From Sinonovacula constricta (lineage: Eukaryota; Mollusca; Bivalvia; Cardiida; Solecurtidae), in contig CM017561.1 of the NCBI GenBank assembly GCA_007844125.1, forward strand, positions 64,461,256 to 64,525,255: a stretch of DNA of 64,000 bases, given 5' to 3'. The translations under genes were made by a program, and so were the position numbers. Numbering within the stretch: the stretch's first letter is position 1; the number at the start of each line of letters is the position of its first letter. The notes under the pieces are model-generated. The model saw only the letters and a list, made by a program, of their open reading frames with translations, made no database searches and had not been told where the DNA came from. Positions 1 to 64,000 of this stretch are shown piece by piece.

Positions 1-129
1 GTGATCTAACGCCCATTATATCACAGTTTCTTGTTCAGGGGCGTAAATTTTATCACTCAGACCAACGGTCCTCGTGCTTATATTAATCATCTGAACCCGA
101 AATCGTGATATATTGGGCGTTAGATCACG
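1..129. repeat. 129-bp terminal-inverted-repeat hairpin (MITE-like)
   Basis: The first 24 bases and the last 24 bases (106-129) are reverse complements with one mismatch. Weaker pairing continues inward to about base 40. The ends read GTGATCTAACGCCCA. The window starts exactly at the palindrome's edge, so the true left end and any target duplication cannot be seen. It could be a small MITE or a hairpin fragment of a longer element. Confidence 0.7.
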
Positions 130-1196
130 CAAACATAAAATATATTGCCTAAATTATTTACAATTTTACCCACCCAAGGAAGTCTTTACAATATTGGATT
201 CCTATACTCTCGATATTTTCAGAAAACGATGTACCGCATATCTCCATACATCAATATGGGCTTTACAAAAGAATCAAGCAAGCGATGCTTCCATCTCAAT
301 TAAATTTTCCAATATATATTGAAAAGACTTAATAGAAACTATTGCTTATTAGCTCGTGCTACCAGATTTTCTTTGGCTCTAGACCTTGAAAGTTTAGGAG
401 TAAAAATATGTCCCATAAACGTTTACACTGAAGTAACATTAATTGAGTGACCTATATATTCCCATTTTTAAATGCCCTCTGTTTCGGAAAACGATAATTT
501 TCGGTTTTCTGTTGGTTACCATACTTGTTTGTTCGCAAAAATCGGCAAACACTGTTAAGTTGTCGTTTTCATTCAATAGCCTATCGGCACAATTTGCAAC
601 ATCTTCCGCCAGAGAAATGGCATATAATACCATTAATATTTTCGGCAACAAAAAAAAAACGCTACGAGTTTTGTTTAAAAAGCGGAATAACTTGTGTGCG
701 TATAGATTGATCAGTATCGTACTGGTTAAGTCCCCTCGTCAAATTCCGGTGTTACAATTGAAATAATCGCTCAGTGTTTCTCTTGAAACCTTTGACATGT
801 TAATTTAGAATACATAAAAGCTAGTTCAGTATTATTATAGTTTTCCATTGATTACAACATTGTTCAATGCAAAGAACAATCTATCGAGTACTAAACTATC
901 ATATGAACGTCGGATGTCCACAAATTATAATATCACGTGACTCGTCAGCCAATCAAAGGCCAGTAAGCGCAATTGCTTTTACATAGGAAGATGAACGCAG
1001 GATTGCTTTTCTAGCTCTGACTTAAAAGCTTTCTTTTCCAGGCCCAACCTCATGCCTTTACCTTCTAATCTGTTTTCTTTTTTTTTATTTATCTTTTTCC
1101 TTTTTTGTTTTGCCCCCGCTAGCTGATAGGACTGCTTCGTTTCTCTCCGCTTACCTGCTTTATATATGCTGAGGAACGTAATGATTTGTTGTTTTA
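130..1196. other. No gene recognised
   Basis: AT-rich unique-looking DNA. Open frames here are short, overlap on both strands, and lack recognisable domains or splice-flanked coding structure. I see nothing else in it. Confidence 0.5.
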
Positions 1197-1630
1197 AAAG
1201 GTTTCACTATTTTGGGCCAAAGATTTTTATCAAAAAAAACAGAACACTCCTTGTTACATGAAAAAGTTCTGCAAAATGCTGTTCATTGATGTCCTAGATC
1301 TGTGTGAACAGTAAAACATAAATCCCTACTCGTCATTGCAAACAGGTATTTCCTATCTGAGCCAAGCTGCAGAGATAGCTAATTTCAAACAAAGAAAACC
1401 ACGTGATAACATACTTTTGACATCACGTTATATCGTCATCTGGGTAGTGCGGTCTGAAGTTGATTTTTAGTAGTGATCACTATCGGGCTTATTTATAGGG
1501 ACATTTAGATCGACTTATTTTGCAATTTGTACTGTCTTACAATACAGGTTATGTTCAAAATCTATAAAATCTAATCTAAGTCTACACTTAGACTAAAGTA
1601 CGAGTTTATGCAGACACTTTAAATGTATGC
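1197..1630 (+). mobile_element. TTAA-type MITE, right-truncated copy
   Basis: It starts after TTAA at 1193-1196 and shares its internal order with the copies at 58.1 and 61.1 kb: the 'tgtcctagatctgtgtga' block, the 'tatttcctatctgagccaagc' block, then the 'accacgtgataac' block. The left TIR is decayed. The right TIR seen in the other copies (ctgtcggataccacct) is missing, probably because the adjacent SINE lies there. Confidence 0.65.
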
Positions 1631-1639
1631 CTCAATTCA

Positions 1640-1965
1640 CCAAAACCGCACCTGTACCGCAATCGGTAGAGCGTCAGCTCTATGTACGGTAGACCCCGGG
1701 TTCGATCCCGGGTCACGACATACCAAAGTCGTTAAAATTGTCGTGGTATAGCTCCCTTGCTAACGGTCAAGCAATTATACGAGAAGTGCCACGACTGGTT
1801 GGTCCGCTGTCAAGATGTGACTGGGTGTGGCATCATGCCAGGTTCCACGGCATGCTATACTCAGTGAAGGCAGCACTTTATCTGCTTCACGTGGACACTG
1901 TCTCCAGATAACTGAAATACTGTTGGAGAGGCGATAAACGCAATAAACAAGCGCACAAACAGACG
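1640..1965 (+). mobile_element. tRNA-derived SINE (copy 1)
   Basis: A tRNA-like head contains a pol III B-box-like GGTTCGATCCCGGG near 1698. A conserved central domain follows (touching 'gactgggtgtggcatcatgcc') and then a tail resembling the (AAAC)n tail of the copy at 39.3 kb. The two copies align over about 280 bp. The central domain resembles the broadly conserved metazoan SINE cores reported in molluscs, but the family name is not certain. This is not a functional tRNA gene. Confidence 0.8.
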
Positions 1966-2764
1966 GTTTGTTTCAGTAGCTCTTGTTCTTGGTTGGCGTA
2001 TGATCCACCCAGATAAAGCAATACCAGTAACATGTTCAATAATTTTCTTTCGGGATGCCTACTTTTTACCAAAGTTACTATTAAAACAACATTTCTCGAA
2101 TATGCTCCTATTCAATTTACACCTGCCTGGCGTTTTCATTGCGGCCTTACAAGTGCCCTTTTCTTCCAATCCATGAACAAGTTGCTAAAAAATAATGTAT
2201 TATACTTTACGTATACGGAAATGCAAAAATAAAAGAAAACTAAAATCAATGTAAAAAAGGGTGTAAGACGAATAGAAGGAGCATCCAGTAGGTCACATAT
2301 AAACTAGCGTGAGGCTTTTTCAAATAGGCTTTAAAGATATGACGACAAACTATCAGTAAAATTGCAACTTCTCCGGTTTTAATATATCGCAAAAAAAACA
2401 ACAACAAATACCTCAGTTGTCACAAAGAGAGCTTCCATGGAGAAATCTCACCCAGTCCCATTTTATTCACTCTAAATTAGCTATGAACATTCGTTTATTA
2501 GTGTTGTTGAATAACAGGCGGATAATCATACACAGATGAGTTATTTCATTGGGTCTTCGAGAACGGCGATCCTATATTTATAATTAGTTATGGAAATGCA
2601 TGTGGGGTGACGTAGCAGCTTTAAGAAGCGATCGTATTAAAGCGGAAATTATAATTCTATTTTAGCTGTGAAAACACATTACATTTATGCTGATGTGTTC
2701 AGTTTCTTTTGTTGTGTGTTCTAGAAAACGACTACACCCAATAAAAATAAACGTAGGGGCTATA
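1966..2764. other. No gene recognised
   Basis: AT-rich DNA between the SINE and the 145-bp-repeat element. Only short open frames occur, and none shows a domain. Confidence 0.5.
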
Positions 2765-4215
2765 AACAAGAGGGTCATGATGGCCCTTAATCGCACACCT
2801 GAGGACACCGGCTTTTAGTAGGCTCATATTCTGGCATCTAATTAAGAGCTATTTACTTTAGAAATCTTTGGTGAAGAATGGACCATTAGTGTGGCAACTG
2901 GGTTGATTACATTTCTAGAATTTTACCTAGTAACCTAATGAATACACATGACCCAGTTTTAAACATATGTAAGATTTCATACATGCAAACATTCTGGCCA
3001 AGTTTGGTGAAGATTGGACCATCAATGTGGCCTTTAAGTGTTTTCACAAGGTTTTTCTAAAATCTGACCTAGTTGCCTATTTTTTTTACCCCACGTGACC
3101 CAATAATATACTCATCCAAGATTTCATGCAAACAAACAATCTGATCAAGTTTGGTGAAGATTGGGCTATAAATGTGGCTTGTAGTGTGTTCACATGCTTT
3201 TTCTAAGTCTTGACCTAGTGACCTCTTTTTGGACCCCATATGACCCAGTTATGAACTTATTTAAGATTTCATGCAGGTAAACATTGTGATCAAGTTTGGT
3301 GAAGATTGTGCCATAAATGGGGCCTTTAAGTGCTTTCACAAGGTTTTTCTAAAATCTGACCTAGTTGCCTATTTTTTTTGACCCACCGTGACCCAATAAT
3401 ATACTCATCCAAGATTTCATGCAAACAAACAATCTGATCAAGTTTGGTGAACATTGGGCTATTAATGTGGCCTGTAGTGTGTTCACATGCTTTTTCTAAG
3501 TCTTGACCTAGTGACCTCTTTTTGGACCCCATATGACCCAGTTATGAACTTATTAAAGATTTCATGCAGGTAAACATTCTGATCAATTTTGGTGAAGATT
3601 GGGCAATAAATGGGGCCTTTAAGTGTTTTCACAAGTTGTTTTTTTTAAATCTGACCTAGTTACCTATTTTTGACCCCACGTGACCTAATAATATACTCAT
3701 TCAAGATGTCATGCAAACAAACAATCTGATCAAGTTTGGTGAAGATTGGGCTATAAATGTGTTCTGTAGTGTGTTCACTTGCTTTTTCTAAGTCTTGACC
3801 TAGTGACCTCTTTTTGGACCCCATATGACCCAGTTATGAACTTATTCAAGATTTCATGCAGGTAAACATTGTGATCAAGTTTGGTGAAGACTGGGCCATA
3901 AATGGGGCTTCTAGTGTGTTCACAAGCATTTTCTAAGATTTGACCTAGTGACCTACTTTTTAACCCCAAGTGAACCCATAACGAACTCATTCAAGATTTC
4001 ATGCAGTCACACATTTTATCCAAGTTTGGTGAAGATTTGGTAAAAAATGTGGTCTCTAGTGTATTCAAAAGTTTTTTCTGAGATTTGACCTTGTGACCTT
4101 CTTTTTGACCCGACGTGACCCAATTATGAACTCATCCAAGATTTCATGCAGACAAACATTCTGACCAAGTTTGGTGAAGATTGGGCTATAAATGAGGTCT
4201 CTAGTGTGTATCAGA
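2765..4215 (-). mobile_element. 145-bp tandem-core element, copy A (truncated)
   Basis: It begins with the family's terminal hairpin, aacaagagggtcatgatggc, and the 'aatcgcacacctg' motif. About ten tandem units follow, each with 'agtttggtgaagatt', 'tgacctagtgacct' and 'gatttcatgca'. Two unit types alternate between about 3000 and 3880, giving a period near 292 bp. The opposite terminus (gctcaggtgagctaaaa) is missing, so the copy ends by truncation near 4215. Open frames across it are by-products of the repeat. Confidence 0.85.
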
Positions 4216-6670
4216 CACATGTGTAATATTTGTTCGGTATTCAGGACTTTTTTAGATTTAAACTTCGTGATTTTACTTTGTATTAAAAATATTACTTTGC
4301 AAAGAAAGAAATTGGTCATATAAATTCAATGTTTTTGTTGCCTGTTGTAAAAGATGTTCGCGCTAAGGGGGATGTTGGTGACTTCGAACCATTTCAAAGT
4401 CGTACCACGATTATTCATATGGAAATTTCGTACGACATTTGTTGAGTAGTTGTTGTTCAAAGAAGTTGCAGTGTTGACCTAGATATTAAAAAGTGTCATT
4501 CACATTTACAAATTTACTCAGATAGCAACATAAGGTTTTTAAAACAATGTTATCCCACAATAGCAAATGAAGTGGTGCCACTATGCTAAATATGCGTAGC
4601 TTTCTGACATTATTTCCGGCGACTTTTTCTTGTAGATTATTATCAAATGTATGCTACTTCAGACGACCCAGTCGACGGATAGTTGGTGGCATGTTCTATT
4701 TAGTTACTTTTTTCTATTTTTCATACGTAAGTACTACTTTAATATTTGCAACATTTAACATGTATACAAAGTGCATTGTCAAGGGGATAAGACAATAAAC
4801 CCAATTTGTGTCACCGAAGAAGTGAACTGTGTGCTTTGCTGGATAGTATTTATACGAGAATGGACCATGTTAGTGTTAAATGTGTTCCAAAATTATTATT
4901 TTTTAAATATTCGGTATTAATTTTTCACTTAATCTGCTTTATTTTTACAATATCGTTCCAAAAACAGACTTTAGAGAACGAAATAATGAGTTTATTGAAT
5001 GTTTGTTTTGTTTTTTGTTACATTGCAGGATGACAATTATTGTCATATTGGTGACGTCAAGAAAATTATTGGTGAAGGAAGACCCCAAACTTATGCCTGG
5101 GTAGAACCACCGGCGCATCGCAGGTTAGCTGGAAATGAATCCAGTTTTATTATCACAATTAACAAGTGTAATTAGTATTTTCACATTTCCAATTAAAACA
5201 ACTTCATAGAAATGTGCTTTCAACAAACCAAAACAACTCTCATGATTTGTGTTGTTTTTTCTCTCTCTGAGACATAAGGGGCCCCAATGAATAAAACATG
5301 AAGTTAATGTTTTAAATTTTTAATAATAAAGCAACACACCAAATATCACTGTTAAAGTAAAGGCTGAAACAATATCGAATAATAATTTGGTATATAATGA
5401 TATAATGTTATTAGTACTGAAATAGATAACATTCCTCTATGATAAAACAAAACATTGCACTCTTCAATTGAAGGTTTTCATTACTTCAAAACAACTCTGT
5501 AGCATAAAAAGCTACAATTACTGAACAAAATCTTTATGTGAATCATAATTAGATGACATTATAGTTAAACAATAATACAACACAAGATCTCTGAAAACAA
5601 TTTGTACTGTGACCATTTATTAAGATAAGGCTAGCTATCTGTGTTTCCATTTCCTTATACACAAAAAAACATACATACTTCTAAGCAGTATTGAATATAT
5701 GAGCAATTACAAGCAATATAGTAATTTAAGATACTAATTAATCAAGCATTATGCATGTATTTATTAAATAATATATTTGTTCCAAAGGGGTTACTTCCCT
5801 TTGACTATTCATCTAACATAAGTAATAACTTCCTATTTTCAAAGCAATTTTAGTAGAGGGGTGTCCATTACCAAATTATATGTTTGCCATTAATACTCAT
5901 TTTTTATTTTATGATCCGAATTAATCTGGTATTTACATGTAGTAAATAAATGTATTATTGGTCACTTCCAGCCACATTGTTGTTTTAATGCACTTTTGAT
6001 TTTAAAGTCAACAGAAAGTAAGACTTTTGCCTTACTTGTCATCATGGATATCTGACACCCTTGACATGCTTAACACAAACTTATTACAGGTAGGCAAGTA
6101 GTGCTCGCTGGGCAGCTGTCTGATAAGTATCTGCATTACTTGCTGCTAGGTCTTAAGACACATCAATATACTTGTAAACCTTTGCACATAATTGTTAACA
6201 AATAACATATAACAAATAGTATGGGTGACAGATGTAGCAATCTTAATTAACTAAATTGGATCATTATGTGGCATGAACAATTTTTGTCAACAAAATAAAT
6301 GAATGAATAGATTAAGCTATTTAAATTGCAAGTGTTAAACATTTTATGTGAAAAAAGGATTGAATCTTCATACACAACCAAAGACATGTTTTTTACTTAC
6401 ATTCATACATGTACATTTATAACAGTATCAAGCTAAAATACAAAGACGTGTATCCTATTTAAACCGAAATGTCACTGGAAGAGGCATATGCTCGGAGAGA
6501 TACAAGGACCATGAATATGACCTTGACACTTGATATAACATTGACCTTAATGATTGCAGATGTAAGTGTTCTAAACCATACACCTCCATTGGTATGTTTA
6601 CAAGATGGTGAGGGATTGGGATTGGGATTAGCCGGCATTTTTTTCCGATACTGCGCAGCGACATTTCTAT
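4216..6670. other. No gene recognised
   Basis: AT-rich DNA of 2.4 kb. Two hydrophobic short frames (4583-4798 and 4806-5033) have no recognisable domain and no splice context. The short repeated motif listed separately at 5071-5115 is the only structured item I see. Confidence 0.5.
5071..5115 (+). repeat. Short dispersed motif 'gggtagaaccaccggcgc'
   Basis: A short palindrome-like stretch (agacccca...tgcctgggt) precedes gggtagaaccaccggcgc. The same arrangement occurs at 18563-18603 and, diverged, at 38020-38053. This looks like a fragment of a dispersed repeat, possibly a SINE core. Confidence 0.5.
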
Positions 6671-6835
6671 CATTATAGCACAGGGGCACTTATGAGGTGC
6701 CCAAGGACTGAACCCGGCCGGTCCATTATACTGACACCGACGAGTCAGGCGTAATGCTGTCCCCTTAGCCCCGAGCGTTAGGAGGGAAGCCACTACTACC
6801 AACTTTAAAGTCTTTGGTCAGACCCGGCTACTACA
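6670..6835 (-). mobile_element. SINE relic, minus strand
   Basis: Read on the minus strand, the segment contains 'gtgtcagtataatggac' followed by 'gggttcagtcc', resembling the 'gtgtcaggataatgtcac' central domain of the SINE at 39.3 kb. It is diverged and has no clear tail. The overlapping open frames on both strands have no domain. Confidence 0.5.
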
Positions 6836-6879
6836 AAGAATATGAATGTTAGGGCAGAGACACAAAATGGGATGAATGG

Positions 6880-7190
6880 ATGTACAGATTGACAAACAAA
6901 GGGACATATAGACAAGCAAAGGGACAGATGGACAGGCAAAGGGACAGATGGACAGGTAATGGGATAGATGGACAAAGGGACAGATGGACAAGTAAAGGTA
7001 TAGATAGACAAAGGGAAAGATGCACAGGCAATGGGACAGATGGACAAGTAAAGGTATAGATGGACAAAGGGAAAGATACACAGGCAATGGGACAGATGGA
7101 CAAATGGAAAAGATGCACAGGCAATGGGACAGATGGACAGACAAAAGGACAGATGTACAGACAAAGGGAGAGATGGACAGACAAAATGAG
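6880..7190 (+). repeat. Minisatellite, about 20-bp unit
   Basis: Tandem copies of a unit close to gacagatggacaggcaaagg, with variants lacking half a unit, repeat about 15 times. They generate long Cys/Pro/Ser-rich open frames on the minus strand that are repeat artefacts, not genes. Confidence 0.85.
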
Positions 7191-7536
7191 TGCTTAATGC
7201 CTATGGATAAAAATTGCATCAAAGGTTGATAAAAAAAATAAAGATTGACTAATTGAGCAAGAAATGTAAATTTGCAGCAAAAGTGGTAAATTATCTTACC
7301 TGAAAAACTGAGCATATATTTCAAAAAAATCACAAATTTGATATGTTAAGTTATACATGGAACATGATCATACAAATATTAACACAGACAATGTCCAACA
7401 TATACAAAATATAGAAAAAGCAACAATTTTATTTGCTGTGGTATACCTGTAACATGATCAAAATATTGGCAGAAGATGGCTATTATTGCTGACATATCCC
7501 ATATGACCAAAGATTTTAATTTTTGTTACATATTAT

Positions 7537-8217
7537 AACAAGAGGGCCATGATGGCCCTTAATCGCTCACTTGATGACACAGGCTTTACGTAGGCTCAAA
7601 TCTGGCATCAAGTAATTAAGAGTTATTTACTTTAGAAATCTTTGGTGAAGATTGGACCATTAGTGTGGCCACTGGGTTGATAACATTTTCTAGAATTTTA
7701 CCAAGTAACCTACTGAATCCACATGACTCACTTCAAAACATATGTAAGATTTCATACTGGCAAACATGATGGTCAAGTTTGGTGAAGACTGGGCCATCAA
7801 TGTAGCCTCTTAAGTGTTTTCACAAGCTTTTTCTAAAATTTAACCTAGTGACCTACTTTATGACCCCTCGAGACCCAATAACGAACTCATCCAAGATTTC
7901 ATGTAGACAAACATTCTGACAAAGTTTGATGAAGATTGGCCTATAAAGAGGGCCTCTAGTGTGTTTACAAGCTTTTTCTAAGATTTGACCTTGTGACCTA
8001 TTTTTTGACCCCACGTGACCCAGTTACGAACCTATCTGAGATTTCATGCAAACAAACATTCTGACCAAGTTTGGTGAAGATTGGGCTATAAATGTGGTCT
8101 CTAGTGTGTTCACAAGCTTTGTCTAAGATTTGACCTAGTGACCTACTTTTTGACCCCACGTGACCCATTTACGAACTCATCTAAGATTTCATGCAGACAA
8201 ACATTCTGACTAAGTTT
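7537..8217 (-). mobile_element. 145-bp tandem-core element, copy B, left part
   Basis: It starts with aacaagagggccatgatggc and the unique flank that matches copy C at 49.6-49.8 kb. About four 145-bp units follow. It stops inside a unit at 8217, where the LINE begins. The remainder resumes at 17669, so the two parts are one element split by an insertion. Confidence 0.85.
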
Positions 8218-8242
8218 CAATCAATATTTGGTCTTGTTTACC

Positions 8243-8270
8243 CTCGCCCTTACTATTGTTATAGGGCGAG
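8243..8270 (-). other. LINE 3'-terminal hairpin
   Basis: Bases 8243-8250 (ctcgccct) and 8263-8270 (agggcgag) form a perfect 8-bp stem with a 12-base loop, about 25 bases from the LINE 3' end. In several LINE families a 3' stem-loop is recognised by the reverse transcriptase. That role is inferred here from position only. Confidence 0.6.
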
Positions 8271-8837
8271 CATTAAAGTATGGGAGTTTAAAAATGAAGT
8301 ATCACAACGTTATATTAATGGCGTGAGGGTTGCCTAGTGTCTGGTAGGTTAAAAATATTAAAAATTTAATAACATAAGGGTGATTATGACAGAAGGCTCG
8401 TATAATGTATGGGTGGTTTTAATATCTTTGTTGTATGTTTGTGCTGTGGTGAATGTGTGGTAAAATTTGTTTTGTCTAAAATATCAGTGTACACTTCTTA
8501 TTTCATTTATTACATTCGGTTTCCAGTCCACTATTAACATTGATTCTAGATTATTTCACCTGTTATACAGTGCCTCATTTGGGACTTATAATATTGATAA
8601 AAAAAGTACAATAATTTAAAAACCAAAAAAAATTATCCAGGTAAAATAAAAGATAAAACATATAGTTGTATTTTTTATCCGATGCTATAGGCACCTTTCT
8701 AGGACCGTTTAAGAGTATGTTTATTTTAAAAAATCAAGAATAATAATTATATTTATATTTACAGATTACAATATACATGTTTTCAGGCCTGTCCCCTGTA
8801 ATACCTATAATTCAGCTAGTATTATAAATAGAAAAGA

Positions 8838-9045
8838 CTGGTTAACATGTGGATGATGGGACCTATTTTTTAATTCTGAGGTCCCGCTGGCAGTCATATA
8901 TTCTTTTTTATTCATCCACATGCACCATAGAAGCAGAAATATAAGAAACAACACAACTCGAAAGATTAGTAAAAGAAGGGAAGGGAGATATATGTACCCG
9001 TGTTTGACAATTACAAAGGATATCTCCCGTTCCCTATAGAGTAAG
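8838..9045. repeat. Paired-hairpin module, copy 1 (LINE 3' region)
   Basis: The first stem is catgtggatga near 8846 pairing with tcatccacatg near 8912. The second stem is gggagatat near 8984 pairing with atatctccc near 9020, with 'tttgacaatt' between its arms. The same order and spacing recur at 10085-10275 with different stem bases. Confidence 0.6.
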
Positions 9046-10039
9046 ATTATTTTTTAAATGTTTATTTTGTCAGAAGAGAAGGAGAGGATTTGGAAGTTAT
9101 TTATAGTTAATTGTTTTATGAATATAGACAGGCCTGTGTTCCTCAGAGGCACTGTATGGCGAAAAACACTAGAGCGCAGGAGAGATTTACGGTAAAAAAA
9201 ATTTTTTTTTTTCCCCATTTCCCTAAGGTGCCTCACTCGTCCGATGAAACCCGTGCGGCGCCACCCCCCCCCCCCCCTTATTATTTAAAAAAGAAAAGTT
9301 GTTTACACAGATCTTTATTGCTATGCTTATTTATTAAAAATTATATGTTGCATTTATAGTATTATTGTTCATTATAAGTATAAAAATGTATTTGTGCTAC
9401 TGCATGGAGAGTAAGTCTCTTCCTGTTAACTTTGATTCGCCATTTTTTTGGCACCATGTGTTGTCGAGATGTATAAAAATCGACTGTGTATTAATTGTTA
9501 CTGTTTTAATTGTGTCAATGAGGGGGGTTTCGCACGGATTAACCATGTTTTCACTGGAATACCCGGGTGCCTTCTTGAAAAAACAGTAGTTCGAAACGGT
9601 AAGGGTGCTTTTCTATTTAGTATGTTGCGACCTTCACCTTCTATATATTTATTTTCCCATGATGTTCAGGAAAAACAGGCAAGTTTGTTAAATTATTCTA
9701 TTTATATTTATATTACATTTCTTCTTTTCTTGCCTATATATTATGTAAAATAGATCGTAGGTCATTATTGTAAATAATAGTATAATACTCGTAATACACT
9801 TTTTGATATATAGTCAATATTCAATATATAAATAGTATGAGAAATTATAATTCAATCCTTGTTCTTATAGAAATTATGTATTAATGTTGTTGTTTATTTA
9901 TTTATATTATGATGGCTTTTTCTTATTATTTATCCACATCCCGGAGAGCCCATGGCCTTTATGGATAAAGAAGAAACTGTATAAGAGGGATGTTTTGTTT
10001 TTGGTTTCCATCCATTTCCTGGGTAGAACCACTGTCATT

Positions 10040-10075
10040 AAAAAAAAAAAAAAAAAAAAATTTTTTTTTTTTTTT
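10040..10075. repeat. A21-T15 homopolymer palindrome
   Basis: Twenty-one A are followed directly by fifteen T. Such a tract forms a snap-back hairpin and is error-prone in sequencing, so its exact length is doubtful. Confidence 0.8.
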
Positions 10076-10084
10076 GGATAGTAT

Positions 10085-10275
10085 AGACAGGTTAATACAT
10101 GGATATTATTCTTTTATTTTCTCTGTTCTTTCTTTTTATCCATGTACACCTTAGAGTAGAGTAGAGAGGTTTGTTTTTATATAGGATAACACGATAGAAG
10201 AGACAGTACAGGGCCGAGACTTATACCAAATTTTGACAATTGCATAAAGCGTTGGTAGTTCTTGGCCCTGGGAAG
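10085..10275. repeat. Paired-hairpin module, copy 2 (LINE 3' region)
   Basis: The first stem is tacatggata near 10096 pairing with tatccatgta near 10137. The second stem is agggccgagact near 10209 pairing with agttcttggccct near 10257, allowing G-U pairs, with 'tttgacaatt' between the arms. It is the counterpart of the module at 8838-9045. Confidence 0.6.
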
Positions 10276-10539
10276 TTGTTACCATTAGTCGGTAGTATAT
10301 AAAACATTCTAGTGTGTTTCATTTTTGGCCACGAGCTCCCACACGATGCTGTATTTTTTGTAGATGTAAGGCACCCGGTTTTCATCGGACAGTGAACCGA
10401 GTTCGCTTTGGGTTCCCCGAAGAGGTGTTCTTATCCAGGGCCCCTATCACCCTCCCCCCGTCATGCCTTCTCGGTACGCCCCTGCGGGATGCCCCGTAAA
10501 ATTTTATTTATTTTTTGTTGAAGTTTGTTCACCTTCTGC

Positions 10540-10885
10540 CGGTCAGGCCCTACCAACTTCCACCAGCCCCGCCTCCATCTACTTGTGGGTGCGGGGCTAG
10601 TGGCCGATCCGGGCAAGCCGAGCCTTAAATTGGTCTGAAAATACATGGTATCATATGTCCGTCTGGCCCTACCAACCATCCCCGTCCCCATCTAAGGACC
10701 TCTATCATCCCAGGTTCGGGGGTTGGTCCGGGCAGGCCGGTTACTATATGTCCTTTATGTATTATTTAGGTCCAGAAGATACACCGTGTCACACGCCCAT
10801 CAGACCCTACCAACCATCCCCGGCCCCGTCTATGGACCTTTATCATCCCAGGGTCGGGGGTCGGTCCGGGCAAGCTGGGTTGCTG
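10540..10885. repeat. Three diverged tandem units, about 120-140 bp
   Basis: The block 'ccctaccaacc...cccc...tct' followed by 'ggtccgggcaggc' occurs near 10545, 10667 and 10804. It lies within the LINE 3' region and is GC-rich compared with its surroundings. The function is unknown. Confidence 0.7.
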
Positions 10886-11316
10886 TGTGACACTGATGCA
10901 TCATCATGGTTTACATCCCACAGAGGCGCTCTTAATTTTCTGTGTTTTGGTATAGATGGGTTTAACCAAAAAAGCCCTTGTTGGATGAGCCACCCTTATA
11001 TTTATACTAGTTAGAAAAAGGGATGGCTCCCCAGTTCGATTCTGGGAAGGGCTGGTGTTTTATCTGTTTATCCCAGAATAGAATTAATATATTTTATTTG
11101 AGACTAAATAACGATATTAAAAAGATAATCTTCTATTATGTTTATTCCATTAAGTTCATTATAATGTTTTAATAATGTGTTTTATAGTAAGTCGTATAGG
11201 TTGTACCAATCAGGTGTATCATTGTGTTTTAAGGCTGATATATTTTGAGAAGGCATGACGTCGGGGTGGTCGGACTTTTTTAAATTTTTTTTTTTTTCAT
11301 ATCATTTACTTTGTTT

Positions 11317-14300
11317 TTAGATTTTTGTTGACATCTGGGTGTTGTGAATAAATTCTCCCAGTGCCTTAAATATTGTTGTTTCTAGTAGTTTGGGTGGGTA
11401 GAGGATATTTGTCTTATTAAATACCAAATTTTCCGAAAGTAAAACTTGTTCTAATTTTATCCTCTCCCCCCTGTGGTCTTCGCATTGTAGCAACAGGTGT
11501 TTGTCATCAAACCGGACCCCGCACGTGGAACAATCTGGATTTAGGTTTAGGATATATTGGCCGGTACTGCCAGGTAAAAGAGTTGTGCCCAGTCTTAATC
11601 TTGTAATACTACGTTCAATTCGAAAGTTATTTGAGTAAATTGTTGGGCGTTTTAGTGATGGTATTTTTGACCGTCCATCATTGATTTTGTCATTAATGAT
11701 TTTACAGTGTTGTTCCCATTTATTTAATAAATTTTTCCTTGATATTGAATAGATTTCAGTTGGTGCGAGGCCCGTGTGATGTCCCACCTGCAAAGCGCTC
11801 AGTCCGGCTTTGGCAGCCCCGTCAGCCCTTTCATTTCCCGAGATCCCTACATGTGCTGGACACCATGTTAGAGTGACAATGTGGCCTTTCTCCATGCACT
11901 GGTTTGCTACAATTTTGATTTGATTGAGGAGGTCAGGCCTGGATCTGCTTTTATTATTTTCTATGGAAATAAGTGATCCTAAAGAGTCCGAAAAAATAAC
12001 AGATCTTGTTTTTTCTTGTTTGTTTATCCAGCTCAAGGCCTGTAGGATGGCATTCATTTCCGCTGTATAGATGGAAGTTTTGTCTGATATTCTTTCCGAA
12101 AATGTTAGATCAATAGAAGGAATGACAAAAGCGGAAGCCACCCTACCCTTTTGGGGGGTCTTTACTTCCATCTGTATATATTTTAACCCAGTTTTTGTAT
12201 TTACTGTCCAAATGCTCCAGTGTTAGCGCCTTGATTTTATTAGGGCAGTCATTTTTAGTGAACAGTTTTGTAAGACTTAGGTCGATCTCGGGTTTTTTCA
12301 GGGTCCACGGTTCCACCTCGGCCGGGCCGAGCGTCGCCACGCCGCTCTCTTCGACACCGCAGGCTTCCACCAGGTTTTGGGTATAAGCTCCAAAAGGGAG
12401 TGGGGGTGTCTTTTCAGATCCCCTCCTTGGTGTTTTGTAGAAATAGCCGGTGCCGAAGATTTGATTCACAGGGTTGTCCGGTTTGGTACGGGCCCTGGCC
12501 CAATATCTAATTGACTGATCATCCCTCCGCAGACCTAGGGGAGGCACCCCAGCCTCTTGTTCCAATATGCTTATAGGTGTGGATTTTAGGGCCCCTAGTG
12601 CTATCCTGAGAGCTTGATTTTGTAGGCTATCAAGCTTTTTAAGATTTGTTTTGGCTGCGATGGAGTAAATTTGACAGCCATAGTCAATTTTTGGACGTAT
12701 GAGAGACTTGTAGAGTAACAGGAGACTGTGTTTATCTGAACCGAAGTCAGTCCCTTTTAACATCCTCATTAAGTTCAAGTCTCTCTGGCATCTTTCAATG
12801 ATGTCTTGTATATGACTCTTGAATGATAACCTCCTATCAAGAGTCATTCCCAGAAATTTTACCTTATCTTTAAAATTTACTTTTTCTCCCCCTAAATATA
12901 CGTCCAAATCCATCTCTTGTTTAAGTCCGAAAAGAATGCCTACAGTTTTACTTTGTGAAATTTTGAATCCCCATTTTTTTGACCACTCCCAAATGGCGTC
13001 CAATCCGCTCTGGGCTTTTTTTCTGAGCGGTATTAACAAGGAGCCAGTTAGCCATGCGCTCGAATCATCGGCGAATTGGCTCACTACCAGTCCCGTCCCT
13101 TCGACACTGCTAGGAAGGTCATTTATAAGGAGCGAGAACAGTAGTGGGGAGAGGATCGAGCCCTGTGGGGTACCCCTCTTTAGGGTTTCATGATTTGATA
13201 GTGTGTCCCCCACTTTGACTTGGATTTTCCTATCATTTAAAAACGCTCTCAGGTACCTGTAGCAGTTGCCTGTTATACCATGGTCTTTAAGTTTAGTAAG
13301 AACTCCTGCATGCCATGTCAGATCAAAAGCGGCCTGCAGGTCGAGAAAGATAGCTGCAACATACCTTCTTCTATTCCTAGCATAGATTATGTCATGTTGC
13401 AGTCTAGCGAGCTGATCTAATGTGCTCCTACCTTTTCTAAATCCGGATTGAAAGGGATTTATAATGTTTTTTGATTCTAATAGATGTTCTAAACGAGCCT
13501 TAACCATCCCCTCGAGCAATTTCCCCGCATGGGATGTCAGGCTTATGGGTCTGTATGATTTTGGTTCATTTTCAGGTTTATTTAGTTTTAGTAAAGGTAT
13601 AACTATGGCTTCTTTCCAGGTTTCGGGGTATATCCCTGTCGTCCACACCATATTAAATAATTTAAGCCAAAGTTCTAGGGCTTTTTTGGGCATATTTTTA
13701 AACAACATGTAAGAGATCCTGTCCTTGCCCGTGGCTGAGCTACTCCTAGTTCTGATTACGTCTTCAAGTTCCGAAATTGAGAAGCTATTATTGAGAGGTA
13801 TGTTATTCTCTCCTGGGAGTTCTATTTTTTCTTTGTTTTCTGACTCAAATTTTGCCTGGATTTCTAATATTTCTGTAGAGATATTTGAGTCGCTGGAGAC
13901 ATCCTTATAATGAGAGACAAGTATGTTAGCTTTCTCTATGGGGGTGACTGCGGATGTCTTATTATTTTTAGTAGTGGTATGGGGCTATAAGAATTTCCTC
14001 GAATTCTGCGGATTTTTTTCCAAAAATCAATCGAATTCGTGTTGTGATTGCACGAATTGCAGAATTCCTCCCAGTCTTGCCTCTTGGCATCTAGTATGAC
14101 CTTTGTTGCGCTTCTCTGAGCCTCCATGTACCCATTATAGTTTTCTGGACATGGATTTCTCTTTAATTTATTTAGTGATTTTTTTCGCCCCTTGACTGCA
14201 TCATTACAAGTTTTGTTCCACCACGGGACAAGGCTTCTCCCATGTTTTTTTGTCCTACTGACCGGGATGCACTCCCCCGCAATAAATAGAAACTTTTCTG

Positions 14301-15122
14301 TTAAGAGCTGACAGTGCATGTCTACATTTGTCGAGTGTATTCCATCAGGGTTAATTTCCTCGCACATTTCTTTGAATTTTTCCCAATCTGCTTTTTTGTA
14401 GTTAAATTTGGTGTCAGAATTATTTTTTGGCTCTGGCATACCATGTTTTTGAATTGAAGTGATGATTGGGAAATGATCTGAACCCCAAGTATCTTCCATT
14501 ACTCCCCAGTCCGAAAATACCGAAAGTCTTGGACTAGCTATCGTTAAGTCTAAACAAGTCAACGCTTGGCCTACTCTGGTTGGACTGCCGTCATTTAGTA
14601 GGACTTTACCTGTGTCCGTTACCCAGTTCCAAACAACCTCCCCATGACGGTCAGTACTGGTTGAACCCCAAGCTACATGGTGGGCATTGAAGTCACCAGT
14701 TATGATGCTGTCCTTCTGCTCACCTGCCAAAAGTGAGTTTAATTTGTTAATTACTTCAGGGTTCCAGCCCCTGGAGTAAAGATTGACCAGAGTTAGAGGA
14801 AATTGTTCTAAATAAAGGTTGATTATTTGCAATTCAACCTTTGTTTCCCCGTTTTGATCCCTGATGTTTTCCACAGTGACCTCTGTACATAATTGATGGA
14901 ATCTTTAACATACACTATCAGCCCCCCACATACGTGGTTGTTTGTATTCAAATGATATTTGTAGATCCCCTTGTATCCAGGTATTTTTTTAATTGCGTTT
15001 TTTGGTAATTTTGATTCCTGGATGCATATGACATGAATATCATGTTTGTCTAAATATTCCAAAATATTTGCATGTTTATGTGCAGTTAACCCCCCAGCAT
15101 TAAAGGATATTACGTTAAAGTT
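11317..15122 (-). pseudogene. LINE ORF2: APE endonuclease, reverse transcriptase, RNase H (frameshifted)
   Basis: ORF2 encodes the enzyme that nicks target DNA and copies the element RNA into it. The endonuclease occupies about 15122-13980. It shows QESKL near 15015, GDFNAHH near 14690, and a later SDHFPI. The reverse transcriptase (about 13950-12400) shows SYRPISLTS, GFRKGRSTLDQL, FLDLQAAFD, the GTPQGSILSPLL block and the catalytic FADD near 13065. The RNase H (12190-11317) shows TDGSKD, AEMNAI, FSDSLGS and NERADGAAK, which supply the four acidic residues. The reading frame breaks near 14870, near 13970 and at about 12155 in a C6/A4 run, so this copy cannot make the full protein as written. 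No clear ATG precedes the endonuclease; the frame opens just past the ORF1 stop, which suggests coupled initiation. Confidence 0.9.
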
Positions 15123-15132
15123 TCGATTGAAT

Positions 15133-17026
15133 TTATCTGCGGTTGGATGTCAGTCTTCCTTTACTAGGAATTTGGTTTTTAACTTTTCTGGGGGTTGCGG
15201 GCCTCTTCAGGGGTGTTCTTAATAGCCCGGTCGCGAACTCGGTGGGGATTTTACGGGGGGTCCCAGGAGCATGGTTTGATTTTGAGGAGTGAAGTGAGTC
15301 GTGGATTTGGAGCTTCTTTATGATCTGTTGTTTTAAAAATTTATCAAGGTTGACACCTGTTCTAATGGTGGTTTTTGCTCTAATGTCCTTGATAATATTT
15401 AACAGATCATAAATAGATATTGTTAATTTGATTTCTTTATGGTTAATGTCAATATTGTACCCAGTCCCCTTTTCTTCTTGCAGAACTTTAATATTAATGG
15501 GAGAGGACTGGGTTGCTCTATCCACTCCTCTAGAAGGTAGGGGTGTCTCTGTTGTCACTGGGGGGGGTTTTGTGGGTGTCACCTCACCGTTTTTCATTGG
15601 TTGAGGTGATAATTCCACTTCCCCTGTGGCAATAGGGACAACCTTGTTGGTAGGCAGGGACTCACCATCCAGACAGTCTTCGACTTCGTCGGGATCTGTC
15701 TCAGATTCGGAGTCGCTGCTGCTATCCGACAGGGATGATATTGAAATAGACTCATCCCCGTCCGACAGCAGGACTACGTCGTCCTCTACCACCATTTTGG
15801 TTTCTATTTCACACTCCTCAATTGTTATAGGGTGAGTGTGCACGGAACCGTCGGTTTTGTTAGTTTGGTAGCCGGGAGGTTTCCCCCCCCCGGTCACACC
15901 TCCCTAACCCCGAGGGCCGCTGAGGTCCCCCCTGGGGCACGGAACACAGAATCTGGAAACTTCCCCGTCTTCCGTCTCCTACGTGCCGCCAGAGTTTACC
16001 CTCAGCGTCCCTCACCAGGCGGTTTATTGGCCTTCCGGGGCCCTCCACCCTCCCCTGGGACTGGGGAGGGCTTGGGTTTCCCACGGGGGCCTGACCTGGC
16101 GACGGAGTGCGTGCACTGTTGTATAGGTGGGAAGAGGTGGGCGGCACTTGTGAGTTGGCTTTCTGCCACCCCACTCCTTCTCTCCTCATAAGCCAAGTCA
16201 CTTTGGCTGCCCTTATGTAAGAGGGGCAGCCCCTATAGCTCGTTGTGTGGGCGCCTTGACAATTTGTGCACTTGTTGAACTTCGCTGTGCACTGTTTAAT
16301 GCCATGCTCCCCCCCGCACTTTGCACATTTCAGTTGCCCCCGGCATCTTTGTGATTTATGGCCGAAGCCCTGGCATCTGAAGCATTTTAGTGGAGGGGCT
16401 GCATACTCTTGAACGGGAAATAATATGTCAGTTTCCCGTATTTTGACATGAGTTGGCAGCTCCCTCCCTGTAAATTTTAATAAGACTGCTGTTGACTCCC
16501 TGCCGAATTTGTTTTTTAGGCGGTATGCGGATGTTATGATTTGGCTTGGGGAAGTGGATGCAAAGTGTTCAGGTATTGTGTCTATGTCTGTGTTGAGGGG
16601 GATATTGTGAATCACCCCCTCGCTGTGTGATCCGGCAGTGAGCTCCGCAGCTTTAATTCCCACCCCCGCCAAAGATAAAGGCTTTTTCTTCAGGACGCCT
16701 ACCAGAGCCTCGGCAGACGCCATCTCTAAAAGGTAGGCCCCAGACGCAAGGGGTACTACCCTTTTGACACCTTTGCCAATTTCAGTATTTATAGCCCTGG
16801 CCATTGTGAATAATGATAAATCACCCAGATTTTTTTCCCCACCCTCCGCCCGAATAATCAATTTGTGTGGCCAGGTGCTTTTGTTAATATAATGTGACTG
16901 ATTTGGAGTTCTGGGTCTCCCTAGCAAAGGTGAGAGATTTTGCCGATCCCCACCCCCCTGCGCTCTAGTGGTGGACTGGAACATAACTCTCTTGTAGTGT
17001 TCCACAAAGTGGAAATAATATAACAC
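15133..17026 (-). pseudogene. LINE ORF1: gag-like nucleic-acid-binding protein (frameshifted)
   Basis: The first open segment, 17026-15860, encodes 388 residues. It ends its conserved part with three zinc knuckles: CFRCQGFGHKSQRC, CAKCGGEHGIKQC and CTNCQGAHTTSYRGC. These are typical of gag-like ORF1 proteins that coat LINE RNA. The second segment, 15897-15133, encodes an acidic Ser/Asp-rich stretch and a basic Pro/Lys-rich C-terminus. The two overlap by 38 bases across a run of ten C at about 15885, where one base of slippage would join them into one protein of roughly 630 residues. The break may be a true mutation or a homopolymer read error. Alternatively the downstream segment is a separate small ORF. 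Confidence 0.85.
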
Positions 17027-17367
17027 AATATATGACTTTGTGCTGATGCTCTTGCGGTTGTGTACCTAGAAGGATGATCTTCACTCCTTCTCATCTATTA
17101 AAATATTATATTATATCAAACAAATAAAAAAAGATAAAGTGCCAATATAAGTGTCCTGTTATGGACTATCACAGTTTTAAACTATTTATCACAGTATACT
17201 ATACTCTTAAAATACTAAAATATCACAGATGTTTATATATTATTTAAATCTCTCTGGTGAATGTGTTATGTGTGTATGGGGAGGTTATAGTTGTCATTAG
17301 TATTCCTCCGCTAGTGGGCTATGAGAAAAAGGGAAAATGATTTCAAGAATAAATATACCCTCACGCT

Positions 17368-17386
17368 GTAAACAAGACCAAATATT
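17368..17386. repeat. 19-base segment complementary to the LINE 3' end
   Basis: gtaaacaagaccaaatatt at 17368-17386 is the exact reverse complement of 8223-8241. In the element RNA, this segment lies about 280 bases from the 5' end and could pair with the last bases of the 3' end. Confidence 0.8.
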
Positions 17387-17668
17387 CTAGCAATAAGTAA
17401 ATAAGGTGGTTGCTTGTATTTTATTATATTATAATAATCAGAGGGATAAGTTAGAATTTTGACCAAGCAACCACAATCTGAAATAAGGCCAAAAGTGGGA
17501 GGGGTACTTAGCTTTGTAAACAAATGTACAATGGCCGACGGAAGTAGGTATGGAGTTTTGAAGGGTTGGTAAGGCGTTTTGTTGATAAGGCTAGATGAGG
17601 CGGCGTGCGGCGAAGTGTTGGCAGATATTTAGTGCGTCTGGTTGATCTGCCCGCTAGCATCGGAATGT

Positions 17669-18276
17669 GACAAACATTCTGACCAAGTTTTGTGAAGATT
17701 TGGCTATAAATGTGGCCTCTAGTGTGTTCACAAGCTTTTTCTAAGATTTGACCTAGTGACCTACTTTTCGACCCCACGTGACCCAGTTACAAACTCATCC
17801 AAGATTTTATGCAGACAAACATTCTGACTAAGTTTGGTGAAGATTTGGCTATAAATGTGGCCTCTAGTGTGTTCACAAGCTTTTTCTAAGATTTGACCTA
17901 GTGACTTCTTTTTGAACACACGTGACCCAGTTACGAACTCATCCAAGATTTCATGTAGACAAACATTCTGACCAAGTTTGGTGAAGATTGGGCTATAAAT
18001 GTGGTCTCTAGTGTGTTCACAAGTTTTTCCTAAAATTTGACCTCGTGACCTACTTTTTGACCCCAGGTGACCCAATAATGAACTCATCCAAGATTTCATG
18101 CAAACAAACATTCTGACCAAGTTTGATGAAGATTGGATAAAAATTGTGGCCTGTAGTGTGTTCACAAGGTAAATGTTGACGACGGACGACGAACGACGGA
18201 CGAAGGATGCCGGACGACGGACGAAGCGGTATCACAAAAGCTCCCCTTGAGCACGTTGTGCTCAGGTGAGCTAAAA
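17669..18276 (-). mobile_element. 145-bp tandem-core element, copy B, right part
   Basis: This continues the element interrupted at 8217 with about four units. It ends in the family's second terminus: a GACGAC-rich tract (18176-18225), then 'ctccccttgagcacg' and 'ctcaggtgagctaaaa', which form a hairpin. The open frames reading through the units are not genes. Confidence 0.85.
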
Positions 18277-19874
18277 ATGATATGATAAAATGTTTGATAC
18301 AGCATATACATGTACATGTTGTATAAAGTGAGACACTACCTCTTGGGCACGCGGGCCACAACTGTGTTATGTATATATATACATAGTTAGAGGCAATTAC
18401 AGATCATTTAGTTTAATGTTGGTTAAAAAGTTGCTAACAGCTGCAACATGCTTGATTTGCCAAGAAAATCTTTTACCATAACTATAATCTAGTAATCCAA
18501 TTTGTAAATCGCATCGACATAATTATGGACATATTGACAACATCGAACTAATCATTTGTCGGAGGAAGACCCCAGACTTAAGTCTGGGTACAACCACCGG
18601 CGCCACCACAAGAGAGGTGTATTAACGGACGTCACAATGATTTAACAATGTTAGCTACTTCAGCAAAAATATTTTAAAAAATGTTTATTTGACCAACTGT
18701 TTTGAATGCAACTTAACATTAAAGACTGAATAAAATTAGATAACCTGTTTTCAATGGGAAGAAATCATAGTCTAAAAGACATAACGTAAAATGATATTAA
18801 CCTGTTCAATAATTGGGCCATGAAATAGCATGTCGTACATTTTTGTTACATTACACATATACAATTATAGCAAAACTGGCAATGTCCAGCTAATTTTTGG
18901 TATAGAAAGAGCTAAGTGCTCGGCCACTGGCATCCCGCCAGGCATGAGGACTTAAGACATAATTATCATAATGCTTCTACTGTGACAAAAGTAGTAAAAT
19001 GAAGTTACAATAATTTGATGAGTTAAAAAAAATAATTTTGCTAAATCCATTTTGTTTGAGTTTTACAAAGACAAATCCACATACAATGTAATATGTTGCT
19101 ATTTAAAGTCATATATTTAAAGTTATAAATGTGGATTTCCATGTAGTAATAAAAATGATAATCACCTTCAAACAACTGAATTAAAGCACATATTCATTTC
19201 AAAAAGCCCGTATGTGCCAAAAGTTTTCATAGAAGAGCAACAAATAATAAAATTATAAAGTTTATGAATAAATGAATATTTTCAAATGAAACAACTATTT
19301 TTATGGAAGTTTTTTTAAACTATGTACCTACAAAGTAAGCATAATAACACAAACACAAATATGAATAAATGTCAACAAGGAGAATAATAAAGACTTTATA
19401 AGGACAGTTAGCTTTTGTACAAAATAATCATAGCAACATGAACATTTCATGTAAAGATTATTGCTCTCATAAATTATCATAACAAATGATTATTTCACAT
19501 AATTATTATAACAGTTATAATGATATACTAAGCATTTTTAAATGTAAAGCTGTTTTTGTAAAATGGATCAAATACACTCTTTTTTCAACATATATCTTAT
19601 AATGGCTCTATATGTATAATATATTCTAGTTTATGACCATATGTTCTAATAGAGTTCCAAATAGATAACAATAATAACTAGGATAATCACACCTGATAAA
19701 AAGACCTTAGGTTTATACACTTCACTGAAAATACCTTATTAAAGCTCATATATATTTTACAATAAAGTTTCATAAAGATATTTGTAACTTATTTTAATCT
19801 AATAATAATAATCACTGATAATGTGAGAGATTTAATTTTTGTAATAATAAAGCATAGTGGATTCTCATGACAAT
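18277..19874. other. No gene recognised; may include 3' UTR of the ApoL-like gene
   Basis: Very AT-rich DNA downstream of the minus-strand gene. A second copy of the motif gggtacaaccaccggcgcca lies at 18563-18603 beside the palindrome cccagacttaagtctggg. I see no other structure. Confidence 0.5.
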
Positions 19875-21872
19875 TTATTGTTTCTTTGATTTTAAGTCAA
19901 CCACCATCTCCAGCACAGCGTGTCTGAGGAAACCGAGAACCCGCAAGTCATGATCAATTGTGCACCTGCTGACATGATCCATGAGAACTTTGGAAACAAA
20001 GTAGTCCATGTTTTGTCTTGCTATAACCATCTTTTTCTCTTTGTTCTGCTCAGAGCTTGTGAATTCAATGGTTCCCGGATTCTTCTTGCACCAAACCTCG
20101 ACTGTATCCAGTTTTGCCAGAGGTTGTAGCTCGCTATGATGATCTTCCCAGTACATGTCATGCTTACACTTATTCCATTCTACCTTCAAACACTTTTCAA
20201 CATTTTCACTGAAATGCTCACAGAGCTCAAACATTTTCAAAACTATTGTATCAGATGAGCCATGTCCTTGTGGTTTATAAACAATATACTCTGCCACATC
20301 CTGAAACGGAACAAATTTTCGCAGTGTTGACAATGAAACATGGCGATTGACTACTTTTGAGGCATGAACCTTCATCAGGCGTTCTTCATTCTGAAAATCC
20401 CCAGCAATGATTAATTTGCGTTGCGCATGATTCTTAAGGAAAGAAGCCACATCCTTCATAAATAGTGCCTTTTCTGCTTTATCTGAAGGACTCAAAACAT
20501 TGGCAATGCAAAATGACTGACCATCCATCTGGATGTTGACTATCAGACACCGTCCTCTAAGATTTTTATCTTGGTCAGCTGCCGATTCCTCTTGTGGGAT
20601 TATATTATCCATAAATTCTTTTGTCATCAGAAAGCAAACTCCACTTTCTTTTTCAGGATCAGTACTCTGAAGGTACACTCCAAATGTTGCCCACAAGGCA
20701 GGATCACTCATGGCTTTCATGTTCTGCAGGCAAACAACTGACTTTGGTCCCACTTTCCAAGCAGCATAGAGGATTATTGTCAGGTATGTGAAGAGAGACA
20801 TACATGTACCTTTACAGTTCATCAAGTAACAGGACAATTTGTCTTTGGCTTTGGGTGGAGGAGGCTGCTGATAATGCATGCATACAACAGACTGAATGTA
20901 TGGTAGTATTTGTTTAGCTGGAAGCATCCTCTGCAGAATTTGGTCCAGAATGTGTTCAAGTTGCTGTTCACACCCCTCACTCTTGATCATCTTCACAAAA
21001 GTCAGGAAACTTTTGAACTCATTGACTGCCTCGTAAAGTTCATGTTCTATCTCTTTTACTTCTTTCTCAAGTTGTTCTACCCTCAGCCTTAAATCTTGTG
21101 ATGATTCATGTCCTTCTCCTGATTTCAGGCTAATTGATGCTGTGACAAGGTCATATATATTTAACGGCAAAAGAGCAACATTTATAATTAATCCAACTTT
21201 TGCAAAACGAGATACTTTAGTACCTCCTTTCGAAATTCCCTTTAAATGACCTGACAATTTATTCCCTGGTTTGCTTTTCACATGTTTGCTAATAACACCG
21301 TGTACCTTCTTCAAATTATCTAATTTAATAGCTGCCATAGCTTTTTTCTGGAAAGAATCCTTTTCACCATCTTTACTCACTACTGGGATAGGGTTTGGGT
21401 TGGGTTCTGGGGATCTGGACATTTCTGGTTCTTCATTGGACACATCATCTTCCTCAATTTCAAGTGTTTCTAAATATGATAAAATATCAATCTCCGTACC
21501 TATCAGAATATCTAGCAGTTTCTTAATTCCAAGTGTGTTCTGGTGGTCTTTCTCAATTGTTTCTTCAATCTCTTTCATAACCTTGGATGTTTTCAAGTCT
21601 TTAACAGCTTTGGATATGAAACTTACACCCTGGCTTGCGACAGCAACACCCGTGCCTGCAATAACAGCTGAGGCTCCCGCAGAGAATGGAGCTAATGCAG
21701 CACCTATGCCAACAATTATCCCACATAAGGACAAAGTTGAGCCAGCTACCTGACCTTTTTTTGATGCCGTATGATATCTATCAAGCTCATCTGCAAGATT
21801 CTTCAGTTCCTGAACAGTCAAATGCCGTTGCTTTTTCCACTCATTAAGCTTTGCAATTATGGTTTCATCCAT
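19875..21872 (-). CDS. Apolipoprotein-L-like protein fused to a degenerate EEP (LINE-endonuclease-like) domain
   Basis: A 665-residue uninterrupted frame. Residues 1-40 are helical and charged. Residues 43-80 form a Gly/Ala-rich hydrophobic hairpin (GIIVGIGAALAPFSAGASAV) like the pore region of apolipoprotein L proteins. Residues 226-280 hold a second hydrophobic segment and a coiled coil (LRLRVEQLEKEVKEIEHEL), as in the ApoL C-terminal part. From about 345 the chain follows the strand order of EEP endonucleases: LSCYLMNCKG, VVCLQN (382-384, where the enzyme has QE), SGVCFLM, the CLIVNIQMDG strand, and LIIAGDFQ (491-494, where the enzyme has GDFN). No SDH motif is visible. Key residues are therefore substituted, and catalysis is unlikely. 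ATG at 21872 has a good context (aacaATGG), and an in-frame stop lies upstream. A strong acceptor at 21922 suggests an upstream non-coding exon. AATAAA overlaps the stop codon. ApoL-type proteins act on membranes; the role of the fusion is unknown. Confidence 0.85.
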   Translation of the reverse strand: MDETIIAKLNEWKKQRHLTVQELKNLADELDRYHTASKKGQVAGSTLSLCGIIVGIGAALAPFSAGASAVIAGTGVAVASQGVSFISKAVKDLKTSKVMKEIEETIEKDHQNTLGIKKLLDILIGTEIDILSYLETLEIEEDDVSNEEPEMSRSPEPNPNPIPVVSKDGEKDSFQKKAMAAIKLDNLKKVHGVISKHVKSKPGNKLSGHLKGISKGGTKVSRFAKVGLIINVALLPLNIYDLVTASISLKSGEGHESSQDLRLRVEQLEKEVKEIEHELYEAVNEFKSFLTFVKMIKSEGCEQQLEHILDQILQRMLPAKQILPYIQSVVCMHYQQPPPPKAKDKLSCYLMNCKGTCMSLFTYLTIILYAAWKVGPKSVVCLQNMKAMSDPALWATFGVYLQSTDPEKESGVCFLMTKEFMDNIIPQEESAADQDKNLRGRCLIVNIQMDGQSFCIANVLSPSDKAEKALFMKDVASFLKNHAQRKLIIAGDFQNEERLMKVHASKVVNRHVSLSTLRKFVPFQDVAEYIVYKPQGHGSSDTIVLKMFELCEHFSENVEKCLKVEWNKCKHDMYWEDHHSELQPLAKLDTVEVWCKKNPGTIEFTSSEQNKEKKMVIARQNMDYFVSKVLMDHVSRCTIDHDLRVLGFLRHAVLEMVVDLKSKKQ

Positions 21873-21921
21873 TGTTACTTGTATTTTTTATGTCTTTAAC
21901 TTCTGCTAGGACTATTCAAAT
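21873..21921 (-). other. Probable 5' UTR exon segment of the ApoL-like gene
   Basis: On the minus strand a pyrimidine-rich tract ending in ttctttcttgcag stands just before 21921, 49 bases ahead of the start codon. This is a good splice acceptor, implying that a non-coding first exon lies further upstream. That exon was not located. Confidence 0.55.
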
Positions 21922-22127
21922 CTGCAAGAAAGAAAAAATATTTTATATTCCCATTAAATGAATTAGGCTAACAGAACATGTAAAGAACATTACCTGTCAC
22001 TCTAAGACTTAGACTTCTTGTTGCAAGTAAGTACATGCCCAGTCTTCATGCAAGAGATAAACATTTATATCCTATCCTATTATACATTGCAGTTCAACAA
22101 AGTTATACTTTTTCACAATAAACAAAA

Positions 22128-23228
22128 AACAAGAGGGTCAAGATGGCTTGAATTGCTCACCTGTGGACCAGACATTCATTTTGCTTTAAAATCTAACCAC
22201 AAGACTAAAGTGCACAACTAAGCATTTGGCATGAAGTGACCATAATTGATTTGTTAAGCAAATCCTTGCACATGTTAACCCACCAAGATATAAATGCAGA
22301 CAAAGATCCTGATAAAGTTCTGTAAAGATTAGATCAAAAAACTCTTTTCGGGTATTCACAGGGTTGTTCAATGATTAGTGCTAGTGACCATCTCTGTGCT
22401 TTTTGATCCTATCTAGAATTATGAACCCATCAAAGAGTTCATGTAGACAAACATTCTGACCTAGTTTCTATAAAAACTGGACTATCAATTTTCACAAGTT
22501 TTTTTTCCCTAAAATTTGAATTAAAGACTTTTCGACCCCACGTGACCCAGTTACAAACTCGCACAAAATTTCAGGCAAAAAAGCATTCTCACTTATTCTG
22601 GTGAGGATCAAGCCATACTTGTTGCATCTAGTGTGTTCACAAAGTTTTTCTTGAATGTGACTTAGTGAATAACTTTTTGACCAAGCATGACCCAGGTACG
22701 AACTCATCCAAGACTTTATGTTTACCCACATTCTGACCAAGTAGGTAAAACAGCTACACCCTTGACGGCCAAGTTATTTGACGATTCAAAATGTTTTTAA
22801 CAATTTTGATACAAGACCGTCAAAGGAATACATAAATCAAATATCAAAAATTTAGCTAAGTTTTCCTTTGTAGCCATATATGAAAAATGGCCACGCTCCT
22901 GGCGGCCATGTTTTTGTAAGGATCAGATCATTTTAACAATCTTCATACAGGGCCGCCCAAGGAACATGTGTACCAAATATCAAGGCTCTGGCTCTTGCTG
23001 TTTTTGATAAGAAGATTTTCCTATAGGACCATATATGGAAATGGCCATGTTTTTTGACAGATCACAATTATTTGAACAATGTTTTGTTCCCTCTGCCTAT
23101 TTAAGCTTCTGAGAAAGTTTGGCTGAATTCGGCTCATTGGTTTCAGAGATGTCATCTGAAAATGTTGATGGACACGAAATGCCGGATGCTGGGCGATCCC
23201 AATCACAAGCTCAGGTGAGCTAAAAATG
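22128..23228 (-). mobile_element. Relative of the 145-bp tandem-core element (copy D, diverged)
   Basis: The left end, acaagagggtcaagatggct with gctcacctgtgg, and the right end, caagctcaggtgagctaaaa, match the termini of copies B and C. Inside are about four diverged 145-bp units (22280-22745). A different segment follows (22746-23160) with 'ggccatgtttttgtaagg'-type motifs repeated twice. It is an older or chimeric family member with no coding capacity. Confidence 0.75.
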
Positions 23229-23539
23229 AACATGTAGAGCAATTTATTTCTTAATTTGTTCTGTCTAACAATTGAGGTTAGTGTTTAAAATGTGTTTAAT
23301 TAAAGCAAGGTATGCATTAATGCATAAATTATGCTAAAGGTCCCCAAAACACGAGTAAGGTAATGTTACATGTTCATTTTATAAACAAAGTGTTGGATAC
23401 CACCTTTAAAAGGTAAGGTACATAATAGGCAAGGCACATGTAAGTTAAGTGGATATTCTAAGTATGTAAAATAAAAAGATCCACATCATTTATCAGTTTA
23501 ACAGAACATAAAACATTAACATAAATTTTAAAAGAATTA

Positions 23540-24030
23540 GCATGCTTCACTTAGCAACCACAACTTTGGTTCCACAAAAACAAAAGAAACTGCCTACAAA
23601 GCCATTTCTCTGCATTGAATATACAAGGTGCCTATGGGACCCATATGAGAAGGATGACATTAACAGACTGAAGATGGTACAAAGAAGAGCTGCTAGGTTT
23701 GTTCTACATTGCTACCACACCAGTGTATCCAACATGATCGAACAACTTGAATGGAAATCATTAGAAACTAGAAGAAAATAAACTAGACTTTAATTTTTAT
23801 ACAAAATTATCAACCAGAAAGTGGCCATCAATCCAGAAAACAATGTAAAAACCCAAAAAGCTGAGCAGAACCCATGATGCCTTCTCATATGCAGTTCCAT
23901 ATGCAAGTACCCTCACCAGACGATAGTCCCTCTATCCCGCACATCTGTCACTGGAATCTTCTATCACAAGTCAGATCAGCTAGCTCTGCAGGGCTAGACA
24001 TTAACTTTTACATTCACTAGTTCAGTAGGA
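23540..24030 (+). pseudogene. LINE reverse-transcriptase C-terminal fragment
   Basis: The frame from 23542 reads YTRCLWDPYEKDDINRLKMV, then QRRAARFVLHCYH and a final WKSLETRRK. This is the pattern that follows the catalytic domain in many jockey/CR1-like reverse transcriptases (W-DP---I--L--VQRRAARFV). The frame stops at 23781, and recognisable remnants continue in another frame to about 24030. It is 5'-truncated, broken, and unrelated to the 8-17 kb LINE. Confidence 0.75.
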
Positions 24031-25125
24031 ATAGTAGGCAGAAAATCCTGACCTAAAACTGACTTGTCTGGACCAAACTTGATCTATTGTAGATTTTAGC
24101 ATTCATATTTATACCTTTATGTGACAGTCCAATTAAGATTTAAGATTAATTAATTCAATGACAAAATGTTTATTAAATGAAATAAATCTTCAAACATCAT
24201 AACAAAAAATTCTTCAAACATCATAACAAACGGGTAACAACAGGAAAATTCTTAACAAAAATTCCTTGTAACATTATTATAGTACTATATTAATGCTTAC
24301 TCTATTAACACCTAAGGTCTGAAAAAAAAATTGAGTTGTTAGGGTAACATGCTCTCCAGGATTAGGTAGGGTAAGATTTTTTTTTTCCCCTGCATTATAG
24401 ACATTTAATATTCCTTGGTAGAATCGGCTCTAACCGTACTGGCTCCTCAAACCTATGACCCCTTGATTGACAAGTTACAAGGTAACAGTTGGAATATGCT
24501 ATAGTCTTTTCCACTAATATCGCGGTTCTAGACTTTTACCATGGTATTACCGGAAGTCAATATTTCCTAAGTAGGTCAACAATGACTGAAGTAAACAAAC
24601 AAAAACTTTTCATTACCGAACCTCAACAATACAAAGTGCGACATTTTATTTTTACAGAACTAAAAAAAATGGTAGGGTCGGGCATATTTTTAGGTAGCGT
24701 TGGGTGACCCAAACAGAACAATTTTTTTAGACCTAACTAACATAAAATGCTATCTGTAAGTAAATGGCAAGTTGCTACAAAAAGTGAATGATCTATATCA
24801 ATACTCAGTTAAGCTTTTAAGTTGACATTCATAATCTGTTTAAACTGCCTAGAAGTATTGTCATGTATAAGCTAACATAAAATGCAAATTATAATACAGT
24901 AACAAGTTGCCACAAAGGTAAGTAATTCTTACTTACAAACACTTATGGTTTTCTTGATTCAAGTAAGACATGATTTCTTTTCATAGGAATTTTAATTGTT
25001 TCTTGGCCGTTTTTTTGTTTTTTTCATTGTCTGTTGTTATTTTTTGTTTTCACTTTCGATTTTCGAAGATTAAAAGCTTAAAAAAAAATAATCAGACAGT
25101 GGTTTAAAGTGTTAGTTAGGGATAC
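24031..25125. other. No gene recognised
   Basis: AT-rich DNA. The stretch 24290-24720, bounded by 'gttagggtaac' and 'gttgggtgaccc' next to A/T runs, could be an old repeat. Nothing coding is seen. Confidence 0.4.
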
Positions 25126-25225
25126 AGGTATTATAACAATTCGCCACAATATTGATTCGCCACATAACGATTCGCCACAGATGAATAACGATTCACCACA
25201 GTTATAAAATGATTAGCACAGGTGT
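25126..25225 (+). repeat. Short tandem repeat, 'aacgattcgccaca' type
   Basis: Five diverged units containing ATTCGCCACA or ATTCACCACA are spaced 16-22 bases apart. A related 'gcgaatcgtta' occurs alone at 25829. Confidence 0.6.
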
Positions 25226-26198
25226 GATAAATGATATTGATAGGGAAAATACTTGCTAATTGACTTGTTAATTGGCACTTAAATTTCGCCGCGTTCCACT
25301 CATTTTATCTCTGTATTGGGTTAAACAATAACACAAGTCATTCAAATGAATATTTTTATTCTTAATTCAATGTTTTATAATAATAATAAAAAAAACATTA
25401 CAACATGAATTAAATATAATCACAATATAATAAGAAGAGATGAATTTGAGAATGAAATAAGTGAACATAAATGAAAGGAAGACATCAACATAGATGCACA
25501 CACGAATGAACATGATTGACAAACTATGACCATGCGTTTCTGATTAAAGGAATTCTTCAGGGATGATTAACATGAGTCGGTCCCTTAATTGACAAACTGC
25601 AAACATAACAAACATTTAACAATGATAACTTCCTTAGAAAGATGGCGACATGTTGAGAAAGTGTGAATAACTTCCTTGATTGGGAAGACAAAAGTATGAG
25701 TGGTTCAATATTGTTTCAATTACTTATTACATTTTTTAATTAAAAAATGGTAAATATTTACAATATTGTCCTCACAATTATCACATTACTATTCAATATT
25801 CATCTTTGATGAAATATTGTACAAGTGTAGCGAATCGTTACTAATTCGAGAAACAAATCAATGTTCTAAGTTAGAGAAACAGACTGTTTAAGGTAGCTTT
25901 GCCACCCACTGTCTCCACAGAAGCTACTGCCGATTGCTTGTATGGAACAAGAATTTGGAGGAAGACGAAGAAGAAATCAAAAGCGAAAGAAGACCTGTCG
26001 AACTGGCACTGCATTAGTGCATAGATAAATCAACTAACACTGTCGTTTAAATAAGTATTATTGGGTAAAAACCTGATATCAAAATGATTCAAAATTCAAG
26101 AAAAATGTCTTCGCTCTTAATCCTAACTTACACGTTCAACCCATTTCAGAATTATCTATAAAGAAAATATCAAACTTGTTACGGCGACTAAAACTACA
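25226..26198. other. No gene recognised
   Basis: AT-rich DNA. I see no domain-bearing frame or repeat. Confidence 0.45.
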
Positions 26199-26199
26199 C

Positions 26200-26315
26200 C
26201 GAATAGACCATTTCAAACCAAGCGTCTAGCCAATCCTATTCCGCTGATCAAGTAGACGCTTTGTGAGAAAATCTCGCGAGACTCGACCTGTTTTGCAAAA
26301 CTGGGGGCTCTTCAC
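26200..26315 (+). repeat. Left arm of a distant inverted repeat pair
   Basis: This arm begins with aatagaccatttcaaac and ends with caaaactgggggctctt. The reverse complement of 30215-30332 has the same start and end and shares 'atctcgcg' and 'cgagact-gacc' in the middle. The arms are about 115 bp and diverged, and they face each other across about 4 kb. They could be TIRs of one element or two separate insertions. Confidence 0.6.
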
Positions 26316-26589
26316 TTCCGGATTTTGTATTATCTAATTGAACGTAATACAGTGCTGAAAATCATGAAATTGACAAAAGTTCAACGTCTGAATAACCATA
26401 AGTTGCCAAATAGTGCACGTATACAATCATCAATTGAAAGTTAAATAAAACAACCGTAATAAAAACGAACTTATATCACGTCCATTTACATGTTAAATAT
26501 TTAAAAGAAATTATAATCATTACCGCCATTAAATTTATCTGGCCACACATGATCATCATCATGATCCCATATTACCTGTATAATCACCT

Positions 26590-26770
26590 TTAATCATCAT
26601 CAGCAGCAGCAGTATCACCGCCATCACGATCTACATCGTAATCGTCATGGGCATCACCGTAACCGTTTTTACCATTTACATAATAATCATAAACAGCATC
26701 GGTATCACCGTCATCATTATCAGCAGTAGCAGCAGCAGCATCACCGTCATTTGCATCATCATTACTTTAG
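26590..26770 (+). repeat. CAT/CAG-rich trinucleotide region
   Basis: Interrupted runs of CAT, CAC and CAG triplets (for example catcatcagcagcagcag) make an imperfect trinucleotide repeat. No long frame uses them. Confidence 0.75.
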
Positions 26771-27730
26771 TTAAAGGGGTATGGATCTTTGTCAAGCAAA
26801 TTTTCTTATGCTTCTAATTTTAGTTGTTATATATCTTATAATGAACAATGTTGTAAATTTGGACAATGGTGTCAAAATCCCTATGTCTTAATGCATCGGT
26901 CACATAATGCGCTATTACGTATAAATGATTAATAGGAATTCGTGGACTGCGATTCAAAATCTGCATACAACTTTTGACTTTACTTGATTTGCAATTATTT
27001 GAATGAGGGTCTACACGCCTGGCTACGTCTTATGTTCCCATTCATGGCTTGAATGTTCTATGCCAAAATGTGGTCTGAAGTGGGCCCTACCGGGTACTTA
27101 ATTTTTGTACCCATTTAAAGATAGAAATGTGTTAATTTAAAATATCGTTTTGTAAATTCATATTACCGGGTATGTTTCTCTATGGGCGTGGGTCCCTTTC
27201 ATACCATCATAAAGTTTTACTCCAATTGAATCCCTAATTTTATGACATGAGCGGACACCCCAACTAATTAAGCTAATTGGCAGTTTTATGACACCTTGTT
27301 TGTCTAGTGGACAGGAAGTGTGACCGTGTTTTGGCGTCTTTTCCCCTTCGCAAGAATTAACACATGCATCCGCTATGCAGATGTGTTTGAAACTGTCATC
27401 ATATGGCAGTCGTGTGGTTTATGACCTTCACCATTTACAGACCAATATGCATTGACTTACGCGAGGACAACAAAAAGGACAAAACACTAAGGTCTACAAT
27501 ATCTTTTTTGGCTCATAAAAGTACCTAACGCTATATTTAGCAGTACCCACAATGGTGCACTCTTTCCCAACCCCACTATTTTTTCGTTAAAGGGATCTCA
27601 AGAGCCTTATATAAGTGACCCCCCCCCCCCCCCCCCATTTATTGCCCCACCCAGCATGTGAGGGCATCTGTTTTCTGATAAGCCAGGCTGCCACAGTCTG
27701 TAACGATGTGTCTGTCACACAGGTATTGTT

Positions 27731-28185
27731 CAAGATCCAAGTGTATGTATGCTATATCTGGGGGTTGAACATAGTCATTCACAGTTTGTAAAGGAAACAG
27801 TTGTGAATATACCAATTACGCAATCATATATATATATGAACTAAAAGAATGAAAGAAATTACAAAATGTATAAGAAATAACAAAATCAACCAACAAAGTA
27901 AGAAAGAAAACAAATAAAGATTTATATATATATATAAATCTTTATTTGTTTTCTATATATATATATATGAACTAAACTTGTTTTCTATATAAATATATGA
28001 ACTAAAAGAATGAAAGAAATTACAAAATGTATAAGAAATAACAAAATCAACCAACAAAGTAAGAAAGAAAACAAATAAAGATTTATATATATAAGATCCA
28101 AGTGTATGTATGCTATATCTGGGGGTTGAACATAGTCATTCACAGTTTGTAAAGGAAACAGTTGTGAATATACCAATTACGCAAT

Positions 28186-28190
<5 letters not shown>
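27731..28190 (+). repeat. 361-bp tandem duplication
   Basis: The segment starting aagatccaagtgtatgtatg at 27732 recurs, nearly identical, at 28093. The copies are 361 bases apart and include the 'gaactaaaagaatgaaag' block that recurs again downstream. Confidence 0.85.
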
Positions 28191-28225
<35 letters not shown>

Positions 28226-28648
28226 CTAAAAGAATGAAAGAAATTACAAAATGTATAAGAAATAACAAAATCAACCAACAAAGAAAGAAAGAAAACAAAT
28301 AAAGATTTATATATAAATCTTTATTTGTTTTCTATATATATATATGAACTAAACTTGTTTTCTATATATATATATGAACTAAAAGAATGAAAGAAATTAC
28401 AAAATGTATAAGAAATAACAAAATCAACCAACAAAGTAAGAAAGAAAACAAATAAAGATTTATATATATATATTTATATATATTATATATTATATATATA
28501 TATCTATATATATAAAAGATTTATATATATATAATATATATATATATATTATATATATATATATCTATATATAATATATATATATATATAATCTTTATTT
28601 GTTTTCTTTCAAAATCAACCAACAAAGTAAGAAAGAAAACAAATAAAG

Positions 28649-28726
<78 letters not shown>

Positions 28727-28749
28727 CTTTATATATATATCTATATATA

Positions 28750-28783
<34 letters not shown>

Positions 28784-28965
28784 CTTTTATATATATATCT
28801 ATATATCTATATATTCTCTATATCTATCTATATATATCTATCTATATATATATAAAGATTTATATATATATATATAAATCTTTATTTGTTTTCTTTCTTA
28901 CTTTGTTGGTTGATTTTGTTATTTCTTATACATTTTGTAATTTCTTTCATTCTTTTAGTTCTCAT
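27824..28965. repeat. (TA)n cluster with about 90-bp perfect palindromic arms
   Basis: Long (TA)n tracts alternate with copies of a block reading gaactaaaagaatgaaagaa and ending in caaataaagatttatat. Direct copies lie at 27838, 28002, 28225 and 28376, and a partial one at 28610. An inverted copy at 28873-28963 matches the 28376-28466 copy base for base over about 90 bp. Frames on either strand here are mirror images and are not genes. Confidence 0.9.
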
Positions 28966-30214
28966 ATATATTTTAAGTTATATTTTATTTGGATTTGTAA
29001 AATGTAACGAAAAGTCATTCATTGTCAGAATAATGTCCTTCAGACTCATTTTAAGTCATTTTGAATACTAAAACTTGTATCTCTCATGTATTTTCAAAAT
29101 TAAATATTTAGCTATGAAATAAATACATAATCTTGCAGTTACAAAATTGACACCTAGTAATTAATGCAATAAAGAATTTGTAAGGGATCATATAGTAAAC
29201 AACCCACATTATCACTAACAATAATGTTTGTGGCTTTGTGCAAAACTAGCCTACTGTCTCACATCCATACTAGCAGGTAATTTAGTTTTGCATTAACCCA
29301 TCAGAGGTATTACTGTGACAGATTAGTACTATGTTGGCTAAAGACTCCCTGCAGTGATGACCAGCAATTAGCAGGTCTGGTCATAGCATGTGGGGGCCTG
29401 GCTCAGTGGGATACCACATTCCTTTCGAGATGCCTTTAAGGAAGAGGAAACGTGGATGTTGGGATTTCAAGGAACACAATCTAATATATATTTTTCATCT
29501 CATGTTTATTGCAAAGGTATTATTTCAATAGCTCGCCTATTCTTTTGTAGTTAATCAATACCTTAAATATAAATAATTCCTTTATAAAAATGCTTATGAT
29601 CATTCAATGGACTAAAGAAGTTTGTAAGGATATTTATATAAGTAAAAACATGCGCAGTCTGAAATATTACTACATAGTAAAGTTTCCCCCCTCCACTCTC
29701 ACTCTTTTAGAACTTATATTTATGCCGCGAAGGTAAATCGTCAATAACGTTGCATATTTTTTCATAGCACACGCCGTTCACGTGTACTTATCATTTTTAA
29801 TCTCTCAACAGTACCCAACGTTCACACCCTCTCTATCTTCTAAATGGCAGCTTGAAGACAATTATCGATCGATATCATGTTACACAGTATTGTGAAATAA
29901 TGGGTCGGTCAATTTGACACAAAAATATTTCTTTTCGGCGACTTCAAATGATAGTGACCGTCGATTGTTTCCCAGAATTTTCTTTGTTGTTGCAGTGTTA
30001 GCCAGAGAGCCCTCCGCGCCAGAAAGAAATAACACCGCATTTATTTTTTACAACCTTGAAGAAATTAAAATCAAAGTGATGTAATAGCGACTCCATGTTA
30101 TAAGTGCGTGAACAATGTTGTTAACAGCCGTTAATTGGCGCTAATATGTGCAAACCGAAAAAAAAACCAACTTGTTTTCTAAGAAAGTACGAACACAAAT
30201 GATGAAATCCTTTG
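28966..30214. other. No gene recognised
   Basis: AT-rich DNA between the palindrome cluster and the right arm of the distant inverted repeat. No supported feature was found. Confidence 0.45.
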
Positions 30215-30332
30215 CGCAAGAGCCCCCAGTTTTGACAATCGAAAGAAAACGGGTCAAGTCTCGTAGCGCGAGATATAAATCGGCGCATGCGCACTGGATG
30301 TTTGAAATGGTCTATTTGGAATTTTACCTGTT
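30215..30332 (-). repeat. Right arm of a distant inverted repeat pair
   Basis: This is the reverse-complement partner of 26200-26315, ending gtttgaaatggtctatt. It contains gcgcatgcgca, which resembles an NRF1 site, but the left arm lacks it. Confidence 0.6.
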
Positions 30333-32962
30333 TTACCAATACGGGTCATGGGTAAATGTGTGGGTACCAGACTACCTTACATTTCCGGTCATTTGATAAA
30401 GTATAATGCCTAGTTTAAAAATGAATTGATCAAATCAAAGACAAATGTTACATAAAAGCGCAGATAAATAACTATTTCAATTACATGTTTTTATTTCAAC
30501 TAACATGAAGAGTCAACTTAAATGGAAAAAAATGCCAAAATTTACATTTTAGAAGAGATAATACATGCTAGTGAAGTCTGCTCAAAACGGCAGATGTACA
30601 GCAGTTAAAATAATTTGTTTATGCATGTCATGAGCCATAACTTTAAAGCAGCCTTGTCACATGTTAATTTAGGTACTCTAAAGATTGAGATGTCAGGCCC
30701 GGGTCTAGAAGTTTTCAGCTGTTGGGGGCCATGTGTGACACGTTCAATGGGGCGTGGGGGTGGTGGGGGGATCCGGAAAGAAATGTTTTAAAATGTCGGA
30801 GATGCGTTCTGAAGTGTATCTGGGCAAAAGGTTATATCATTTCGTGGTTTTATTAAACTGACTCTGAAAGTCTGAAAATGGGAAGACATAAACCTTTAGC
30901 AACATAACTTTTGCAATATCGTGAGCTCTTCCTATAAAAATATATAAATTTCCAGTGAAATTCATTAAAAGGTATGACAAACAAAACAGTACTGATTTGC
31001 CGCGAAGGCTTTATTAGAAGTTGGATCCGACAAAATACAAATATCAGTAATTTTTGTAGAACAAACAAAATAACAAAGAAGTTTGGAATTTCGGCACATC
31101 GATCAAGCAAAGCGTTTTTAAAACTTGGATCAAAATATTATAGATTGAAAGGACATCAATAAACAACATTGTGCGAGATCTGTTCTAGCAACAAAGGTTG
31201 ATTATGATGTTTTATTAAAATATTTTTGGTCCAAACTGTCAGGATACCACCTTTAGGTACTGTTGCTACACATGGTGTTTCCTACAGCTGCAGATCACTA
31301 AAGTATACAATTAATCCCAACTTTGCAACATATCTTTCCTTTTCTCTTGTTTTGCAACTTGATACATAATTCTTTAACTCTGGGTTTTTGCTAAAAACAG
31401 AGTAGGGACAAAATCCTTCGATAACACCCTCCCGTCATGTTTCCAATGCGGATAAATCCCCTCCTGTAAATTTTCCACATTTTTTGCACGAATGTTTATT
31501 TGGTTTGCACTGTTAAGTCTTATAAATGCATTGATAATAGCATCGGATTTTTTTTTCTGATAAAATTCCAACTTCAAGATATATTTTACTGTAATTAATT
31601 TATGGGGGTAATTTTGTCCACCTATGCTTAAATGTACGCAAGGCCTTTTGTCCTGGAAGTATTTTGTCCTACAAATAGTAGAATTATTCCACTGTTTTTA
31701 TATTGCTTGTATATAACTTAAAATTGCATTTTTGCTCTTTTCTTTGTCAGAATCAGTCTCAAAGCTGTAACCTTAATATATTTTCACACGCGTAATTTAT
31801 TTCTATTGAAGTATATAGATCCCGGAACGATTTACTTTTACAAAGGACGTAGCATACCGTGCAAAAGTCCATCTCTGAGCACATGAACATGTCTATCTTA
31901 TTTTGGAAAGACCTGTCTACGTGCGCAGAAAGATCTACGTATGTGATTTTTTATCTAAGCGAGCTGTCCCAAGATATATAGACCTCAATCCAACAAAATA
32001 GTATGTGTGTGGTAACTGATGAATGGAAACATTTAATAAGGCAAACAGGAGACGCACGCAATGGAATTCTATGCACAACTCTAAACAGAACTATGGCCAG
32101 GAACATCATAAAATGTAATCCCGATGCCTTTCAAAGCGCAGTAAACTCTGCCACCAAAAAGGAAAATCATCAAACGACTAAACAACAAGACTTGGACGAG
32201 ATTATACTATTTTGAGATAGTTTTTAATGTATATATTTGTAGTTTTATTCTTACAATAACGTATAAGGAATGTTTACTTTTTAAAAAAACTTTTTTGGTT
32301 TTCTAATATGGCAGCATCCATGAACGTTTGTAAATATTTAAAGAGAGCAATTGTTTGCGTTTAACACTTTTCAAATTTTAGGATGAATTGTATAGCAGCG
32401 TAAATTTTATTTCCTTGTCATTTCTTCATTTATGGTCCAGAAATTAAAAGTTATACACCATTGGAAAGCTCTTACAATTCATATTTTTAGTATACAATTT
32501 TATTTTAAAAATTGATAAATGCACAAACAGTTAATGCACAGCCATAAATAAAACTATTGGCTCATCCTTAAACAAAATCAACAGCGTATCCTTTTTTGGT
32601 TGTATTTACCCTTTAAACCATAAAAATATACTTTTGATATTTAAAATACCTCATAAAAGCTGCTAAATTTGATATAAAATTCAGTAAAATAGACTGAAAA
32701 ATAAAAACACAGTGGTGAGTTTAATACATATTTCCAGATTTTGGCATGCATTAGCTTCTGCCCTTAAAGATAGCTGCCTTAAACTGTCTTATCAGTGCCT
32801 ATGACATCAAATGGAAACTATCTATTTCACATATGTTATCTTTCAATGCCTGTAGGCACGGATTTCAGCAATAGTACAACCGGGTATGTCCCCGGTTTGA
32901 TGGGTGTCCCCGGTTGGCAGGTGTGTATTCATACAACTGTCCCCGTTTGACACCAAATTCAT

Positions 32963-32967
<5 letters not shown>
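30333..32967. other. No gene recognised; one MITE end at about 31198-31256
   Basis: AT-rich DNA. Bases 31227-31254 read ggtccaaactgtc then ggataccacctt, an inverted end of the TTAA-type MITE. The frames at 31374-31577 (minus) and 32003-32215 (plus) look compositionally plausible, but I recognise no domain and leave them uncalled. Confidence 0.5.
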
Positions 32968-33008
<41 letters not shown>

Positions 33009-33011
33009 CGC

Positions 33012-33067
<56 letters not shown>
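32968..33067 (+). repeat. (CA)n microsatellite
   Basis: A 100-base CA repeat is interrupted once near 33007 by acgcacacgc. It generates the Cys/Val and Thr/His frames in this interval. Confidence 0.95.
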
Positions 33068-33069
<2 letters not shown>

Positions 33070-34239
33070 AAATTAAAACAACACAATTCTTGTACACAAT
33101 AAATCTACTGTGTACATTGATGGGATGCAAGGTGACTAGCAATCGGAACACCTCGGCCAATAACGTCTGCATCGTTAGTGGGGCAGTGGACAGCGAATGC
33201 ATACAGCGGATGTTGTACACATACCAGATGGTCTCAGGGGTCTGGCTAGCAGCACTGGGATTCCGGTTATCGGGCGAATAAGCATATGACAGTCTGAGAG
33301 CATACGATACCTGTGATTATCTTCACACGGTCATCAAAATTTGTGTGATCAGGCCATTGCTCAATAAATATGGTCGAGAAAAAAATGTATGACCGGCCGA
33401 CTTTTCTCCAACACTTTGGTTAAAGACAAAAGTGATAACGCATAAAAATAAGCCTGCAAAAAGCAAGCTTTTTTATTTCATGTCCATGTATAAAGAAAGA
33501 CCGTGGATAATAATTACATAAATGGTCATACCTAAAAAATTGGAGCTAGTGTCTGAGTATCTTCTGTGTTGTATGTAAAGAAGTCTGTCATGATTAAACA
33601 TGTCTGTGGCAAGACATTTAACTTAAAATCAAGTTATATCTTGATACTGAACCATCCCCTGAAGCCATCACGTACGATCTAGAACACAACATTTTCCGGA
33701 GGAGCATGCCAACGGAGCCCCTAGCATTCATGCGTACTCATCATAGTATGCCTAGCTACGTCCCTGGTTAGTAACTGAATAAAGTTGAAAAGTCACTTCT
33801 TGGACAGTTCTTTCCACACACAAAAAAATGGACGAGGTATTCCAGTTATGTTAGTCCGTAATGGACTGGGGTAAAGAGATGGTCGGTGGATTTGTGTAAG
33901 ACATACTTACTTGAGGACTTAAATTCGAATCGTAGATGTTGCTATTTTTTATGTTGTATTTTTAAGACAATTAATTAAGTTTTTTTTTTATAGATTTTGT
34001 TTTATTTTAGTTATCTTAGAAAGAAATATCATTTGGTGGTTGGGGGTGAAATTTCAAGAACTGATAAAACTGTTGACAAACAGATGGACATGACCTTTAA
34101 GTATATAAACATATAAAGTACTTGTGAACCGAAACGCTCCTCTTCCCAAAGCATCGGTCCTTGCGCACATTCTACATCCGTTTAGTGCATATTGTGTGTT
34201 AATAAATGAATTATGGTTGCCTGAAAAGATCCCGCGAAT
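33068..34239. other. No gene recognised
   Basis: Unique-looking AT-rich DNA. Only short frames without domains are present. Confidence 0.45.
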
Positions 34240-35095
34240 TACTGTTAATGTATGTCCTACATCTCTGTGAGAGGTGAAGTAGGCTATTAACACACTATCC
34301 GACACTACAGACATGTTTTTCTTGTCTGAGCCACGTTGCAGACTTACCCATTTTAAAACTAAGAAAACCACATGACCACGTACGTTTGACGATAACGCTA
34401 TCAATCCGAACACCTCGCATAATTCACGAATCATCTGTCGGATCAGGAGTTCCGATTGCTGTCGGATGTATGTAGGTAGTCGGATCACCTCGGCCATTTC
34501 TCTATATGGGAATACTTTTGTGACAGACGTCAAAACAAAGATGGCAGATGACAGCTCACTACAGTACGATGCCTGTGAAACTTCAATTTTAAATTTGAAT
34601 CATCCAATTTTTAATTTACCCAGCGCAGCAGACACACAGCTGTCAAATGATGGCATTGTTTATGTTTTGTGCGAACTACATTTTAGGCATATTCTTCTTC
34701 CGCTTTTCGGCGAACAAAACGATCGTGATTTTAGGAAGTATCATGGCACCAGATACAACCGAGGGATTAGTGTCCCGAGGACGGAATTACCCGAGGAGTT
34801 TCGATTGATAACGCTATATCGTCATCCGGGTAATCTGTGCTGACGTCGATATCTATTTTAGCAGAAATTCCCACTGTGATTATTTATAGATGGGAAGGCA
34901 TGAATATTTGGGTGTTGTTGTTGTTTGTTGTTGTTGTTGTTGTTTCTAGACTTGTAATGTCTAACAATTCAGGCAATGTTCGGAATCGTCTTTGTTAGAC
35001 TAAAGCATGAATGTATCTAGATATCAAGCCAAAATTCCCTTAAAGATAAGATAGTGTTACATATATTTGACATAGGCAACTGCCTGATACCTCAG
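34240..35095 (+). mobile_element. TTAA-type MITE, interrupted by a second MITE
   Basis: The left half (about 34240-34401) carries the 'tgtcctacatctctgtga' and 'tctgagccacgttgcag' blocks. The right half (34808 to about 35095) carries 'ctgacgtcgatatctatttt' and a decayed right TIR. Between them lies a 406-bp insertion. A (TTG)n run at about 34915-34942 has expanded inside the right half. Confidence 0.75.
34402..34807. mobile_element. Mutator-like MITE (10-bp target duplication)
   Basis: The ends are caatccgaacacctcg and cgaggagtttcgattg, imperfect inverted repeats of 16 bases. The 10 bases ataacgctat occur directly on both sides (34392-34401 and 34808-34817). A duplication of 9-11 bp is characteristic of Mutator-like transposons. 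A second copy lies at 61793-62188. The open frames inside are not conserved between copies. Confidence 0.8.
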
Positions 35096-35544
35096 TTATT
35101 GTGATCAGGCCAGTTAATGGAAAAATGATAAAATCTATATTAATTAAATTCGGGTACCTTTGATATGTATGTATCTTTGTATTATATATACAGCGACATG
35201 AAGTCGTAATATCGACCGCAATGATTAAAAACTGTCGAAGTACATATGTACATACAACTATAGGCTATACAGCGACCAAGTTACACCCAACCAAAGTTGC
35301 TTTTTATATTTGTTACAAAAAAAAATATCACAAATTTGTTATTTCACAGTAAACAATCGATTTAAATGTTGTCCTTTGATTACTATGCATGTTATAATCC
35401 GCGATGTTCAACAAACGACTGCCCGTCTTTTCGTTGCGATAATTGAGGGCGTCACGAATTTATTCTATTATCTTGGCCATTTCAATTGTGAGGATTGCGT
35501 CATGTTCAGTTGCTCTCTATATATATGCTCTTATCTCCGTGTAA

Positions 35545-36015
35545 AGGTGGTATCCGACAGTTTGCCAATATTAAATAAAGGTACCAATAATTAACTACTG
35601 CTTTGTGGTCTTTGGTCATACTTTTTTGCATAAACCCATACCCTAGTTGTTATAGAGACGATGTTGAACACTAACTTTACTGTCAGACTGTACTAATCGC
35701 GATAAAAGAATACTCCAGATATTCAGTCTTTCCAACTCTTCAAAAAGTGCGATAGTTGTCTCTACTAAAAATAAATTAAGACGTCAGAGCGGCTTACCCG
35801 ATGTCTATATAAAAGTAGGCTGTCACGTGGTTTTCTAAGTTTAAAAATAGCTATCTCTGCAGCGTGGCTCAGATAGGAAACAACTGCTTGCAATGATGAG
35901 TGTGGATTTATCCTTGACTATTAAAATGAACAGCATTTTGGAAGACATTTTCAGGTACCAATGATTATTTGCTTATTTGAGAAAAAAATATTTTACCAAA
36001 CTAACGGATACCACA
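35545..36015 (-). mobile_element. TTAA-type MITE, reverse orientation
   Basis: It begins aaggtggtatccgacagttt and ends aacggataccaca. The internal blocks ('gtggctcagataggaaacaa', 'gacgtcagagcgg') are reverse complements of the forward copies. The flanking TTAA has decayed to GTAA and TTGA. Confidence 0.8.
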
Positions 36016-39000
36016 TTGAAGATGTTCCAGCCACCTGTGCTCGTTCTAGGCACCCTGGCAATTTTGCCACTATCCTTAATCAAATCCTTAATCAAATGTT
36101 AAATATTCAGTCTTATTATATAATACAGTGAGAGAGAAAAAAAAAGACGAAAAACAACAACATTGCTTCCATTACTTTCCATAAGCATTCAACTTAAACG
36201 TGATCGCATTTTTAAATGCCACTAGAGACAGATATACATCTTTTCTGTCCTTATATGGTTGCGTCCCTTATATCCAAAGTAGGGCGCCATTTGTATCGCA
36301 TGTTTACTGTATGTGTTTTCGGATAGTACTGTAACCATGTAAGGACGAACGCGCGAGGCCAATGTAAGTGTTATAACGTGTTTACTTCATTATATGTAGA
36401 CATATACATTATAAATCAATGCATGCCTGTCTAGTTCCATGTTTTCGGTGCGAAACCACGCTTTCAGCACACATATCAAATGGAATATCACCCTAGTTGA
36501 AGTTCAAAAAGGGAAATAAACTGTCCTATTTACACGTATTCTTTCTGCATTAAACATATCCTTTTAAAACGACAGGATATTAATGTGTAATCTTTTTGTA
36601 AAACTCATAATTTATGTTTTTACAAAGATTGTTGGTTATATGTACATCTATGATGTATTCGTCTAGAACAAGTGTACATTGAACGTATGTGAATATCCGA
36701 TCATGGACAATGCAAAAAAGAGCAAATTATGCCGTTAAAAACTAAAGCTTAGTCACGGTTATAGACCTTGTCATGTATGCCATCATAATAGCTAGCTCTA
36801 TCAAATCCAATATATATCTGTAATTACATTGTATATACTGTTATACATTACAAAACTGCATCCACTATATGCCTACCTACGTTCTCATGTTCAAATGTCG
36901 TGAGAATACTAATTAAAACGGCATCCGACTGTCAGCAAAATTAATTATTTAGAGAATGTACTTATACTTCCAACAACATGATGTTCTAAGCATTCCCTAT
37001 ATACATCTAGTTGTTATTGACTATATCGGCAAAGATTCTAGATCGGTATATAAAAGCAGAATTCATTACTGGGCCTCAAAAGCTTAACACTTTTTAAATG
37101 AAAGTAAATATATTCATTAAAAACTAGTATTACCATCGCACACTAATTTTGTGTACAGTTTGGCTGGAGCAAGCATTAAAAGCAAAACTCGAAATAAACA
37201 CTTAATATTTACTTTGACTAACAACCTGCAATGCTATGCCAGTGTTGTGGTATGTATAGGCATTGTACTTTTCGTTAATCATAAATAAATGAAAAAAAAC
37301 TATACGTTGATAAAGCATACGACAAAAGCACAATGAAAGTCAGTGTATATTTTAAATGTTATATGTGATATTTATTGAAGTATTCATAAAATCATAATAT
37401 CAAATACTGGAGTCTACAAAATATAAGTAGCCAACATTCGTAACCTGTAGAATACTTCTTGTTTATTGTATAGAGGTGTGGTTGGACGTCAAACGTTCCA
37501 TGTATTAAACATTACCTGTTACTGAATAACTATAAGCTATAATCAAGCAACATAACAACAAATTATACGCTGATTCGGAGAAGAAGAAAAAATTTGTCCG
37601 TAAAGAAAAAACAACAACAGCAAGAGCGAGTTATTCTTGGCAAAAGTAATGGATCTTCCATGAAAATAATTACACAGTAAACCAGCAATTTTCTCGTTCA
37701 TTCACCCCACCTACATTAAGGATATAGTTTATAAGTTTGGTAAATATCACATCTAAATTAGATCTAAGTATATAAACTGAATCTGACAACTATCTGATCA
37801 TGCTCCTGACCAATGCATTCTAGGCTCTGCTGTCGAGAGAAATATATACACTCGAAAAAGTCTGTTTTATGCTCCTGTAGCAGATAAGCGTTTCGACTCA
37901 TACAGAAAGCTTAGTATATTTTGTTCTTGTAATACATGTGATTATTTTTCTGACAGCGTACCTATATAAATAAGGTCATTATAGACGTCCAGCTAATTAT
38001 TACTAGTGGAAAAGTTAGATCTAAGACGTGTCTGGGTAGAACCGCCGGCACCGATTGGATTTTTATGCAATTTATAAGTTGTTATTTTTATCGCAGCAGA
38101 CGACAGCACACGTCATGCGGACATTATTTTCCTCGTAGTGAAAGTTCGACATCTATAATAATAATCTCAGGAAACTTCAATGTTCATTACGCCTTTGATT
38201 TTGAAACCCTCGAAATTATTAGATTCAACAATAATTGAATGTCGAAGTTTTTTTGTACAATAAATACACTTGTAATATGAGTGCTCGTGGTTTAATGGTT
38301 ATAAAGATGAAAGTATTATCGTACAATGAAAATTACTTGTTCCGTCAAAGATATACTTTAAATACTTTGCCCGTGGGGACACATTTCGTAGAAATCGTCG
38401 TCCAAGATATAAACTAAATGGCACGTAATGAAAAGTGTTTATTACGATCATTTGGTTTGATAATAAACATTATGGAATATCAACATTTGCTGTTGACCAA
38501 TTATTGTTTATAAATATTAACATGGCTCTCAGCTTCCGTCGTTAAGTGTATGTTAACGTCTTCAGAAAATATCGCATTACTTGTCAGTCCGTGGCCGATG
38601 AAGTTCGTCATTGATAAGCTCTGACAGTAAATAGCGCCGTATGATCACAAGATAATGGCTTAGTGATAAAAAACAAATCATTGATAAACCAAATATCCCA
38701 GTATGATCACAAGATAACATTAATCCATGAAAACCAAATATAGCTGGTTCGAGTTTGTTTTTGTGTGTGTTTCTTTTTTTTTCTTTTGTTTTGTCTGTCC
38801 CCAATTCTTCTCATTTTGTAAAGATATCCAAAGATTGATATAGTTTATTTACTTAATTAATACGTAATTTCCTTCATCAGTTTGACTTGTACTTGTTCAA
38901 TATTGCAATTTTTAAAGTAGGCCTATGTAGAGACTTAAAAAGTCTTTTCATTGCACCTCTATGCGTAAACAGTAAGATTTACATGACCAAAAATACAAAG

Positions 39001-39062
39001 TCACCCACATGAAAAGTGAAAAAAGATACATATTACATACAGAGACTCACTAGCTGGTTTGG
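36016..39062. other. No gene recognised
   Basis: 3 kb of AT-rich DNA. A diverged copy of the 'gggtagaaccgccggcacc' motif lies at 38035-38053. Nothing else is supported. Confidence 0.45.
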
Positions 39063-39064
39063 TA

Positions 39065-39145
39065 AAAATAAAAGATTCTTTTGAGACTCGAACCTGCAGG
39101 TCGAACAGATTATCCTATTTACTCAGCCATTGCTCCACCGATTTG
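39065..39145 (-). mobile_element. tRNA-like SINE relic
   Basis: On the minus strand the segment reads a D-arm-like ggtggagcaatggctgagta and then a B-box GGTTCGAGTCT about 30 bases on. The tRNA arms do not pair well, so it is a relic, not a tRNA gene. Confidence 0.5.
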
Positions 39146-39262
39146 ACTACAAGCATGTGATGCATGTGATGCATGTAGCAGCTTTGTTGAAAATAATTCT
39201 GAAGGTGAATATTATTAAACAATACAGTAGGCTGAAGACATTCCATGTGTTTGATTACATTC

Positions 39263-39563
39263 GTTTACGGCTCCAGGTACGGAAGGCCCCGGGTTCGATC
39301 CCGGGCCGCGACATACCAAAGTCGTTAAAAATGGTAGTGGTATAGCTCCCTTGCTAACGCTCAAGCAAATATAAGGGTAGTTCCACGACTGGTTGGCCCG
39401 GTGTCAGGATAATGTCACTGGGTGTGGTATCATGCCAGGTGTTCACGGCATGCTATACACAGTGAAGGCAGCACTATTTCTGCGTCAAGTGGACACCGTC
39501 TCCAGATAACTGAAATACTGTTGGTGGGACGATAAACCCAATGAAACAAACAAACAAACAAAC
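39263..39563 (+). mobile_element. tRNA-derived SINE (copy 2)
   Basis: It carries a B-box GGTTCGATCCCGGG at 39292, the same central domain as copy 1 ('ggtgtcaggataatgtcact', 'aaggcagcact'), and ends in a clear (AAAC)n tail at 39543-39563. The head is shorter than in copy 1. Confidence 0.85.
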
Positions 39564-41008
39564 ATTCGTTTATATTAAACTTTTAATATAAAGTAGATAT
39601 ATCACTTTTTTAAACACAGCAGAAGTGTGAAAAGAACTACTACATTCAATCAGTTATAAATACAAACAGACACATAAAAATAGCAACGATGTTTAAAATA
39701 CTTGGTGAGTAAAGACTTGCAAATGTCTGTGTTTTATGATTTTATGCGCCGCCTACAATTCTCTCGCCATCCGTAGATTGAATATGCTTGAATTAGAGAA
39801 AGAGTGTCTTTACGGTGATGTGTCGTGAACGCCTTACGCCATATCACATATATATTCACCGACATCGGACAAGGGCCCAGCCAGTCATAGAACTTATAGT
39901 CATAGAACTTCTAGCGTCATAGAACTTCTAGAAACTAAGCTCACCAAGTGACCAATATGCCCGGCAGGCTGCTATTTGTATATTTCAATTAGCGTTATTA
40001 CAGTTATAATGCAATATTTTCTTCTTTGTGTTTGAATTTTTACATATATAAAACACTAGAAACCCTATGTAGACAAAACTCCATATCTTATTGCGTATAT
40101 GTTATAGTTGCTAGATGTACAGTAGGGTTGTGGTAGGAGGTTTAATGTAGGAGGTCACAGAGAAGCACTGATAGGGAGCGGAGAAAGATGAGAACTGAGG
40201 AAAGTTAAATATATTACATAGTGTATGAAACATTTTTGATGGTTAGCTAAACAAAAAGGTGTATACATGTTTATTTGACAAGTGCAACTGACAATACATG
40301 AATGCCATTTTTTGGTGCATTTTGTCTTACCGAAATAAATATGAGACAACGCTGCCTAATTAGATTTATATAATAATAATAAATTCATAAATAAGATGAA
40401 TCATTCCTAATTGCCACATAAATGCTAATGGTAAAATTTACATTTTTTATGTTGTTTGTATTTTTTTCTTTTTATTAATCTTATATTTATGTTCACAGAA
40501 CGGTAAATACAAACAACACGTTTATTGCGTCAGTCAGCTACTTATATGAGATATGACTGAGATGGTCGTAATTTACCCAAAATGAACTATTCAAGTTTTT
40601 CTTTCATCGTTTTTTATTTCTTGTTTAAATTCGTTTCCGTAATAAACACAATGTAAACTTCCAAGCGTCGAAACACGGAAGTTTTCAAGTTGTTTGTATC
40701 TGATAGTTTGGTTAAATCGTGAGGAAAGCGATCTATAAATAATCTTATCATTAACAAACACTGCTTACTTGCAGTTGTGAATGTTACGTTTGTATGCGAT
40801 TTATAATTCAAAACACTTGAAGTGATATATGGGGATTGGGAGTCCGCAAAATACGTGATTGAGTCATTGTATGTAAGGGATATTGAGGACAATTTGATCT
40901 CTAGATTGGTGGGGATGTGTGGGGCCTCTTTAATGCATGCGCTTTATAGCTTTATAGCACTAAACTGCATTTTGCATTTATCTATGAATCACAATGAGTG
41001 CCTTTAAT
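39564..41008. other. No gene recognised; small 16-bp repeat at 39884-39935
   Basis: AT-rich DNA. Three tandem copies of 'agtcatagaacttcta' lie at 39884-39935. No domain-bearing frame is present. Confidence 0.5.
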
Positions 41009-41012
41009 AAAT

Positions 41013-41155
41013 AATTTGCACAAATACATGGATGTTTCTACAAATAAATTGATCGTTGCACGAATAAATGGATCCCTGTACGAATAAATGGATGTTTCTA
41101 CAAATAAATGGATCTTTGCACTAATAAATGGATAGGTGTACGAATAAATAAACCT
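41013..41155 (+). repeat. 20-bp minisatellite
   Basis: About seven units follow aataaatggatctttgcacg with point variation. Confidence 0.85.
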
Positions 41156-41742
41156 ATCTTTACGCTGTTTTAAGAGCTTTGGTATTTTCCACGGAAAGGT
41201 GTGTTACGACACACAATGTGAACGGAGTTAACGAGGGAATTCGAAATGCCCGTGGATGTTTACTAAATATTAAACTTACAATAGTGGTTAAATCATTTCT
41301 GAAAATGTTCTGTGAATTGCTACTAACCAATCATGCGGATACGGGAATGTTAAATGCTGAGGAATTGGTGAGTGGAGATGTCCTATTGATTGGCATCAAG
41401 CGTTTAAGCCATACACGTCTTGTAAAACCAATTACTGCGTCATTATTGCACGTACCGTGCTAGAAAGAGAATCGGAATACCTCGGATAGCAATGGGACGC
41501 TTGCTATATCACCACAGGCAAAGGAGGCAAAGAAAGAAACCCCTCACATCACAATCAGAAACTGTGTAAGTTTTATCTTGTATCGGTGGTCATATGATAT
41601 CTCTACTAAAGACCTGTCACTCTATCCTTTACTAAGCAGATACACAAAAATGTGTGTACAAACTGCATGCAAATGTAAAACTGCGTGCAAAGCCAACCTT
41701 ACTGTCGCCGCGCGCGATGCGCGCCTATATGTAATTGGTCCT

Positions 41743-41932
41743 AGATTGAAAAGTCTGATAGATTGAAAAGTCTGATGGATTGAAAAGTCTGATTGATTGA
41801 AAAGTCTGATAGATTGAAAAGTCTGATGGATTGAAAAGTCTGATTGATTGAAAAGTCTGATGGATTGAAAAGTCTGATAGATTGAAAAGTCTGATGGATT
41901 GAAAAGTCTGGATTGAAAAGTCTGATGGATAG
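41743..41932 (+). repeat. 17-bp minisatellite
   Basis: About eleven units of attgaaaagtctgatgg, with 'gatag' and 'gattg' variants and one short unit near the end. It produces repetitive frames on the minus strand that are not genes. Confidence 0.95.
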
Positions 41933-41934
41933 CG

Positions 41935-42948
41935 CCATGTTCTTTTTATGTACAAGTGAAGTGTGGCGCTTTCATACATTGAAAATTCGGTCATTATTAA
42001 TATTTGGTGAATATCAGCAGTATTTTTGTGTTAACTTTAAAATGTAGTTAATACAAGTCCCTCGAAATTGTTTACATTTTTATACTTTTATGTATATTTG
42101 TGATTTGTTTAAACTGCATTTAAATTAATGTCCAGTTCTGCTGTTTGTGTTCGAACCAGTTTCCCTGCGACCCTAGACAATTCGTCTGTGCTTAATCGGG
42201 GTTTTTTTTTTGCCATCGTTTTGTTATTTTATCGTATTCTAATTAACAACTATTTGACTAAGTATGGAAATAATAGACATGTCATCAGTTAGTTTTAGTT
42301 TTATGTTGGGTTGTATCGTTACAACTAGAGTTGTTGGATTGCAGACATCTTTCAAAGTCAGGATTACCAACCTGTTGTTACTTTGTAATCGTATGGAAGT
42401 TGGAAACCGTCTCATTTATTCCGTAAATAGACAATAGAATTCAAGCATAAAGTGTGGAATTTATTTTTTTAGTTTCTGAACTTTGCATTTTGTTGCTTGA
42501 TCATCGTTGTTTCTTTAGGTTTAATGTTATACGTGTTTCAAATTTAGTTAGAAGCAGACTGGACTTGTACCAGGTATGGGAAAGATCAGTAGTAGACTCA
42601 TCTTGAAAGGCATACTTTAGCAAATGAGTAAGGAGAACTAGTATGTTTTCCCGCACATTCCTTCTTATGATTGGGGGATGTTACATCTCGTCACTCAGAC
42701 TGGTGCTGATGCATTGATGAATGGTGCTAAAACGATCCCGTATACAGTAGTGCAAACAAAATATAAAGTTTATGACAGGAAAATCAGGCTGTCCGCTTGA
42801 AGGTTAACTGCAATTTAAAACCTTAAAAACAGCACCGTTGCTTTTGTTGGATGACTTTTTATTAGGCAAAATGTAGAACTGTAGTAGCTCGACAGCGATC
42901 TTTGAAGCTTCGTATCAATGCTTTCGTGTACATATTGTTAGGGACTTC
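41935..42948. other. No gene recognised
   Basis: AT-rich DNA with no supported feature. Confidence 0.45.
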
Positions 42949-42949
42949 T

Positions 42950-43171
42950 GGGCCCGTATTCACCAACCGTTCTTGAGCCCAAGTCACAATCTTTTATACC
43001 AACAAAAATAAGCCTATTTATGAAGTCGCGATGTGATTTTTAGCTCAAAGTAGAAAAGTTAAAGTGTCATGCAAAAATATAGACATTTAGTAAATACATT
43101 ACAAAGATATTGTGAATTGATGTCCATGACTTGAGCAATTCTTACTTAAGAATAGTTGGTGAATGCAGGCC
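42950..43171. mobile_element. Short MITE, 'attcaccaaccgttctt' TIR (copy 1)
   Basis: It begins gtattcaccaaccgttcttg and ends cttaagaatagttggtgaat, forming inverted repeats. The interior matches the copy at 50042-50276 ('aaaaataagcctatttatga', 'agctcaaagtag'). No clear target duplication remains. Confidence 0.75.
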
Positions 43172-45476
43172 TTAATCAGTCCACTGCCAACAGGGGTGGC
43201 TGATTTTGATCTTCACAATTCGCCTATGTCTGATCAAAATCGTGCTGAGCAAGTTAAGAGTTGATATAAATTGTTGATTTAATCATACATTTATCCTAAC
43301 AACCATGTTATGACAATCGATTTTGATGTTGTTTGTTTGTTGTATATTTGACATACAAGGAACCAGTTATGGTCATTACAGTGACGTCCAGCTATTATGA
43401 TTACTAAATCTGGATGTTGTTTCTATTAAATGGATCATTTCTATTGTGTTAACTGGGTCAGGAATAAGTTATAAGCACAGAGAGACAACTGTACAAATAA
43501 ATAAAAAGGTACGTAATTGTCAAAATGTTTTGTACGTCCATAAACAGGTGCTGATTTATACAGTTGCGGACCCGATTGGGGACACCCAGTCACCCTAAAA
43601 TTCCTTGGCCATGTTTTAAATATATGTCATGGAATTCATTTTAATGAACTAGTAAAATACTTTCACATTAGATCCAGTACACGCCAGTACATGGCAGAAG
43701 GTCAGAACGCATATCCAGGATTCTGTTAATCATAAGATAACATTTGGAAAATAGTCTGGGCCTGTGAGTCCTTCAGACAACGTACATGAAACAAACAAAA
43801 AATAAAGCGAACGCACGTCACTGTCTCAGCTTTAAGAAATATACTTTTTAAAAAAAAATCGAACTATGCTTTGTTCAAATGCGCGTTAGACACATGTGTG
43901 TTTCAATACTAGTGTAGCGCTTAAATTGAGTTATCATCTATATATTATTTCAAACAAAAACATCAATTTTAGGGCGATTTTTTATATACACTTGACACCA
44001 GTTTCCGCTAATACATGAGTATTCTCACGAAGGATTGCCTGAGAGATATAAACGGTAATTTCAATCCAGTGACTCACTAAAGTTATGACATTGAGCTATT
44101 ATATTGCCATTTAAATACAGTTGCATTTCCTGCCTGTGCTTATAACGACTTGGTACTATACAAGCCACAGTAATTGCCATAATTGCCATGAAAGCAGGCA
44201 TACCATTGTTATTTGCGAATTAAGGGCCAGGGACGCATGTAAATGCGTGTCACGAGATAATACAAACGCTTGCGTAACTGATTGGAACTTATCGGATTCG
44301 ACCGAAGAAATTTAAAATCTTTCATGACTCGCCAGTGCTCGAAGATTTTATTAATTTAATGAGATTTATCGACTCCTTTGAAATTTTGTTAAGAACTATG
44401 GATAAACAGCCATTACATATGTCATATAGAGTATCCGAAACGTTGAACCAAATTTGATGTTGAAATTCCAAACCATGTAAAACTTCAGCTATTTTAAACG
44501 TTATCTGTTATTTTGAAGAAACTGGTTTGCAAAACAAAACTGTTACCGGGCTGCTTGAGCCTTTTAGGATGAGAGTGAACGATTGAACCTAGATTATTTG
44601 TGTATTAGGTCATTTGTAGAATGTGCAATGTCCCTCCCAGGGATCGAACATCGACTCCCCACCCACAATACAACCAAATACATCCGGTTGTAGATTATAT
44701 TGAAGTAACAGTGGAGTGCATAAGAAATGTACCACTGCATGATAAACATTTAATTTCACTTATTATACTTTCTGAAGCCAGTTCACCTTTAATCGGATAA
44801 AGACTCAAGTCGACTCGCCAATGTCTAGAAACATTATTGGTTAGCTGGATAGCCAGACCGGCTTTGGGATTAAACTGAAGAATGTATATGTAGGTCAAAA
44901 TGCCTTCAAGTATACTCTTGTGGAAATCTGTGTCACTATAAATATTTGCCATTTCCGGTGATACAAGTAAAATGGAATGGTTGTTTCTCGAATGCACTTA
45001 ATGGGATTCTGACCTCTTGTTTTATTGTTATAGGATTGTAGAACCAGCGTAAAGGTGCGTTTTTTAGGTTAAAGCCTGTATTGACTAACGCCGCATTGAT
45101 AATTCATGAATGTTTAGAGAATATATGTTCAAAGATATTTTACATTATGCTTGATGATGCTTTAAGTAAAATCACGCCTGAACAGAAAGAATCTACTTAA
45201 TTTTGTTTGTAACTTTGATAATGGTGTTTGAGTTCAAATCTGTAATGTGCTAAGAATGGTTAAAAAATACTGACATGAAACCCTTTTTAAATATTTCGAT
45301 GTTGATACATGAAATAGAACATCCTTGTTTATGACAAAAATATACAACGGAACATGTTATTACCATGTTTGTCTTAATGTAGCTCATAATGCGGCATAAA
45401 TATTATCCCCAAATGATAATAAGTGCGTAGTATATGTATATGCAGTTATTCCAGTTAAGAAATATGTCTTCTGCAG
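43172..45476. other. No gene recognised; upstream region or first intron of the JmjC-TPR gene
   Basis: AT-rich DNA. A minus-strand B-box-like 'gttcgatccctgg' near 44639 may be a SINE relic. No promoter or first exon could be placed. Confidence 0.4.
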
Positions 45477-45492
45477 ATACCAGAACGGTGTG

Positions 45493-46040
45493 ATGGCCAA
45501 ACCACGTAAGCACAATGGCGCCAGCACAAACAAATCCTCGACCACTCAGAAACCGTCCAATATTGTCTCAAACATTGGCATTGTTGTTGCAAGTTGTATC
45601 ATAGCCGCTGGAATTGTGATGATTAAGTACCAGTCTGCACAAAATAAGGATTCAAATAAAACATCAAGACCGTTCTCTCCTGCTGTGCCGCAGACGGAAT
45701 CTGGTGGGTGGCGTCAGGATGACGTCGACGCTAATGAATATTCATCGGAGATTTGTACCATCGATCGGATTTTTCAAAACGAAATTACAGACGAAACTTT
45801 TGAAAAGCATTACAGGTATAAGAGGCCATTGATTGTGATGTTTGATAAAGGTGCTAAAGAATGGACAGATATAGAACGCTGGACATTGTCCCGTCTGAAG
45901 AAAGATTACGGAGAATGGGAGATAGTTTCGGGAAATGCGCGGGAAATAGTGCGTAGAGGCGGCTCGGGTTATGTCCCTTCAACGTTCTCCCATTACGTAG
46001 ACAAGTTGATGACGTCACGAGATGAGATTGGTGAACCTTT
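45493..46040 (+). CDS. JmjC-TPR gene, coding exon 1
   Basis: Encodes residues 1-182: basic N-terminus, membrane segment, linker and the start of the JmjC fold. It ends at the donor ttt|gtatgt. The acceptor ctgcag at 45471-45476 marks the exon's 5' edge. Confidence 0.88.
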
Positions 46041-49000
46041 GTATGTTATTTGTCATAATTTGCAACTTTTGACCCAACAGAAAGACTGTGCAAGATTTGG
46101 TTTTATATCAACCCTATTGTCAGTTTCCAATAAGAAGTGAACGCCAGACGTACTTACTCGTAATAGCTCCATACAATTTTACCATGTAAAAGTAACCCTT
46201 AGTTTATTGATTTTAAGAATACATTTTTAAGATTTATGCACTGTTGATAAATGCAATATAACAAAGTGTAAACAATAAAACTTTCTTGTTTAACGTCACT
46301 TGATTCTCCAAAAGCTCTGCCTTATGTCACGGACGAGAATCACGACTTCTGACGACTTGGCGGCACAGTAAACTAAAACACAGCCATGTCCTTAACTGTC
46401 AATATACCAGTTGTCTTAAGCATGTATAATAAACCCTTATTGTTAATTTAAACACGGGTTGTTGTGTAAGTCATTATTGTAAAGTATAATTTGCAGATAC
46501 GTGTTTGACAGAAAGTTCTACAATGACTCCGATTTGCCGTCAACCATTAGACCACCAAGCTTCCTAAAAGTTCAGGTAACGTGTCATACTTCATATTTTA
46601 ACGTGATTTTGAAAAACCTTTTTTTCCAAAACCTTAAACCCAAGATTGCAAGATCATGAGTTCGGTTCGACATACTTTGCACAAGAAAAATGCTTTAAGT
46701 AAATGCAAAATATTACTTGTTTTTTCTTCTTGGATGCGATATGTTTTTACACACAGATATATTTATTTTAACATCCATTATTAATGAGCTGAGCTGTAGT
46801 AATCTAGGATTGTAACAACCTGGTCACTAGCGCAGATTAGCGCTGATTCTTACCAGAACAAAAGAACATATTAGTGTTCAACATTTTTTCTCAGATAAAT
46901 GCTAAATTAAGTGACTGTGTTTTACTTTTTCACCACAGGATGGTATCGATGATAGTATATTCTTTCTGGGACCCTCAGGCTCTGGTGTAAGTTTTCACCA
47001 TCATGCGGACGCATGGAACGGAGTCATTTTTGGGAAGAAACGTTGGTTTCTGTATAGGCAGTCTAAGACTCCACCTGGAGGCAAGTTATTGGCTTTTTTA
47101 ATACTTTTTAGCTCACCTGAGCACAACGTGCTCAAGGGGAGCTTTTGTGATACCGCTTCGTCCGTCGTCCGTCGTCCGTTGTCCGTCGTCAACATTTACC
47201 TTGTGAACACACTAGAGGCCACAATTTTTATCCAATCTTCATCAAACTTGGTCAGAATGTTTGTCTGCATGAAATCTTGGATGAGTTCATTATTGGGTCA
47301 CGTGGGGTCAAAAAGTAGGTCACTAGGTCAAATTTTAGGAAACACTTGTGAACACACTAGAGACCACATTTATAGCAGAATCTTCACCAAACTTGGTCAG
47401 AATGTTTGTCTACATGAAATCTTGGATGAGTTCGTAACTGGGTCACGTGGGGTCAAAAAGTAGGTCACTAGGTCAAATCTTAGAAAAAGCTTGTGAACAC
47501 ACTAGAGGCCACATTTATAGCATAATCTTCACCAAACTTGGTCAGAATGTTTGTCTGCATGAAATCTTGGATGAGTTCGTAACTGGGTCACGTGAGGTCA
47601 AAAAGTAGGTCACTAGGTCAAATCTTAGAAAAAGCTTGTGAACACACTAGAGGCCACATTTATAGCCGAATCTTCACCAAACTTGGTCAGAATGTTTGTC
47701 TACATGAAATCTTGGATGAGTTCGTAACTGGGTCACGTGGGGTCAAAAAGTAGGTCACTAGGTCAAATCTTAGAAAAAGCTTGTGAACACACTAGAGGCC
47801 ACATTTATAGCATTATCTTCACCAAACTTGGTCAGAATGTTTGTCTGCATGAAATCTTGGATGAGTTCATTATTGGGTCACGTGGGGTCAAAAAGTAGGT
47901 CACTAGGTCAAATTTTAGGAAAAACTTTTGAACACACTAGAGACCACATTTATAGCCCAATCTTCACCAAACTTGGTCAGAATGTTTGTCTACATGAAAT
48001 CTTGGATGAGTTCGTAACTAGGTCACGTGAGGTCAAAAAGTAGGTCACTAGGTCAAATCTTAGAAAAAGCTTGTGAACACACTAGAGGCCACATTTATAG
48101 CCCAATCTTCACCAAACTTGGTCAGAATGTTTGTCTACATGAAATCTTGGATGAGTTCGTAACTGGGTCACGTGGGGTCAAAAAGTAGGTCACTAGGTCA
48201 AATCTTAGAAAAAGCTTGTGAACACACTAGAGGCCACATTTATAGCATAATCTTCACCAAACTTGGTCAGAATGTTTGTCTGCATGAAATCTTGGATGAG
48301 TTCGTAACTGGGTCACGTGAGGTCAAAAAGTAGGTCACTAGGTCAAATCTTAGAAAAAGCTTGTGAACACACTAGAGGCCACATTTATAGCCGAATCTTC
48401 ACCAAACTTGGTCAGAATGTTTGTCTACATGAAATCTTGGATGAGTTCGTAACTGGGTCACGTGGGGTCAAAAAGTAGGTCACTAGGTCAAATCTTAGAA
48501 AAAGCTTGTGAACACACTAGAGGCCACATTTATAGCATTATCTTCACCAAACTTGGTCAGAATGTTTGTCTGCATGAAATCTTGGATGAGTTCATTATTG
48601 GGTCACGTGGGGTCAAAAAGTAGGTCACTAGGTCAAATTTTAGGAAAAACTTGTGAACACACTAGAGACCACATTTATAGCCCAATCTTCACCAAACTTG
48701 GTCAGAATGTTTGTCTACATGAAATCTTGGATGAGTTCGTAACTAGGTCACGTGAGGTCAAAAAGTAGGTCACTAGGTCAAATCTTAGAAAAAGCTTGTG
48801 AACACACTAGAGGCCACATTTATAGCCCAATCTTCACCAAACTTGGTCAGAATGTTTGTCTACATGAAATTTTGGATGAGTTCGTAACTGGGTCACGTGG
48901 GGTCAAAAAGTAGGTCACTAGGTCAAATCTTAGAAAAAGCTTGTGAACACACTAGAGGCCACATTTATAGCAGAATCTTCACCAAACTTGGTCAGAATGT

Positions 49001-52000
49001 TTGTCTACATGAAATCTTGGATGAGTTCGTAACTGGGTCACGTGGGGTCAAAAAGTAGGTCACTAGGTCAAATCTTAGAAAAAAGCTTGTGAACACACTA
49101 GAGGCCACATTTATAGCATAATCTTCACCAAACTTGGTCAGAATGTTTGTCTGCATGAAATCTTGGATGAGTTCGTAACTGGGTCACGTGGGATCAAAAA
49201 ATAGGTCACTAGGTCAAATCTTAGAAAAAGCTTGTGAACACACTAGAGGCCACATTTATAGCCCAATCTTCACCAAACTTGGTCAGAATGTTTGTCTACA
49301 TGAAATCTCGGATGAGTTCATAACTGGGTCACGTGGGGTCAAAAAGTAGGTCACAAGGTCAAATCTAAGAAAAAGCTTGTAAACACACTAAAGGCCCTAT
49401 TTATAGGCCAATCTTCATCAAACTTGGTCAGAATGTTTGTCTGCATGAAATCTTGGATGAGTTCGTTATTGGGTCTCGTGGGGTCATAAAGTAGATCACT
49501 AGGTCAAATTTTAGAAAAAGCTTGTGAAAACACTTAAGAGGCTACATTGATGGCCCAATCTTCACCGAACTTGACCATCATGTTTGCCAGTATGAAATCT
49601 TACATATGTTTTGAAGTGAGTCATGTGGATTCAGTAGGTTACTTGGTAAAATTCTAGAAAATGTTATCAACCCAGTGGCCACACTAATGGTCCAATCTTC
49701 ACCAAAGATTTCTAAAGTAAATAACTCTTAATTACTTAATGCCAGATTTGAGCCTACGTAAAGCCTGTGTCATCAGGTGAGCGATTAAGGGCCATCATGG
49801 CCCTCTTGTTTTAAGATGTAATTTTATGAGTCTATGCTCTCATTAACTAACCATTCGTAATAAAGAATGGCCCAAATCATGGAATTAAAGGGACAGTATC
49901 TCAAACTAATATAATTCAAGAACGATGTCTGAAACTTTCCCCCATATTGTAAGTGTCTTACAATAATATGACAAGCAAGTGTGAACAAAGAAATCAGTCT
50001 TTATTGTGCTGTTTTTTATGAAAATGATGACTTGAATTTAACACCTGTATTCACCAACCATTCTTAAGCCTAAGCCATGACTATAGCCCAAGTCACAATA
50101 TTCATACCAGCAAAAATAAACTCATTTATGAAGTTTCAATGTGATCTTAAGCTCAAAGTAGCAAAGTGAAAGTGTCATACACAAATACAGACATGTAGCT
50201 AAATACATAATGAAGATATTGTGGAAATCCATGACTTGTGCTAGTCTCACTTAAGAACGGTTGGTGAACATAGGCCTAAATGTGGTATCCGACAGTTTGT
50301 CTATATCAAATACATATTACAATATGGAAATACTACTTTGGGGGATGTGGGCATAGTTTTATCATAAACGCATACTTTAATCGATTTTTATTGTTAGGCA
50401 GAACTAATCGCGAAAAAATCACTATGAATGTGTATTCTTTCCAACTGTATAAAAAGCTCGATGGTCTTCTCTACTAAAAGTAGACATCGATGTCAGAGCA
50501 GATTACCCGGATGACTATAAGTGATCTCAAAAGTTTTAAAAATAACTATCTCTGCAAGGTGGCTCGGATAGGAAACACCTGTTTGCAATGATGAGTGGTG
50601 ATTTATGATTGACTGTTCTCCCAGTTTTAGAACATCAATAAACATCATATTGAAGGCCCTTTTCAGGTAACAATGACTTATTTGTTTTGGGGGGAAAAGA
50701 AATGTTGGTTTAAAATTTCGGATACCAGCTTTAAGTCATGACTTGAGCTTAAGAAAGTTTTGTTAATAAAAGCTTACGTGTCTGCTGCAAGTGTTTTCTG
50801 AGAAGCTTTAGTTGTTATAATGACAGATACTATTTTCAAGTATTCATGTGTATATGTATTTTTGGCAAATCGATTTTTAATTTTAATCAAGCGAACAAGA
50901 ATAAAATGCATCTACGATTCTTTTTGCAAGAGAAAGTACAGCAGACGTACAACATTGTATTAAATTTCTTCAATCTTATCCACCCACACCATTAGTTTTC
51001 ATATTCAGGCTGACCAAGAATTATTTTTGTAAAAATACACTGTTGTTGTATGATATTCTGCCAGGTGTGTACCCGGGCCTTACAACGTTACAATGGTTGG
51101 ATAAACTGTACCCGCGACTGGAGGATACTGAGAAGCCAGGGGAATGTGTTCAGAATGCAGGAGAAATACTTTATGTTGTAAGTAGAATAGGCATGAGTTG
51201 CACAAACTATGTGTTTAGTGAAAGAATAGCGAATTATGATTGTAAGTCACACTTGGTTCGGAATGCGGGAAAAAGACCATATGTCTTGGTAGAAAAGTCC
51301 TTAAATAAATTCGTGAGGTGCACAAAATTAGTGCTTAGTGAAAAAAGAGCGAATTATGATAACAAATCCCCGCACTTGTCCACAATGTAGTGAAAATACC
51401 GTGTCCTTAATAGAGCAGCTTAATAATTGCTGTAAATTACTAACAATCCAAGTTGCACAAGCGTAATCTATTTACAGATAACCAAACATAGTGAGATTTC
51501 ATCAGGCCTGTACTTTTTGTACATGGTATAAGATTCTTATTTGAGCAATACAGCATATCTACTGACATTGTTATACTATAGACACTTCTTTAAAGCTGTT
51601 TTAATTCTAAAACCTTTTTTTTTCTTGCTGGAAACAACTTAAGGTTGGGGTATGTTTTATGTAAATGCGGTGAATGGTGTTTCCCGCCAAAAAAGGGTTA
51701 ATCTGTCTTCTGAAGCGTTCTTCAAATACTCCAATCAAGTCTGGACCCCATTGGTCCGCCTTTGCTCTGATCTGTTTTCTTTTTAAGCATGTTTGCTTGT
51801 GGACATTATTATTGGCATATGCATTATTTACTTAAATTTACTTGTCAACGGTACCGCCCCCACTTCATGTGGATTGACGGATAGACAACCTAAAGCCGCA
51901 CACTGAGCTGTTGGATGAAGTGGTCGCTTTTATCAGATAAGCTATCTGAAAGGCAAGTGGCAGTTTGTCCAATTCAAAGATAAACAAGCTTAGTTCAGAT

Positions 52001-55000
52001 CATTCTGTTTATTTCTTTGACAGTTATTATTTATCAGTGTGAAATTCGATATTTACTATTTGACGGAGACTTTTAGTTGGAATTGAGTTCTCAAGTATCA
52101 AACACATTCCGGTACAAATTTATTACCGGTATTCTTGTAGGTATATTATACTTTCTGTTGTACAAAGCAGTATTAATGGAAGCTAAACTTTGACAGGTAT
52201 TTCAGGATTTAGTTAAATTTAAATCTAAACATTGTCCGCAGCAGCTAAAGGTGAAATCCGACAGTTTGGACAATTTCTTTCTCGCTAAATCAACTAGATA
52301 AATTATTGTTGCCCAAAAAAGATTCCCCAAAATGCTTTTTATGTCCTACATCCATGAGAAAGGTGAACCAAATCACTCCACTCGTCATTTTCAACATGTA
52401 TTTCTATTCTGAGCCAGGCTGCCCAGTAAGCTACTTTTAAAACAAAGAAAACCATGTGACCACATATTTGGACATCACGTTATACCATGATACGGGTATT
52501 ACGGTCTGAGGTCATGTCTACTTTTAGCAAAAAGTCTAATCATGCATTTTTATAATTTTGGAAAGAATGGACATTTAGGGCGATTTATCTCATAATTTGT
52601 ACTGTCATGTCTGACAATTAAAGCAGTGCTGAAAATCGTCTTTTTGTAGACAAAAGTTTGAGTTTTTGCAGAATGTATGCCCATTTCCGCAATGTTACAT
52701 GCATTTAATATAGGAAAACTGACCGTATTTAATATAGGAAAACTGCCAAAAATCACCTTTAATCTGAAAGGGGTGATCCTTGTCTGTAATGTGCAAGATT
52801 AAGATGGCAGTACATATAGTCGATATTTTTGGCGTCATAGAGCATAAAACGCAGTATTCGGTTGCGGGTGCCACTCACTGACAGATAGTACATGTATTTC
52901 GCGAAAATTTACAGATGGGTGATCTATATTTCTTTATGTGTACACTCCGCTGTGTAAACTGTAAGTTGATAGCCCAGTGTTAGGTATTTCTAGCCTTAAA
53001 ACTAGTATTTTCTACTCAATCACGTAAAACATTGTATAGAAACAACGATAAATCCGATATCTGGAGATTGGTAGACGGAATGTAACCGAGAAGCACGAGC
53101 CCTGATGTACATCCTTGCCTTCCTATTAGTTTGATACATGTAACCCAAAATTTCCAAGAAAAAATCTTCCAGGCTGGCTTGACGTGAGTCTACGTTTCTT
53201 TCCATCTACTGTACATATTGAATGCTTCTTGGCTCCACTCTGGAGAGCGGTGCCTCCTCCTCCGGATTGCAATTTTGTTTGAGGACAGCAGTGTAGCAAG
53301 CAATAAGAGGAAGTCGCGACAGTTTGGTGAGAGCTTTTTCGGAGGAAAGAAGTATACCGCAGTTAAAGTGTAGCTTGCAATTAAAAAACAGCAACTGGCA
53401 TATATATGAATGTGCAGCTGTTTGTCGAGGTCTTGTGTTTTGTATCGAATCAATTTCAAATTTGACAATTACACAAAAGTATTTTGTCCTCAGCCCGAGG
53501 GCATGTATCACGCTACTGTCAACATCGGAGACACCATCGCTGTGGGGATACAGAAGAAACAGGCTGCCACGGAAACTGAGAAACTCTTCTACAAAGGTAC
53601 AAAGAATTATATATATAGGGGGTATTCATAGGCTTTGCTTATATTCTCTGAACCTCCTCTAATGTTTTGTCTGCTTTAGAATGACATACGTACAGACTGT
53701 TGCCGAAAGAGCCCGCATTTTTTGCTATATTTTATTATATAACCTACTACCAACTATTTTATAGTGCTCTTCGTTGCAGTTTCTTACTTTACTCATTAAA
53801 TGATTAAGAAACAATAAAGCCTTTTTCTACAAACCGTCATATAATTATACCAAGAACTACTACGACTCAGCTCGAAAATTATAATTCCAGACCTAAAGTT
53901 GACAAAGAAACTGGCCCAAACCACCGACGAAAGTGAGAAAGCAAATTTGATGCAGAAGAGAAAGAACGTTTATTCAAAGCTTGCGAAACTTCTTCCTGGT
54001 ATGTTCATTGGTTCTACTTCATATTATATGGTGTTGATGCTAGCAACAGCCCCAGTACAGATGGACACTGGTTGAACTTTATATTATACGGTTTTGAGGC
54101 TAAGTACTGTCCAAGGACAGGTGGACACTGGTTCAACTTTATATTATATGGTTTTGAGGCTAACTACAGTCCAAGTACAGGTGGACATTGGTTCAGCTTT
54201 ATATTATATGGTTTGGGGGTTAACTACAGTCCAAGAACAGATAGACATTGGTTTAACTTTATATTATATGGTTTGGGGGCTAACTACAGTCCAAGAACAG
54301 TTAGACATTGGTTTAACTTTATATTATATGGTTTTGAGGCTAACTACAGTCCAAGTACAGGTGGACATTGGTTCAGCTTTATATTATATGGTTTGGGGGT
54401 TAACTACAGTCCAAGAACAGTTAGACATTGGTTTAACTTTATATTATATGGTTTGGGGGCTAACTACAGTCCAAGAACAGTTAGACATTGGTTTAACTTT
54501 ATATTATATGGTTTGGGGGCTAACTACAGTCCAAGAACAGTTAGACATTGGTTTACCAGTCAAGAACAGTTAGACATTGGTTTAACTTTATATTATATGG
54601 TTTGGGGGCTAACTACAGTCCAAGAACAGTTAGACATTGGTTTAACTTTATATTATATGGTTTGGGGGCTAACTACAATCAAATGACAGTTAGACGTTGG
54701 TTAAACTTAATATTATATGGTTTTAGGGCTAACAACAGTCCAATGACAGTTAGACACTGGTGCTAACCCAATATAGACTTTTCAGGCTAACTACATTCCA
54801 AGGACAGTTAGACCCTGGTGCTTACCTAATTTAAGGTTTTGAGGCTAACTACAGTCCAATGACAGTTAGACACTGGTGCTAACCCAATATATACTTTTCA
54901 GGCTAACTGCAGTCCAAGGACAGTTAGACCCTGGTCCTTACTTAATATTAGGTTTTGAGGCTAACTACAGTCCAAGGACAGTTAGACCCTGGTCCTTTCT

Positions 55001-58000
55001 TAATATAAGGTTTTGAGGCTAACTACAGTCCAAGGACAGTTAGACACGGGTCCTTTCTTAATATAAGGTTTTGAGGCTAACTACAGTACAAGGACAGTTC
55101 GACCCTGGTCCTTACTTAATATATGGTTTTGAGGCTAACTACAGTCCAAGGACAGTTAGACACTGGTCCTTTCTTAATATAAGGTTTTGAGGCTAGCTAA
55201 AGTCCAAGGACAGTTAGACACTGGTCCTAACTGTATAAAGGGTTTTCAGGCTAACTGCAATCCTACAACAGTTAGACACTGCCCTAATTTTATTTAGGTT
55301 TTGTGGCTCACTACATTTACCTAGCATATTTATTGAAACACACTTAAAATTACTTACCTTATGACCATTAACCCTGCCTAACCATATGTTTGATGAAAGA
55401 CAACCAGCAATTTTGGCCTACATTATTCATTTTTTACCATACCAATCACATCAGTCTGCAAATGTCTTACACCTTCAGGCAGACAACTCAGCTGATTACC
55501 CCATAGTTGACATTTCTTACACCTTCAAACAGACATCTCTGATTATCTCCCCATAGTTGAAATTTCCTGCTTATCACCCCAACCTTCAAACAGACATCCC
55601 TGCTTATCACCCCAACCTTCAAACAGACATCTCTGCTTATCACCCCAACCTTCAAACAGACATCCCTGCTTATCACCCCAACCTTCAAACAGACATCCAT
55701 GCTTATCACCCCAACCTTCAAACAGACATCCATGCTTATCACCCCAACCTTCAAACAGACATCCATGCTTATCACCCCAACCTTCAAACAGACATCCCTG
55801 CTTATCACCCCAACCTTCAAACAGACATCTCTGCTTATCACCCCAACCTTCAAACAGACATCCCTGCTTATCACCCCAACCTTCAAACAGACATCTCTGC
55901 TTATGACCCAATAGTTAACATTTCTTACACATTCAAACACACATCACTGCTTATCACCCCAACCTTCAAACAGACATCCCTGCTTATGACCCCAACCTTC
56001 AAACAGACATCTCTGCTTATCACCCCAACCTTCAAACAGACATCCCTGCTTATCACCCCAACCTTCAAACAGACATCCCTGCTTATCACCCCAACCTTCA
56101 AACAGACATCCCTGCTTATCACCCTAACCTTCAAACAGACATCTCTGCTTATGACCCAATAGTTAACATTTCTTACACATTCAAACACACATCCCTGCTT
56201 ATCACCCCAACCTTCAAACAGACATCCCTGCTTATCACCCCAACCTTCAAACAGACATCCCTGCTTATGACCCAATAGTTAACATTTCTTACACATTCAA
56301 ACAGACATCCCTGCTTATCACCCCAACCTTCAAACAGACATCTCTGCTTATCACCCCAACCTTCAAACAGACATCTCTGCTTATGACCCAATAGTTAACA
56401 TTTCTTACACATTCAAACAGACATCCCTGTTTTTCACCCCAACCTTCAAACAGACATCTCTGCTTATGACCCAATAGTTAACATTTCTTACACCTTCAAA
56501 CACACATCCTCCTTATCTTCTCATAGTTGACATTTCTTACACATTCAAACAGACATCTCTGCTTATGACCCAATAGTTAACATTTCTTACACCTTCAAAC
56601 ACACATCCTCCTTATCTTCTCATAGTTGACATTTCTTACACATTCAAACAGACATCCCTGTTTTTCACCCCAACTTTCAAACAAACATCTCTGCTTATGA
56701 CCCCATAGTTGACATTTTTTATACCTTCAAACACACATCCCTGCTTATCACCCAATGATTAACATTTCTTACATCTTCAAACAGACAACTCTGAGATTTG
56801 GATGAAGCTCGGCGCTCTGTATAAAGACATGGGGGAGCTGAACAAAGCGTATGAGGGCACTCTGAAGGCACTGGAAATAGATTCCAAATTCATCGTGGCC
56901 ATGATGAACCTAGCTGAAGTCGCCAACCAGGTCTGAACTTGTGATTATAATCAGTCAGGAATAAACAAAACAGTGATTTATGAATTGCTACAACGACTGA
57001 TTAATCAATGAAATTACAACTAAATTTAAATGCCAGTATATTTTTTGAAAAGCATTTGATGTACAGTCCTTTAGCGACGTAAAGGAATATTCTATTCTAT
57101 CAATTTGTCAGTAAGTAAAGAATATATCTTTGTATGACCATTCGAAGCCAAAACTAGAACTATATTACTCTAGCTATATACTGGTATTTTGCATATGAGA
57201 CCTACACAATACACTTACAAGTATTTAATTTTGCCAGCATGTTTACAGAGATTTAAACTTACACGTAATTTAAGCTGACGCTGCTCTGAAGAGCGGGGGA
57301 CTCATGTGAAACGATAGATAAGCTTGATATAAAGAGAGCGTGTTCTTTTCTAGTCGCTGTTAAGAATTTAAGACTGATTCATTGGCTAATAAAAAACCCA
57401 ATCATAAATATTGTCTTTGTAATGCACTGACCTATTACAGCGGCCGGCTATTGTAGAGACTTCCTTAAAAATAATAAAATGGAATCCACCATTTTCTTGC
57501 TATATTCATTAATAAGGAATAAAATATTAGTCATTTGTTTTCAATCTAAATAGTGCATGTCCTGATCTGACAGTTTCCAGTGGAAGCAGTCTAACCTTGA
57601 CTTACACTAGTTCTCTGTGCTTGATCAAATCGCCCCAGTCAGATAAAGAGTTTAGTATATGATGTCATTGTATTGTGTGTTATCTATACTTGACAGCTGG
57701 GTCGTAGTGCAGAGGCCGAGCAGCTGTATCAGCAAGTGTATGAACTGAACCCGAACCTGTGGGATTACTACGCCAAGTATGGCGACTTTCTTCTGAACCA
57801 CAATAGACCACAGGAGGCTGTCCGCATATACAAGAGGGTACGATACTTATCCTACTAAAACATCATTTTCATGGCCTTTTATATGCACCAATGCGTAAAT
57901 CAACATGAAAAATTGACCGCCGCAACCTGGAATTGAACCGTGTGCCACTTGACTACTGGTCAAGCTGCTACCACTACACCACATTGACCATTTAGATATA

Positions 58001-60061
58001 CATCACCTGCGAATGGATGCATCTAATATGAATAAGCTTCTGTCGAATATGCCTGGCTTTACCTGCAAACATTGTCAATTTAATGCAATGTGCTGTTTAA
58101 AGGCTGTGTCGGACAGTTTGGACCAAAAGTATTTTCATTAAACATCTTAATAAACTATTGTTAGCTGAACTGATCTGGCAAAATATTGTTTATTAATGTC
58201 CTACACCTGTCTGAAAATGGTACCATAATGCCACAATTGTCATTACAAAGATGTATTTCCTATCTGAGCCACGCTGCACAGTTAGCTAGTTTTAAACTAA
58301 GAAAACCACTTGGCATCTTTTGTTTAAGCTCATCCACATCATCCGCTGTGACGTCGGTGTCTATTTTTAGCAGCAATCCCAATTGTTATTATTTAAAAAT
58401 TTGAAAAGAATGAACATTTTTAAGTGTTTATTAACGAGTCCTTTTGTCCCAAAATTGAGATACTGATGAAGATCGTCAAAGCTTAGACTGAATAATGTTG
58501 TTTTTATGCAGAATTAAGCACAAATACCCCAAACAGAGATCAGATATTGTTGCCATGTATAGATGTACACAAACTGTCGGATACCACTTTAAATAGAAAG
58601 AGATCTATTACAGGATAGACAATATATAAACTTACATCAGGGTCAGGGTTGGGTAAACAATGTGGCAAAGTACGTTTGGCCACTTGCAGGTTATCTGGGC
58701 TGACATTTATGATACGTCCTATCATTTTGATTGACAAGTTGTTAAATGTCATATACCAATAACCTGCTACAAGTGTTAATAATGTTACAGATGCCAATAG
58801 TTTTCTCAGTTGCAATAATAGTTGTCGCAAACTTTATATTGAAGAAATATATTACATGCTCATATCGTGATCAAAATGTTTATTATGTCAGTTTTAAAAC
58901 AAATAATTGACATCGGGAGTTTACAAACAACCCCCATTTCAGTAACAGTTTATCGTTGACTGTGTTCATGAGGAATATTTGTATTTTTTCACATGCCAAA
59001 TTTTAGTAACAGAATAATCTTAAGAATGTAAATAAATAAAAAATAAATAAATAAGTATATATATATATACTAGAAACAACTCCGTAAAAGTTAAATAGTG
59101 CGCTGCACACGAATCACGATAACGGCCAGCCCAAAATCAGCGAGACACATCAAGGTGTTCAGGTGTACCTACAAGTAGTACCAATTGCTACGAACATAAG
59201 CCTATTGAAGGCATATTTTACATCTTATATTGACTTTACCTGTAAAGAATAGGTGCATGTAAATATTATGGGTTTGCCCTCACAAACCACATAGATTATA
59301 ACGAGTTAAACGAGAACATAGCAGTGTGTAAATAAATTAGACCAAGTAGAAATATTGGTATATTATTTATGCAAGCCACCTTACGTGTGGTAGACATTAT
59401 ATCATTTCATCAAATACAATGTTGAATTAAACTTATTGCAAAACATCCTACATGTTTTGCAGTCGTAAATGCGTAGCTTTGAGTTATGCCACAGGTTTGA
59501 GTTTTGTCACAATTGCGTAAATCAAACACAGTTTGGGACTATATCGTTAAGCTGTTCAGGAATCAGGTTTTTGCAAACAATCTTTAGGACCTGTTTTAAA
59601 TTATAGTTTGTTGTTGGCCTTGTTTTAAATTATAGTTTGTTGTTGGCCTTTTCTGTAATAAGGTTTTGCATAAAAAATAAGACGTCATATTCTTTTTTTT
59701 AATGCAAAAAAGACTTGAGGCAACCAAGTGCTTTTGAAATCAGAGGTGTGCATACGTTTGTATTAGTCCTGTTTAATTTACTCTTTAAAGTTAAACTAAC
59801 GTTAATTAGAAATTACCAAAATGATAATTAATAAGCCATAATTTCATTGATTGCGGCGTAGTGATGTAGTTTCAAATCAAAATCACACCGAATTTAACGA
59901 TCTGTTTACACCATCTTTTTGTTTGTTTTTCTCAGGGTACCGAGTTAGAGCCCAATCAGATGGCATTCTGGCACCAGCTGCTGTTGGCCCAGACTCGAGC
60001 TGGGGACGATGAAGGCGCTAAACGAACCACGGCTGAGATGAAACGAAAGATGTCAGCGTGA
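45493..60061 (+). CDS. JMJD8-like JmjC domain protein with membrane anchor and TPR repeats (nine coding exons)
   Basis: Nine exons join in phase: 45493-46040, 46497-46575, 46939-47080, 51065-51177, 53494-53596, 53891-53998, 56785-56930, 57697-57837 and 59936-60061. They give 501 residues. Residues 24-44 form one hydrophobic segment after a basic N-terminus, which suggests a signal anchor placing the rest in the ER or secretory lumen. Residues 90-310 follow the JMJD8-type JmjC fold: PPSFLKVQ, FFLGPSGSG, then HADAWN with metal ligands H231 and D233, FGKKRWFLY, and MYHATVNIGD with the third ligand H300. Residues 366-490 form TPR repeats (IWMKLGALYKDMGELNKAY, then two or three more). Human JMJD8 is a lumenal protein without TPRs, so the C-terminal half is extra. 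JmjC proteins are usually iron/2-oxoglutarate oxygenases, but the substrate is unknown. The start ATG lies 16 bases after a splice acceptor, so the 5' UTR is probably spliced. Confidence 0.9.
46497..46575 (+). CDS. JmjC-TPR gene, coding exon 2
   Basis: Acceptor ttgcag, donor cag|gtaacg. Encodes residues 183-209, YVFDRKF to PPSFLKVQ. Confidence 0.9.
46939..47080 (+). CDS. JmjC-TPR gene, coding exon 3
   Basis: Acceptor caccacag. Encodes residues 210-256, including GPSGSG, the HAD metal motif and the FGKKRWFLY strand. The donor is gag|gcaagt, a GC donor. No GT site nearby keeps the frame into exon 4. Confidence 0.88.
47106..49810 (+). mobile_element. 145-bp tandem-core element, copy C, complete, in intron 3
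   Basis: This copy has both termini: ttttagctcacctgagcac followed by a GTC-rich tract (47155-47190), and gggccatcatggccctcttg at the far end. Between them are about 18 units of 145 bp. The small variable site after 'tatagc' shows a five-unit order at 47516-48240 that repeats at 48241-48965, a 725-bp higher-order repeat. The last three units are diverged. It is on the opposite strand to copies A, B and D. The open frames are repeat artefacts. Confidence 0.92.
50042..50276. mobile_element. Short MITE, 'attcaccaaccattctt' TIR (copy 2), TAA target
   Basis: It begins cacctgtattcaccaacc and ends ggttggtgaacataggcc, with TAA on both sides (50039-50041 and 50277-50279). A 3-bp TWA target is typical of PIF/Harbinger elements. 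It sits at the left edge of the next MITE. It has no coding capacity. Confidence 0.8.
50280..50730 (-). mobile_element. TTAA-type MITE, reverse orientation, in intron 3
   Basis: It begins atgtggtatccgacagtttg and ends ttcggataccagc, followed by TTAA at 50731-50734. Internal blocks match the forward copies in reverse. Confidence 0.8.
51065..51177 (+). CDS. JmjC-TPR gene, coding exon 4
   Basis: Acceptor ctgccag, donor gtt|gtaagt. Encodes residues 257-294, VYPGLTTLQW to GEILYV. The frame stays open 210 bases into the intron because the exon end is repeated there. Confidence 0.88.
51142..51470 (+). repeat. Diverged tandem repeat of the exon 4 end
   Basis: Three units of 108-121 bp start near 51142, 51250 and 51371. 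Each opens with a version of 'ttcagaatgcaggagaaata' and later has 'gttgcacaaa'. The first unit contains the exon 4 end and its donor. Confidence 0.65.
52249..52758 (+). mobile_element. TTAA-type MITE in intron 4
   Basis: It begins aggtgaaatccgacagtttg after CTAA and ends aatcacc before TTAA (52759-52762). The right TIR has lost its ctgtcgg part. Internal blocks are conserved. Confidence 0.8.
53494..53596 (+). CDS. JmjC-TPR gene, coding exon 5
   Basis: Acceptor ttgtcctcag, donor aaag|gtacaa. Encodes residues 295-328, PEGMYHATVNIGD with metal ligand H300. Confidence 0.92.
53891..53998 (+). CDS. JmjC-TPR gene, coding exon 6
   Basis: Acceptor attccag, donor cctg|gtatgt. Encodes residues 329-364, a charged helical linker between the JmjC and TPR parts. 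Confidence 0.85.
54007..55300 (+). repeat. 60-bp minisatellite at the start of intron 6
   Basis: About 21 units of 'ttatattatatggttt', 'gaggctaactacagtcca' and 'acagttagacattgg'. The first units are regular 60-mers (54007-54780), with one 25-base partial unit at about 54541-54565. Later units are shorter and more diverged. The array starts eight bases inside the intron. The long frames across it are artefacts. Confidence 0.92.
55478..56784 (+). repeat. 33-bp minisatellite at the end of intron 6
   Basis: About 39 units of 'ttcaaacagacatccctg' plus 'cttatcaccccaacc', with periodic variants carrying 'gacccaatagttaacattt'. It runs directly into exon 7, whose acceptor cttcaaacag is the unit's own sequence. 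Frames on both strands are artefacts. Confidence 0.93.
56785..56930 (+). CDS. JmjC-TPR gene, coding exon 7 (TPR)
   Basis: Acceptor cttcaaacag, which matches the end of the adjoining 33-bp minisatellite unit. Encodes residues 365-413 with the TPR pattern W-LG-LY---G-L--A. The donor cag|gtctga is weak. Confidence 0.88.
57697..57837 (+). CDS. JmjC-TPR gene, coding exon 8 (TPR)
   Basis: Acceptor cttgacag, donor agg|gtacga. Encodes residues 414-460, two TPR helices pairs (AEAEQLYQQVYELNPN; RPQEAVRIYKR). Confidence 0.9.
57913..57990 (-). mobile_element. tRNA-like SINE relic in intron 8
   Basis: On the minus strand it has an A-box-like TGGTGTAGTGGTAGCAGC and a B-box GGTTCAATTCC, with a cttgac/gtcaag stem between. 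The acceptor stem is not complete, so this is a tRNA-derived repeat rather than a gene. Confidence 0.5.
58101..58588 (+). mobile_element. TTAA-type MITE in intron 8
   Basis: It lies between TTAA at 58097-58100 and 58589-58592. The TIRs are aggctgtgtcggacagtttg and caaactgtcggataccact. It has no coding capacity. Confidence 0.88.
59936..60061 (+). CDS. JmjC-TPR gene, last coding exon
   Basis: Acceptor gtttttctcag. Encodes residues 461-501, completing a TPR and a basic C-terminus (KRKMSA), with stop TGA at 60059. AATAAA at 60542-60547 is a candidate poly(A) signal. Confidence 0.9.
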   Translation, partial: GTELEPNQMAFWHQLLLAQTRAGDDEGAKRTTAEMKRKMSA

Positions 60062-61046
60062 AACTATTATAGGAGGAGAGTTATAACCCAGGGTATCAAC
60101 GACATAAATGTCTTACTGCAGATTCAGCTAGGATATAAGGTTATACAAATTTGAGGTCTACTTATCATTTGATGGGTTTAAATTTGACCAATCGGGCGCT
60201 TTGGAGCAACTTCCGTATCTAGCTCAAAGTTCTATAACGTTACGCTCAGTTTCAGCTTTAAGTATTGAACTCAAGTTTGATCTAATAACGTATGTATTTC
60301 TAATAACATGTAGCAGACGAACTTGAACTTGCAGGCTTCAACGTGGAAATCGTCTCAGACCTGTTTGCAGAGATTTCAGACATCGGGCGCCTTGAAATGT
60401 TATAAGTCTTGATAATCCAGAGGCGTGATATGCTCGCTAATTGAAACTAATTGAAACACTAATTGAAATTTTTTGTCTCTATGTTGTTGTACTTATTAAA
60501 ATAAGTCTCAATAAGTCAGATATGATCATTATTCGCGTCTAAATAAATCAATTATATTCATTTTCCGCAATAAGGTGAGGAGAATTAGGTGCATTTAAAC
60601 GCCCGAATGATAATAAATTCCTGCATGCGCTTAATAAATGTGCAATTACCTAACTATTTGTATTTGGCATTATTATAGTTTGTGTCATTCTTAACGCGAC
60701 TTGGTCACAGTCGATTTATATTGAATTGCGAACTATTTTGTGACAAACATCTGTGCTGAACTTTAATGAAAAATGTGGAAAAAAAAATACATTTGATCAA
60801 TAGACAAGATGTTGTCTTTGATTGTGAGATTCAAAAGCGTCGCAATGCATTTCAGCTATTTTAAGGCTAGTTTACCTCAGCAGCCTATTCTATCTTCACA
60901 TTTCATATGCGGTTACATACGTCATTTGAATACGTCAGTCATGAACAAAACGCTGATTGGCTCGATAGTGACGGCAATCGTTTAAATACATATGATTGCG
61001 TGTTTCAATGTAGCATGTACCTATGCAAGACTGTGGCCAAGTCGCT
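60062..61046. other. 3' UTR of the JmjC-TPR gene and unannotated DNA
   Basis: Downstream of the stop codon, with candidate poly(A) signals AATAAA at 60542 and about 60632. Nothing else is seen. Confidence 0.45.
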
Positions 61047-61050
61047 TTAA

Positions 61051-61555
61051 CAGTGGTGCCCGACAGTTCGGACCAAAGTTTCCTTTTAAGATAACCAAAT
61101 GAGTCCATATTGCCTGAACAGGACTAGCAAAATGCTGCTCATTGATGCAATAGATCTGTGTGAACATAAAAGAATAAATCCACATTCATCATTGCAAACA
61201 GGTATTTCCAATCCGAACCACGCTGCAAAGATAGCTGTTTTTAAACTAAGGAAACCACGTGACCACTTACTCTTTCGATCAAGTTAAATCATCATCTTTT
61301 CTTGGAAATCCGCTCTGACGTCGATATCTGTTGTTTAACAGAGACCACTATCGCGCTGTTTATAGAGGTTTAAAAAATGAACATTTAGAGTGCTTTCTTT
61401 CTGGACAAGTACTGTCTAACAAAATAGTTATGTTCAAAATCGTCTTTGTTTAGATTGAAGAATGAGTTTATGCAGAAATTATGCCCACATTCCCCAAAGC
61501 AGTGACAAGATATTGTTACATGTATTTGATTTAGACAAACTGTCGGATACCACCT
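61051..61555 (+). mobile_element. TTAA-type MITE
   Basis: It lies between TTAA at 61047-61050 and 61556-61559. The TIRs are cagtggtgcccgacagttcg and caaactgtcggataccacc. It has the full set of internal blocks. Confidence 0.88.
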
Positions 61556-61792
61556 TTAACAGTTGTGCACTTAGACTATCATTTATGACGACTAGATTTT
61601 ACTCATATAAATCCTGTTAGGGAGATGAGAGATCGAACTCACTTATGGGTTCAAATATTTCACTTGTGGTAAGACAATAATTAGCATGTGCTGTCTGAGA
61701 CTTTTCTGTCTGACTGGAATTCTTTGGTCGTTGCTTGGTGTAAACCAGTCTAAAGCCTACACGACCACCCAAACAAAGGCAAAAGAATGTGA

Positions 61793-62188
61793 CAATCGGA
61801 AGAACTCGGATAATTCACGAATCATTTCTCGGATGTTTGTAGGTAGTCGGATCACATCGGCCATTTCCCTAAATGGATCTTATTTTGTGACAGAAGGTCA
61901 AGACAAAGATGGCAGCTCGAATGACAGCTCACTATAGTACGATGCCAGTTAAACTTCAATTTGAGGCTGCTTCAAATTTAAATCATCCGAATTTAATTTA
62001 CAAAGCTCGGCAAACAAAACTGCTGTACAAACGACGCCATTGTTTATGTTTTGTGCTAACTACATTTAAGGCATATTCTTTCGACTTCGGCGAACAAAAC
62101 GATCGTGATTTCTGTAAGTACCATTGCACCAGATACATCCGAGGGATGATTGTCCCGACGACGGAATTACCCGAGGAGTTCCGATGGT
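61793..62188. mobile_element. Mutator-like MITE (copy 2)
   Basis: It begins caatcggaagaactcgg and ends ccgaggagttccgatggt. The flanks agaatgtga (61784-61792) and agaatatga (62189-62197) match at eight of nine bases. It aligns along its length with 34402-34807. Confidence 0.75.
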
Positions 62189-62197
62189 AGAATATGA

Positions 62198-64000
62198 CCT
62201 TCTTAATGATGGTAGTACTTTTCTTCAATTCTCGCCCAATAACCGTGGTAAATGTGACTTATGTCCCAGTCGGATGAAAATTGTGATGGCCGTAGAAATA
62301 ATGAAATAGTATGAATATAAGTGCTTCTTTGCAAAAACCGTTGAGTTTTTGCATTCTTGTGTGCGAGGTGACAGGTTCAGTCTCGTACGATCACTTTCTC
62401 AAACAATCGTATAAACGTCGCAAGTAAATTGCAAGAAAAAAACATAAGGAGAGTGTGCGATACACTTAGGCAACTATTACGAGGCTCTTAAGCTTTTATC
62501 ACTCTTAATGTCGCACAAGCCTCGGGCGAGAAACTCGTGATTGGTTAAAATCCTTATTTAATTGTTTTATCTTTAAAGAGGTTTTGCCATTGTGAAATGA
62601 AACTTTATATCCTGAAAAAATGAAGTGTCACTACTTTCATGCCAAATCGAAGGCATTCATTGTTTCACAAGAGCCCAATACAAATGCTGGAAAATTACAA
62701 TTACCCTAGGCAAATCGTATTTGATAGGTATGTTTGCCTTCATATGAACAAGTTTTATAGTTTCCGTCTTTAATGGGAAACAACTCTAACCAAATTAATT
62801 TGTCGCTTTAGCAGCGTTATTCACTTTTGTATTACATTTGTATTTAATTACAATGCCTTATCTTTTAAATGTGTAAAACAGCCAATTTTTATTCTGATTT
62901 AAGGTTGCAGTTTTATAACTTAATGATTTCTATTTTTAAGTTAAAACTGTTACAAAGCAAAAAACAACAACACCCTATTGATATTTCTTTTGTAATTTGT
63001 GTTTGTATTGAACACTATATGCATAATACTTTTGATTTTGTGATGTAAATTGGTACTCTGTTCATTTTAATACATGTACGATATACTTCAATACCCAAGG
63101 CTTCCTATTTATTATGATAACTATTCTTTATATTTTCTGCACAAATAATGACATTTATATTGTTTATTTTGTTAACAGTTATTGTTGTAAAAAACACATT
63201 TTTTACTATTTAGTAAATATCAGTATGACTGAGGATCTACAACTAAAATGTAAATTAAATAAATCCACATACATAATTTTTATATTACTTTATTATATGC
63301 CAAACTTTTGACATATTTTGCAGGGATCTGTTGCATAATATTTCTTTACCTTGACTTCCATTCATCATTTCTTACTTCTTTTTTTACACTCAGTATATTC
63401 TTTGATTTGTTTGGACATAAGTCACAGAAATAAGGAAACATGCCAGTATACACAATATTCCTCATACACATGAACAAACGTCCATTCAAATATGTCTCAG
63501 TATGTGTTTATACCATTCCATTGATTGTTAACATTCCATTTTATTTAACATATTTATTTTATGTAAATGAACAATATACGGCTTGTTATTTTTTGACTTT
63601 TCACACATTTGTATTCTAGACTTCGCATATGCATACATGTTCGCTTTGATATGTTTTACTTTAGTCCAGGTATATATTTACAAGCATAAATACTTCTGGG
63701 CTGTTTTTTGTATTTCTTTTTTTACATTCCTGTTTCTTACTGACGTATTTCCAATATTTAGCAGCGATTTGTCAAGAGATTTATCATAATTAATAAATCA
63801 ATTTCATAAGTGTCGATATTTCTTATTTTTTTTACTTAAAAATTGTATGAGGAAACTTCTTTTTTTACTTCTGTTTAATCATGACATATTACGCCAATAA
63901 AATACCATTGAAATTTTACTTTATATAGTTTTTTCTTTGGAAATTCCATGCATTCCTCTAGCGGAAAGTAAATATCTGTCGATTACAGAGAGAAGAAACA
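62198..64000. other. No gene recognised
   Basis: AT-rich DNA to the window's end. Only short hydrophobic frames caused by T-rich sequence are present. Confidence 0.45.

What the first reader, a model, noticed from the sequence alone, without database searches (positions are those of the whole stretch)
19875..21872. ApoL-type membrane protein fused to a dead LINE-like endonuclease domain
The first 280 residues look like apolipoprotein L. The rest follows the L1/Tx1-type EEP strand order, but LQE has become LQN (382-384), GDFN has become GDFQ (491-494), and SDH is absent. The frame is intact over 2 kb with a good start and an upstream splice acceptor, so it reads as a selected host gene and not a decaying transposon. 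A catalytically dead EEP captured by a pore-like protein could be a sensor, adaptor or immune effector. That role is inference.
Basis: partly seen in the sequence, partly recalled or inferred. Interest (0 to 1): 0.8.

Follow-up and report, generated by a model that had tools for sequence, protein, structure and literature searches.

The report
ApoL protein fused to retrotransposon pseudo-nuclease
In this genome a small gene family joins an apolipoprotein-L-like membrane protein to a DNA-cutting domain of the jumping-gene (LINE) type that has lost key cutting residues, while a protein from another, unnamed source has the same two parts with those residues still in place.

Summary
Observation confirmed. 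The minus-strand ORF 19875-21872 encodes 665 aa. Pfam ApoL is above its cut-off. Pfam gives no EEP hit, but the C-terminal half looks EEP-derived on three lines: it matches the EEP of P0003, an 860-aa ApoL-EEP protein of unknown species, at E 1.5e-6 (best of 5,000 shuffles 0.83); the family profile matches LINE endonucleases of the same genome at E 4.5e-6 (best of 100 shuffled profiles 0.01); and the 50 Foldseek rows shown for each of two low-confidence models are EEP enzymes. P0003 keeps the catalytic motifs; the window protein has LQN and GDFQ.

The genome holds at least five intact members, three of type A and two diverged type B. Coding indels are in frame and omega is 0.26-0.34 over residues 229-665. 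Residues 1-228 show no constraint, and 341-520 alone is not significant.

Best reading: a host gene in which a LINE-type endonuclease was joined to an ApoL protein and became a non-catalytic module. The role (membrane effector with a binding tail) is inferred. Literature listings seen showed no such fusion.

The parts
19875..21872 (-). Coding sequence, 665 aa plus stop, single uninterrupted frame
   Evidence: paralogues with intact frames
21537..21836 (-). ApoL N-terminal match (residues 13-112)
   Evidence: PF05461, 45.7 bits, cut-off 25.9
21612..21755 (-). Hydrophobic, hairpin-like stretch (residues 40-87)
   Evidence: 19-residue hydropathy above 1.4; residues 50-121 resemble two alpha-pore-forming toxin structures weakly (E 0.005)
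21189..21512 (-). Fast-evolving segment (residues 121-228): 0-1 synonymous against 19-25 non-synonymous differences per pair of close copies
20973..21203 (-). Second hydrophobic motif (LLPLNIY) and predicted long helix (residues 224-300), shared with P0003 and type B
20388..20840 (-). EEP-derived domain, first part (residues 345-495)
   Evidence: phmmer to P0003, hhalign to LINE endonuclease profile covering residues 343-494, Foldseek
20721..20729 (-). LQN (382-384) where P0003 has LQE and the LINE endonucleases compared have LQE (2 of 10) or LQD (8 of 10)
20391..20402 (-). GDFQ (491-494) where P0003 and 9 of 10 LINE endonucleases compared have GDFN; GNFQ in the two closest paralogues
19908..20012 (-). 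Probable last part of the EEP-derived domain (residues 621-655), with D623 and H651 retained
   Evidence: hhalign over 622-644, E 0.002, above 200 shuffles; extension to H651 from the alignment
21922..21940 (-). 3' splice site before the coding exon (a 5' untranslated exon upstream is presumed)
   Evidence: present in three copies
17745..22356 (.). Block duplicated in the neighbouring copy at C7:64452616-64457208 (94.8% identical); 17745 is the edge of the stretch compared

Best explanation
A host gene of a small, mostly tandem family makes an ApoL-like membrane protein whose C-terminal half descends from the EEP endonuclease of an L1/Tx1-type retrotransposon. Shown: the two-part architecture, the intact frame, the duplications, purifying selection on residues 229-665 as a whole, and a protein from another sequence source with the same order of parts and the nuclease motifs kept. 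Inferred: (1) one ancestral fusion, since the window EEP is closer to P0003's EEP than to the LINE endonucleases compared; (2) loss of metal-dependent cutting in this genome, since the acidic residue of the LQE motif is replaced in the five intact copies found; (3) the mechanism: the ApoL half inserts in or remodels membranes, as vertebrate ApoLs do, and the EEP remnant serves as a non-catalytic binding module (nucleic acid or protein partner) that places or triggers it, most plausibly in defence. My odds: anatomy and capture about 0.9, selected host gene about 0.8, loss of catalysis about 0.8, defence mechanism about 0.35. (Host-gene odds and the overall figure were lowered slightly on re-check, because the first EEP half alone is not significantly constrained.)
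For: ApoL above Pfam cut-off, and over profile positions 65-294 of 298 in paralogue L004. EEP: P0001 C-terminus against P0003 EEP E 1.5e-6, best of 5,000 shuffles 0.83; reverse direction 1.2e-6 against 2.8. Profile of the five intact copies against 10 LINE endonucleases of this genome: E 4.5e-6, score 45.6, best of 100 column shuffles 24.4; with P0003 added 2.1e-8, score 60.5 against 21.1. P0003's EEP matches LINE-1 endonuclease structures (E 2.8e-5) and LINEs of this genome. Fold search: the 50 rows shown for each of the two models are EEP enzymes. Shared fusion origin: 25.8 bits to P0003 against at most 14.8 to the 10 LINE endonucleases (19.5 against 12.1 for copy L003). Selection: omega 0.34, 0.26, 0.29 over 229-665, Fisher p 0.011, 3.5e-5, 2.1e-4; 14 of 14 pairwise coding indels are multiples of three against 9 of 43 in the flanks (pairs are not independent). 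Defence, by analogy only: an ApoL transcript heads the list of non-shared haemocyte transcripts in a mussel (PMC4581086 Table 3, passage; whether it has an EEP is not known), and vertebrate ApoLs act in infection (PMC13177371, passages).
Against: No Pfam or PDB hit for the window EEP itself; P0003's own Pfam EEP match is below the cut-off (22.5 against 24.5). As a single sequence the window C-terminus barely rises above shuffles against LINE endonucleases (best E 0.002; best shuffle 0.025, which beats 2 of 10 LINEs), and type B alone is not detectable. The profiles are thin: hhalign kept 2 of 5 family rows, and two of the 10 LINE sequences are identical. Both AlphaFold models have mean pLDDT under 40, and their alignments held P0003, which carries a clear EEP. 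Selection: omega for the whole frame is 0.65-0.78 with intervals including 1; for 341-520 alone 0.46-0.59, intervals including 1; for 341-665 p 0.069, 0.0087, 0.021. Between the window copy and L002 residues after 228 differ more than the 3' flank (0.020 against 0.009). L002, L003 and L005 are below the ApoL cut-off (21.6, 23.8, 25.4 against 25.9), and L003 lacks the N-terminal hydrophobic peak. No expression data and no experiment.
Confidence: 0.6

Rival explanations
1. Recently dead gene cluster: the copies are decaying duplicates whose frames happen to be open still.
For: Three of the eight family places found are fragments or broken (L006, L007/L009, L008). Residues 1-228 show no purifying selection, and omega over the whole frame is 0.65-0.78 with intervals including 1. 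L002 keeps only a short part of the hydrophobic stretch and L003 none.
Against: Five intact frames of 590-665 aa in two subfamilies about 30-32% identical. Omega 0.26-0.34 over 229-665, and 0.41 (p 0.017) over 345-590 of type B. 14 of 14 pairwise coding indels in frame.
Confidence: 0.12
2. The C-terminal half still has a nuclease or phosphatase activity through altered residues, so it is an active divergent EEP and not a dead one.
For: N352, D492 and, by weaker alignment, D623 and H651 are retained in the window copy. The second half of the domain is poorly aligned, so substitutes cannot be excluded. 8 of 10 LINE endonucleases compared have Asp, not Glu, in the LQE motif, so that place tolerates change.
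Against: The acidic residue of LQE/LQD is Asn in the three type A copies and Ser in both type B copies; D492 is Asn in the two close paralogues; type B has no GDFN.
Confidence: 0.15
3. The C-terminal half is not EEP-derived; the resemblance is convergent or a by-product of thin profiles.
For: No Pfam or PDB hit without the P0003 bridge. Type B alone not significant, single-sequence LINE match marginal. Low model confidence.
Against: Significant in both directions to P0003 and as a profile to LINE endonucleases without P0003 (score 45.6 against a best of 24.4 in 100 shuffles). Same order of parts in P0003. Only EEP enzymes among the 50 Foldseek rows shown for each model.
Confidence: 0.05
4. The ApoL-EEP genes are passengers of, or were made by, a mobile element that still spreads them, so the copies reflect transposition and not selection for a host role.
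For: One type B copy sits on another contig (L005, C1), a fragment on a third (L008, C5), and repeat arrays and a LINE lie close by.
Against: No reverse transcriptase match in the five intact proteins. The contig-7 copies lie in one cluster on one strand, as tandem duplication gives. None of the LINE endonuclease loci fetched carries an ApoL frame within the roughly 1.5 kb held on each side. Element ends and target-site duplications were not looked for.
Confidence: 0.08

Closest known systems
Apolipoprotein L family (Pfam PF05461)
   Same: The N-terminal region of the window protein matches above the curated cut-off; L004 over nearly the whole profile; a hydrophobic stretch, then a second motif and a predicted long helix.
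   Different: A further ~320 residues of EEP descent, which vertebrate ApoLs lack (recalled). Two close type A paralogues and one type B copy fall below the cut-off.
LINE-1/Tx1-type retrotransposon endonuclease (EEP; the clade label is recalled)
   Same: Motif order from the N motif to GDFN; profile match E 4.5e-6 over residues 343-494.
   Different: LQE/LQD to LQN, GDFN to GDFQ, probably Asp of SDH lost; no reverse transcriptase; about 65 more residues between GDFQ and the next motif than in the LINE endonucleases.
Bovine Bcnt protein that includes the endonuclease domain of the RTE-1 retrotransposon (p97Bcnt; Iwashita et al. 2003, seen only as a reference-list entry in PMC7284322; further detail recalled)
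   Same: Host gene that took up a LINE endonuclease domain.
   Different: Unrelated host partner (Bcnt, not ApoL) and RTE-1, not L1/Tx1.
TRADD-N immune proteins of marine animals fused to retrotransposon parts (Kaur et al. 2021, PMC8195603; passages seen)
   Same: Immune-type domain joined to retrotransposon sequence, lineage-specific expansions.
   Different: TRADD-N, not ApoL; a term search of the text found no ApoL, apolipoprotein or EEP.

Membership tests
Apolipoprotein L | Pfam PF05461 above curated cut-off | tested here: met
   Window 45.7 bits against 25.9. Also met by L004 (38.0) and P0003 (50.3); not met by L002 (21.6), L003 (23.8) and L005 (25.4).
Apolipoprotein L | Hydrophobic, membrane-inserting hairpin in the N-terminal half | tested here: inconclusive
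   Hydropathy peak at about 40-87 in the window copy, P0003, L004 and L005; short in L002, absent in L003. Insertion itself not tested.
Apolipoprotein L | Channel, fusion or lytic activity | not testable with these tools
   Needs protein.
EEP (endonuclease/exonuclease/phosphatase) superfamily | Sequence homology to EEP domains | tested here: met
   E 1.5e-6 to P0003 EEP; family profile E 4.5e-6 to LINE endonucleases, above 100 shuffles. Pfam EEP models themselves gave no hit, and type B alone none.
EEP superfamily | EEP fold | tested here: inconclusive
Active EEP nuclease | Acidic LQE/LQD residue, GDFN, SDH/TDH (roles recalled from LINE-1) | tested here: not met
   LQN, GDFQ and, by weak alignment, LRH in the window copy. 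P0003 has LQE, GDFN, RLD and TDH.
L1/Tx1-type LINE | EEP followed by reverse transcriptase | tested here: not met
   The frame ends after the EEP-derived part; no reverse transcriptase hit in Pfam.
Domesticated transposon-derived host gene | Purifying selection and in-frame indels | tested here: met
   Met for residues 229-665 taken together. Not seen for residues 1-228; not significant for 341-520 alone.
Domesticated transposon-derived host gene | Orthologues at the same place in other species | not testable with these tools
   No other eukaryotic genome could be searched; P0003's species and place are unknown.

The most novel reading that the evidence does not exclude
Some animals carry a class of immune proteins, not yet named as far as I saw, in which an ApoL pore or membrane-remodelling unit is fused to a captured L1/Tx1 retrotransposon endonuclease. 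In some species the nuclease is intact, giving a two-headed effector that both breaks membranes and cuts nucleic acid, or is armed by nucleic acid. In this genome it has become a pseudo-nuclease that senses foreign or retrotransposon nucleic acid and releases a fast-evolving ApoL head.
Probability: 0.2. Interest if true: 0.88.

Novelty: new variant of a known kind. Interest (0 to 1): 0.62.

Why it matters
Few host genes are known to have taken up a retrotransposon endonuclease (recalled). Here the same fusion exists with its motifs kept in one source and lost in another, so the change from enzyme to binding module can be tested directly. Joining it to ApoL, a membrane-active family tied to immunity in vertebrates, suggests how a transposon part could steer a membrane effector. 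A more constrained C-terminal part beside a fast-changing ApoL part gives a testable prediction on which part meets the pathogen.

Tried and rejected
Led nowhere: Pfam and PDB searches with the window protein for an EEP hit. Protein search with the two-sequence alignment A2, which returned only P0002 and not even P0003, a member of the query (only the 7,993 candidates sharing most words were scored). Search with P0003, which added one trout protein with an ApoL domain; I saw no EEP in it by eye and did not scan it. Relatives in viral contigs and in prokaryote genomes: none confirmed. VIA-align: I recognise 49 of the 50 rows shown as EEP enzymes by title or recall; one row (3l1w) is titled functionally unknown; nothing is claimed about other folds.

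Literature: 10 searches were answered. bore on an ApoL-EEP fusion; none of the titles and abstracts listed describes one, but the lists were capped (12 to 15 rows, except with 4 and with none), the library holds open-licence PMC papers only, and I made term searches in five papers, with passages shown in four, and read none whole.

Considered and rejected: that EDHH (576-579) is the SDH motif; the later segment fits the LINE motifs better, though single-sequence searches of that tail did not beat shuffles. Also that P0003 is only a mis-joined gene model, since the window protein has the same order of parts within one frame.

Limits of the selection test: the three close copies are mosaics. Their 5' flanks differ by 0.26 (window against L002) while the 3' flanks differ by 0.009, which suggests gene conversion. 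The p values are per pair, uncorrected and not independent, and the regions were cut after seeing the sequences.

The survey of all ApoL genes in this genome (PF05461) did not complete, so the count of eight places rests on the search with the window protein and is a lower bound.

A softshell clam genome paper (PMC7531772, term search only) does not mention ApoL and was not matched to this assembly.

Full report
What is there. The minus-strand ORF at 19875-21872 encodes 665 residues from an ATG. About fifty bases upstream lies a good 3' splice site that is present in the two closest paralogues too, so the whole protein seems to sit on one coding exon behind a 5' untranslated exon; no transcript was available to show it. 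An AATAAA word overlaps the stop codon; its use is untested.

The ApoL half. Pfam ApoL matches residues 13-112 at 45.7 bits against a cut-off of 25.9, and a second weak stretch matches the end of the profile. The type B paralogue L004 matches over profile positions 65-294 of 298. Residues 40-87 form a hydrophobic stretch; a second one at 224-247 is followed by a predicted long helix. Against this, L002, L003 and L005 fall below the Pfam cut-off and L003 has no N-terminal hydrophobic peak.

The EEP half. Direct searches of Pfam and PDB gave nothing. The key was P0003, an 860-residue protein of unknown species with ApoL above cut-off, a Pfam EEP match just below cut-off (22.5 against 24.5 bits) and a match to LINE-1 endonuclease structures at E 2.8e-5. 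The window protein aligns to it along its length. Its C-terminus matches P0003's EEP at E 1.5e-6 where the best of 5,000 shuffles has 0.83, and at 1.2e-6 in the reverse direction with the best of 5,000 shuffles at 2.8. Without P0003, a profile of the five intact copies matches 10 LINE endonucleases of this genome at E 4.5e-6 (score 45.6; best of 100 column shuffles 24.4), and with P0003 added at 2.1e-8 (60.5; best shuffle 21.1). The match covers residues 343-494. Limits: the profiles are thin (hhalign kept 2 of 5 family rows; two LINE rows are identical), the window sequence alone is marginal against LINEs (best E 0.002, best shuffle 0.025), and type B alone is not significant. A last part of the domain appears at 622-644 (E 0.002; score 21.5 against at most 16.5 in 200 shuffles), but single-sequence searches of this tail fail.

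Catalytic residues. Against LINE and P0003, the window copy has LQN where P0003 has LQE and the LINEs LQE (2 of 10) or LQD (8 of 10), and GDFQ for GDFN; N352 of the first motif is kept. The two close paralogues have GNFQ. Type B has LRS and no GDFN. P0003 has LQE, GDFN, RLD and TDH. The roles of these residues in LINE-1 are recalled. The five intact copies found have thus lost the acidic residue of the second motif.

Family and selection. The window protein finds eight places in its own 1.22-Gb genome, itself included (a lower bound): three intact type A copies (window, L002 92%, L003 89%), a type A fragment (L006), two intact type B copies (L004 in the same cluster, L005 on contig 1; about 31%), a broken type B copy (L007/L009) and a fragment with stops on contig 5 (L008). 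The contig-7 members lie within 120 kb on one strand. Among the three type A copies, residues 229-665 have omega 0.34, 0.26 and 0.29 (Fisher p 0.011, 3.5e-5, 2.1e-4). Residues 341-665 have 0.39, 0.31 and 0.37 (p 0.069, 0.0087, 0.021); of these, 521-665 have 0.32, 0.16 and 0.31, while 341-520 alone have 0.53, 0.59 and 0.46 with intervals including 1. The whole frame has 0.78, 0.69 and 0.65, intervals including 1. Residues 1-228 have 1.41, 1.72 and 1.62 (p 0.39, 0.21, 0.23), and 121-228 have 0-1 synonymous against 19-25 non-synonymous differences (p 0.017, 0.023, 0.036). Type B has 0.64 overall (p 0.06) and 0.41 over 345-590 (p 0.017). All 14 pairwise coding indels are multiples of three against 9 of 43 in the flanks. 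The copies are mosaics, and between the window copy and L002 the coding part after residue 228 differs more than the 3' flank (0.020 against 0.009); so the tests are per region and not independent.

Origin. The window EEP scores 25.8 bits to P0003 and at most 14.8 to the 10 LINE endonucleases tried; for copy L003 the figures are 19.5 and 12.1. This favours one old fusion. P0003's own EEP scores up to 59 bits to those LINEs, which I call Tx1-like from recall. No LINE locus fetched carries an ApoL frame in the stretch held, and no ApoL-EEP with intact motifs was among the 53 scored matches of P0003 in this genome, of 412 candidates.

How it may work. Vertebrate ApoLs act on membranes during infection (PMC13177371, passages), and an ApoL heads the non-shared haemocyte transcripts of a mussel (PMC4581086, Table 3 passage). 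I infer a membrane effector whose EEP remnant binds nucleic acid or a partner. The more constrained part would then be the docking or sensing part and the fast-changing ApoL part the one in conflict. None of this was tested.

Novelty. LINE endonuclease uptake by a host gene is known (bovine Bcnt, reference title seen), as are immune genes fused to retrotransposons in marine animals (PMC8195603, passages). The listings of seven open-library searches showed no paper on ApoL with EEP. I rate it a new variant of a known kind.

Noticed in passing
window 11317-17026, minus strand: A LINE-type retrotransposon in several frames: RNase H, reverse transcriptase and an endonuclease frame (Exo_endo_phos_2) by Pfam, and an upstream frame with zinc-knuckle-like cysteines (by eye; no Pfam hit).
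   Followed up: partly
window 2948-4209, 7813-8217, 17669-18168, 47200-49601: Arrays of a ~145-bp repeat unit at four places with similar consensus or its reverse complement by eye; 22283-22742 resembles the array near copy L002 at about 70%. One array lies at the edge of the block duplicated with the ApoL-EEP gene.
   Followed up: no
L001, L002, L003 (C7:64436502-64483127): The three close copies are mosaics: the 5' flank of the window copy differs by 0.26 from L002 while the 3' flank differs by 0.009, as gene conversion or unequal exchange would give.
   Followed up: partly
window 54006-56793: Large tandem arrays with 58-60-bp and 33-bp units and strong G/C strand asymmetry.
   Followed up: no
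P0003 (unknown species): ApoL joined to an EEP with its motifs kept, with a run of acidic residues between the two halves; a candidate active nuclease fusion.
   Followed up: partly
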